Source: Leptolyngbya sp. FACHB-321 (GTDB lineage Bacteria > Cyanobacteriota > Cyanobacteriia > Leptolyngbyales > Leptolyngbyaceae). Taken from it: DNA of 39,379 nucleotides. Shown piece by piece: positions 1-39,379 of the stretch (its first letter is position 1; every line of letters begins with the position of its first letter). The DNA is taken from contig NZ_JACJPI010000019.1 in the NCBI RefSeq assembly GCF_014695975.1, positions 1-39,379 on the forward strand. Reading direction: 5' to 3'. The notes beneath the pieces are model-generated. The model worked only from the letters and a program-made list of their open reading frames with translations, was not told where the DNA came from and made no database searches. Position numbers and translations under genes: made by a program.

Positions 1-113
1 CTCTGTGTTGATCACCAACTCATCCCCGTAGTAGCTAGCACCATCGGGTTCCCATAAGCCTTTACCGCCATCAGCAACCCATTCCAGTGCCATGAACTCA
101 CGCTGCTGATCAG
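1..113. repeat. Terminal direct repeat (left copy) marking a circular molecule
   Basis: These 113 bases are identical to the last 113 bases of the window (39267-39379). An exact end overlap is what an assembler leaves when a circular molecule is written as a line. A gene reading leftwards off position 1 finds its stop codon just before the second copy, which agrees with circularity. A genuine terminal redundancy of a linear phage-like molecule is the alternative, but no virion genes are present. Confidence 0.93.
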
Positions 114-255
114 CCGCAGCGGCGTCTTCTCGAAAATCAGGGCAGCGATCGCTCTGCACACCAGTGGGATGAACACTGCAACAAAGGTAAGGACTACCCG
201 GATTGAACCAGCAGCGATCGCACTCAGGCAGTTTTTGAAAGGCAGGATCAGTCAT
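1..255 (-). CDS. Small cysteine-rich cyanobacterial hypothetical protein (runs across the circle junction)
   Basis: The ATG lies at 255-253 and the frame is open to position 1 (85 codons). On the circle the next codon is TAG, seen at 39264-39266, so the protein is complete at 85 residues. Near the N-terminus it has a C-x2-C pair (CDRCWFNPGSPYLCC), then a V-H-P-T-G stretch and a further C-P-D-F. This looks like the small cyanobacterial proteins with a cysteine cluster around an 'NP.SPYL.C.V.P' core, so metal binding is likely but the function is unknown. Its start overlaps the stop of the upstream 124-residue gene by 8 nt (ATGACTGA), implying translational coupling. Downstream on the same strand come a 42-residue zinc-ribbon-like gene (39114-39242) and a nuclease gene. 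Confidence 0.8.
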   Translation of the reverse strand, partial: MTDPAFQKLPECDRCWFNPGSPYLCCSVHPTGVQSDRCPDFREDAAAADQQREFMALEWVADGGKGLWEPDGASYYGDELVINTE

Positions 256-622
256 CGTCCTTGGTTTCAAGCTGGTAAATTCGTAGGGAGGCGTATTCTG
301 GCATTAACCGCCAGTAGTAGCCGGAAGGGGGTGCAGGCATCCGAGTACCGCAACGATAGCCTAGTACTGGTTCGCCCCGACGGTGGCAGTGCTGAAGTTT
401 TTGGTTCTGTTCTGGCTCAGCTTGGGTGTGTAGCCAGAACAGGTGCGCCTGTCCGCAATAGCGAGCGTTCATGAGGCTAGCAAAGAGCCATTCCATCACT
501 GCTTGTATCGTTTCGGGTAGTACTTCGCTTTCCTGCTGCCCCACGCTGTTAACAATTAGCTTCTCAGGTTCAGGCAGAAGGGATGACAGTCGGTCGCGAA
601 GACGGTGCAGGAGTCCAGTCAT
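248..622 (-). CDS. Hypothetical protein, first gene of the junction-spanning operon
   Basis: This 124-residue frame starts with ATG at 622 and ends in TGA at 248-250, overlapping the next gene by 8 nt. No family is recognised. The N-terminal half is amphipathic and helical; the middle has scattered Cys and His (NARYCGQAHLFW, then QHCHRRGEP and GYRCG), compatible with a metal site. The C-terminus is acidic (KDDD). I treat it as real because its stop is coupled to the following gene and the overlapping plus-strand frames resemble no protein. No clear Shine-Dalgarno sequence precedes the ATG, so the start is uncertain. It probably heads the operon that continues through 1 into the nuclease at 38247. 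Confidence 0.65.
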   Translation of the reverse strand: MTGLLHRLRDRLSSLLPEPEKLIVNSVGQQESEVLPETIQAVMEWLFASLMNARYCGQAHLFWLHTQAEPEQNQKLQHCHRRGEPVLGYRCGTRMPAPPSGYYWRLMPEYASLRIYQLETKDDD

Positions 623-880
623 GGCAGATGCAGGTTACTTGCTTTCACCAGAGTGCCCAGTCAAACAACGCCGACAACATCTTTCTGCATACACTACCCG
701 TATGACGGCTCAACCCCAAAAAGACCCCAGCAACGACAAACGGTGCTGAGGTCGGATAGGTCTACTAAGGCGAATGAGTCTACTTGTCAGACAAATCTCG
801 CATGACGACCAGATGCCAGTTTATCGGGTGTAGCCGAACATCTACCCGGTCTTGACTTACCACTATTTCGGGGTGGACTG

Positions 881-911
881 TTGACAGCACCCTAATCAGT
901 ATGATTAGACT
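881..911 (+). promoter_or_regulatory. Possible promoter for an untranslated RNA
   Basis: A consensus -35 box TTGACA (881-886) is followed by an AT-containing stretch with TGATTAGACT at 902-911, a plausible but imperfect -10 at 17-19 bp spacing. No plus-strand gene follows before the terminator at 1052, so any transcript would be short and probably noncoding. Confidence 0.3.
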
Positions 912-914
912 AAA

Positions 915-1078
915 CGCGACACGATTCTTTTTCTTGGGGAATTTACGACCGAGGTAAATAATTTTGCTTCGATGTGCTGGATTGAGAGTCATAGATCTTG
1001 GCTCCTGTCTAAAATTGCTTGAGATGAATCGGACTTTGAATTTACGTAACGAGGAACGATTGCCGTCGTTCCTTTTTT
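915..1078 (+). ncRNA. Candidate small RNA, roughly 160 nt
   Basis: The stretch is bounded by a promoter-like TTGACA box upstream and a clear intrinsic terminator at 1052-1078, and there is no credible coding frame between them on that strand. Plasmids often encode small control RNAs, but nothing here ties this one to a replication gene, which lies far away at 23525. The boundaries are guesses. Confidence 0.25.
1052..1078 (+). terminator. Intrinsic terminator
   Basis: A perfect 8-bp stem (AGGAACGA at 1052-1059, TCGTTCCT at 1066-1073) with the loop TTGCCG is followed by a T run. The U tract exists only in the plus-strand reading. No plus-strand gene lies upstream in this region, which is why a small RNA is suspected. 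Confidence 0.75.
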
Positions 1079-1163
1079 ATTGGTCACTATCGACACACTT
1101 GAGACGAACCGTATTGATGTCTGAAACCATAAGTAGTTGTTAGTAACGACTAACTTCCACACC

Positions 1164-1187
1164 ATATGCAGCCTCCTTAGTAACACT
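1164..1187. repeat. 24-bp direct repeat, copy 1
   Basis: The sequence ATATGCAG...AGTAACACT is repeated exactly at 1292-1315, 128 bp further on in the same orientation. The flanks differ. Its role is unknown; a protein-binding site or the remnant of a small duplication are both possible. Confidence 0.8.
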
Positions 1188-1291
1188 GCGTACTTTAACC
1201 TGTTGTCCCCCTGTTTGGAAGCCTGTATTTTTTACATAAACGAGGTTGGGTGGACGATGCACATTAACATCCCTTACTTAGCAGCCACGCT

Positions 1292-1315
1292 ATATGCAGC
1301 CTCCTTAGTAACACT
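1292..1315. repeat. 24-bp direct repeat, copy 2
   Basis: Exact second copy of 1164-1187 in direct orientation. It lies just downstream of the minus-strand frame ending at 1357, outside any convincing gene. Confidence 0.8.
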
Positions 1316-1356
1316 AAGCACTATCGGTTGCATTGTGCCCTCTGCAATCATTAATG

Positions 1357-1764
1357 TCAATTCCGTTTTTTGCGCTTATTGTCAAATACTTTTTTCAGTC
1401 CACATATAACGCTTTGAACATATTCGATGTTTTTATTAAAATTCGCATAAAAAATGCGAATATCGCACGGATACTTGCACATTAAGAAAACACGGTTATA
1501 TTTTTTTACCGTTGTTACTTTCACTGAGACCGTGACGATCGACGGTTGCAAGCCTTTGCTGATTTTCTGAGGTGTGGGTGTAAACGTGTTGAAGTCGAAC
1601 ACGTCAGAATCGCTGTAAAGCGTCGCACCCTCGTATCGAGGCAACACACCATCCTGAACCAGCTTCATCACGTTGGGATTATTAATCAGTTGCACGATGG
1701 GCGATTCTGAACACGTAGACGAAGCTGTTACGTCTTTCTGCGTCTGGTTTGATTGTGGGTACAT
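1357..1764 (-). CDS. Hypothetical protein
   Basis: This 135-residue frame (start near 1764) has no family I recognise. The N-terminus is polar with Ser, Thr and Gln. The middle has a plausible globular composition, and the C-terminus is basic (KKVFDNKRKKRN). There is no membrane segment or signal peptide. No good ribosome-binding site precedes the ATG, and the frame lies in an AT-rich stretch unlike its neighbours, which suggests recent transfer or a non-gene. If real, it is divergent from the PadR gene at 2000 and would share the intergenic palindromes at 1829-1880. Confidence 0.4.
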   Translation of the reverse strand: MYPQSNQTQKDVTASSTCSESPIVQLINNPNVMKLVQDGVLPRYEGATLYSDSDVFDFNTFTPTPQKISKGLQPSIVTVSVKVTTVKKYNRVFLMCKYPCDIRIFYANFNKNIEYVQSVICGLKKVFDNKRKKRN

Positions 1765-1828
1765 GGCGGGTTTACCTGGATTGGTTACACGATAAATCCA
1801 AGCTAAACCCCCTTGCAGCTTAGGTAAA

Positions 1829-1880
1829 TCAAAAATTTAATAGTGAAAATTTGACTATCAAAAATTTGATAGTGACATTG
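1829..1880. promoter_or_regulatory. Putative operator: palindrome and direct repeats upstream of padR
   Basis: Two near-identical blocks, CAAAAATTTAATAGTGA and CAAAAATTTGATAGTGA, lie about 30 bp apart. Between and overlapping them is an inverted repeat with 9-bp arms (ACTATCAAA at 1854-1862, TTTGATAGT at 1865-1873). PadR proteins commonly bind palindromes in front of their own gene, which starts about 130 bp downstream. Assigning the site to this PadR is inference. Confidence 0.5.
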
Positions 1881-1959
1881 GTAAACGTTTGCTAAGGTGG
1901 TCTTGTCTTTGTCAATTCACAGATCGACACACTAGCCATTAGTTGAGGAACATGTAGCC

Positions 1960-2040
1960 ATGACAAAAATTCAAAATAAATTACCACCATTTTGTAATTA
2001 TGGTACCTTTTCAATCGTCTCAAACTGGTCGTTTTATTAA
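1960..2040 (+). CDS. Short leader frame overlapping the start of padR
   Basis: An ATG at 1960 lies 11 nt after GAGGAA, the best ribosome-binding sequence in the area, and reads 26 codons (starting MTKIQNKLPPFC) to TAA at 2038-2040. It overlaps the first codons of the padR frame in another frame. It may be a leader peptide, or the original N-terminus of PadR separated by a one-base frameshift near 2000, since PadR relatives usually have a short N-terminal arm of this kind. The sequence alone cannot decide. Confidence 0.3.
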   Translation: MTKIQNKLPPFCNYGTFSIVSNWSFY

Positions 2041-2377
2041 CGAAGATGAGCCAATAAAAATATCAGAAAGTGAAGAAATTTTTCTCTTGATCCTTGCAAG
2101 GGGTGAGAACTACGCTGGGAAGATGGTTGATGTGATCGCAGAATGCACTAATCACACGCTCTCTCTGAACCCTGGCAGCTACTTCCGAACCCTTAAAATC
2201 CTTTCAGATAGGGGGATGGTTATAAGGATTGATATGAACAAAGAGCAACATGAAGCTAAAAATGGCAAAGCGGTTTACTACCAGATTACAGAAATGGGTT
2301 TGCAAGCTTTACACGATAAAGAAGTCTTTCGCCAAAAATTACGTGGTATTGAGGTTACTGATGTTATCCCTACTTAA
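2000..2377 (+). CDS. PadR-family transcriptional regulator
   Basis: A 125-residue winged-helix repressor. Recognisable PadR features are the helix EEIFLLILARGENYAGK near residues 26-42, the recognition region PGSYFRTLKILSDRGMV at about 58-74, and the wing with NGKAVYYQITEMGLQAL at about 88-104. PadR proteins usually repress their own operon and a neighbouring gene in response to small molecules or stress. The ATG at 2000 lacks a good ribosome site; a better one serves an out-of-frame ATG at 1960, so the N-terminus may be mis-set or frameshifted. The gene is followed after 28 nt by a one-TM protein, and the pair is probably cotranscribed and stopped by the terminator at 2991. Confidence 0.82.
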   Translation: MVPFQSSQTGRFINEDEPIKISESEEIFLLILARGENYAGKMVDVIAECTNHTLSLNPGSYFRTLKILSDRGMVIRIDMNKEQHEAKNGKAVYYQITEMGLQALHDKEVFRQKLRGIEVTDVIPT

Positions 2378-2405
2378 TTTCTCCACATGATAGGAGACTG
2401 TTTAT

Positions 2406-2810
2406 ATGTTTCAGTTTTTGATTGACAAACTACTGGCACCGCTCATTGACGAGGAATGGCGGGAAGAAGCTCTAGCCACGATAGATGAGCTTCACGATGA
2501 GTTGCTTCGACGAGAGTACAAGCCGTTCATAGCTTCGATCATTACGTTTATACGAGTGCTGTCGATCGTCGTCTACATACCAGCTTTCAATTTTAGTGAT
2601 GTGGGTTTGCTTCAGAAGTTTCGTAGCGCGTGTAAAACAAAGGCAGATAATTTTTCAAGGTACTTAGCTCTTAAACGGGTTGAAATAAGACTCAACCAGT
2701 TACAAGCTTTAGATGCTGAAAAAAGTTGGTTAGATAAAGAAAAGCAAGAGCTTGAAATGCATAAAGCGATTGCAGCAGCAAGAACCGCTGCAACTTCAAC
2801 GGAGTCTTGA
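2406..2810 (+). CDS. PadR-associated membrane protein (hypothetical)
   Basis: A 134-residue protein with an N-terminal amphipathic segment containing LIDEEWREEALATIDEL, one hydrophobic stretch around residues 42-60 (FIASIITFIRVLSIVVYIP), and a long charged, probably coiled-coil C-terminus. Cyanobacterial padR genes are often followed by a small protein with an 'R.EW..D' motif and one membrane span, and this matches that arrangement. Coupling to PadR as sensor or antagonist is inference. A good ribosome site (GGAGAC) lies about 12 nt upstream of the ATG. Confidence 0.65.
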   Translation: MFQFLIDKLLAPLIDEEWREEALATIDELHDELLRREYKPFIASIITFIRVLSIVVYIPAFNFSDVGLLQKFRSACKTKADNFSRYLALKRVEIRLNQLQALDAEKSWLDKEKQELEMHKAIAAARTAATSTES

Positions 2811-2990
2811 GTCCAAATCCGACCAGACCTCGTAAATGGGGCAGTTCATGTCAACTGCTCACTAACGACCAGAATTTTTCCGCTGCTATAACTAAGCCTA
2901 AAGGGTCAAATCAACTTTTATCCTTTGTAATATCGGTTTCTGTGGCTGCCGTGATTAATTTACGGTGAGCCTTTAGTACAAAAATTTTAT

Positions 2991-3015
2991 CCTCGTTAGC
3001 AATGGCGAGGTTTTT
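2991..3015 (+). terminator. Intrinsic terminator after the padR pair
   Basis: CCTCG (2991-2995) pairs with CGAGG (3006-3010), followed by TTTTTG. This hairpin belongs to a recurring plasmid motif (CCTCG...CGAGG plus T run) also seen at 14045 and 16946. An apparent ATG at 3002 lies inside the hairpin, so the downstream pentapeptide gene should not be started there. Confidence 0.7.
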
Positions 3016-3139
3016 GTTGGGGTCGCTACTACCTAGTTATTCTCTGTGTCAAGGCTATAGTGGGTTCACCTGTGATGGGGCTGAGTGGCAACGCTCAACG
3101 GGTGAGAAGCAGGCAAGCGGATGGAAGATATTAGTAACG

Positions 3140-4813
3140 ATGGCGAACAAGGAGCAACTTAACCTTCTATTAAAGAGTGTAAGGACGTGGAACCTTTGGC
3201 GTATAGAGCATTTTGATGTCGAGCCAGACCTCCGTGGTGCCAACCTCGTGGGTGCCAACCTCAGTGATGCTAACCTCAGTAATGCCAACCTCCCCAGTGC
3301 TAACCTCCCCAGTGCCAACCTCGTGGGTGCCAACCTCAGGGGTGCCAACCTCAGTAATGCCCATCTTTATAGTGCCAACCTCCGTAGTGCCAACCTCGAA
3401 GGTGCCAACCTCGAAGGTGCCAAGCTCGTGGATGCCGACCTCAGTGATGCCAATCTCGAAGGTGCCAAGCTCGTGAGTGCCTTCCTCCGTGGTGCCGACC
3501 TTGAAGGTGCCAACCTCCCCAGTGCCAACCTCGAAGGTGCTAACCTCGAAGATGCCAAGCTCCGTGGTGCCAACCTCGTGGGTGCCAACCTCGTGGGTGC
3601 CAAGCTCCGTGGTGCCAACCTCGTGGGTGCCAAGCTCCGTAGTGCCGACCTCAGTGATGCCAACCTCGTGGGTGCCAACCTTGTGGGTGCCAAGCTCCGT
3701 GGTGCCAACCTCGTGGGTGCCAACCTCGTGGGTGCCAACCTCAGTAATGCCGACCTTGAAGGTGCCAACTTCGTGGGTGCCAACCTCAGTAATGCCAACC
3801 TCCATGGTGCCAACCTCGTGGGTGCCAACCTCAGTAATGCCAACCTCAGTGATGCTAACCTCTGTGGTGCCAACCTCGTGGGTGCCAACCTCAGTGATGC
3901 TAACCTCTGTGATACCCGCTTGATTACAGCTACCGCTCTACACACTAACTTTGGGAACGCTACTCTAACAGGAGCCTGTATCCAAGATTGGCACATTAAT
4001 GCAGACACAACACTGGATGGCGTGATTTGTGACTTTATTTACCTTAAGGATAATCAGCAAGAACGTCGTCCCAGTGCCCCTCACCAGACCTTTGCACCTG
4101 GTGAGTTCACCAAGTTGTTCCAAAAGGCGCAAGAAACCCTTGATCTCATCTTCCGTCATGGCGTGGACTGGCAAGCGGTTGCCTATGCGTTTCAGCAACT
4201 TCAAATTGAGAATGAAGCCGATGATTTAGCGATCGCAAGTATCGAAAATAAGGGCGATGGGGTTGTAGTGATCCGTATTAAGGCGGCACCGACGGCTGAC
4301 AGACCCAAGCTCCACGGCAGCTTTATGGATGTCTATGAAGTTGTCCATAAGACCCTGGAGTCCCAGTATCAGGCAAGGCTAGAAGATAAGAACAAGCACA
4401 TTAACCAACTCTTTGCACTGGTTCAAGACTATCAAGCCCAAGACACAGAGGTAAAAAAGCTCATGGCAGACGCGCCCAAGTTTAATTTCAATGCTCCAGT
4501 CGGTAGTGTCGCTGACACCATCCAGGCAGGCGGGCGGCAGCAAGCAATTCAACACAACTACGCCTCAGAACCGCAACAAACTCTGGCGGCAGCCGCAAAA
4601 GAGATTCAAGCCTTGTTGCAACAGTTAGAGCAAGCTAATCCCACCGCAACTGAGGCTGACCAAAAGGCGTTCGTCAATGCTGCCCTGCCCACCACGACGC
4701 GTGATCGCATCTTAGGAGCGGCTCAAGGTGGTGGACTAGCTTGGCTGGAAGGCACCCCGTATGGCAAAATCACCAAGGCTATTATTGAAGGCTGGCAGAA
4801 GCCCAGTAAGTGA
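3140..4813 (+). CDS. Pentapeptide-repeat protein with C-terminal helical domain
   Basis: The protein has 557 residues from the ATG at 3140. I chose this start because it begins MANKEQLNLLLKSVRTWN, the usual opening of cyanobacterial pentapeptide proteins, and because the earlier ATG at 3002 lies inside a terminator. Residues about 30-255 form an unbroken A(N/D/K)L-x-x array, which builds a right-handed quadrilateral beta-helix. The rest holds an alpha/beta segment (about 300-400), a coiled coil, and a C-terminus with AAKEIQALLQQLEQANPTATE and IIEGWQKP, a common cyanobacterial module of unknown role. DNA of the array is highly repetitive (15-bp unit around GGTGCCAACCTC) and so prone to unequal recombination. 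Whether the beta-helix mimics DNA or is a scaffold is not shown. Confidence 0.88.
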   Translation: MANKEQLNLLLKSVRTWNLWRIEHFDVEPDLRGANLVGANLSDANLSNANLPSANLPSANLVGANLRGANLSNAHLYSANLRSANLEGANLEGAKLVDADLSDANLEGAKLVSAFLRGADLEGANLPSANLEGANLEDAKLRGANLVGANLVGAKLRGANLVGAKLRSADLSDANLVGANLVGAKLRGANLVGANLVGANLSNADLEGANFVGANLSNANLHGANLVGANLSNANLSDANLCGANLVGANLSDANLCDTRLITATALHTNFGNATLTGACIQDWHINADTTLDGVICDFIYLKDNQQERRPSAPHQTFAPGEFTKLFQKAQETLDLIFRHGVDWQAVAYAFQQLQIENEADDLAIASIENKGDGVVVIRIKAAPTADRPKLHGSFMDVYEVVHKTLESQYQARLEDKNKHINQLFALVQDYQAQDTEVKKLMADAPKFNFNAPVGSVADTIQAGGRQQAIQHNYASEPQQTLAAAAKEIQALLQQLEQANPTATEADQKAFVNAALPTTTRDRILGAAQGGGLAWLEGTPYGKITKAIIEGWQKPSK

Positions 4814-5161
4814 TTGTTGGGACTTGCCCATTGATTAGCTTAGCTAACGAGTAACTTGCGCTTCCGGTGCTGGACTAGCCTCAAACTTGCATAATCCTTG
4901 AAAACACTACACAGTAGTAGTTCTAATTTTTTAGTCGCTTGCACTCCTGAAACACGCAACTAATCAACGCCAAAAAACGCCAACGAAACGACCGACGGCT
5001 GTAGCTTTGCAAATTTTATACCAAGACCACTGGACTAGATTTGGACTAAACAAACTGAGAGAATCTGCTTAAGTGCCTTTCTATGCTGTGCTTCTGAGTG
5101 CTCTTGTATAAGTACGGACAGCCTACGTAAGCGCCTAGACTTGCTTTTATTGAGTCTCCAA
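4814..5161. other. Intergenic region without recognised features
   Basis: About 350 bp between the two pentapeptide genes. No gene, terminator with a clean U tract or repeat was seen apart from a short Cys-rich frame at its end (5162). It presumably holds the promoter for the gene at 5221. Confidence 0.5.
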
Positions 5162-5239
5162 ATGAAGAAAAAGTGTGAAAGCTGCGATGATAGCTCCTGT
5201 AGCGTCAGCCGTTGTCTGCCATGTTACGTAAGCCTCTGA
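5162..5239 (+). CDS. Possible 25-residue cysteine-rich micro-protein
   Basis: ATG at 5162 reads MKKKCESCDDSSCSVSRCLP and a few more residues to TGA at 5237-5239. It has five cysteines in 25 residues, including a C-x2-C pair and a second C-x2-C, like a tiny metal-binding knuckle. It overlaps the ATG of the pentapeptide protein at 5221 by 19 nt, so it could be a leader that couples translation. It could also be chance. Confidence 0.25.
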   Translation: MKKKCESCDDSSCSVSRCLPCYVSL

Positions 5240-6372
5240 AAATCAAACAGCTCCTTCAACCTTGTGTCAGCCTGTGGCGTTGGAAAGGTTGGAGTGAAAA
5301 TCGGAAACGCTCATTGGGGTGGCTGTGCTTCGCTGTTCTTACCTTAGGATTTGTGTGGGGTTCTCAACCCTACCTCTGGCCCGGAGGTCTAGGCTTTGGA
5401 AAGGAGCAATCTGTTACCACCATAAGCATTGAGAGAGATAAGCAGGGGAATATTACCAAGTCTATTGAGACAACCAAAAATGACGATGGGAAAACCCTCT
5501 GGGATTTATTGAGCCTCCTAGGAGTGCCGTTATCATTAGCAGTCCTGGGGTATTGGCTCCAGCAGCTACAGCAAAAGCGTACCGAGGAAGTAACTAGAGA
5601 GCAGCGTGAGCTGGCAGAAGAAGAAACGAGGGAAGAGGTTCTGCAAGGCTACTTTGACCGCTTAGCCATGCTTTTAGTTGATAAGAATCTGGTGGCAATC
5701 GTAACCAAGGTCAATGCCATGAAGATACAGGAAACGGGAGGTCAGCCACCAGTTCAAGTGACGACTGAAGATCAAGAGCTATTAGATTCTGCCGTTGAGG
5801 TCATTCGAGCCAGGACATTGTCTATCCTGAGAAGGTTTCAAAACGACAGCGCACGTAAAACCAGCGTTGTTCACTTTTTGATTGAAGCAGATATCATCAG
5901 CAAATTAAAACTTAGCCTCCGTGGTGCTGACTTCAGCCATGCCAACCTGAATGGTGCCAACCTCAATGGTGCTGACCTGCGTAGTGCCAACCTCAGCGGG
6001 GCTGACCTCCGTGGTGCCAACCTTGGCGCTGCCAGTCTCGCCGCTGCTAACCTCAGCCATGCCAACCTCGAAAATGCCAATTTCAATTATGCTAACCTCA
6101 GCGGGGCTGACCTCAGCGGGGCTGACCTCAGCTTTACTACCTTCCAAGGTGCCAACCTCGGCTTTGCCAACCTCAGCTTTACTAAGGTCCGCTCTACTAC
6201 CTTCCAAGGTGCCAAGCTCGGCTTTGCCAACCTTCACGGTGCCGACCTCGACAATTCTTCATACCTAAGTGATACGAAATTAGAAGGTACAAAACTCTGT
6301 AGAACAACATTGCCAGTAGATAGCAAGCTCGACCCAGATCGCGACTGTAAAGAACTCGGAGTGGAGGAGTAA
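5221..6372 (+). CDS. Membrane-anchored pentapeptide-repeat protein
   Basis: The protein has 383 residues from the ATG at 5221; an in-frame TTG nine bases earlier is less likely. Two hydrophobic segments (about residues 35-52, WLCFAVLTLGFVWG, and about 100-118, LSLLGVPLSLAVLGYWL) flank an external-looking loop. A charged coiled coil with EEVTREQRELAEEETREE follows. Residues about 240-350 are A(N/D)L-x-x pentapeptide repeats. This TM-coiled-coil-pentapeptide layout is widespread in cyanobacteria and shared with the gene at 37000. The function is unknown; a membrane-tethered scaffold is plausible. The repeat codons (GGTGCCAACCTC) match those of the gene at 3140, suggesting shared origin or gene conversion. 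Confidence 0.85.
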   Translation: MLRKPLKIKQLLQPCVSLWRWKGWSENRKRSLGWLCFAVLTLGFVWGSQPYLWPGGLGFGKEQSVTTISIERDKQGNITKSIETTKNDDGKTLWDLLSLLGVPLSLAVLGYWLQQLQQKRTEEVTREQRELAEEETREEVLQGYFDRLAMLLVDKNLVAIVTKVNAMKIQETGGQPPVQVTTEDQELLDSAVEVIRARTLSILRRFQNDSARKTSVVHFLIEADIISKLKLSLRGADFSHANLNGANLNGADLRSANLSGADLRGANLGAASLAAANLSHANLENANFNYANLSGADLSGADLSFTTFQGANLGFANLSFTKVRSTTFQGAKLGFANLHGADLDNSSYLSDTKLEGTKLCRTTLPVDSKLDPDRDCKELGVEE

Positions 6373-6398
6373 CTCAACCTCGATAGCGTCCGCTTGGT

Positions 6399-6938
6399 CT
6401 AACGTGCGAGAATCGCGTCTCGCTGCTGCTGTGGAGTCACGTCTAGGTAGAGCGACAAAGAATTAAGGCTTTCATGCCCCGTAATGCTAGCGATCGTCTT
6501 CAATGGGATATTCTTACCGTGCAAGTTGGTTGCCAGCGAGCGACGAAACGAGTGCGTACCCACACCCTTAAGCTCTAGCGCCTCACAAACCGCTCTCAGT
6601 TCCTTATCTACAGCTTGTCGAGTCAAATGTCCGGCTGTGCGCGGAGAGGGGAAGAGATAGCCGTCTGTCGGCAGTGCCGCATGACTCAGCAGCGCTACGA
6701 GGTAAGGATGCAACGCCACTTCCCTGGCTTTCCCGGTTTTCGTGTGGGTCAGTGTGATGACACCCACTGCCACATTGAGATTCTCGGCTTTGAGTGCCAA
6801 GGCTTCACCCATGCGGCAACCTGTATAAGCCGCGATCGCCACCACGAATTTATAAGGTTCTGCACAGAGAGCAAGCACCTGATCAATTTGGGCGTTGCTC
6901 AGAATTGCGGCTTGACCCTTGCCGTTGACTTTTGCCAC
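6399..6938 (-). CDS. Minimal tyrosine recombinase (catalytic domain only)
   Basis: The protein has 179 residues from a GTG start and covers almost exactly the catalytic domain of XerC/D-type recombinases. The first Arg is in AYTGCRMGEALAL (about residue 42), the beta-hairpin Lys in THTKTGKAREV (about 67), the HxxR box in GTHSFRRSLATNL (about 128-131), the second His in ITGHESLNS (about 154), and the nucleophile Tyr in LSLYLDV (about 163). All catalytic residues are present. The N-terminal arm-binding/SAM-like domain is absent, and an in-frame stop lies about 40 nt upstream, so this is a naturally short form. It probably resolves plasmid multimers. A 10-bp inverted repeat at 6975-6998, just upstream, is a candidate core site. 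Confidence 0.85.
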   Translation of the reverse strand: MAKVNGKGQAAILSNAQIDQVLALCAEPYKFVVAIAAYTGCRMGEALALKAENLNVAVGVITLTHTKTGKAREVALHPYLVALLSHAALPTDGYLFPSPRTAGHLTRQAVDKELRAVCEALELKGVGTHSFRRSLATNLHGKNIPLKTIASITGHESLNSLSLYLDVTPQQQRDAILAR

Positions 6939-6974
6939 CCGCCAACCTCGTTGTTTTGTCTTTCGTCGATTCTA

Positions 6975-6998
6975 TTGTCGTTTTGAGGAAAACGACAA
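6975..6998. repeat. Inverted repeat upstream of the short recombinase
   Basis: Perfect 10-bp arms TTGTCGTTTT (6975-6984) and AAAACGACAA (6989-6998) surround GAGG. The element lies 37 bp before the recombinase start codon, with AT-rich arms as in recombinase core sites, though the 4-bp spacer is shorter than the usual 6-8 bp. An operator for the gene is the alternative. Confidence 0.5.
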
Positions 6999-7222
6999 CT
7001 CAGACACACCGTTTCAGGGTGTTTTAGGGTAAGTCGGTTGGTAGAGAGGGAATGTTCAGTGTTGCTTATCAAACACGAGTGCCAGAGAATCGTGGTTTGA
7101 GCCGTTTGCAGCCTGATTCATCAGGTTTGCTTAACTCGTTGACACCATTGACATTTTTGGCTGTGCTGACGCTTGACGCACTGCCCATCATCGTGCATCA
7201 GCGTGAACGTGCTAGTGATTCA

Positions 7223-7681
7223 CTAACCAAACTTTTCGATCATGGTTTGAGCACGTTTGCGGTTCGCTGCCTGAAGCCTTCGATCGTGTCGTGCTTGGGC
7301 AGCAGTGATCACTGAATCCATTGTTTTGGGGTCACTCTCACAGTGAAGCAGTAGCGCTTCAATCAACACCTCTCTGCTGATGTTGTGCGAGCGGCTCAAG
7401 TCTTGAATGCGATCACTCACAGTTTGTTCTAGTCGCATGGTCGTTTGCTTGGTGACAATTTCATCATGATAGAAGTCTGGGTTTCTAGGTGTCGAGATAC
7501 CTTGACTCACTGGGGGCAAAGGGGCACTTAAGTTGCCAGTTTCTTCTTCTTGAGAGCGTAGTCTAGGTATCTCGACATCTGGATTTGTCGATTGTGTTGG
7601 GGTGTTAGCCAAACTGGCATCACGGCTAGGGACTGCTGGACGTGTTCTTTTTGTGAGGCGTTCTAGCGCATCTTCAGGCAT
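7223..7681 (-). CDS. ParA partner: RHH-type centromere-binding protein
   Basis: The protein has 152 residues from ATG at 7681, which overlaps the parA stop by 8 nt (ATGCCTGA). Residues 1-75 are Pro/Ser/Thr-rich and probably flexible. The C-terminal half begins with TKQTTMRLEQTVSDRIQDL followed by two predicted helices, the pattern of a ribbon-helix-helix DNA-binding fold, and ends in a basic helix (RHDRRLQAANRKRAQ). A flexible N-terminal arm plus RHH immediately behind parA is how type Ib partition adaptors (ParG-like) are organised; the arm normally stimulates the ParA ATPase. A 13-bp inverted repeat (7490-7502 and 7565-7577) lies inside this gene, and one arm shares 14 bp with the region upstream of parA, so the gene may contain its own binding sites. 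Confidence 0.7.
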   Translation of the reverse strand: MPEDALERLTKRTRPAVPSRDASLANTPTQSTNPDVEIPRLRSQEEETGNLSAPLPPVSQGISTPRNPDFYHDEIVTKQTTMRLEQTVSDRIQDLSRSHNISREVLIEALLLHCESDPKTMDSVITAAQARHDRRLQAANRKRAQTMIEKFG

Positions 7682-8435
7682 TAAGTGCCTCCAACAGTTT
7701 TTCAAAGGGGTATTGCAAGTCTGGGTAGCCAAGTTCTGTCAGCAAACAGCCCTGTCTAATGGCTCGCTTAAACTGTTCTGACTCACGGATGGAAGGCAGG
7801 ATCGGCACAGCTCCAGCAAGCTGCTGCATCGCTTCAATGTTCTGTCGTGACTCAAGCGCTTGACTCTTACCTGTCCATCTGTCGCGAAAGGGGAGAACGC
7901 CGAGAATGCGTCCTGAAAAAGCGGTGATCTGCTTCTGCTCATTTAGGAAGTCCAGGGTATCTAGCAGGCTGTTTGTCCCTTTGACGTTAGCTTCCGCTGG
8001 AATCACCACAAACTCAGCTGCCCCTGTCGCCGTCAAACAAAGCTGCGATCGCGATGGTTGGACATCAATCAGGCAGTAATCAAAGAGCTTTGCAACTGCT
8101 TGTAAGCGCAGCTTGAGGATGAATGCCCCCGCTCCAGATGAGGCGAGGAAATCATTCACCTTAAACAACCCGCGATCAGCAGGGATGACAAACAGGTTAG
8201 GGTAGCGAGTCGGGTAAATGCCGTCTTCTGGCGTGACCTGGGCTGTAATGACTTCTAACAGCGTTGGTTGTGTGGGCTGGAGTTCTTGCCCCAGATAAAA
8301 TGTCAGGTTGGACTGTGGGTCAGCATCAACTAGCAAGACTCGATGCCCCTGAGCAGCCATAAGCAAGCCTAGGAAGAAAACGACTGTAGTCTTTCCCTGA
8401 CCGCCACTAAGCGAGATTGCAGCGCACGTCTTCAT
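7674..8435 (-). CDS. parA: ParA-family partition ATPase
   Basis: A 253-residue Walker-type ATPase. The Walker A region is SLSGGQGKTT (residues about 8-17), then switch I in LLVDADPQSNLT (about 35-46) and Walker B in YCLIDVQPSRSQ (about 117-128). The usual signature lysine (KGGxGKT) is Ser here, a variant found in cyanobacterial plasmid ParA-like proteins. ParA forms ATP-dependent gradients on the nucleoid that carry plasmid copies apart. It is followed by an overlapping gene for an RHH partner. Its short N-terminus without HTH places it in the small type Ib class. The 450 bp upstream carries repeated TCTAAACTTCTAG motifs that may be the centromere and operator. Confidence 0.88.
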   Translation of the reverse strand: MKTCAAISLSGGQGKTTVVFFLGLLMAAQGHRVLLVDADPQSNLTFYLGQELQPTQPTLLEVITAQVTPEDGIYPTRYPNLFVIPADRGLFKVNDFLASSGAGAFILKLRLQAVAKLFDYCLIDVQPSRSQLCLTATGAAEFVVIPAEANVKGTNSLLDTLDFLNEQKQITAFSGRILGVLPFRDRWTGKSQALESRQNIEAMQQLAGAVPILPSIRESEQFKRAIRQGCLLTELGYPDLQYPFEKLLEALNA

Positions 8436-8891
8436 AACCCTCCACGCTTGAGTGATTGAGCTAACGCTACAAGGTGTTATGCAGTATGTCTACTTGTGCA
8501 GAAACGTAGGTACTTAGATTTCTAAATGCCTGTAAATTCAAGTGTCCAAAATAATAAACATCTAAACTTCTAGATACCTTGACTCTGAAAACAGAGGTGT
8601 CTAAACTTCTAGAGGTCTAGAGCCTAAGATCTGAGGTGCCATTGAGGCTTTTAGTCTATAGATTGCAGCATGTACTGAAACTTATTAGCAAGCAACGTCT
8701 GTCTGGCTTCGATGAGCGCTTCAAAGTTATTGAATACCGCCAGCACTGTCTTCTCCTACTGCGACCGCTAAGCCCACGTTTCTGCTTCACAACAACCTAA
8801 TCTTTTAGGGGTAAACGAGCCGACCCTACGAAAGGAGAAGGTTATACCACTATGCGCTATGGCGATAAGAGCATGTCAGATGCAAAACTTC
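8436..8891. other. Intergenic region with putative partition sites
   Basis: About 455 bp upstream of parA and downstream of the NACHT gene. The part nearest parA (8500-8640) is AT-rich and has repeated TCTAAA/TCTAGA motifs. The rest (8640-8891) shows no gene or clear structure. Confidence 0.5.
8561..8612. repeat. Candidate parS/operator repeats
   Basis: TCTAAACTTCTAG occurs at 8561-8573 and 8600-8612 in direct orientation, each read within a TCTA...TAGA dyad, and related TCTAAAT and TCTAGAG words lie nearby. AGATACCTTGACTC at 8572-8585 recurs exactly inside the partner gene at 7495-7508. Repeats upstream of parA are the normal place for a type I centromere that is also the operator. Confidence 0.5.
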
Positions 8892-11780
8892 TCAACTTAA
8901 TCCTAATTGCTCCTTGAGCGCCTCTGGCATAGTGAGCGCTTCTTCTAGCCCACTGATGTTATCCCACTGAGTCTCTTTGTTCCAGCGGATATATCCTAGC
9001 CTCGCGCCAACCAGCCTCGCGCCAACCAGCCTCGCGCCAATCAGACTCGCGCCAATCAGACTCGCGCCAACCAGCCTCGCGTTATCCAGCCTCGCCCGAT
9101 CCAGCCTCGCGTTATCCAGACTCGCGTTATCCAGCCTCGCGCCAATCAGCCTCGCGCCAACCAGCCTCGCGTTATCCAGCCTCGCGCCATCTAGACTCGC
9201 GCTATCCAGCCTCGCGCTATCCAGACTCGCGCTATCCAGCCTCGCGCCATCCAGCCTCGCCCCAACCAGACTCGCGCTATCCAGCCTCGCGCCATCCAGC
9301 CTCGCGCCATCCAGCCTCGCGCTATCCAGCCTCGCGCCAATCAGACTCGCGCCAACCAGCCTCGCGTTATCCAGAATCGCGTTATCCAGCCTCGTTTCCT
9401 GTAAAGATGCACCAGTTAAATCCTGACCGCTCAAATTACAGCCAGTGAGATCCAGCCAGCCCAAACAGGAAAAAGCCAGTGTATTCTTTTGCCAGCTTGT
9501 ACGCTGTCCCTGTGTTCGGGTCAGCCAGCTACCAAAGGTTTCAGGAGATGACCAGTCAAAATGGGAAAGTGCTCGCGTTTGACGAGCACAGGCATTGAGG
9601 GCTGCTAATAACGCTTCTTCCGCATTACGAGCCTGGCGGCTTGCTTCGTAATAGGTTGGGAGTTTTAGCTCCTCCATTGGCATGCCAGCTTTGAGCATGG
9701 TGCCCATTAAAGCGCTCAGCGTTTTTTGCCACTGACTGATTTGTTCGCGCGGCTGAAGCTGAATCTCGTCACAAAGGAACCGAAAGAGGTATTCATCCAT
9801 TAGCGAAGGACCACACAGCATTGCCCAGTGCTTTAAGGCTTGCCGCTCATTCCAGCCCCGGTCTAAGTCTTGTTGATGGCTCTGCATCTCATCGTGGATG
9901 CGTGCAATACCGCGAACAAGACGCTTCGCCGTCAGATATTCCCCAAAGCTCTTGTGGGTAAACTCAAACGTCTTTTCGCCATCAGACTGCAACCCACTCT
10001 GCCGAAAATAAAACGCTGTGAGTAGCCGTGTCACTCCCGTTTGCGCCCCTTCCTGAAAGATGTCCAGGAGTTGTTTGAGCCCACTACTGTCGCAGTGAGA
10101 CTCAATGTCGTGGACAGTGGTGGTGCGTCCATCCCCATGCCATGACGAAAGCGCTACTTCCTCTAGAATGCGAACAAATTTGTCCAGTGTCACGCCTTGC
10201 AAAGTAGGATGCTGGCGACCCGCTGCCCAGCCGCGTTCATGAATGGCTCTGAGCAGATCTACATAAATCTCGTTTAAGTTGGTGGTCTCCAAAATAGTCA
10301 GTTGCCCTTGGACATAGCTGAGCGCAACTAAATAGTTCAGCAGCGGTTGTCCTGTAATCTCAACCAGATTCCCCTGATTCAGTTCCTGGGGCAGATTCGT
10401 GTAGCCACGCCCACTCACGCTGCCGTAGTTTTGCCACCAACGATCGCGGCGATCCTCCGCTAAAAGCTTATGGGTATCAACATACTGCTTGCGTTCAGGC
10501 TCTGGCACAAAGTAAGGCAAGATGTGCAGAATTTGTCCTTCACGCCGAATTTCGGCGCTGTTTGCCTGCACAGCCACATCACGTCCACTAATCAAGATCT
10601 GTAGCCGGGTGTCTCGCTGATTGAGCCGATCGATCTGCTTCTGCGCTTCACGCACAAACTGCTGAGCCGCCTCGATGCCGACCTTGCCTTGCTTCGCCAG
10701 TTCATCTAAGCCATCAAAGATGAGCAATACTCTCGGTTCTGCTTGCTCTCGTTCCAATGGATTGGGCGGCAGCAACCCATCGGGGTCTGATTGCACGAAG
10801 GTGCCCACTGCCTTGTCCAGGTCTGCACTCAGGTCAAAGAGGTGCAGCGGAATGTACAAAACGGGCACCTGACCCGTTTCGGCTAAAGTCGCTGCCAGGA
10901 TTTTAGTGAAGGATGATTTGCCGCATCCTGGACCACCACAAATGACACGGATCGCATCCTCGCGATCGGCATCGTTGATCCAAGATTGCAATGCGCTACT
11001 CAAATCAACCACCACGCGCTCTTCTGCCTGACGCTCAAGCTCTGTTCGATAACCAAGTTCTTGCCCCTTCTGTTGAGGTTTTTTACGGGTGTAGTAGGCA
11101 CACAGAGGGACATAGACCTGCTTCAAGCTAAAGGCTTCGAGGAACATAGGTTCTTCAACTTGCTGCTGTAACAAGGCTCGATAACGCAACCATGCCTGTT
11201 CGCGCGCACTTGCTTTGGTAAAGGGGGTATCCAGTTGCGTTTTCAGGCACTCATAATCTTTGGCGCGGACACGCCACTCTTCATGCAGTGCAAAGACAAA
11301 GTAAGTTGGCAGACGGTCACTGATCGTCTGTGCCTGAATCTTCTCTACCACAAAGCTTTCTAGCCACTGTGAGAGAGGTGTCTTAAATGCCTTTAGAATG
11401 GGCAGTTGCTTCGGCGCACGGAAAAATTCTTGGTTGATGACTAACTCAGTTGTCTCTAAAGACCAATCGAGATGCTCGCATAGGAGGCTCAAATCGTCTG
11501 GCTGCTTGACTAAAAGCTCTCGGTTCTCCTTCAGCAATTTGGCAATGGCTCGTTCGAGCGAACGATAAATCAGCAGCCAAGCTATTTGCTCCGGCTCCGT
11601 TGCCAACCCAATCGCAACGGATGCCTCAACAACATCACTGGCGACCCCTTCCCATTTACCGCTCGCGCTATCAATGACCCCTTTCCCCAGCGCTTTGAAT
11701 AAGTCTTTGAAGTTCGCTTTGAGCGGACGGTTCCAAACGGAAACGGGTTTACTAGCCGAAAATCCAGACCCAGTGTTCAT
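8892..11780 (-). CDS. NACHT/STAND NTPase with C-terminal pentapeptide repeats
   Basis: A 962-residue protein. Residues 1-260 are a helical N-terminal region without a recognised effector. The NTPase has Walker A ICGGPGCGKSSFTK (about 281) and Walker B RVLLIFDGLDELAKQ (about 350), the acidic pattern of NACHT ATPases. A helical winged region contains FEFTHKSFGEYLTAKRL (about 615). Residues about 770-930 are pentapeptide repeats, mostly A(R/S)LDx or A(R/S)LVG, where Arg replaces the usual Asn. Proteins of this build act as intracellular sensors; several bacterial NACHT proteins block phage. The beta-helix occupies the place where other STAND proteins have their ligand-binding repeats, so it is probably the sensor. 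The gene is monocistronic and convergent with nothing close. Confidence 0.85.
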   Translation of the reverse strand: MNTGSGFSASKPVSVWNRPLKANFKDLFKALGKGVIDSASGKWEGVASDVVEASVAIGLATEPEQIAWLLIYRSLERAIAKLLKENRELLVKQPDDLSLLCEHLDWSLETTELVINQEFFRAPKQLPILKAFKTPLSQWLESFVVEKIQAQTISDRLPTYFVFALHEEWRVRAKDYECLKTQLDTPFTKASAREQAWLRYRALLQQQVEEPMFLEAFSLKQVYVPLCAYYTRKKPQQKGQELGYRTELERQAEERVVVDLSSALQSWINDADREDAIRVICGGPGCGKSSFTKILAATLAETGQVPVLYIPLHLFDLSADLDKAVGTFVQSDPDGLLPPNPLEREQAEPRVLLIFDGLDELAKQGKVGIEAAQQFVREAQKQIDRLNQRDTRLQILISGRDVAVQANSAEIRREGQILHILPYFVPEPERKQYVDTHKLLAEDRRDRWWQNYGSVSGRGYTNLPQELNQGNLVEITGQPLLNYLVALSYVQGQLTILETTNLNEIYVDLLRAIHERGWAAGRQHPTLQGVTLDKFVRILEEVALSSWHGDGRTTTVHDIESHCDSSGLKQLLDIFQEGAQTGVTRLLTAFYFRQSGLQSDGEKTFEFTHKSFGEYLTAKRLVRGIARIHDEMQSHQQDLDRGWNERQALKHWAMLCGPSLMDEYLFRFLCDEIQLQPREQISQWQKTLSALMGTMLKAGMPMEELKLPTYYEASRQARNAEEALLAALNACARQTRALSHFDWSSPETFGSWLTRTQGQRTSWQKNTLAFSCLGWLDLTGCNLSGQDLTGASLQETRLDNAILDNARLVGASLIGARLDSARLDGARLDGARLDSASLVGARLDGARLDSASLDSARLDSASLDGARLDNARLVGARLIGARLDNASLDNARLDRARLDNARLVGASLIGASLIGARLVGARLVGARLGYIRWNKETQWDNISGLEEALTMPEALKEQLGLS

Positions 11781-12106
11781 AACGACTGGTAGCTCTCCAG
11801 CGAAGATTAGTTGCTTTCATTAAACTGGCTCAAACGATGGTCTGGTGTAATCCTTAAACCAGCGTAGGAGTAGTTGGTGTTTCACTGTATAGATACAACA
11901 GTCCTTGTGCCTTACCTGAATTACCGTTGAAATATTTGCTCAGAACGTTTAACTTCTTGTTTGAAAGAATAGGAATGGAGGTCGGAACTTAATAGGAGAG
12001 AGCTAGTACACCTTTGTATTACGGCAAGGATAAAATTCTCGGCTCAACACGAAAAAGCCCTCTGATGAGGGCTACCCAGATATTGATGGAGTGGATCAAC
12101 GGAAAA
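11781..12106. other. Intergenic region between the NACHT gene and the Rpn nuclease gene
   Basis: About 325 bp that hold the probable promoter of the NACHT gene (minus strand) and, at its other end, the terminator of the Rpn-type gene (12051-12073). No coding frame is credible. Confidence 0.5.
12051..12073 (-). terminator. Intrinsic terminator of the Rpn-family gene
   Basis: On the minus strand AGCCCTC-ATCA-GAGGGCT is a perfect 7-bp stem followed by TTTTC. It lies 34 bp after the stop codon of the gene at 12107. Confidence 0.82.
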
Positions 12107-12934
12107 TTAATTCTGTTCTCGCTGCTGCTGGATAATGCGTTCGACAGTCGCTATATCGGTTTTCAGCTTTTCGGCAACCTGCTCAACCGTTAAACCCAGC
12201 TCAAGGAAGCTAGGGATAGTAAGGGACAGCATCCGCTCACGCTCTTCTTCACGACCTTCTGCCCGTTCTTCTTCTGCTATTTCCTGATAGAACCGGGTCT
12301 GCTTCAGTTCGTCTAATCCCAGCATTTGCCTGATCGCCTCCCGCTCAAGAGTTGGGAACTTATAAACCAATGTCGCTAACACTAATTCTACGACGCGCTC
12401 TTGCTCTGCGCCATCCGTAACCTCGCCTCGCACTCGTTCCACTAGCTGTCTTGCCCTCGCTGGAGTGATTTCATCATCCAAACCAATGAGTTGCAGTACC
12501 CCCAGTTCTAACGACTGCTCCGCCAGCTCGCTGGGTAGCTCATCCAAGTAGACACGCTGGAAGCGGACACTCCTGGCATAGTCCTGGAAGTGGGTCGGTA
12601 GCTGTGGGTCAAGACTCCGCCTGGTGAAAATGAGGATGCCGAGCCAGTCATGTGGCGGTTGGTAGTCCCGCAAATACAGAAAGATTTCGGCAAAGAAGCT
12701 GTGGTAAAGCGTCTTCTTTTGATCACGATAGCCCTGCACCTCGACAAAGACAACGGGCGAGTCAACGGCATCAGGCGACGGGCTCAAAACGCCATCAATC
12801 CGGAAGGAGAGTTGCTTCACCTCCTGAGAGCCAAACTCGTAGGAGTCGGCATGAGGAGCGTGGTCACCCAGCAACTGAAACACCAGGTCCGGGTGGTTCT
12901 GAAACAAGCGATAAAAGAGCGAATCTGTTTTCAC
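12107..12934 (-). CDS. Rpn-family (DUF2887-like) PD-(D/E)XK nuclease
   Basis: I start it at the GTG at 12934, giving VKTDSLFYRLFQNHP, the usual opening of this family; an ATG seven codons earlier is possible. The protein has about 275 residues. The nuclease core shows FRIDGVLSP (Asp, about 45) and PVVFVEVQGYRD (E-x-Q, about 62), followed by YHSFFAEIFLYL and an alpha/beta region. The C-terminus is an acidic Glu/Arg-rich coil followed by a small HTH-like segment (LTVEQVAEKLKTDIATVERII). Family members (recombination-promoting nucleases) are abundant in cyanobacteria and cut DNA with limited specificity. Whether it serves defence or its own spread is not clear. It is monocistronic with its own terminator. 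Confidence 0.83.
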   Translation of the reverse strand: MKTDSLFYRLFQNHPDLVFQLLGDHAPHADSYEFGSQEVKQLSFRIDGVLSPSPDAVDSPVVFVEVQGYRDQKKTLYHSFFAEIFLYLRDYQPPHDWLGILIFTRRSLDPQLPTHFQDYARSVRFQRVYLDELPSELAEQSLELGVLQLIGLDDEITPARARQLVERVRGEVTDGAEQERVVELVLATLVYKFPTLEREAIRQMLGLDELKQTRFYQEIAEEERAEGREEERERMLSLTIPSFLELGLTVEQVAEKLKTDIATVERIIQQQREQN

Positions 12935-13711
12935 AAGCAGCAACTGCACAGGCAAAGCAGTCTGATTGTAAGCGGTCGGCGGTATGCCTTGCCGCAGCAG
13001 TCTGCAACGACTAGCAGATGAAGGCAGCTCGAGGCAGCAGAGAAAGAAGCCCCCAGTCTAAGTGAAGGCTTCCATACGCGGGGGGTATACAACCCATTAG
13101 CCGCCCTTAGTCTACCTAGAAGGCTACATAAGAACAAGTGTACTAAGATACATTACAGCGAATGCTTGACGTGCAGCAGGGAAAACTGACTCTGTAACGA
13201 ACGCTCGGAACGCCAAGACTTACCGTAAGCGCTTGCCACTGTGCAGACCTAGATGTCTAAGTGACTTCAAAACCAAGCCTATGCGTTCTTGATCGCAACT
13301 GACGGAGTGTTGGTTAGAAGAACTTCATAAGCTCAATACAATGTCCTTCACAATCAGAAGGTTCTGTGTCCTTCATGATTTTTGATTGTCACTGCAATTG
13401 TGATTGCTTAAATTAACGAAGTCTCTATTCTTTTTACACATGAAAACTGAGACACATGGTATTGGAGCCGCCGCCGCCGCTGCCATAACAGCAACTGGTG
13501 GTCGTGTCCCTTTTGCAACTGTAGGATCACCAATTTCTTCAGTCCACCCTTGCTTGAGTCTCATTTTCAGCTTTTTTGCTGCGATCGACGGCTTCTTGTC
13601 TAAATAGGCTGACAAGTGCTTGAGCTTGCCGCAGGTAAAGCAATAACGCTGCTACAAGGGATTTTCAGTACAACAAGTTCAATTAATTTAGTCTTTTAGG
13701 AGGACTGACAC
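12935..13711. other. Long intergenic region with no convincing gene
   Basis: About 775 bp. A GCC-repeat stretch at about 13470-13485 creates open frames on both strands (13373-13615 minus, 13404-13607 plus), but neither has a ribosome site or a family I know. The final 40 bp hold the strong Shine-Dalgarno sequence of the small gene at 13712. The promoter of the Rpn-type gene must lie near 12940-13050. Confidence 0.5.
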
Positions 13712-13909
13712 ATGAATAACGACACAGTGGAAGCTGGTGCATTTGCTGCTGGTGGAGCAGCAGCTGGTGCAGGTGTAGCTGCAACTGTTGGTGGTATGGG
13801 TTTGGCAGTTGGTGGAACAGCCGTTGCCATTACTGCCGCTCCAGTTGTTGCTGCTGGTGCGGTTGCTGGGTTGGCTATATACGGTCTGAAAAAGGCTATT
13901 TTCGGCTAG
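13712..13909 (+). CDS. Small Gly/Ala-rich hydrophobic protein (65 residues)
   Basis: Starts MNNDTVEAGAF and continues as an uninterrupted Gly/Ala/Val helix pair (AAGAGVAATVGGMGLAVGG, then TAAPVVAAGAVAGLA), ending in a short basic tail (YGLKKAIFG). The Shine-Dalgarno TAGGAGGA sits 7 nt before the ATG, the strongest seen in this window, so high expression is likely. GxxxG-type spacing suggests helix packing in a membrane. It recalls small cyanobacterial Gly/Ala-rich proteins and pore-forming peptides, but no function is known. It lies 600 bp before a NACHT NTPase, beside a second tiny membrane protein, and ends with its own terminator-like hairpin. Confidence 0.78.
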   Translation: MNNDTVEAGAFAAGGAAAGAGVAATVGGMGLAVGGTAVAITAAPVVAAGAVAGLAIYGLKKAIFG

Positions 13910-13951
13910 GGTTAGACCTTTATTAGAAAATTGCGTTAGTTGAAAATTGCC

Positions 13952-13988
13952 AAGCGGGGTAAGTTCTTCTTGCTCCGCTTTGTCTGCT
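13952..13988 (+). terminator. Terminator-like hairpin after the small hydrophobic gene
   Basis: AAGCGGGGTAAG (13952-13963) can pair with CTTGCTCCGCTT (13969-13980) over 12 bp with two G-U pairs and a 5-nt loop, followed by TGTCTGCTT. The U tract is weak, so termination is probable rather than certain. Confidence 0.5.
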
Positions 13989-14044
13989 TGAAGGACGCAG
14001 CAGATCCCAGCGCTACAGTTCTGCATTAGTGACAAGCAAAGGCA

Positions 14045-14075
14045 AGAAAAAACCTCGCTACTGAGTAACGAGGTT
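14045..14075 (-). terminator. Intrinsic terminator of the two-TM protein gene
   Basis: On the minus strand AACCTCG (14075-14069) pairs with CGAGGTT (14057-14051), followed by TTTTTTC. A very similar hairpin ends the operon at 16946, and a plus-strand relative lies at 2991. Confidence 0.8.
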
Positions 14076-14102
14076 GGAAGGGTGTGACCAGACGAGAATT
14101 AG

Positions 14103-14354
14103 CTACTTCGTTTCGTCCTCGTCTGGTTCAGTTTGCGAACGGAACAGGTTGGTTGATTTGCTGCCCAGCAGTGCAAAAATGGCACCGAAGCCCATTTGAC
14201 AATTGCTGATTGCACTTTCAAAAACGCGGTTCTGCTGTGGGGACAGCGTGGACTGTGCGGCTAGGTAAAAAGCCGTGCCACCGGAAAGGATGGTCAGAGC
14301 GAAGACGGCAATAAAGATTTCCTGGAAGACAAATAGAACGTTAGGCTTGGGCAT
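14103..14354 (-). CDS. Small two-TM membrane protein (83 residues)
   Basis: Two hydrophobic segments, IFIAVFALTILSGGTAFYLA (about residues 13-32) and CQMGFGAIFALLGSK (about 51-65), flank the conserved-looking loop STLSPQQNRVFESAISN. The tail is acidic (TEPDEDETK). The size and topology resemble holins or the short TM effectors attached to NTPase defence proteins, but I know no assigned function. It is divergent from the NACHT gene (14507) with about 150 bp between them, so the two could share regulatory DNA. Confidence 0.75.
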   Translation of the reverse strand: MPKPNVLFVFQEIFIAVFALTILSGGTAFYLAAQSTLSPQQNRVFESAISNCQMGFGAIFALLGSKSTNLFRSQTEPDEDETK

Positions 14355-14506
14355 TAGTTAGTAGGTCCTTGGTCTAAACCATTAGGTTGACTCTTTTAGA
14401 ATCTCAAAAAGCCTCAAAGGTATAGTCAGAGCGTGTGTTCGGCTTTTTGTCAGAGTGTCTGTCTGACAACTTTGACAGAATTGAAAGGAAAACTTTTGGC
14501 GCAGCT

Positions 14507-16831
14507 ATGGGACGACGATCGCTACAAGCGTCTATACAAGGGATTGCGGTGCTTAAAAAGGCGCTGAAGCAGAAGGGTGGCGGGCAAACATATGTCGCTG
14601 GCGCTGTAGGTTGTTCTCGTCAAACGATCTGGAGCCTATTGCAAGGCAATCCCATTGACTGTGATGTCTTCCTGGCAGTTTGTACGGAGCTGGCATTGCA
14701 GTGGGAGGAAATTGCCGCACCAGAGATTGCCGTACCAGAGGACAATGCTGCCATTGAAGCGCTGATAGAAACGGTACGTAAGCAGGTTCACGACAACATT
14801 CAATACCGCTGTGGGTCAATGCAGGTGTTGGACATGGCACAGCCGATTGGTCTAGATGCGATCTATACCGATGTCAACGTACTGAGAGACATTACGGGTC
14901 GGCAGCGTTTAGACCTAGCACAACTCCTACAGCACGCTGCCTTAGAAGACTTCGACCGCTTGGGTTTTACTCAAGTGAAAGTAGAGCGAGTGTCGGGGTT
15001 GGAAGCAGTGGAGCGTTTTGACAAGTTAATGCTCTTGGGCAAACCGGGAGCGGGTAAAACAACCTTTATGAAGCGGCTAGCCACATTGTGCAGCGCTGGC
15101 ACTTTCCAAGCTCACCGCGTGCCACTGTTTATACCTCTGAGAGATTTTGCGGAAGCAAAGGGGCAGCCGGGTTTGCTGGAGTACATTGGTCAGCAGCTGA
15201 CGACCCTTAAAGTCCAAGCTACACAGACAGCAGAGTCACTGCTAAACCACGGACGTGTCTTGGTCTTGCTCGACGGTTTAGACGAAGTGAGGGAAGAGGA
15301 TAGCAAACGGGTATTACAGGAAATCCGGTTCTTTGCCGACCAGTTTCACACCAATGCCTTTGTCATTACCTGTCGCATTGCAGCAAAAGAGTATACCTTC
15401 CAAGCCTTTACGGACGTTGAAGTTGCTGACTTTAACAAGAAGCAGATCGCTGGTTTTGTCACCAAGTGGTTTGCCTCCAAAAAGCTAGACAAGACAGCAC
15501 GGTTCTTACAAAGACTGGAAGAGAACCAACGCATTCACGAGCTAGCTACCAGTCCACTGTTACTAACCCTCTTATGTCTCATTTTTGAAGGACGAACGGA
15601 TTTCCCAGCGAACCGTTCTGAGCTTTACGAGGAAGGTGTGGACGTTCTCTTGAAGAAGTGGGACGGGACTCGCAGCATTGAACGAGAGCAAGTGTACAAA
15701 AATCTGTCCCTCAAGCGCAAGGAAGATCTTTTGAGTCAGATTGCGTTTACCACCTTTGAGCAAGGTAATTACTTCTTCAAGCAAAAGGCGATCGAGCAGC
15801 ACATTACAACCTATATTCAGAACCTGCCGGATGCTCAAACAGATCCCAAGACCTTACTTCTCGACAGTGAAGCGATCCTAAAGTCAATCGAGGCGCAGCA
15901 TGGTCTACTGGTGGCACGAGCAACAGGTATTTACTCTTTTTCTCACTTGACGTTTCACGAGTATTTCACTGCCAGACGCGTTGAGAAGCGCGCTGACTTG
16001 TTAGAACAACTGGTGAGACACGTGATGGAGACGCGCTGGCGAGAAGTGTTTTTGCTCACGGCTGGCATGTTGGAGAATGCTGACAAGCTTGTGCAATTGA
16101 TGAAAACTCAAATTGACCAGCTTGTGGCGGATGATGAAAAGCTACAGCAGTTTCTCCACTGGGCAAACAAGAAAGCAAGCTCTGTGGAAGTGTCTTATAA
16201 ACCCGCTGCTGTCAGAGCTTACTATACTTTTCTCGACAGCGCCCTCGACAGCGCCCGCGCCCTCAACCGCGCCAGCGACAGCGCCAGCGCCCTCGCCAGC
16301 GCCCTCGCCAGCGCCCTTGCCAGCGCCCTTGACAGCGCCTTAGCCCACGCCCGCGACCACGCCCTCGCTAGCGCCCTCGCCAGCGCCCACGCCCTCGCTA
16401 GCGCCCTCGCCAGCGCCCACGCCAGCACCCACGACCACGCCCTCGCCCGTGACCTCGCCAGCACCCTCGCCAGCGCCCTCGCCAGCGCCCTCAAGGACAC
16501 TGCAGATCCTGAATTGAGACAAGCTCTGCAAATGCTAAAAAACCAACTTCCTGACCTAGAAGGCGATCAAAAAGCCGCCAAGCAATGGTGGCAGGAGCAT
16601 GGTCAAAAGTGGTCCGAGCAGCTTCGAGCGGTCATGATTCAATACTGCAATATTGGACACAACTGGCAGTTCAGTCCCGATCAGGTACAAATGTTGGAGC
16701 AATACTTTACAGCCAATAAACTGCTGGTAGACTGCCTCAACAGCGATTGCTATGTGACCCGCTCAGTGCGTGAAGAAATCGAAGCCACTTTGCTGCTGCC
16801 GCAAAGCCTACCGCTGAATACTCATACGTAA
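14507..16831 (+). CDS. HTH-NACHT NTPase with Ala-rich helical repeat and NCH2-type C-terminus
   Basis: The protein has 774 residues from ATG at 14507, chosen because cyanobacterial relatives begin with a short M-x-R-R-S-L sequence like MGRRSLQASIQGI; the frame is open 24 codons further upstream. An HTH (about residues 10-65, AGAVGCSRQTIWSLLQGNP) is followed by NACHT motifs: Walker A LLGKPGAGKTTFMK (about 178), Walker B LVLLDGLDEV (about 251) and a sensor Arg in ITCRIAA (about 288). FSHLTFHEYFTARR is at about 480. Residues about 577-663 are a low-complexity ALAS/ALDSA/HARDHA repeat. The C-terminal NIGHNWQFSPDQVQMLEQYF and LLVDCLNSDCYV match the helical domain of cyanobacterial bNACHT proteins, a group with known phage-blocking members. 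The effector is not obvious and the repeat region is the likely variable part. Confidence 0.88.
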   Translation: MGRRSLQASIQGIAVLKKALKQKGGGQTYVAGAVGCSRQTIWSLLQGNPIDCDVFLAVCTELALQWEEIAAPEIAVPEDNAAIEALIETVRKQVHDNIQYRCGSMQVLDMAQPIGLDAIYTDVNVLRDITGRQRLDLAQLLQHAALEDFDRLGFTQVKVERVSGLEAVERFDKLMLLGKPGAGKTTFMKRLATLCSAGTFQAHRVPLFIPLRDFAEAKGQPGLLEYIGQQLTTLKVQATQTAESLLNHGRVLVLLDGLDEVREEDSKRVLQEIRFFADQFHTNAFVITCRIAAKEYTFQAFTDVEVADFNKKQIAGFVTKWFASKKLDKTARFLQRLEENQRIHELATSPLLLTLLCLIFEGRTDFPANRSELYEEGVDVLLKKWDGTRSIEREQVYKNLSLKRKEDLLSQIAFTTFEQGNYFFKQKAIEQHITTYIQNLPDAQTDPKTLLLDSEAILKSIEAQHGLLVARATGIYSFSHLTFHEYFTARRVEKRADLLEQLVRHVMETRWREVFLLTAGMLENADKLVQLMKTQIDQLVADDEKLQQFLHWANKKASSVEVSYKPAAVRAYYTFLDSALDSARALNRASDSASALASALASALASALDSALAHARDHALASALASAHALASALASAHASTHDHALARDLASTLASALASALKDTADPELRQALQMLKNQLPDLEGDQKAAKQWWQEHGQKWSEQLRAVMIQYCNIGHNWQFSPDQVQMLEQYFTANKLLVDCLNSDCYVTRSVREEIEATLLLPQSLPLNTHT
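16243..16495 (+). repeat. Degenerate tandem repeat inside the NACHT gene
   Basis: Runs of 6- and 12-bp units such as GCCCTCGCCAGC encode Ala-Leu-Ala-Ser type residues, punctuated by blocks reading CACGCC or CACGAC (His/Asp). The high GC and repeat purity suggest expansion by slippage. All unit changes seen keep the reading frame. Confidence 0.85.
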
Positions 16832-16862
16832 GCTTGTAGTGCACTTAAGTAAAGGGCAGAGA

Positions 16863-16889
16863 AAAAAGGAGCTGATCTTGCTGATCAGC
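16863..16889 (-). terminator. Intrinsic terminator, distal, end of the actin/HerA operon
   Basis: On the minus strand GCTGATC-AGCAA-GATCAGC forms a 7-bp stem followed by TCCTTTTTTC. It is the second of two hairpins after the last gene of the operon. Confidence 0.65.
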
Positions 16890-16945
16890 CTGCGTCAGCG
16901 ACAACGACGGCGACCGCCCTAAAAGCAGTGCAGCAAAGGCACAAA

Positions 16946-16973
16946 GAAAAACCTCGCTAGTGAGTATGAGGTT
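16946..16973 (-). terminator. Intrinsic terminator, proximal, end of the actin/HerA operon
   Basis: On the minus strand AACCTC (16973-16968) pairs with GAGGTT (16955-16950), then TTTTC. It lies 28 bp after the stop codon at 17001 and is closely related to the terminator at 14045, on the other side of the NACHT gene. Confidence 0.7.
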
Positions 16974-17000
16974 GAGCTGTATGAAAAGTGCAAAGCAATT

Positions 17001-17408
17001 TTACTGCCAGGGCAACCGCAACGGAAAGGGTTTGGTTTCTAGTGGCTCGGCTGCTGGCGAAGTGGGGTTAACAGACTGCGTGAGTGCCACGTTCAGCGTC
17101 GCACTAAACTTTGCTCCAAGATTCAGTTTTAGCAGGTCATTGGTAGCTAATTCGTCAAGCGTTTGGTAACTCAATTGGTACTCCAGAATCGAGATAACTT
17201 CTTCGAGCCACTCGTCAGGCAACTGCCCTCGCAGCTCACGACGAATTTGAACAATTCTAGGATTCGATTGGTTAAACATAGCGTTAGCGAAAGCCTCTAC
17301 AAAAGTGCCGTAAACAGTGCCGTGTATAGTGCCGTAAACAGTGCCGTGTATAGTGCCGTAAAACTGCCGTGTGGACTGCCGTAAACAGTGCCGTACGGCA
17401 TACGGCAC
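17001..17408 (-). CDS. Hypothetical protein read through (or just after) a tandem repeat array
   Basis: The frame is open from a GTG at 17408 (135 residues). The first ATG after the repeats is at 17279 and gives 92 residues. The N-terminal part of the long form is the repeat array translated as (Y/H)GT(I/V) units. The shared part, MFNQSNPRIVQIRRELRGQL and onward to a helical segment VISILEYQLSYQTLDELATND, has normal protein character. The start is unresolved: either the array is coding, or it is an upstream site and the protein starts at 17279. The gene lies 22 bp after the HerA/FtsK-like gene and before two terminators, so it is probably the operon's last member. Function unknown. Confidence 0.5.
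   Translation of the reverse strand: MPYAVRHCLRQSTRQFYGTIHGTVYGTIHGTVYGTFVEAFANAMFNQSNPRIVQIRRELRGQLPDEWLEEVISILEYQLSYQTLDELATNDLLKLNLGAKFSATLNVALTQSVNPTSPAAEPLETKPFPLRLPWQ
17305..17408. repeat. Tandem 12-bp repeat array (iteron or centromere-like)
   Basis: Eight consecutive units of about 12 bp start at 17305, 17317, 17329, 17341, 17353, 17364, 17376 and 17388. Each begins GTGCCGT or CTGCCGT. The first four alternate exactly between GTGCCGTAAACA and GTGCCGTGTATA. The array ends with the reverse-oriented ATACGGCAC (17400-17408). Such regular short repeats are typical of replication iterons and of centromeres bound by partition adaptors, and they lie in the same operon as a ParM-like actin. 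Confidence 0.85.
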
Positions 17409-17429
17409 CTGACGTAACTAGCATTCCGT

Positions 17430-18968
17430 CTAGGTTTCGACCCACCGCACCCACTCCGCGCGGGAAGTGCCGTCTGAGAACGTTTCAATCAAGTGGAGGT
17501 TGATGAGCTCCAACAAAAGTTCTTGCACCTGCTCTGCGTTTAAGGAGTTGTTTTTACCCCAACTTTTCTTGAGATCTCGAACAGCAATCGCACCTTTTTT
17601 ACGCAGGTAAACGCCTAAGCTTTTGAGGTCACTTGTGGGTAAAGAATCGAGGCGACTGCGGGTTGAAGCCGGTTCGTCTGACGGTGGTTCAGCTTGCCAA
17701 CAGTCCTGTAACCAACCCACCACTTGAGTACGAAAATCAGGTGGTTTTGGCTGTGCTGGTGGTGATGATTGCAGTGTTGTTTGATTTACTTCAGATGGCG
17801 GTTGCGGTGGTAGCCACACGGTAAAGTCTGTAATTTTGCGCTCGATCGTCGGCAATTCAACCCCTAACCATTCAGCGTGCCCAGGCAGTTTTAACTTGCC
17901 CTTCCCACTCGATACAGGTTTACGAGTCGTGGGGTGAATCGTGGGGATGAGTTCTAATTCCAGCAGGGCTGCATCCCGTAAGCGAGCAATGCCCTTGGCA
18001 TCACCTAGTGCTGTAAGCGTCCGATCGTGCGCGACAAACAGGGGTGGCATCAGTACTTTACGGCTGTCACTCATGGCGGACTTGAAGAACTTACTACCGA
18101 TGTCACCCGGTAGCCTGTCTGCCCAGTTCGTCATTTCTTCAGAGACTACGCTGGTAATGCGCTGCTGCTGCCGTAAGGAATCTTGCCAATCTTCCTCAGT
18201 TAAACCGGAGCGGTTAAACTCCTGATAGCGGCGCTCGATTTCGTCGAGGTACCACTGCAAGAACTCAGCGATCGCGCGGTAGTCCATCCCAGCACCGATA
18301 TGGCGAATGCCTTTCCACTCGTGGTTGGCGGCGTGCGGATCGAGCAAAATCACCTGGTGACCCGCTTGCACTTTCTGCATGACCAGATAACGCGCCGTCC
18401 AACTTTTCCCAGCGCCCATACCGCCAAACAACAGCCCTGGATATTCCAGGAAGTTTTGCAGGTAGGCGGTAGGGTCAGCCGTGGGCTTAGATGTGGGTGT
18501 GGCAGGTGTTGCTGACTGCTGCTCAGGTGCGGTTGCTCCTACTGGCGGGTGAGCCTGCGGCTGCGCGGGCAACTCCTGGAACTCGGCATCCTCTACATCC
18601 AGGTAGGGTGCCATTTGGGGGTAGAACTTCTCAGCGGTTTGCAGTTGCGCCAATTGGCTATAGCCCTGTAAGTCGCTCTGATGCTGAATGGCTTGCAGCT
18701 GGCTCTGTTGCAGCAGTGTTTGCCGCTCCCACTCTTGATACGCTCGGCGATAGTCGCGGCGGCTCTGAGTCAGCAGCCAGGCAGAGATGCAAAGCCCAGT
18801 GCCCATCAACGACAGGGGGATTTTGCGGTAAGCCGCCTGGTAGGTAAGCTGCGTGCCTAGAAAGCGGAACGTTTCAGGCTGGTGTAGATAGCCACTGACC
18901 GAGAGTGCTGTGCTAGTCATACCAGCGGCTAGCAGCCCCAGAATCTGAGGCAGATACGGATCTTTCAC
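17430..18968 (-). CDS. Membrane-anchored HerA/FtsK/VirD4-like ATPase
   Basis: A 512-residue protein from GTG at 18968, overlapping the previous gene by 4 nt (GTGA) with GGAGG upstream. Two N-terminal hydrophobic segments (about residues 7-26, ILGLLAAGMTSTALSVSGYL, and about 50-66) are followed by a Gln-rich coil and a Pro/Thr-rich linker. The ATPase begins with LLFGGMGAGKSWTARYLV (Walker A, about 180) and VILLDPHAANHEW. ITSVVSEEMTNW (about 270) sits at the Walker B position. The C-terminus is a probable winged helix (LRKKGAIAVRDLKKSWGKNN). TM pair plus RecA-like pump is the plan of VirD4/TraD coupling proteins and FtsK. No relaxase is present in the window, so DNA transport in segregation or in conjugation with helper functions are both possible. 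Confidence 0.78.
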   Translation of the reverse strand: MKDPYLPQILGLLAAGMTSTALSVSGYLHQPETFRFLGTQLTYQAAYRKIPLSLMGTGLCISAWLLTQSRRDYRRAYQEWERQTLLQQSQLQAIQHQSDLQGYSQLAQLQTAEKFYPQMAPYLDVEDAEFQELPAQPQAHPPVGATAPEQQSATPATPTSKPTADPTAYLQNFLEYPGLLFGGMGAGKSWTARYLVMQKVQAGHQVILLDPHAANHEWKGIRHIGAGMDYRAIAEFLQWYLDEIERRYQEFNRSGLTEEDWQDSLRQQQRITSVVSEEMTNWADRLPGDIGSKFFKSAMSDSRKVLMPPLFVAHDRTLTALGDAKGIARLRDAALLELELIPTIHPTTRKPVSSGKGKLKLPGHAEWLGVELPTIERKITDFTVWLPPQPPSEVNQTTLQSSPPAQPKPPDFRTQVVGWLQDCWQAEPPSDEPASTRSRLDSLPTSDLKSLGVYLRKKGAIAVRDLKKSWGKNNSLNAEQVQELLLELINLHLIETFSDGTSRAEWVRWVET

Positions 18969-19324
18969 TTCAGCACCTCCTGTACTTGCTGTTGTACCTG
19001 TTGACTGGTGTGAGCGATCGCGTCAAACCAGCCGCTGAAAACAGCCACTATCAGCGCAATCGCGATGGCGAGTAACCGGGCACTCTGCGAGAGATAGGCA
19101 GGCAGCACGAGTGCCAGCAGACAAGCGATCGTGCCGATCCAGTAGAAGGGCAGCAAGGCTGGCAGCCAGCGGGCTAAGAGGGTTACGGTAATGCCCAGGG
19201 CAAACAAGCCCGTAAAGCGGCAAATACCGTTGAGGGCGTAGTCGATGCGATCTGCTTCTGGCTCTGGCTCGTAGCTGCCAGAAGCGGGGGGTAGTAGGAG
19301 CGGTGAATCGTATGGGTCAAACAT
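18965..19324 (-). CDS. Membrane protein of the actin/HerA operon
   Basis: A 119-residue protein. A Pro-rich acidic N-terminus (MFDPYDSPLLLPPASGSYEP) is followed by three to four hydrophobic stretches (ITVTLLARWLPALLPFYWIG; IACLLALVLPAYL; LLAIAIALIVAVFSGWF) and a short Gln-rich amphipathic tail ending in VQEVLK. It overlaps the HerA-like gene by 4 nt and follows the 217-residue gene by 3 nt. A ribosome site (GTGAGG) precedes the ATG. It probably forms part of a membrane complex with the ATPase. No family recognised. Confidence 0.72.
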   Translation of the reverse strand: MFDPYDSPLLLPPASGSYEPEPEADRIDYALNGICRFTGLFALGITVTLLARWLPALLPFYWIGTIACLLALVLPAYLSQSARLLAIAIALIVAVFSGWFDAIAHTSQQVQQQVQEVLK

Positions 19325-19327
19325 GCT

Positions 19328-19981
19328 TTACCTCACAAAGAAGTTTTTCACGCCGTTCCAGAAGCCTTTGCCAGGCTTGCCAGCAGTGCCATAGGTCAGC
19401 AGTTCTTTGCGGTTTTCGGCTTGTTGCCGTAACGCTTCTTGCACCTGCATCTGACGCTTTGCCTGGGGCAACCGCTCGCCGATCGCTTTGGCTCGGTTCT
19501 GATGCCGCAGGTGGATCAATTTCACTGCACTTTGGAAGTCAAGGCGGTTCAGGTCCTGCTCCGAGCGGTATTCGACGTTGAGGCGCTCCATGCCGTGCCC
19601 TGCTTTCTGGTTCAGCAGTTGCAGGTGCTTGTCATACCCTTTGCTGAGTAGCCAGGTATCTAGCAAACTCTTATCAATTTGCTTCGAGCCTTTTTCGACT
19701 TGCTTCAACACACGCTGAACAAACTGCTCGTACTCGGCTTGCCCTTCAATCAGCGTGGTGAAGTGCTTTTCGAGGATCGGCAGAATCTCTTTGAGTCGGG
19801 TCATCGCAGTGGCGCGATCAGCAAACAAGGCGAGGTCGTGGTCGCTCATTTGCGGCAGTCGTGCTAAGTCGATGCCGAAGTAGCGGGTCGCGCGTTCGGT
19901 CAGTGCCCCTGCGTGCGGCAGGAGATGGGATTGAATGCCCATGTGTCTGTTGCTGTAACCTTTGGGTCTTGGTGCTGACAT
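19328..19981 (-). CDS. Hypothetical helical protein of the actin/HerA operon
   Basis: The protein has 217 residues from ATG at 19981, preceded by AAGGAG and overlapping the previous stop in TAATG; an in-frame GTG nine bases upstream is less likely. It is almost entirely helical, rich in Gln, Lys, Arg and Leu, with no membrane span. Segments such as LADRATAM-like ALFADRATAMTRLKEILPIL, then VEKGSKQIDKSLLD and AKAIGERLPQAKRQMQVQE, suggest a long coiled coil. The tail is glycine- and basic-rich (GKPGKGFWNGVKNFFVR). It could be a cytoplasmic adaptor between the ATPase and DNA or filament. No family recognised. Confidence 0.72.
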   Translation of the reverse strand: MSAPRPKGYSNRHMGIQSHLLPHAGALTERATRYFGIDLARLPQMSDHDLALFADRATAMTRLKEILPILEKHFTTLIEGQAEYEQFVQRVLKQVEKGSKQIDKSLLDTWLLSKGYDKHLQLLNQKAGHGMERLNVEYRSEQDLNRLDFQSAVKLIHLRHQNRAKAIGERLPQAKRQMQVQEALRQQAENRKELLTYGTAGKPGKGFWNGVKNFFVR

Positions 19982-20352
19982 TAGTGACACTCCTTGTCTT
20001 CAGAGGACCAAAAGAGAAAACTGCTGCGCTGGGTGTCGCAGATTGGCGAGCGAGGGACGATGACAACCCGTTGACCAGAGGCACCCGCCAGAAAGCCAAT
20101 GCCATAGCCCAATAGGACCATGCCTAGTACGGCGGCAATGCCAATGAGGACGGTGTTCAAGGAATCGCGGTAAGTGGTGACGCGCTCAGTGTTTGGTGTT
20201 TGGGCTTGAGCCAGTACTGACTCTAGGGGCGTAAAGGTGGTGCTGCCGTCTGGCTGTTGTTTGACCAGGTAGGGCGTGCCACCCTGATCCGCCCAGACTG
20301 CCAGTGGTGTGGGTGACGGCTGAGCGCCTGGTAGGGCTTTAAGGTTGGACAT
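19981..20352 (-). CDS. Single-TM protein of the actin/HerA operon
   Basis: A 123-residue protein. A soluble N-terminus (MSNLKALPGAQPSPTPLAVW, with GGTPYLVKQQPDGSTTFTPL) is followed by one strong hydrophobic segment at about residues 70-92 (TVLIGIAAVLGMVLLGYGIG) and a short tail with two cysteines. A GGAGG site precedes the ATG, and the gene overlaps the upstream SH3b gene by 14 nt. Function unknown; it is presumably a membrane component of the same complex. Confidence 0.72.
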   Translation of the reverse strand: MSNLKALPGAQPSPTPLAVWADQGGTPYLVKQQPDGSTTFTPLESVLAQAQTPNTERVTTYRDSLNTVLIGIAAVLGMVLLGYGIGFLAGASGQRVVIVPRSPICDTQRSSFLFWSSEDKECH

Positions 20353-20902
20353 TAGGGCTTCCTCCGATAAAGTTGCTTGCTAGCCAACCGGACTGCCCAC
20401 GCCAGCGTACAGGTACCCACGTCACACCGTCTTGCTGTACACGGCGCTCAATGCTCAGTTCCACCAGGTCGCCTTGCAGCAACACGCCTAAGACCTGGCT
20501 CTGCAAGCTGGGTGCGGCGCGGAAGTTTGCCGCCACGCCAGGGCTATAGATACGGGTGATCGGTAAGAGCGCAGCATCACCCGGCGCTGGTGTCGCAGTA
20601 TGGGTGACGGCTTCTGTTTGAGGTATTGCAGGCGTTTCGGGCTGTGATGCGGTAGCATCCTGCTGGGATGCTAGGGACGGCTCGGTCGCTGGGGCGACGG
20701 AAGGCATAACAGTCGGACTGGCTGATGGGATTGGTGCTGGCTGTTGCTGCTGTGCAAAGCCAAAGCCAAACATTAAGAGTGGGATTGTCAGCAGCCCTAG
20801 AGCAAGGGGTAAGCCCCAACTCATAGAGGCTTTTGGTTTGGGTGGCTGTACGGGGTTGAGCGTGAAGAACTGCCCCTCACCTGTAAATGGTTGATTGGTC
20901 AT
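20339..20902 (-). CDS. Membrane-anchored SH3b-domain protein
   Basis: The protein has 187 residues from ATG at 20902 with GAGGAAAGCT upstream; an in-frame start at 20932 exists without a ribosome site. One TM segment (about residues 28-47, GLPLALGLLTIPLLMFGFGF) is followed by a Pro/Ala/Thr/Gln-rich linker of about 70 residues. The C-terminal bacterial SH3 domain (ARIYSPGVAAN-like YSPGVAANFRAAPSLQSQVL, then VTWVPVRWRGQSGWLASNF) is of the kind that binds peptidoglycan. The topology implies that the operon's complex reaches the cell wall, as in secretion machines. It is separated from the upstream gene by about 100 bp. Confidence 0.8.
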   Translation of the reverse strand: MTNQPFTGEGQFFTLNPVQPPKPKASMSWGLPLALGLLTIPLLMFGFGFAQQQQPAPIPSASPTVMPSVAPATEPSLASQQDATASQPETPAIPQTEAVTHTATPAPGDAALLPITRIYSPGVAANFRAAPSLQSQVLGVLLQGDLVELSIERRVQQDGVTWVPVRWRGQSGWLASNFIGGSPNVQP

Positions 20903-21005
20903 AGCTTTCCTCAAGCTGAAGGAGGCGATCATTCTGTTGTGGGTCAGGCGATCGCCAAGTTGACTGTGGCTGTGTTGTTGGTTCGTAGTCTCAAAATGCC
21001 AGTGC

Positions 21006-21293
21006 TTAAGCGCATTGCATGGAGGGAGGCAGAAAGCCTTCCAGGAGGTTCTCCCCGGCTGCTGGTGGCTGAGCGGGTTTTGCAGAGTGGCAGACTGCCA
21101 GTTGGCTTTCCCCAGCGACGGGAGCGCCCTCTAGCCCGATGCACCGGATGTGGTCGAGCACAATCACTGACAGGGCTTGGGAGGTATCGGTAATGCCTAG
21201 TTTTGCCGCTAAAGCCTGGAGATATTCGTATTGGTAGCCCATAGGAACACTGCCACGGTTGGTCTGGAGCGGTCGCTCGGCTTGATGACTCAT
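21006..21293 (-). CDS. Small protein coupled to the ParM-like gene, possible ParR-type adaptor
   Basis: The protein has 95 residues from ATG at 21293, overlapping the parM-like stop by one base (TGATG), with GGGAGG 8 nt upstream. It contains MGYQYEYLQALAAKLGITD and SQALSVIVLDHIR, plausible helices of a small DNA-binding or adaptor domain, then a Pro/Gly-rich tail. In actin-type partition loci the gene right after parM encodes the centromere-binding ParR, so position suggests that role. I cannot see a clear RHH signature here, and the RHH gene at 22547 is an alternative ParR. Confidence 0.6.
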   Translation of the reverse strand: MSHQAERPLQTNRGSVPMGYQYEYLQALAAKLGITDTSQALSVIVLDHIRCIGLEGAPVAGESQLAVCHSAKPAQPPAAGENLLEGFLPPSMQCA

Positions 21294-22345
21294 CACTGAC
21301 CTCCCATCCGGTTCAATAAGGTATCGGCTAGTTGCTTCAACCCTTTAGCGTTTTCGATCGCACTATGGGTGATAGGTACGATGCCACAGCTTTTGAGTGT
21401 GGGTTGGAGAGCAGGGAGGTTCGCACCACCACCGCAAGCAATGACTTCATCAGCATTGCGGTGATAGGGCATCCCAGCCTTCACTGCACGTACCAGCACC
21501 GCTCGTGCCCATTTCGTCAGCTCGTCGTGATAGATGTCTGCAAAGCTGTCGCCCTGCTTGCCGTAGAGCAGAGTGTGCTGCTCAATCCCCACGCGAATCA
21601 AATGGCGATCGCCCTCCTGCCCACGCTCCAACAACCGCATCGCGGGATGTTTAGCAATGGCTTCAATCAGGTTGTCGACGCCAGCAGGAATGTTTTCAGG
21701 TTGCCCAATGACGTTTCCGGTGGGACCGAACGCCAGCACACGGATAGTGCCACTGCCAATGTCGTAGATGACACGGCTGGATTGCTCTCTCGCTGCCAAA
21801 AGCCGTGCGGCACAAACGCCATAACCCTCTTCGTAGATGTGCCCAATGCGAATCGAGACTGTGGATGGTTGATGATGACCCAGAGCAACAGTGTGTCTGC
21901 CTTGTAGTGCTTGCTGGAGACGTTCACCATAGGTCTCAACTGAATGCACCGAGGCAACCAAGAAGAGCTGCCATTGTGGGCGATAAGGGAGTGTTGCTAT
22001 GGCTGAGAGCAGCAGCTGCAAGCCATACAGCACTTTTGCTTGTGGATCGTCAGCGTTCTTGATATAGCGCTTGGGATCGTCCAGATAAGCAGGCAGACCA
22101 CCGAGCCAGCTAGAGCCGACTAAATCAGCACGATCGCCATGCAGGTAGCGCACAAAGCCACCACCCAAACTGGTTGGGATATTGTGCAGCAGCTCGTATT
22201 GCTTCTCAGAGAAATAGGAGGGAATCACGACTTCCCGATGCCCACTGAGGACTAACTTCGACTGACCGAAGCCCGGATCGTAGCCTGCTGCCAATGTCTG
22301 TGTCGGCTTGGCAACTTTGGCTGTCGCTGCCAGTAATGGACTCAT
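21293..22345 (-). CDS. parM: ParM/StbA-like plasmid actin
   Basis: A 350-residue protein with actin-fold nucleotide motifs in order: phosphate-1 AAGYDPGFGQSKLVL (about residues 18-32), phosphate-2 VIYDIGSGTIRVLAF (about 190-204) and the adenosine motif VIACGGGANLPAL (about 305). Length and motif spacing fit plasmid actins and their StbA relatives. ParM filaments push plasmid copies apart when an adaptor bound at parC caps their ends. Ribosome site AGGAG lies 9 nt before the ATG. It heads a seven- or eight-gene coupled operon that also encodes membrane proteins and a DNA-pump-type ATPase, which is not a standard ParMRC locus. Confidence 0.85.
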   Translation of the reverse strand: MSPLLAATAKVAKPTQTLAAGYDPGFGQSKLVLSGHREVVIPSYFSEKQYELLHNIPTSLGGGFVRYLHGDRADLVGSSWLGGLPAYLDDPKRYIKNADDPQAKVLYGLQLLLSAIATLPYRPQWQLFLVASVHSVETYGERLQQALQGRHTVALGHHQPSTVSIRIGHIYEEGYGVCAARLLAAREQSSRVIYDIGSGTIRVLAFGPTGNVIGQPENIPAGVDNLIEAIAKHPAMRLLERGQEGDRHLIRVGIEQHTLLYGKQGDSFADIYHDELTKWARAVLVRAVKAGMPYHRNADEVIACGGGANLPALQPTLKSCGIVPITHSAIENAKGLKQLADTLLNRMGGQ

Positions 22346-22470
22346 GCTTGCATCTCCTGAAATAGTGTCAAAGCTTCGCTAAAGGGTCTTTGAGCGGCTT
22401 TCTAGAAGGGAAAAGCTTGCTGTAAGTTTTGCCGTTCGCCGTCACCACTGCCCTCTACTGCCGTTATGCT

Positions 22471-22509
22471 AGCATTGGTTCCAGTGTTGATAACATAGAA
22501 ACCAATGCT
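22471..22509. promoter_or_regulatory. Inverted repeat between parM and the RHH gene
   Basis: AGCATTGGTT (22471-22480) and AACCAATGCT (22500-22509) form perfect 10-bp arms around a 19-bp AT-rich spacer that itself holds the small dyad TGTTGATAACA. It lies in the divergent promoter region, so it is a likely operator for the RHH protein, or the centromere of the actin system. Confidence 0.6.
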
Positions 22510-22546
22510 TTACGCTTTGTATTCTTTGAAGAGGGCTAAGATTCTT

Positions 22547-22768
22547 ATGTTGCAAGCAATCAGCATTGACGCACTTATGGCGAAGTTCTCGGACGTTACC
22601 AAGAGGACGACAATCACCCTTCCAAAAGAAATTTTTGACAGCTTAGAAGCCTGGGCTGACGAGGAAGGGCGACCCACTGCGAATCTTGCAGCATTCTTGG
22701 TTGAGATGTCAGTACGAATCAAATTTCCTGATCGCTTCCCTCCCAAAATCCAGAGGGGAGAAGACTAA
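22547..22768 (+). CDS. Ribbon-helix-helix DNA-binding protein
   Basis: The protein has about 73 residues from ATG at 22547; an earlier in-frame ATG at 22505 lies inside the operator-like repeat, and a later one at 22577 would also keep the domain. TKRTTITLPKEIFDSLEAW is the beta strand and helix A of an RHH fold, and GRPTANLAAFLVEMSVR is helix B. Closely similar residues occur in the RHH protein at 35882 (LEAWAEYDGRPLANLCAYLLE), so the two are paralogues. Divergent to the parM operon, it could be its regulator or centromere-binding protein. Confidence 0.78.
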   Translation: MLQAISIDALMAKFSDVTKRTTITLPKEIFDSLEAWADEEGRPTANLAAFLVEMSVRIKFPDRFPPKIQRGED

Positions 22769-22832
22769 AAATTTTGTCGATCGCTTTTGCCAGATCTTTG
22801 CTACGATCACGCGAAATGGGACAAGTTAACTT

Positions 22833-23054
22833 ATGACCACTGTTGTTGTGAAAGCGTCATTAGGGCAACGGATGCGGCAAAAGCGAGAAATGCTTGGTCT
22901 TTCTCGCCATAAGGTTGCTGTTGCCTGTGAAGTCACGGAAAACACAGTGACTAATTGGGAAAACGGCAAGCACGTTCCCAAGTTGCCGCCCAAACAATTA
23001 GCAGCGCTGCTTGCAACACTTGAGTGGGAACTACAGGACTTAATTGATGACTAA
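22833..23054 (+). CDS. XRE-family helix-turn-helix regulator
   Basis: A 73-residue protein made almost only of one Cro/CI-type HTH: GQRMRQKREMLGLSRHKVAV (helices 1-2), EVTENTVTNWENGKHVPKLP (recognition helix) and KQLAALLATLEWELQDL. Single-domain XRE proteins commonly control plasmid replication or partition genes. It sits 470 bp upstream of the primase-like replication gene on the same strand and 64 bp after the RHH gene. The start is supported only by frame; a ribosome site is weak. Confidence 0.82.
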   Translation: MTTVVVKASLGQRMRQKREMLGLSRHKVAVACEVTENTVTNWENGKHVPKLPPKQLAALLATLEWELQDLIDD

Positions 23055-23082
23055 AGGAGGAAAACTTAAAAACTGAATATGC

Positions 23083-23111
23083 AAAACCCCTGATAGCAGA
23101 GCTACCAAGGG
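23083..23111 (-). terminator. Terminator-like hairpin read on the minus strand
   Basis: CCCTTGGTAGC-TCT-GCTATCAGGGG (minus strand) forms an imperfect 10-11 bp stem followed by TTTTGC. No minus-strand gene lies between it and hsdR 2.2 kb away, so it would terminate an untranslated transcript opposite the replication gene leader, if used. Confidence 0.45.
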
Positions 23112-23277
23112 CAAAGAAAAGCTTAATAAACCAAAAACCGAGTCGTACCACTCAAATTAACATCCGCACGTCGCCAAACTTGTGATGTTAACAGAGTCCT
23201 AAGCACGCCCCGGCTATGGTCTCCTAGCCACTGCCGTATTCCGGTAGGGCAAGAATGTTTATTGGTTTTGCTTTGGT

Positions 23278-23421
23278 GGTGTTGCTAATTCTATACAGCT
23301 CAAGACTTCACAGAAAAGTTGTGCAAATCAACAAGAATGGCTGTTTCAAGGGAGTCATCAGAGTATTCGTTGAACAACTTACCTTTGCAAGAGCTTAAGA
23401 CTGTATAGAATTAGCAACACC
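23278..23421. mobile_element. MITE-like element with 21-bp perfect terminal inverted repeats
   Basis: The left end GGTGTTGCTAATTC...ACAG (23278-23298) and the right end (23401-23421) are perfect inverted complements over 21 bp, with further imperfect pairing inside (CTCAAGAC against TCTTAAG; AAGTTGT against ACAACTT). The 144-bp interior has no coding frame. Length and structure are typical of a non-autonomous miniature transposable element mobilised by an IS elsewhere in the genome. No clear target duplication was seen. Confidence 0.75.
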
Positions 23422-23524
23422 CCAATACTAGCAAAAGTTGACATAATTGCCACAGTTGTAGCGTTAAGAGACTAGACCCAGAGCAGCATAGCGACTCGGC
23501 TCCCTAACCAATCAGGAGCCGATA

Positions 23525-25372
23525 ATGAAAGCCTCTTACAATCCAAACCCTAGAAACGCTCCTGACAGCAGCGTAGGCGAACCGCAGCAGGTCGTCTACA
23601 CCGACACTCTATCGCCTCAATTTCAATCTGTCGAGGAACAAGACGAGTTTCTTGCGCTCTGGATGCACCGCTATGACCACCTGTGGGCAGAGCACCCCGA
23701 TCCAAGCGAACGCCCAGACTGGAAGACGGAAAGCCGCTACCCCTTGAGCGATCGCTTGATCCAGCAAGGCGCTCACCTGTATGGTGTGCGGTTCGGCAAG
23801 TTAACACGGTATTTGGTGCTGGACATCGATCGAAACAGCGCCTATCACCCCTGCCACGACCCCTTTGCCATCAGACAGATGCTGGCAGCACTAGAAGTGA
23901 TTGGTTTGGTCGCTTACGTTGCCGTCACGAGTAGTTACAGCAGTGGTTTGCACCTCTATCTTCCCTTCGCACAGGAACAAAAACCATGGGCGATCGCCTT
24001 GGTCGTCAGCACACTATTAGAGCAAGCTGGGTTCAAACTCAAGCCAGGACAACTGGAAAGCTTCCCCAACCCAAGACCTTATACCAGCGGCACACCAAGT
24101 CTCTACAACGGGCACCGTTTACCACTACAAGCGGGTTCTTACTTGCTCAACCAGCACTGGGAACAGGTTTACACTGATCAGGCAGCGTTCGTGCAGCAGT
24201 GGCAGTGGGCAGAACAACGCAACGACCTGCACAGCAAGACTGTTGAGCACGTCCTCAAACAGGCAAAGCGTCAGCGGTACAAAGTTGTCACTGTTACCTC
24301 TCAGAAGTTTCTCAACGACCTGGACACCGAAGTTGAGCGGGGTTGGACGGAACATGGGCAGACGACCAAGCTGCTGGGTCGCATTGCCATGCGGGAATAC
24401 ATCTTCGGTCACATCTTGCGTGGTGGTGCACCCTTAACGGGACAAGCACTCGTAGACGCGATCGTTGAAGTCGCCATGGCGCTACCAGGCTACACAGAGC
24501 ATTGTCGGCATCAACACGAGATCCATAAGAAGGCAGCAGAGTGGGCACGGAGCATCGAGGCATCTCCCAAGTATTACCCCTACGACCCCAGTAAGCGACG
24601 CAAGTCAGCACTACAGCCTGAGTCACAGCCAGCAAACAACATCGTCTCCTTCCAGCAGTCACTCGCACTAGATGCGGCACGACGCATTCAAGCAGCGATC
24701 ACGCAACTGAATGCAACCGATAACTTTCCCACTGGTACGACCGCCAGGGCTGACGCGATCGTTGCCATAGCGCGGTGCAGCAAGCAGACCCTCAACAAGC
24801 ACAAGGAGCTGTGGCACCCTGACCACAAAGGAAGTCCTGTACTAACCGTTGCGGAGCCAGTTACAGCCATTTTAGGCAACCCTGACGCTCTACCACCTGA
24901 AACGCTGGAAGCCTTGCCGGAAGGGAGCGTACACGACTTGCTCTTAAATAAGTTTATGCCGTACTCTGCTGCCCCCCAAGGGCAAGCAGATAGGCTCAAA
25001 AAAGTAGGGGGGTCTGGGGGGTTTTCCACAGGTCAAGCTGATTCTTTAGCCACAAACGCAGAGTCGTCAGCTAGCAGTGGAGACTGTAACCTCGCTTCTT
25101 CCCTCTCTCAACTGCACTCTCCTGTTCCACTGTCATCACAGCGTCCTAATAGTCCAAAGTTCGCTAGTCCGGTGCTGGGTGCAGCCACCGCGATTGCTCA
25201 GACGGTGGCAGAGAAGCGACAACGGCGACAGGAGGCTTCGGCTGCCAGAATGCAGCAATGGTTAGAGTCAGGTGATCCGATTCTGGTTAAAGAGGCACAA
25301 GCTAGGCTTCATGTTCATGCAGACGCACTACTGGTAGACTTGCCATCCCAGGATCAGAGTGGGGGGAGCTAA
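23525..25372 (+). CDS. Primase-like plasmid replication protein
   Basis: A 615-residue protein with GGAG 7 nt before the ATG. The N-terminal half carries the features of an archaeo-eukaryotic-type primase core as used by plasmids: YLVLDIDRNSAYHP (acidic D-x-D, about residues 96-109), SSYSSGLHLYLPF (about 136-148, the S-x-H-like motif) and LESFPNPRPY (about 178). A helical region at about 275-350 follows, with KTLNKHKELWHP-like SKQTLNKHKELWHP (about 418). The C-terminus is low complexity and basic (AEKRQRRQEASAARMQQW). Proteins of this design are recurrent on cyanobacterial plasmids and are the best candidate here for the replication initiator. Its stop overlaps the end of hsdR by 3-4 bp in convergent orientation. 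Confidence 0.75.
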   Translation: MKASYNPNPRNAPDSSVGEPQQVVYTDTLSPQFQSVEEQDEFLALWMHRYDHLWAEHPDPSERPDWKTESRYPLSDRLIQQGAHLYGVRFGKLTRYLVLDIDRNSAYHPCHDPFAIRQMLAALEVIGLVAYVAVTSSYSSGLHLYLPFAQEQKPWAIALVVSTLLEQAGFKLKPGQLESFPNPRPYTSGTPSLYNGHRLPLQAGSYLLNQHWEQVYTDQAAFVQQWQWAEQRNDLHSKTVEHVLKQAKRQRYKVVTVTSQKFLNDLDTEVERGWTEHGQTTKLLGRIAMREYIFGHILRGGAPLTGQALVDAIVEVAMALPGYTEHCRHQHEIHKKAAEWARSIEASPKYYPYDPSKRRKSALQPESQPANNIVSFQQSLALDAARRIQAAITQLNATDNFPTGTTARADAIVAIARCSKQTLNKHKELWHPDHKGSPVLTVAEPVTAILGNPDALPPETLEALPEGSVHDLLLNKFMPYSAAPQGQADRLKKVGGSGGFSTGQADSLATNAESSASSGDCNLASSLSQLHSPVPLSSQRPNSPKFASPVLGAATAIAQTVAEKRQRRQEASAARMQQWLESGDPILVKEAQARLHVHADALLVDLPSQDQSGGS

Positions 25373-28300
25373 TTGAGGGTTGAGTCACCTTCCACATAGG
25401 GTTTGGAGTGATTTGTCTCAACCTCAAATTCTGTGAATACCTTTGCCTGCTCCAGCACCAACTCGATCGCGAGTGCCTGCATATCGGGCGGGTAGCCATA
25501 TTGCCGCAGTAAGCGTTTGACCATCACTTTCATTCTGGCGCGAACGCTTTCTTTCAGGTTCCAGTCGATCGAGGCGGTTTTGCGTACCCGTGACACTAGG
25601 ACGATCGCCAATTCTCGCAGTTGATCTTGCCCCATCACGTCCCGCGCACTCTGATTTTGAGCCAGGGCATCATAAAAGGCAAGTTCATAGGGTTCTAACC
25701 CCAACTCTTCACCCCGTTGTTTGGCGGCTTGGACATCTTTAGAGAGGTTGATTAGTTCTTGGATCACGTCCGTAACGCTAATTACCTGGTTTTGGTAGCG
25801 ACGGAGAGAGTCTTCCAGCATTTCGGTAAGCTGACGACTCTGGACAATGTTGGTGCGACGTTGGGCTTTGATTTCATCGCGCAACAGCTTTTTGAGCAAT
25901 TCCACTGCCAGGTTTTGATGCTCCATGCCTTCGACTTCTTCGAGAAATTCGTCGGAGATGATAGAGAGGTCAGGGCTTTTGATGCCTGCTTCGTCAAAGA
26001 TGTTGATGACGGTATCGGAAACGAGGGCTTGATCAACGACTTGCCGGATGGCGGTTTCGATTTCGACGTTGCTGAGGCTGCCGTCAGTGGGTTCCAGTTT
26101 GCGGAGACTGGCTTGGATCGCTTGAAAGAAGGAGATTTTTTCGGACTGGGCGATCGCTTCTGGATGATGAGCGGTGAGGGCATAGATTTTGGACAGGGCA
26201 GTGACGGCATCGAGGAAGCGATCTTTGATTTGTGGGTCGGCGACATAGTTTGCCGCCGCTTTGAGCAGGTTGAGTTTGTTTCCAGTGCTGGCGGTGAAAT
26301 AGGGCTGGTAATCAAACGACTCCATGACACCTTCAACCACTTCCAGTTTGGTGAGCAGTAGCCCGATCGCCACCTGCTGGTCGAGGGTGAGATCGCCTTT
26401 GCCGCCGCTTTGGGAGTAGAACTTCAGGGCTTCTTTGAGTTCATGGGCAACGCCTAGATAATCGACAATCAAGCCGCCTTGCTTCTCGAAATAAACGCGG
26501 TTGATCCGGGCGATCGCCTGCATCAGGTTGTGCCCTTTCATCGGCTTGTCGATATACATGGTGTGAAGGCTGGGGGCATCAAACCCAGTGAGCCACATAT
26601 CGCAGACGATGACGAGTTCGAGGTCGTTAGTGGGGTCTTTGAGCCGTTGCGCCAAAACCTGGCGCTTTTTCTTGTTGGTGTGGTGCTTGACGAGGTTGCC
26701 TTCATCGGAGGCACTGGCGGTCATAACGACTTTGATTTTGCCGCTGTTCAGGTCGTCACTATGCCAGTCGGGGCGGAGTTGGGTGATCTGTTCGTAGAGG
26801 TCGGCAGCGACCTGGCGGCTGAGGGTGACGATCATGCCTTTGCCGCGATTGGCAGTTTGGCGAATTTCAAAGTGGGTGATGATGTCGTTGGCAATATTCT
26901 TCAAGCGTTGGGTGGAGCCGACGATCGCCTCGATCCGGGTCTGCTTGGCTTTGGCTTGCTGGGTAGCGCTGAGGTCTTCAAAGCTGAGGTCTTCGTCCAA
27001 TTCATTGAGCAGTTCTCGTCCTTGCTCGTCGAGGTCTACTTTGACTAGGCGGCTTTCGTAGTAAATCGGGACGGTGGCGTTATCTTTGACGGCTTGGGCA
27101 ATGTCGTAGATGTCGATGTAGTCGCCAAAGATTTCAGGGGTGTTTTTGTCGGTCTGTTCAACCGGGGTGCCTGTGAAGCCGACGAAGGTGGCATTGGGTA
27201 AGGCATCACGGATGTATTTGGCGAAGCCGTAGCGGGTCTGTTTGCCAACGACGTTGCCCTCAGCATCTTTGATGTTGACCTGGTTGGCTTTGAACCCGTA
27301 TTGGCTGCGGTGGGCTTCATCGGCTAGGACAACGATGTTGGTGCGATCGCTGATCTTGGGATAGATCGTTTCGTTGTCTTGAGGGGAGAATTTCTGCACG
27401 GTGGTGAAGATGATGCCACCCGAATTGACGTTGAGCAGTTCGCGCACGGCATCGCGATCGCCTGCCTGTTGGGGAGATTGACGCAGCAGTTGACGACACC
27501 CGGCAAAGGTGTTGAAGAGTTGGTCGTCGAGGTCGTTGCGATCGGTGAGGATCACCAGGGTGGGGTTATTCAGCAGCAGGACGAGCTTGCCACTAAGGAA
27601 CACCATTGAGAGAGATTTACCGCTGCCCTGGGTGTGCCATACTACGCCGCCGCGATGGTTAGTTCTCGTGGCGGCTATGACGCTCTCAACAGCTAGATTG
27701 ACGGCGTAATACTGGTGATAGGCAGCCAGCTTTTTGGTGGTTTGCAGGTTAACGACTTCGGTTTTGGGGTCTACGGTCTTGATTTTTTCAAAGACGGTGA
27801 AGTGACGGATCAGGTCGAGCAGGGTGCCTTTGTTGAGCATCCCCTGAGTCAGGATTTCCAGTTCGTTGGTGTCGGGGTTGTTGTCGATGTCACCATTGGG
27901 GAGTTTGCGTTTCCACTGGCTGAAGCGGCTAAAGGAAGCAGAGAGGGAGCCTGCACGGGCAGAGGTGCCATCGGAAATGATCAGCAGGGCGTTATAGGTA
28001 AAGAGGCTGGGAATCTCGCGCTTGTAGGTCTGTAGTTGGTTAAAGGCGGCTTGCAGGTGAGCCTTGGCATCGGCAGCGTTTTTGAGTTCGATTACGACCA
28101 GGGGCAGCCCGTTGATGAAGAGGATGATGTCGGGGCGGCGGTTGTGGTTGTCTTCGATAACGGTGAACTGATTTACCGCGAGGAATTCGTTATTGGCGGG
28201 ATTATCCCAGTCAATCAGCCAAAGCTTTTCACCTTTAGGTTCGCCGTCGCGCTGATATTCAACGGTGATGCCTTCCGTGAGGTAGCGATGGAAGATTTCG

Positions 28301-28560
28301 TTGTTATTGATCAGGTCAGGAGTGGCGATGTTTTGCAATTCCCGCTGGGCTTGATGACGCGTTTCGGGGGGAATGTGGGGATTGATCCGCCCCAGGGCTT
28401 GGGTCAGGCGGTCTTTGAGCAGGACATCACTAAAGCTCTGGCGTTCGGGTGCGGCTCCTTCGGGTTCTAGGGTGTAGCCGTTTTTGTAGCCATAGCCTAG
28501 GGCATCGAGTAGTTCGAGGTTGTATGCTTCAATCTGGTCTTCAGTGGTGAATTTGCTCAT
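25369..28560 (-). CDS. hsdR: Type I restriction enzyme, R (motor/nuclease) subunit
   Basis: A 1063-residue protein, full family length. The N-terminal PD-(D/E)XK nuclease has RPDIILFINGLPLVVIELKN (about residues 140-160), with the Asp and E-L-K catalytic set. The SF2 motor follows: motif I VWHTQGSGKSLSM (about 305), motif II VVLADEAHRSQYG (about 408), motif III ATFVGFTGTPVE, and later motifs including LVIVCDMWLTGFDAP and AIARINRVY. The C-terminal part is helical and binds the methylase core. HsdR translocates DNA and cuts unmethylated DNA at a distance. It is the last gene of the minus-strand hsd operon, 45 nt after the HNH gene. It looks intact. Confidence 0.96.
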   Translation of the reverse strand: MSKFTTEDQIEAYNLELLDALGYGYKNGYTLEPEGAAPERQSFSDVLLKDRLTQALGRINPHIPPETRHQAQRELQNIATPDLINNNEIFHRYLTEGITVEYQRDGEPKGEKLWLIDWDNPANNEFLAVNQFTVIEDNHNRRPDIILFINGLPLVVIELKNAADAKAHLQAAFNQLQTYKREIPSLFTYNALLIISDGTSARAGSLSASFSRFSQWKRKLPNGDIDNNPDTNELEILTQGMLNKGTLLDLIRHFTVFEKIKTVDPKTEVVNLQTTKKLAAYHQYYAVNLAVESVIAATRTNHRGGVVWHTQGSGKSLSMVFLSGKLVLLLNNPTLVILTDRNDLDDQLFNTFAGCRQLLRQSPQQAGDRDAVRELLNVNSGGIIFTTVQKFSPQDNETIYPKISDRTNIVVLADEAHRSQYGFKANQVNIKDAEGNVVGKQTRYGFAKYIRDALPNATFVGFTGTPVEQTDKNTPEIFGDYIDIYDIAQAVKDNATVPIYYESRLVKVDLDEQGRELLNELDEDLSFEDLSATQQAKAKQTRIEAIVGSTQRLKNIANDIITHFEIRQTANRGKGMIVTLSRQVAADLYEQITQLRPDWHSDDLNSGKIKVVMTASASDEGNLVKHHTNKKKRQVLAQRLKDPTNDLELVIVCDMWLTGFDAPSLHTMYIDKPMKGHNLMQAIARINRVYFEKQGGLIVDYLGVAHELKEALKFYSQSGGKGDLTLDQQVAIGLLLTKLEVVEGVMESFDYQPYFTASTGNKLNLLKAAANYVADPQIKDRFLDAVTALSKIYALTAHHPEAIAQSEKISFFQAIQASLRKLEPTDGSLSNVEIETAIRQVVDQALVSDTVINIFDEAGIKSPDLSIISDEFLEEVEGMEHQNLAVELLKKLLRDEIKAQRRTNIVQSRQLTEMLEDSLRRYQNQVISVTDVIQELINLSKDVQAAKQRGEELGLEPYELAFYDALAQNQSARDVMGQDQLRELAIVLVSRVRKTASIDWNLKESVRARMKVMVKRLLRQYGYPPDMQALAIELVLEQAKVFTEFEVETNHSKPYVEGDSTLN

Positions 28561-28605
28561 AAGACCGGAGAGAGTGCTGAGATTTAGTTTTCCCGTAGCA
28601 CGCCT

Positions 28606-29850
28606 TTAATCTGTACTCATCCAATTACATTGTTCTAGTCTTCGTTTAAGAAGGGTTGGATCGGGACGCAGGTCAACATTATCGGGAATCTTCATCTGCT
28701 TTTTATGGATGGCTTGGTATTCAGTATTTTGTAAGGCAGGGCACAAGAAAACTTGCATCGTGTCGGGATGAATTGCCAGCAAGTTGAGATCGAAGAGTGT
28801 ATGCAAATCAGCCCGCAGCAACAAGCCATTGCTAGGGTTATTATTTGCAGTTTCTACATAGGGAATAATGTGGGCAGCTTCTAATGCTTCTTCTGCATCA
28901 AAGCTCGTGATAGCACACTTATAGCCATAGGCTTCTAATAAGGTTTGCCGGAATTTTGTTTGCCCTTGCCGCCTTGCGATCGAGACTAAGATTCGTTTAC
29001 GGGCTTCGCTGGCATCTGAGGGAATCGAAGGTTCTTGTTGATCCAGTTCATCTCTGATGCTGTCCATCTCATCTTGAAGAGGGGGAAGGGGCGATGGGAG
29101 AGGTGGAGGTGTGATGAGTGGAGTGGACGGTTTAGCCCTATTGATGATCGACTGACAAATCTTGAGTTTGTTTAGTGCTTTAGCGTAATCCGGATCTATG
29201 GCTAAAGCTTGTTGGTAGTAGTTTAGAGCGGACTCGAAATCCTTTTCTTGTCTAGCTTTATCACCCCTTTCTACAAATACATCTACTAACCTGCGTCCTT
29301 TACCTCGACTTTGGCAAACTAAGGAGTGTTTCTCCCATTCGGAGGCAAGGGCATGAACCGCCTGAGGATTATTAGGAGCAAACTGTTTTCCGCTACCTTG
29401 AAATTGGAAATTAACATCGCGAAACTCTGGTAACTGCCGTAAGGTACGTTGTTCTAGGGGAGAGTCAAAGTCAACGACGGAATCGATCTCAAGACACACG
29501 TAGTATGTATTCTCGCTATGGTCAACGTAAGCAGCACTCAAGTCTGCATATCGAGAATCTAAGTTCCTGAGCTGGTCGTCTTCTAAACCTTCAACCACGA
29601 TGCCGGAAGCGATGATGCCTGTTGGACTACTGTTACTCCTAACCAGATAAGCCTGATCGCCAACTTGTATTCTCTTAGTGTTGGCACAGCTCCAACTGAG
29701 ATACATGAATTCGCCTGTTGCGAGTGTGGTCTGGATATGACGGCAGAGGTCTTGGTTTGTAGAGATTTCGCCATCCCCTAAGTTAAAAGTCCAATCGGGG
29801 TTGCATAGAAAGAAATAACTGTCTACGGCTGCTAAAGTTTGTGTCGCCAT
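28606..29850 (-). CDS. EVE-like/TPR/HNH nuclease embedded in the hsd operon
   Basis: A 414-residue protein. Residues about 10-170 look like an EVE/PUA-type domain: YFFLCNPDWTFNLGDGEIS, then MYLSWSCANTKRIQVGDQAY and SPTGIIASGIVVEG. Residues about 187-235 hold a TPR pair (GDKARQEKDFESALNYYQQA, then ALAIDPDYAKAL). After a Pro-rich linker the C-terminus is an HNH nuclease of the McrA-like type, with YGYKCAITSFD, AAHIIPYVETANNNPSNG and LHTLFDLNLLAIHP (about 305-355). EVE/PUA folds can recognise modified bases, so this resembles a type IV (modification-dependent) enzyme. It lies between hsdS (18 nt) and hsdR (45 nt), apparently cotranscribed with them. Confidence 0.85.
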   Translation of the reverse strand: MATQTLAAVDSYFFLCNPDWTFNLGDGEISTNQDLCRHIQTTLATGEFMYLSWSCANTKRIQVGDQAYLVRSNSSPTGIIASGIVVEGLEDDQLRNLDSRYADLSAAYVDHSENTYYVCLEIDSVVDFDSPLEQRTLRQLPEFRDVNFQFQGSGKQFAPNNPQAVHALASEWEKHSLVCQSRGKGRRLVDVFVERGDKARQEKDFESALNYYQQALAIDPDYAKALNKLKICQSIINRAKPSTPLITPPPLPSPLPPLQDEMDSIRDELDQQEPSIPSDASEARKRILVSIARRQGQTKFRQTLLEAYGYKCAITSFDAEEALEAAHIIPYVETANNNPSNGLLLRADLHTLFDLNLLAIHPDTMQVFLCPALQNTEYQAIHKKQMKIPDNVDLRPDPTLLKRRLEQCNWMSTD

Positions 29851-29868
29851 TGCATGACCTTAAAAAAG

Positions 29869-31137
29869 TTAGTCTTTGATACGAAGTTTGCCGCTCATCA
29901 GTTTAGGTAGAAGCACATCACGGGTTTTAGCTAGGGTTTGTATTTGCTGTAAGTTGTCACATTTTTTTCTAATTAAAGGTTCTACCACTTCAGCAAATAT
30001 AGCTAGAACACTTTGAAGTGGCTTGACCAAAGGAATACTTTCAATATCATTCCCGCTGATGTTAGGCTGAGCGCTGCTTCCACTTCCCCTATCTCTCAAT
30101 AGTTGCTGATGGGTTTCTCTTGTGAAAAGACAATAAATGAAAACCCTTGCTCCCGGTATTACCTCTCTAAATAAACCAACTCGCTGATTAAGCCAAATAG
30201 CCTCATTTGTTGTAGGAACTAATCCCATTTTGGCAACTTCAGCACCAGTCATTGCAATTAATACATCACCGGATTTGACCTTGAATTTAGAATCAACTCT
30301 TTTTGCAGTAGAGTCAGCAATGAAATCCGTCTGTTGAATATCTACCACATTGCCTGATATGTTTTTTATTTTTAAGATCCTATGATTACCAGACTCCTTA
30401 AAATCCTGACTCTTAAAGGCAAAACCACCCTGCAAACAAATCAAATTTCCTGATGTTCCAACACTCCAACCTGCAGGAATTTCGCCTAGCTCCGATCTCA
30501 CCATCTCACCACCAGATGACTTGTATGGCTTGCCGTCTTCATTGGGAAACTCAAAATCAATAAACCAATGTTTGAATAGAGTTTGAGCGATTCGCGCTAG
30601 CGTCTCGTTCTGTTTGCGCAGGTTTTCGATCTTGCGATCGAGGGAAATTAACACCGCCGAAATTTCTTTTTGTTCTGGAAGTAGCGGTAGCGTGATTGGA
30701 AAATCTTTGATAATTTGTGTATTTAGATTTGGTTGAGCACTTCCAGTCTTTGCATTAACTAGCTCTCGATAAGAGTTCCTCAAATAGAAATAAACAAAAT
30801 TATAGTCAGCTATCCTTTCATCAATAACCAGGTTGCAACAAGCTTGATTAGTTGTGAGTGGTATTTCGTTTATTGCTACTCTACCCGCCGTATCACCCTG
30901 TCCATACATGGCAATGATGACACTGTTGGAAGGTATCACTTTCGCCGCTGAATTTGCTAGTCCTTGTTCGGAGATGTAGCTTTCAGTTTCCCGTATTCGG
31001 CAAAAGTTAACTTCTTTTGTTCTAAGCCAAGGTATAGTTCCATCTTTATAAAAATCTTCGTTGTTGCTAAGAGGCGTACCGCCAGTCATAACCTTTTGGC
31101 AAACTTTTCCTAGAGTTGTTACCTCCCACTCACTCAT
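29869..31137 (-). CDS. hsdS: Type I restriction-modification specificity subunit
   Basis: A 422-residue protein with the two-TRD layout: TRD1 at about residues 1-150, a conserved coiled-coil spacer (LPLLPEQKEISAVLISLDRK with IENLRKQNETL, about 150-185), FKHWFIDFEFP, then TRD2 (about 215-370) and a second coiled coil. The half-repeat motif SAQPNLNTQIIKDFPI is matched by SAQPNISGNDIESIPL in the second half. HsdS chooses the bipartite recognition sequence. The start overlaps the hsdM stop by 4 nt (ATGA). Both TRDs look complete. The target sequence cannot be deduced by reading. Confidence 0.94.
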   Translation of the reverse strand: MSEWEVTTLGKVCQKVMTGGTPLSNNEDFYKDGTIPWLRTKEVNFCRIRETESYISEQGLANSAAKVIPSNSVIIAMYGQGDTAGRVAINEIPLTTNQACCNLVIDERIADYNFVYFYLRNSYRELVNAKTGSAQPNLNTQIIKDFPITLPLLPEQKEISAVLISLDRKIENLRKQNETLARIAQTLFKHWFIDFEFPNEDGKPYKSSGGEMVRSELGEIPAGWSVGTSGNLICLQGGFAFKSQDFKESGNHRILKIKNISGNVVDIQQTDFIADSTAKRVDSKFKVKSGDVLIAMTGAEVAKMGLVPTTNEAIWLNQRVGLFREVIPGARVFIYCLFTRETHQQLLRDRGSGSSAQPNISGNDIESIPLVKPLQSVLAIFAEVVEPLIRKKCDNLQQIQTLAKTRDVLLPKLMSGKLRIKD

Positions 31138-32771
31138 AGCTCAAACCCCACCTTTGCCAACTGGATTTTTATCTCCGCATCCAATGCTGTTGCTTCCCTC
31201 ATCTGTGCTGCCAATTCTGCTGTCAACGCCCCCATTGTTTCCTCAAAGGAAATCCCCGGCTCCAACTCATCGGGAAGCCCCACATAGCGACCCGGCGTTA
31301 ACACAAAATTGTGCTTCTCAATCTCTGTCAGCGTTGTCGATTTACAGAACCCCTTAGTGTCCTGATAGTTGCCGCCGTTTCGCTTCCACTCGTGATAGAT
31401 GCCTGCAATCTTTTGGATGTCATCATCAACAAACGCCCGATTGCGTCGGTTGACCATGTAGCCTAACTTCGACGCATCAATAAACAACACTTCCCCCTTG
31501 CGGTTGCGGTTTTTATTGCCGTTCTTGTGTCTACTCAAAAACCAGAGACAAGCTGGAATCCCCGTGTTGTAGAACAACTGCGTCGGCATCATCACAATGC
31601 AGTCCACCAAATCCGACTTAACTAATTCCTTGCGAATCTCCCCCTCACCGCTCATATTTGACGACAGCGACCCATTTGACAACACAAACCCCGCCGCCCC
31701 CGTCGGAGCGAGGTGATAGAGGAAATGCTGCACCCAGGCAAAGTTGGCACTGCCTATAGGCGGCGTTCCATACTGCCAGCGCCCATCATTACGAAGGGGA
31801 TGACCCCCGTCATTTTTCTCGTCTATTCGACCAACCCAATCACTATCGTTAAACGGTGGATTAGCGATCACAAAATCCGCCTTCAAATCTGGGTGAGCAT
31901 CCTTGAGAAACGACCCCTCCGTATTCCAGCGAATATTCGAGCCATCAATGCCCCGAATCGCCAGGTTCATCCGACACAGCTTGTACGTCGTCTCGTTGCT
32001 CTCCTGCCCATAGATCGAAATGTCATCCAGCCGCCCCTGGTGCGCCTTCACGAATTTCTCACTCTGGACAAACATTCCCCCCGACCCACAGCATGGGTCA
32101 AACACTCGCCCCTTATAAGGTTCGAGCATCTCTACTAACACTCGCACCACACTTTCGGGCGTGTAGAACTGTCCCCCCTTCTTGCCTTCTGCCAGCGCAA
32201 ACTGCCCCAAGAAATACTCATACACCTGCCCTAGCAAATCTGCCTGTCGAGAAGGGGCGACCCTTGGCTCCGTCTCTAAACTTAACTGCCCGTCAGATTC
32301 TGCCTTGACTTTTGCCAAGTTGACACTGCCAATATTGTCGATCAGCCCCCCTAGAGCGATCGGGTCCAGCTTCTGCTGCCCATAGACCTTCGGCAAAATT
32401 CCCTTAAGCAGTTTGGCGTTTTCCCGCTCGATCGCCTCCATTGCCTCATCGACAATCTGCCCAATCTTTGGCTGCTTCGCCTGTGCCTGCAACGTCGACC
32501 ACCGCGCTTCAGCAGGGACAAAAAACACATTCTCTGCTTTGTACTCATCCGGGTCTTCTGGGTCAGCCCCTGCATAGTCCCCCTTGCCAGCGACTAACTG
32601 CTCATGCAATTGCTCAAAGGTATCAGAGATGTACTTGAGGAAGACCAACCCCAGAACGATGTGCTTATACTCCGCCGCGTCAATGTTCTTTCGCAGCTTG
32701 TCTGCTGCCTTCCAGAGCTTCTGTTCTAGGGTTTCCTTGCTCTGGGGGTTAGTTGTCTTATCGTTGGGCAT
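31134..32771 (-). CDS. hsdM: Type I restriction-modification methyltransferase subunit
   Basis: A 545-residue N6-adenine methyltransferase. The N-terminal helical domain contains LEQKLWKAADKLRKNIDAAE and YKHIVLGLVFLKYISDTF. The SAM motif is RVFDPCCGSGGMFVQ (about residue 220), and the catalytic motif ADFVIANPPFNDSDW with NPPF is at about 300. HsdM with HsdS protects host and plasmid DNA and is part of the restriction complex. It is the first gene of the operon hsdM-hsdS-HNH-hsdR. Its start has no strong ribosome site. Confidence 0.96.
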   Translation of the reverse strand: MPNDKTTNPQSKETLEQKLWKAADKLRKNIDAAEYKHIVLGLVFLKYISDTFEQLHEQLVAGKGDYAGADPEDPDEYKAENVFFVPAEARWSTLQAQAKQPKIGQIVDEAMEAIERENAKLLKGILPKVYGQQKLDPIALGGLIDNIGSVNLAKVKAESDGQLSLETEPRVAPSRQADLLGQVYEYFLGQFALAEGKKGGQFYTPESVVRVLVEMLEPYKGRVFDPCCGSGGMFVQSEKFVKAHQGRLDDISIYGQESNETTYKLCRMNLAIRGIDGSNIRWNTEGSFLKDAHPDLKADFVIANPPFNDSDWVGRIDEKNDGGHPLRNDGRWQYGTPPIGSANFAWVQHFLYHLAPTGAAGFVLSNGSLSSNMSGEGEIRKELVKSDLVDCIVMMPTQLFYNTGIPACLWFLSRHKNGNKNRNRKGEVLFIDASKLGYMVNRRNRAFVDDDIQKIAGIYHEWKRNGGNYQDTKGFCKSTTLTEIEKHNFVLTPGRYVGLPDELEPGISFEETMGALTAELAAQMREATALDAEIKIQLAKVGFEL

Positions 32772-32873
32772 AGCCGTCTTTTATCTTCCGGGGTGCATCT
32801 AAGGGTAAGCCTAATGTTACAGTTCCCCAAAAATCTTCAGCTTAGTAGCCTCGCATAATCTCATAGGTTGGCT

Positions 32874-32918
32874 CAAGGCTTCGCCTGCCTTCGATTGAGC
32901 AAGGCGATGGAAGCCTTG
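32874..32918. repeat. Nested hairpin upstream of hsdM
   Basis: CAAGGCTTC (32874-32882) pairs with GAAGCCTTG (32910-32918), and an inner GCCTT pairs with AAGGC. No U tract follows on either strand, so it is not an ordinary terminator. Confidence 0.45.
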
Positions 32919-33374
32919 CAAAAGTGCTTGCTATTAATCGTGTCTGACTGACATTGCCCTTGTTCAGGACGTGACCTCTTTCACAACGAAAGGGGTTGAT
33001 AGAAAAGCCAGCAATTATTCCTCGAAGCGTATGATCCTTCTGTAGCAGCGATTTCCAGAGGTTAGGTAGAACCTGTGTACGCACCTGAAACCAATTCTCC
33101 GTAAAACGACCGAGAAATTGTTTCGGAGTTAAAGGGCAGTAAAAGTCTTCTAAGTACCGTCAATCATAAGTTTCGTTTATACGCATATCGACTGTTTGTA
33201 GCCGTTTAGACTCTGTTCTAAATACTTAGAACATTATGTAGAACAAACGAACTTATGTTTATGCTGTAAACTATACATTGCAGAACTTCTAGGCACTAAA
33301 TTGAGTTTATTAATACCACCTGTCTCCCCAATTAGCCAATAATGGCATCTGGATTTATAGGAGGTAGTTTACTC

Positions 33375-33380
33375 TATAAT
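33375..33380 (+). promoter_or_regulatory. -10 box candidate for the large recombinase gene
   Basis: A perfect TATAAT 39 bp before the ATG at 33419, in an AT-rich stretch. The -35 position (around 33352) reads only GATTTA, so an activator or weak promoter is likely. Confidence 0.45.
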
Positions 33381-33418
33381 AGTTCTCAGATAAACCGCTG
33401 TAGTCATTAGCTGAGCTT

Positions 33419-35359
33419 ATGTTTGAAGATGCGCGTATCAATGAGCACACAGGCGAAACGCTCGAATTATTTAGAACCGAGCATGGCATCCCGAAAGTAA
33501 CATTACGGGCTGGAGCACCAACGAATGCACGCGAGTTGTTAGTTGCCTTCGAGGAGCATCAGCGGTCATCTAAAGGTCGGTTCGACCAGAACCATGAAAC
33601 GACAGTGTTGAGATATGCCGCGCCTGGTTGGTCGGGGCAGTTTATGCAGGGACGCAAAGCAACCGAGGCTGAAATCCAAACTCAACTTAAAGCCCTCGAA
33701 GCGATATCAATAGAGCAGTTTTGCAGTGAAGCAGAGAGTATACAGGAAGCTGTTTTTGAACGAACGCAGTGCAACAAGCGCTTACGCTCAAAGTACAAGT
33801 GCTTGCTCCAGCAGCAATTAGAATGGGCACGGGCACAATGGTTTGTAGCGCCTGAAAGTATGGTGAGTTCTCCCCCTCGTCGCGCTTATGGTAAAGGGGA
33901 AGGCATACGTCTGTGTCGTAAAAACGGTGAACGTCGCCCCCAGATGAAAGAGCATCTTCAGGGGGGAAGAACACATACACGACCTTTGCAAATAGGTTTA
34001 TCCAGTGTCGCGCCCATCAACGACACCTTAAATGAGCAATTTAGGGCATTTCGGCAATTTCTCATTACTCCAACAGGAGAAGGTGGTCTTGGTGTTGCTC
34101 TAAGCACCGCTGATGAGATAACGCTTCCGGTGATTCGACGCATCTTCGGCTATCTACATCTTGAACAAGGTCATGCCTGGGAGGATCTGCGTCTAGAAAC
34201 AATCATTTCAGTGTTTGCGCTCAACCCAGATCCTAATCTCTTTCTCATTGAACAGGGGAAACGAAAGGGGGAGCTTAACATCAATCGCTACGCAAATGTG
34301 AAAGCGACGGCAATAGTTCTTGCTGAAGAAGATGCCAAGAAGGTGCTTCATTTGCTCAAGAACTACTTCACGTATGACCAGAACCATCCTGGTACTAATC
34401 TCATTGCTTGTAAGAGCATGATTCATCTAGCAAAATTTCTGTATCGCGAACAAACTAACCGAGTTTTGCGCCGCCGATATGAGGATGTACCAGTCATTAC
34501 GGGGCTTCGCGTTTTGCAAAATGATCAGAGGGATGACCCAGGCTTCTATACCCCTACCATTCCAAACCACCAAAGAACGGTGCCGTGGGAAGACGCGATC
34601 GAGGTGATTCGTCAATCGCAACATGAAGCCGAAGTCAATCACACTTTCCGTGTCAATAAGCAAACTGGGAAAGAAGAAATCAAGCGATTGAGGGCGCGGC
34701 GCGGTCGAGCCGAAGATATTCAACGCCTTCTGATTTTATTGCTGTTGATGGTTTCTGGTGGACCAGATCGCCCGCGTACACTTGGATTGTTAAGGATTGG
34801 CGAAACTTTTCTGTACGGAGACTATGACGGACTTAGTTTTACATCAGCCGACCGTATGCGTGACCCATCCCAAGCTAGCTGGTGGATTCATCTACTGCCG
34901 CACCAATACAAAAATGGGCGGACACGGAAAGAGAAAGGTGAGTTTTGGGCACGTGTGCCTGACAGTGTGCCTGAATTACTGTCTGAGGGTAAAACGCTCT
35001 ACTACTACCTCTATTTATGGCTCAATGAATATCGGGCTTACATGAACCCTCAACACGACTTTCTCTTGACAACTGACAAGGGACAACCCTTCAACCCCAA
35101 CAGTGTTGCCGATCGCATCTCCGCTAGATTCTTCAAGTTCACAAGAGTAAGAGTCACTTCCACTGGTCTCCGTAAGATGTACGTCACTTTTCTTCAGCGC
35201 ATCAAAGCTCCCAAGGAAGTGATGGTGGGCGCACGGGTCTTCATGAAACATGCAGAGAAGATGCAGACTGAAATCTATTCAATGCTCGAAGACCTGGAAA
35301 AAATGGAACACCTTCATACATTCAATGCTGACGTGCAGCGCCGCTTCTTCAAAACGTAA
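33419..35359 (+). CDS. Large tyrosine-recombinase-like protein
   Basis: A 646-residue protein. The last 210 residues carry the tyrosine recombinase set: LLMVSGGPDRPRTLGLLRIG (first Arg, about 445-450), HQYKNGRTRK (Lys region, about 500), TSTGLRKMYVTFLQ (second Arg, about 580), and FMKHAEKMQTEIYS with His and Tyr nine residues apart (about 611-620), the normal His-Tyr spacing. The 430-residue N-terminal part is mostly helical and unknown; it is far longer than in XerC/D integrases. The first box lacks the usual Glu after Arg. It is followed by a 61-residue RHH-like gene and a terminator, then a 27-bp hairpin. Integration, dimer resolution or a specialised transposition role are possible. Relatives on other cyanobacterial replicons would be expected. 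Confidence 0.78.
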   Translation: MFEDARINEHTGETLELFRTEHGIPKVTLRAGAPTNARELLVAFEEHQRSSKGRFDQNHETTVLRYAAPGWSGQFMQGRKATEAEIQTQLKALEAISIEQFCSEAESIQEAVFERTQCNKRLRSKYKCLLQQQLEWARAQWFVAPESMVSSPPRRAYGKGEGIRLCRKNGERRPQMKEHLQGGRTHTRPLQIGLSSVAPINDTLNEQFRAFRQFLITPTGEGGLGVALSTADEITLPVIRRIFGYLHLEQGHAWEDLRLETIISVFALNPDPNLFLIEQGKRKGELNINRYANVKATAIVLAEEDAKKVLHLLKNYFTYDQNHPGTNLIACKSMIHLAKFLYREQTNRVLRRRYEDVPVITGLRVLQNDQRDDPGFYTPTIPNHQRTVPWEDAIEVIRQSQHEAEVNHTFRVNKQTGKEEIKRLRARRGRAEDIQRLLILLLLMVSGGPDRPRTLGLLRIGETFLYGDYDGLSFTSADRMRDPSQASWWIHLLPHQYKNGRTRKEKGEFWARVPDSVPELLSEGKTLYYYLYLWLNEYRAYMNPQHDFLLTTDKGQPFNPNSVADRISARFFKFTRVRVTSTGLRKMYVTFLQRIKAPKEVMVGARVFMKHAEKMQTEIYSMLEDLEKMEHLHTFNADVQRRFFKT

Positions 35360-35421
35360 AAAAAATCGTGCAGGTTGCCCTAGATTCAGTACCCTAGAAA
35401 TACTTTGAATCGGATGCAACG

Positions 35422-35607
35422 ATGCCAAGGGTTAAACGTACCCCGGTCAAAATTTGCCTCCGCGCTAAAGCCAGTTTGTATGGTGAATTAAAAAAGCCAC
35501 ACAATATCGTGTTGACGGACACTGCCTGGGAAAGACTCAAATCCCTGGCAACTCAGCAAAACATCAAGCCCTCAGAGTACCTTGAGCGCTGGCTCCGTCA
35601 AATATAG
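35422..35607 (+). CDS. Small RHH-like DNA-binding protein (61 residues)
   Basis: Begins MPRVKRTPVKICLRAKASLY and ends with IVLTDTAWERLKSLATQQN then IKPSEYLERWLRQI, the strand-helix-helix pattern of a short CopG/Arc-type protein. It has a basic N-terminus. It follows the recombinase gene by 62 nt on the same strand and precedes a good terminator, so it is probably a cotranscribed accessory or regulator. No strong ribosome site is seen. Confidence 0.7.
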   Translation: MPRVKRTPVKICLRAKASLYGELKKPHNIVLTDTAWERLKSLATQQNIKPSEYLERWLRQI

Positions 35608-35637
35608 CTCTAGGCTTTAGCCCGGATAATACATAGG

Positions 35638-35680
35638 AACCCCCATGCCAGGTCACATCAGGCACGGGGGTTATTTTGTG
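35638..35680 (+). terminator. Intrinsic terminator of the recombinase/RHH pair
   Basis: AACCCCCATGCC (35638-35649) pairs with GGCACGGGGGTT (35661-35672) with one G-T/A-C irregularity and an 11-nt loop, followed by ATTTTGTG. Confidence 0.82.
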
Positions 35681-35729
35681 CGGCTTTATGCCCGCTCAAC
35701 AGGCTTACCTAAGCCGCTATCCACAATGT

Positions 35730-35787
35730 TGACCACATTAGTCATCTGGTTCCATCAATGGATGGAACCAGATGACTAATGTGGTCA
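35730..35787. repeat. Perfect 27-bp-stem hairpin (extended palindrome)
   Basis: The left arm TGACCACATTAGTCATCTGG...CCATC (35730-35756) and its exact reverse complement (35761-35787) are separated by AATG. No U tract follows on either side, so it is not a typical terminator. It lies between the recombinase/RHH pair and a second RHH gene. A binding or recombination site, a single-strand origin or a regulatory hairpin are possible; an assembly fold-back artefact should also be considered. Confidence 0.9.
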
Positions 35788-35881
35788 CGATCGATGGCAA
35801 TACCTGGTTCGCGTCATCTTCCGACTGCCATTCCATTCACTGCCATAACCGCTATCGCAGGTGCCGCAGCGTTCACCGTCC

Positions 35882-36115
35882 TTAGAGGGATTGCCCCTCT
35901 GCTTTCCCTTGACCCTTCTCTTTAATTCTCTGCTCCGCTGCCTTGAGGTCTTTGAACCAGTCAGACCCCTTCTCCTTGCTTTCTGAGACAGCTTTTTCCA
36001 ACAAGTAGGCGCACAAGTTTGCCAGCGGTCTGCCGTCGTACTCTGCCCATGCTTCTAACTCAAGGGCAATCCGGTCTGGAAGGGTCACCTGAACCTTTTT
36101 AGTCATGTCCAGCAT
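35882..36115 (-). CDS. Ribbon-helix-helix DNA-binding protein
   Basis: The protein has about 77 residues from ATG at 36115 with GAGG six bases upstream; nearby in-frame ATGs at 36118 and 36106 are alternatives. MTKKVQVTLPDRIALELEAW forms the RHH strand and helix A, and GRPLANLCAYLLEKAV is helix B. A charged Lys/Glu/Gln-rich tail follows. It is a paralogue of the RHH protein at 22547. Upstream it shares a 190-bp region with the divergent gene at 36304, which it may control. The 27-bp hairpin lies 95 bp downstream of its stop. Confidence 0.78.
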   Translation of the reverse strand: MLDMTKKVQVTLPDRIALELEAWAEYDGRPLANLCAYLLEKAVSESKEKGSDWFKDLKAAEQRIKEKGQGKAEGQSL

Positions 36116-36303
36116 CATAGCCCTCGCCAGTTTTAACAATAGAATTACCATCAGTTGCAATCTAATAAGTGTTACATTTACACTAATTGCAGTCTGACCA
36201 CTGTCAGCAAGCAAGCTTGTTCTTTGAAGCTACCCTTCCGATCGAACACATCAATCAGGATGGTTAGCGAGTTCATCAGCGTAAATTTTGGTTGGAGAGA
36301 GTT

Positions 36304-36612
36304 ATGAAAGAGCCTCAGCTGTTAGAGAAAGTGGTGGACAAGTCTCAGCCGATCGGGTGTGTTGTTTTCGTTCCAGACAAGGGTGGTTCTCTATCGAATT
36401 TGCTTCACACCCAAATTGCAGCGATTCCTAGCCCAGTCGCTATTCCACGGGTGGGCGAGTTCATCTTTGTCAACATGCCTGAATCACCTGGTCACCACTG
36501 GGAAGTCACACGCGTCCTTTGGCACATGGAGAATCGGACAGGGGATGAGATTGATCAATGCAGCTACACGACCGTTTATGTAGGGGTGAAGCTTGTTCCA
36601 TTGAAGGGGTAA
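36304..36612 (+). CDS. Hypothetical protein (102 residues)
   Basis: I start it at ATG 36304, which has GGAGAG at a good distance; an in-frame TTG at 36292 is inside that site. The sequence is beta-rich (GCVVFVPDKGGSL, AIPRVGEFIFVN, HHWEVTRVLWHMEN, YTTVYVGVKLVPL), suggesting a small barrel-like fold. No family is known to me. It is monocistronic with a terminator at 36715. Confidence 0.68.
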   Translation: MKEPQLLEKVVDKSQPIGCVVFVPDKGGSLSNLLHTQIAAIPSPVAIPRVGEFIFVNMPESPGHHWEVTRVLWHMENRTGDEIDQCSYTTVYVGVKLVPLKG

Positions 36613-36999
36613 AGCATCGAACGTTGAAGTCATACGCAGCAGCGCTTTAGCACCCAGCGGCTAAACTTTTGCACGGAGCGTGACTTCATCCCAAGTCGCC
36701 TTGGTGTAGCAGACGGGAAAGTTTGGTCGTTAAGGGCAACTTTCCCATTTTCGAGTCTTGGGTTATTAGCAACGAGCAGGCTATACCAACGTAAAATCAG
36801 ACTTTTTCGGTATCAACTATCCCGTTTACAGTCCAAGATGGAACAGTTCAAGCCAACAAGTACCTAAGTAAAGTAACCGCTAAAAGCTTTCATTCGTAGG
36901 TCTTTCAGCTTTAGCGATCACTTTTTGTCCGTTGCTATAACTAAGCCGTTCAGCCCACAAGTTTTGCGCAGGTTTGCAATTATTTTTAGTGTTGGTGGT
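36613..36999. other. Intergenic region between convergent genes
   Basis: About 385 bp. It holds the terminator at 36715-36752, an imperfect dyad at about 36875-36918 (CGCTAAA...TTTAGCG) that may end the pentapeptide gene, and a 15-bp word (36933-36947) shared with 2884-2898. No coding frame is credible. Confidence 0.5.
36715..36752 (+). terminator. Intrinsic terminator
   Basis: GGGAAAGTT (36715-36723) pairs perfectly with AACTTTCCC (36738-36746) around a 14-nt loop, followed by ATTTTC. It is placed 103 bp after the gene ending at 36612. Confidence 0.7.
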
Positions 37000-38154
37000 T
37001 TAGGGTCGTGACTTTTGGGGTGGGAGTCCCAGCTGTTGACGGAAGTCTGGGCTGTAGTAAGCTTTATCCCAGTCGTTGGCTTCTTTGATTTGTTCGGTGC
37101 CGACCCTTTTTGTGTCCCTAAGGTCGGCACCAATGAGGTTGGCACCATTGAGGTTGGCACCATTGAGTTTGGCATTAATGAGTTTGACACCATTGAGGTT
37201 GGCACGACTGAGGTTGGCACCAATGAGGTCGGCATTAATGAGTTTGGCACCATTGAGGTTGGCACGACTGAGGTGGGCAACATTGAGGTTGGCATTAATG
37301 AGGATGGCACCAATGAGGTTGGCATCAATGAGGTCGGCACGACTGAGGTTGGCATTAATGAGGTCGGCACCCCTAAGGATGGCACCCCTAAGGTTGGCAC
37401 CATTGAGGTTGGCACCCCTAAAGTTGGCACGACTGAGGTGGGCAACATTGAGGTTGGCATTAATGAGGATGGCACCATTGAGGTTGGCACGACTGAGGTT
37501 AGTTCTCTGCAAGTTCAGGCTCTCACCCTCTCGATCGTGCCTCACTTCTCGTCGCCCAATGACCGTCAAGGCTGATTGTACGTCAGTGGTTATGTCTGCT
37601 AGCTGCTGCTTTGAATCAGGCTTCCGGTCCTTCGGTAACGGTGACCGATTTCTTATAAAAGCGGTCAGCACTTCCATAATTGTCCAATGGTCTTTGGACG
37701 AGTCCTTCGCAATGCGCTCCAGTGAGTAAATCGCACCAATGCGCACGTCAGGTTCCTTGCTGCCCAATTGCTCTACAGCTTTCGCAAAGCGGTCAGTCAC
37801 TAAGCGTTCGCTGTTAAGCTGTCGTTCCTGCTGTGCTGCTTCTAGTTGCTCTTGTCCAGTGCGGTAGGTCAGGTACAAACCCACTCCAGCAAACACAGTC
37901 GCCAAGACCCCAAAGGCTGAAATGACGAACTTTAAAACGTCTAACGTGAAGGTGCGGTTCTCAGTGCTGAACGCTGTTTGCCAGGACTGGCGTACTCTCC
38001 ACCCCAGTAATCGCTCTCGCTTCAATGCCTCAATCGCCTCGTTCCAATGAACTTCCGCGCTCCTTTCAGGGTTGGCTTGCCATAGTTTGTAAGCCCGCTC
38101 CCGAATCGTTTCATTGGCAAATTCGTCACCACTACCGCCTTGTCTTAAGACCAT
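37000..38154 (-). CDS. Pentapeptide-repeat protein with TM and DUF2934-like N-terminus
   Basis: A 384-residue protein. Residues about 14-48 (TIRERAYKLWQANPERSAEV, then HWNEAIEALKRERLL) resemble the short DUF2934 motif. A hydrophobic segment at about 75-95 (FVISAFGVLATVFAGVGLYL) is followed by a Glu/Gln-rich coil and FAKAVEQLGSKEPDVRIGAI with YSLERIAKDSSKDH, a common linker of cyanobacterial pentapeptide membrane proteins. Residues about 220-350 are A(N/K/D)L-x-x repeats. The C-terminus with AYYSPDFRQQLGL is also typical. The repeat codons match the genes at 3140 and 5221. Its exact role is unknown; a membrane-tethered scaffold or sensor is likely. Confidence 0.86.
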   Translation of the reverse strand: MVLRQGGSGDEFANETIRERAYKLWQANPERSAEVHWNEAIEALKRERLLGWRVRQSWQTAFSTENRTFTLDVLKFVISAFGVLATVFAGVGLYLTYRTGQEQLEAAQQERQLNSERLVTDRFAKAVEQLGSKEPDVRIGAIYSLERIAKDSSKDHWTIMEVLTAFIRNRSPLPKDRKPDSKQQLADITTDVQSALTVIGRREVRHDREGESLNLQRTNLSRANLNGAILINANLNVAHLSRANFRGANLNGANLRGAILRGADLINANLSRADLIDANLIGAILINANLNVAHLSRANLNGAKLINADLIGANLSRANLNGVKLINAKLNGANLNGANLIGADLRDTKRVGTEQIKEANDWDKAYYSPDFRQQLGLPPQKSRP

Positions 38155-38246
38155 AAGATGCTGTCAAGCTTCAATGGATGATTATTTGCATGGAACTACA
38201 TCCGCTCCTGCCTGCTTTTCTGACTTGATTAGGACAGCATCCTCTA

Positions 38247-39065
38247 TCAGGCTGTAGTTGGCACATTCGGCATGAGAATCGACAAAAGCTCCAACACGAC
38301 CGCCTGCGGTCGCTCGAAGCAATCTTGCGCCGTAAAGCGGACTGTGGGCACCCCAGAACGAAGCAACACGCGATCGCGTGCATAGTCCCTGAGCACCTGT
38401 CCTGCTTCAGCATGGTGCTGACCGTCTACTTCCAAAATTAGGCATTTGCCTTGGCAGAAGACCATGAAATCAGCTTCTACCCGTCCTGTGAGTTGGTCAT
38501 TGCTCACAACCGTCTCTTGCAACCCGACTCGTCCACGCGCATTGGCAAAGAACAGCACTCCCGTTTCATTCAACGCCTGGGCAATCCTGACCTCAGCTTC
38601 CGAACGCAAGTACAAGCCACCCCATTCTCTGTAGTGTTCGCCGTTTGCACTCGCACCCGGCTGGGGCGGAGGAACCGTTATAGATGTTCTTTTGATCAAG
38701 CGTTCGATCTGTGCCTGCAACTGGTCGTCACAGAAGATGCGCCATTGGTGCTGTGTGCCATGACCCTGCGGCTGACCAGCGTACCCCAGATGGAGCTTAG
38801 GGGTGATCTCCACATAGAAGCCCGGTCGGGTCTTGTTGTAAAGCTTTTGAGCCAGAATTTTTCGCGCCTGTTTCTTGCGGTTGGCATCCAGGTTTATGCA
38901 CCCCGGCGCAAGCTCAACAATGACATCTAACAGTTTGCTCGTGGGTACCTGGTAGCAGTAAGGCAGCTTACCGCCAATGGCAACCAAGTCGTGCGTGCTG
39001 GTGCTGTGATTGCCGCTATCAAGGTCAAGGTTGAGTACTGCACTGTTCGCCTGCATGGATGCCAC
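38247..39065 (-). CDS. DUF559/Vsr-like PD-(D/E)XK nuclease
   Basis: The protein has 272 residues from a GTG at 39065; an ATG at 39056 is equally possible. The C-terminal nuclease domain shows YLRSEAEVRIAQALNETGVL (first Glu), GRVEADFMVFCQGKCLILEV then DGQHH (Asp and E-x-D), and RDYARDRVLLRSGVPTVRFT, the usual end of DUF559-type nucleases related to Vsr and very-short-patch repair enzymes. The N-terminal 150 residues hold a region without recognised family (KLLDVIVELAPGCINLDANR). It is the last gene of the junction-spanning minus operon with three small Cys/His proteins. A restriction or repair role is likely but not shown. Confidence 0.8.
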   Translation of the reverse strand: MASMQANSAVLNLDLDSGNHSTSTHDLVAIGGKLPYCYQVPTSKLLDVIVELAPGCINLDANRKKQARKILAQKLYNKTRPGFYVEITPKLHLGYAGQPQGHGTQHQWRIFCDDQLQAQIERLIKRTSITVPPPQPGASANGEHYREWGGLYLRSEAEVRIAQALNETGVLFFANARGRVGLQETVVSNDQLTGRVEADFMVFCQGKCLILEVDGQHHAEAGQVLRDYARDRVLLRSGVPTVRFTAQDCFERPQAVVLELLSILMPNVPTTA

Positions 39066-39113
39066 TGCCTTTTAACGGCTTACTTGCTACAGGGTGCCCC
39101 TTGACAGCAGCAG

Positions 39114-39242
39114 TCAAACGCTGTCGTCCCGCCAACCGCATGCACAGTCCCAGTGCAAGCGTGGTGGTGCAGTCTTGAGCAACGTCACTTCGCAGTGTGG
39201 ACAGCGCCCAGTGAACATGGGGTGCCAGTCCAAAAGCGCCAT
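39114..39242 (-). CDS. 42-residue zinc-ribbon-like protein
   Basis: ATG at 39242 to TGA at 39114-39116, reading MALLDWHPMFTGRCPHCEVT then LLKTAPPRLHWDCACGWRDD. The spacing C-P-H-C...C-A-C-G is that of a small zinc ribbon. It is too short to be picked up by length filters. It lies 22 nt after the stop of the 85-residue gene (39264-39266) and 49 nt before the nuclease gene, all on the minus strand. Confidence 0.6.
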   Translation of the reverse strand: MALLDWHPMFTGRCPHCEVTLLKTAPPRLHWDCACGWRDDSV

Positions 39243-39263
39243 CTTCTGTTCCCTGTTCCAGCG

Positions 39264-39379
39264 CTACTCTGTGTTGATCACCAACTCATCCCCGTAGTAG
39301 CTAGCACCATCGGGTTCCCATAAGCCTTTACCGCCATCAGCAACCCATTCCAGTGCCATGAACTCACGCTGCTGATCAG
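39264..39379 (-). CDS. 3' part of the 85-residue gene, repeated because of circular overlap
   Basis: This is the second copy of bases 1-113 plus the true stop codon TAG (39264-39266) of the gene that begins at 255. It is not an independent gene. It shows that the frame closes properly once the ends are joined. Confidence 0.85.
   Translation of the reverse strand, partial: DQQREFMALEWVADGGKGLWEPDGASYYGDELVINTE
39267..39379. repeat. Terminal direct repeat (right copy)
   Basis: Identical to 1-113. See the left copy; the unique circle is about 39,266 bp if this is assembly overlap. Confidence 0.93.

Follow-up and report, generated by a model that had tools for sequence, protein, structure and literature searches.

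Reading of DNA through a C-terminal winged helix is a known property of FtsK. For plasmid-borne pumps, the accessible part of one source reports that helix 3 of the winged helix of pSVH1 TraB reads 8-bp repeats, and that the clt locus of the Streptomyces plasmid pWTY27 spans 16 bp within traA plus the 159 bp that follow and contains the 7-bp repeat TGACACC four times (PMC3583192). TcpA is described, in the available text of a second source, as a plasmid pump nearer to FtsK than to TrwB, and its plasmid pCW3 as encoding both a channel for type IV secretion and a relaxase, TcpM, that is a relative of tyrosine recombinases (PMC12857230). Finally, the available excerpt of a third source presents FcmBC of filamentous cyanobacteria as chromosomal relatives of plasmid ParMR that are absent from unicellular strains (PMC12645912).

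The window analyzed here, that is, the whole stretch of 39,379 nucleotides, ends in an exact 113-bp overlap with its own beginning, and its contig is therefore a complete circular plasmid of 39,266 bp from a Stenomitos-like cyanobacterium. An earlier note on this DNA had described an operon coupling a plasmid actin to a membrane-anchored ATPase, followed by a repeat array and a last gene. The array (confirmed over 17304-17395) and the operon genes are real, and all of the latter are open frames on the minus strand (Table 1).

Table 1. Features of the operon and of its divergent neighborhood in the window
Feature	Position	Strand	Remarks
ParM-type actin, 350 aa	21293-22345	-	exchangeable cassette slot
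Probable ParR-like partner, 96 aa	21006-21296	-	
SH3b-domain one-TM protein	20339-20932	-	Pfam SH3_3 3.2e-8
One-TM protein, 123 aa	19981-20352	-	TM 68-86
Coiled-coil-like protein, 217-220 aa	19328-19990	-	core of unit
Membrane protein, three predicted TM segments	18965-19324	-	hydropathy; core of unit
P-loop ATPase, 512 aa	17430-18968	-	
ATPase Walker A motif, residues 182-190	18399-18425	-	
ATPase predicted winged-helix domain, residues ~447-509	17442-17630	-	
Repeat array	17304-17408	-	ACGGCA copies
92-aa gene after array	17001-17279	-	frame kept in genus
Divergent ribbon-helix-helix gene	22505-22768	+	Pfam RHH_5 2.8e-15
Imperfect palindrome	22471-22509	.	18-nt arms, 83% complementary
615-aa protein, replication-protein slot	23525-25372	+	weak primase/polymerase match

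The genes are tightly packed. The parM-like gene and the small gene behind it overlap by 4 nt, or by the 1 nt formerly proposed if the second of two leading ATGs is the start. After a 73-nt gap comes the SH3b gene, which overlaps the next one-TM gene by 14 nt; a start at 19981 would give the coiled-coil-like protein 217 aa, and the three-TM and ATPase genes share 4 nt. A frame of 91-92 aa follows the array in 15 of the 16 loci of the genus, and the last gene, which is real, probably starts downstream of the array. Of the two terminators named in the earlier note, an 8-pair stem followed by T lies downstream of the last gene (16890-16870, minus strand), and a terminator scan returned 9 sites against 5.9 +/- 2.2 expected from shuffled sequences, little above that expectation.

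The product of the window parM matches a PHROG partition protein (4.4e-12) and, under the cut-off, Pfam ALP_N (2.6e-5) and MreB-like_C (7e-5), and it can be aligned with 13 plasmid ParM relatives. The 96-aa protein has no Pfam match; alignment suggests a ribbon-helix-helix-like N-terminus and a short C-terminal tail motif, and it weakly resembles (21-28% identity) the second genes of six Nostoc and Tolypothrix operons, so that its gene is probably a ParR-like partner of ParM. On the divergent side, the slot of the ribbon-helix-helix gene holds ParG/RHH genes in many relatives, and the palindrome in the divergent promoter region is a candidate operator or centromere; no iteron array was found in 22300-23560, where one 18-nt imperfect palindrome is present. 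The 615-aa protein, with homologues in the same slot within the genus, matches NCBIfam ligD_pol at 0.038, under the cut-off.

On plasmids of filamentous cyanobacteria, the coiled-coil protein, the membrane protein and the P-loop ATPase are found together again and again as a core, which often adjoins a replication gene and lies behind a partition-like cassette. We kept 80 of the 94 genome loci found; four of these 80 come from metagenome-assembled genomes named only as Oscillatoriales, and the other kept loci bear genus names that we take to be those of filamentous genera. Conserved order had been proposed in the earlier note as a check, and the same order does recur in dozens of other loci, which argues that it is not due to chance. 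The coiled-coil-like protein is 81-89% identical within the genus, 46% in Coleofasciculus and 16-25% in Nostoc and other operons, and the three-TM protein keeps its slot at 20-29% identity in Nostoc-type operons. The SH3b protein (TM segment at residues 41-59) and the 123-aa one-TM protein are conserved within the genus, and a search with one seed at 1e-4 detected no SH3b relative outside it.

ParM is present in 33 of the 49 loci with 6.5 kb of upstream sequence, and in the genus of the window non-actin cassettes precede the ATPase set in all 11 other copies with typable upstream genes. The slot contains either ParM/ParR or helix-turn-helix (HTH) proteins with helical partners. By gene content, then, ParM is one among several interchangeable cassettes and the actin is optional. 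The former proposal of a single machine made of actin and envelope translocase holds insofar as many plasmids combine, in one conserved multi-gene unit, a partition-like cassette and a membrane-associated ATPase that resembles a DNA pump; the actin is not a fixed part of it. These cassettes, together with a recognized replication gene upstream in 28 of the 49 loci, are congruent with a role in segregation, in which the ATPase would hold or pull the plasmid through the array at the membrane or septum, in a SpoIIIE/FtsK-like clearing, and the cassette would bind the centromere, driven by actin in the window and NTPase-free on other plasmids. A short version of the unit occurs on a tailed-phage contig (L151; terminase 3.9e-117), where an ATPase is accompanied by an RHH gene and by genes for an HTH-coil and a one-TM protein; this suits maintenance better than transfer. 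However, 17 of the 18 complete plasmids with the core encode ParA and hence possess another partition system, and in Streptomyces it is for transfer that a loading array lies behind the gene of the pump. Although the unit is not tied to a relaxase, which also suits segregation, we consider this explanation doubtful, if the strongest of the alternatives.

The ATPase appears to consist of two weakly hydrophobic N-terminal helices, an FtsK/TcpA-like motor and a C-terminal winged helix, an architecture that is in part predicted. Residues G182, G185, G187, K188 and S189 of the Walker A motif are invariant across 73 aligned sequences. The modelled motor is an FtsK/SpoIIIE-type domain that, among the matches listed, is closest to TcpA (residues 163-387; Z 17.3, rmsd 3.1, 201 aligned), with FtsK level with the latter (residues 149-383; Z 16.4, rmsd 5.0, 217 aligned), a second FtsK match at Z 15.8 and lower ones to HerA (Z 13.1) and VirB4 (Z 12.4). 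VirD4/TrwB, from the HerA/FtsK/VirD4 likeness first reported, is absent among the matches listed, an absence that does not speak against such a fold. In sequence, the protein matches Pfam FtsK_SpoIIIE under the cut-off (E 9e-4); Pfam and plasmid records at 1e-5 yielded no close relation to TraB, and the 30 plasmid records retrieved with it at 1e-5 are all cyanobacterial. The C-terminus is predicted to be a winged helix: the model of residues 395-512 aligns with MecI (Z 10.4, rmsd 2.1, 71 aligned) and MarR (Z 10.3), and its elements follow the order H1-S1-H2-H3-S2-S3. A Foldseek search with this model gave no match under E 0.001 (best E 1.9e-3).

The repeat array, which usually lies directly after the ATPase stop codon, is probably the key element of the system. 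In the window it presents, on the operon strand, two inverted and then eight direct copies of ACGGCA, the direct ones spaced by 11-12 bp. Counting over 220 bp behind each gene, at least six copies of one 6-mer follow 62 of 96 ATPase genes; among 917 other ORFs of at least 150 aa this holds for 3, two of which (in L105 and L126) face the same array from its opposite side. The repeat word tracks the type of winged helix, with AGACAC in 48/48 and GACAGA in 16/16 loci, across two motor types; 9 of the 73 loci have neither. Seven further copies with these winged-helix types all agree, one of them with just three copies of the word. The ATPase positions that follow the word include residues 460, 472, 474, 483, 490 and 500, but within the genus 472 and 474 do not tell the ACCTCA copy apart from those with ACGGCA. 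On two plasmids the family profile matches the motor only around Walker A, and yet the C-terminus carries the RDLKK motif and DG wing of the window, with eight and six copies of ACGGCA. ATPases with a different sort of C-terminal domain (L120, L129, L141 and L175) or a shortened one (L143) lack the array; none was found behind the winged-helix-like C-termini of L118, L122 and L124. It is weak in some loci, and the three copies of L067 do not exceed shuffled sequences.

These data point with considerable assurance to recognition of the array by the ATPase. The array adjoins the winged-helix codons, and the co-variation is therefore due in part to linkage; beyond the array, the 92-aa gene co-varies too (mean 0.32 versus 0.43 for the ATPase C-terminus). 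The array might accordingly be a mere operator or terminator of the following gene, tracking the winged helix by linkage, but the arrays persist across genera that have different genes downstream, other kinds of C-terminus lack the array, and ACGGCA returns with the RDLKK motif and DG wing on a different motor, which together render this quite improbable. Such a role would concern the array alone and is compatible with every use of the unit discussed here. Another suggestion, an FtsK/Xer-like aid to dimer resolution acting with a plasmid tyrosine recombinase, draws on the detection of such a recombinase on 18/18 complete plasmids with the core, often near the unit. However, tyrosine recombinases are common on plasmids generally, and one is found even on AP018200, the sole plasmid seen with ParM but without a detected ATPase; they lie outside the operon and belong to several types, and around the window plasmid ACGGCA shows no orientation bias beyond composition, its array being one compact block. 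We regard this as the least probable of the explanations.

No relaxase (PF03432, PF08751, PF01076, PF03389) was found on the closed circle of the window, nor any VirB4, VirB-type or other channel protein in a Pfam scan of all 16 ORFs of at least 250 aa, in agreement with the first reading. Matches to known conjugation components encoded with a relaxase nearby in relatives had been named there as evidence against that reading, and this holds by half: a relaxase is detectable on 13 of the 18 complete plasmids with the core, and none on the other five. The ATPase might be a coupling protein for relaxase-dependent mobilization through the conjugation channel of another element. TcpA is the top motor match among those listed, mobilizable is the type assigned to 22 of the 30 plasmids that match the window ATPase (a control with a replication protein, which includes unrelated records, gave 63 of 262), and two Nostoc ATPase queries gave 1/45 and 4/37 records typed as conjugative. 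Against this, besides the five plasmids without a detected relaxase, the relaxases are not part of the operon in any record inspected, their class varies while the unit is constant, and the four full-length copies in one genome (G006) are all on contigs, unclosed, that match none of four relaxase families. Mobilization of this kind therefore seems unlikely.

From the TraB/clt-type layout, with the array behind the pump gene, we infer a membrane-anchored double-stranded DNA pump that would load on its own plasmid. Gene order, predicted folds, the position of the array and its co-variation with the winged helix are read from the sequences, and binding, pumping, membrane site, direction and transfer are our interpretation of them. 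The unit would encode an inner-membrane complex centered on an FtsK/TraB-type translocase, the winged helix of which would read the array behind its own gene, so that the ATPase would load there as a ring and pump its plasmid. The coiled-coil and membrane proteins may anchor it to the envelope, the SH3b protein of the window's genus could hold peptidoglycan, and the upstream cassette (ParM and the ParR-like protein in the window) would deliver or hold the plasmid at the pump site. Its most likely use would be to move duplex plasmid, without a relaxase, between neighboring cells of the filament, as TraB and Spd do in mycelial Streptomyces, which would double as a stability function. Taken whole and including spread from cell to cell, this reading falls somewhat short of an even chance. 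Counting against it, the neighbors of the unit are replication and partition-like genes and no transfer genes, most complete plasmids with the core have a relaxase, and the N-terminal helices are only weakly hydrophobic (peaks of 1.37 and 1.28, versus 2.30 and 1.71 in the relative L007). If true, two distant multicellular groups, mycelial actinomycetes and filamentous cyanobacteria, would share a plan for moving plasmids, in which a ring pump recognizes the plasmid it belongs to by short repeats. This would help to explain how strains keep several similar plasmids of 30-60 kb apart. Genes would also have a relaxase-free route of spread among cyanobacteria, a bacterial actin would be tied to a DNA pump, and the pairing of winged helix and short repeats would make a code that is amenable to a binding test.

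We thus tentatively postulate, with doubt still prevailing, a second TraB/clt-type system in filamentous cyanobacteria: a relaxase-free duplex pump addressed by an array, with exchangeable cassettes (actin ParMR or HTH-coil) and septal spread between cells. As far as the available parts of the sources describe it, Streptomyces TraB (TraA in pWTY27) shares with the unit an FtsK-type motor, putatively membrane-linked in the cyanobacterial case, with a C-terminal winged helix, short repeats particular to the plasmid where the pump gene ends (in pWTY27), membrane proteins encoded alongside (Spd), a probable independence from any relaxase and a multicellular filamentous host (PMC3583192, PMC12857230, PMC4170104). 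The cyanobacterial unit differs in its double-membrane host, in a sequence match limited to weak FtsK_SpoIIIE similarity and in being joined to replication and partition genes, partly actin, and its role in transfer is putative. TcpA of Clostridium perfringens pCW3 gives the best motor fold match, tied with FtsK, but the window, unlike pCW3, yielded no channel and no relaxase. pCW3 also carries ParMRC. With ParMRC and FcmB/FcmC the window shares a ParM-group actin followed by a small ParR-like gene, a pair that here comes first in a longer operon of membrane proteins and ATPase and whose place other cassettes can take. With FtsK/SpoIIIE, lastly, it shares the motor fold and, putatively, the reading of DNA by a C-terminal winged helix, but the ATPase is plasmid-borne and accompanied by a single local array, without orientation bias beyond composition.

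The operon named in the earlier note is present on the minus strand of the window, with gene overlaps, and its order (SH3b, one-TM, coiled-coil, three-TM, ATPase and a short last gene) recurs in the genus, where five of six relatives carry between 2 and 7 ATPase matches per genome and full-length copies share 77-84% identity; the closest named relatives of the window ATPase are on Stenomitos contigs (~80%). Outside the genus, the core of the unit comprises the coiled-coil gene, the membrane gene and the ATPase, and the SH3b and one-TM genes are replaced by another small gene of about 131 aa. Cassette and neighbour counts were made on the 49 of 80 genome loci having 6.5 kb upstream, in which the coiled-coil and membrane genes were each found in 43 and a recognised replication gene in 28. 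Gene calling was crude (longest ORF first), some of the missing coiled-coil and membrane genes being ORFs displaced by the caller, and the loci are non-independent, many sharing strains and genera. In a class-wide sample, 62 of 388 genomes gave an ATPase hit at 1e-3, in many cases a partial one. Of the 94 loci found, 80 were kept; these come from genera that we take to be filamentous, four being from metagenome-assembled genomes named only as Oscillatoriales. There are 30 PLSDB records that match the window ATPase, and two Nostoc forms used as queries match 45 and 37, all three sets being confined to presumably filamentous genera; a replication-protein control, which matched 262 records, has 23 from Synechococcus, 10 from Acaryochloris and 9 from Picosynechococcus. 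A phage collection searched for the ATPase gave no match, and one locus (L124) sits in a 5.35-Mb chromosome record. In the portion of the literature covered, which includes few subscription papers, on cyanobacterial plasmid ParM, FtsK/ATPase conjugation, TraB/clt and septal transfer, we did not find this conserved unit described.

The cassette slot heading the unit changes while the ATPase stays similar. Across the 49 loci, the slot holds ParM in 33, an HTH-coil protein in six, a MerR-like protein or its partner in four, an HTH protein of 124 aa together with a 187-aa partner in three and nothing in three, two of which have shortened ATPases. Within the genus, ParM with a ParR-like gene was seen in the window alone, the other 11 typed copies carrying either a MerR-like protein of 87-88 aa and its 137-aa partner or a protein of 193-283 aa with a variable N-terminal HTH and a conserved C-terminal helical part. 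Nostoc cassettes pair ParM with a small partner or a shorter actin with a protein of 138 aa, or consist of the 124/187-aa pair. Since the first genes vary while the ATPase stays alike, the actin is one means of delivery among others, and the unit does not centre on it. The proposal that ParM and the ATPase form a single machine for plasmid segregation or transfer is partly supported: the two are frequently associated, but the actin is replaceable and absent from the 11 typed genus copies. On one plasmid (NZ_CP054696.1, L173), the replication gene, cassette, core unit and relaxase each occur twice, with two different array words and one ParM gene split, as if two plasmids had fused.

The AlphaFold2 model of the ATPase, based on a 73-sequence alignment, has a motor core (roughly residues 171-380) with confidence mostly above 90. 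Its fold best matches TcpA of pCW3 (Z 17.3, rmsd 3.1, 201 aligned), tied with FtsK (Z 16.4, rmsd 5.0, 217 aligned), and further EccC (14.7), HerA (13.1) and VirB4 (12.4); VirD4/TrwB is absent among the fold matches listed, from which its exclusion does not follow. Modelled alone, the C-terminal 118 residues adopt a winged-helix fold (MecI Z 10.4, MarR 10.3), for which Foldseek gave no match under E 0.001. The hydrophobicity of two N-terminal helices is weak in the window ATPase and more distinct in some relatives. On two plasmids of one Nostoc strain (L010 and L182), the ATPases have near-identical N-terminal anchors and different motors, which reads as a motor swap within one gene, and in CP031943 (L175) the ATPase is broken into several frames.

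Behind the ATPase stop codon, an array of short repeats occupies the same place in 16 genus loci (shortened copies L080 and L081 left out) with differing words: ACGGCA in seven, ACATCAC in five, CCGTCAC in three and ACCTCA in one; L067 has three word copies, no more than shuffles. In the window array, two copies are inverted and eight are direct, the direct ones spaced 11-12 bp apart, or about one helical turn. Six or more copies of a single 6-mer lie within 220 bp downstream of 62 of 96 ATPase genes, versus 3 of 917 other ORFs of at least 150 aa from the same loci, and two of these three ORFs lie across the ATPase gene's own array and point towards it. A KOPS-like polarity of ACGGCA was considered and dropped: it occurs 25 versus 9 times outside the array, yet near the expectation of a fourth-order composition model. 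The DNA-binding proteins of the cassette were likewise discarded as array readers, as the type of cassette shows no association with the repeat word in the genus.

The word does co-vary with the ATPase C-terminus. Among genus ATPases, ACGGCA accompanies WGKNN with a DG or NG wing, ACATCAC accompanies WGRNQ and PLN, ACCTCA accompanies WGKNN and PLT, and CCGTCAC accompanies WGQSK and PV. Mean association with the word is 0.10 for the N-terminus, 0.17 for the motor and 0.42 for the C-terminus, the best columns being 500, 474, 472 and 460; ATPases with ACGGCA and ACCTCA differ in the wing and elsewhere and are alike at residues 472 and 474. In Nostoc-type loci, the winged helix VREF...ERF goes with AGACAC in 48 of 48 cases and IQE.QPNFKVKG..RF with GACAGA in 16 of 16, both pairings holding across both main motor types, and another seven ATPase copies with these winged helices fit the pattern, one having just three copies of its word. 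Neither word is found in nine of 73 loci (L118, L120-L124, L129, L141, L143), all with other C-termini. L121 and L123 have another winged-helix sequence and other top words (four and six copies, four being within shuffles), and no array was found behind ATPases with another C-terminal domain (L120, L129, L141, L175) or a truncated one (L143). Two plasmids that keep the N-terminal anchor have a motor unmatched by the family profile past the Walker A region; their C-terminus carries RDLKK and a DG wing, like that of the window ATPase, and ACGGCA makes up their array, with eight and six copies. Against such a code stand L118, L122 and L124, which have a winged-helix-like C-terminus yet showed no array, and linkage, for the 92-aa gene beyond the array also co-varies with the word (0.32 overall and 0.26 over its first 60 residues, versus 0.43 for the ATPase C-terminus; L068 is missing from this control). 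Judging from these sequence correlations, the array is likely to be recognised by the winged helix of the ATPase.

Because the window contig (G000:C11) begins and ends with an identical stretch of 113 bases, it is a circular plasmid, complete at 39,266 bp. Its features are listed below; an Rfam scan of the window gave no match.

Features of the window plasmid and of two Nostoc ATPase genes
Feature	Position	Strand	Remark
Terminal repeat	1-113 and 39267-39379		identical
NACHT protein	8892-11780
NACHT protein	14435-16831
12-nt repeats, long degenerate run	16232-16492		within second NACHT gene; encodes Ala/Ser-rich stretch
P-loop ATPase	17430-18968	minus	last core gene of unit
Ribbon-helix-helix gene			divergent from operon
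Small HTH gene			divergent from operon
615-aa protein			divergent from operon; occupies slot of replication protein in relatives
Inverted repeat, 51-nt arms	23248-23451		upstream of 615-aa gene; 73% complementary, perfect inner 21 nt; possible replication origin element
Type I restriction-modification hsdR, hsdS, hsdM	25369-32771		TPR/HNH gene in between
646-aa protein	33419-35359		no Pfam match; tyrosine-recombinase-like end by eye; relatives near unit in three genus loci
ATPase, Nostoc	L010:19167-21011		anchor near-identical to L182
ATPase, Nostoc	L182:37536-39434		anchor near-identical to L010

Conjugation of the VirD4 type encoded in the window was rejected, as the relaxase and channel genes looked for there were not found, in agreement with the earlier note, which saw no relaxase or VirB-type ATPase. 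The 646-aa protein was likewise rejected as a hidden relaxase, having no Pfam match and a best solved-structure match no better than 0.078. Relaxase-dependent mobilisation is a less likely use of the unit: a relaxase occurs on 13 of 18 complete plasmids and on the ATPase-bearing genus contigs G001:C59 and G003:C548, and 1 of 45 and 4 of 37 plasmids matching the two Nostoc queries are typed conjugative, but no relaxase was detected on the other five complete plasmids, searched with seven seed proteins and, in three cases, with four Pfam models as well. The whole reading, in which the pump also spreads the plasmid from cell to cell, falls a little short of an even chance in our judgement; transfer is favored by the clt-like layout, the filamentous hosts and a further partition gene, ParA, which 17 of 18 complete plasmids carry. 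A role in plasmid segregation, which we consider possible if rather doubtful, is suggested by the cassette slot and by a tailed-phage contig (L151, terminase 3.9e-117) bearing a short version of the unit, with an HTH-coil protein, a 307-aa ATPase and, ahead of the ATPase, a 78-aa one-TM protein. The viral contigs L148-L151 share a TM-less ATPase form and have CTGACA four times behind its gene, above shuffles in one of the four and not in L151; three of these copies, in L151 as well, form a tandem run immediately past the stop codon.

On our best reading, the unit would be a self-addressed membrane DNA pump for which actin delivery is optional, working like TraB/clt. According to one review, TraB moves duplex DNA without other known secretion subunits, and Spd membrane proteins are needed for spread inside the mycelium (PMC12857230); another paper argues that intramycelial spread may also count as a stability function (PMC4170104), which would fit the location of the unit among replication and partition genes. 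The likeness to TraB/clt would thus lie in the way of working, as a functional resemblance and not a family assignment.
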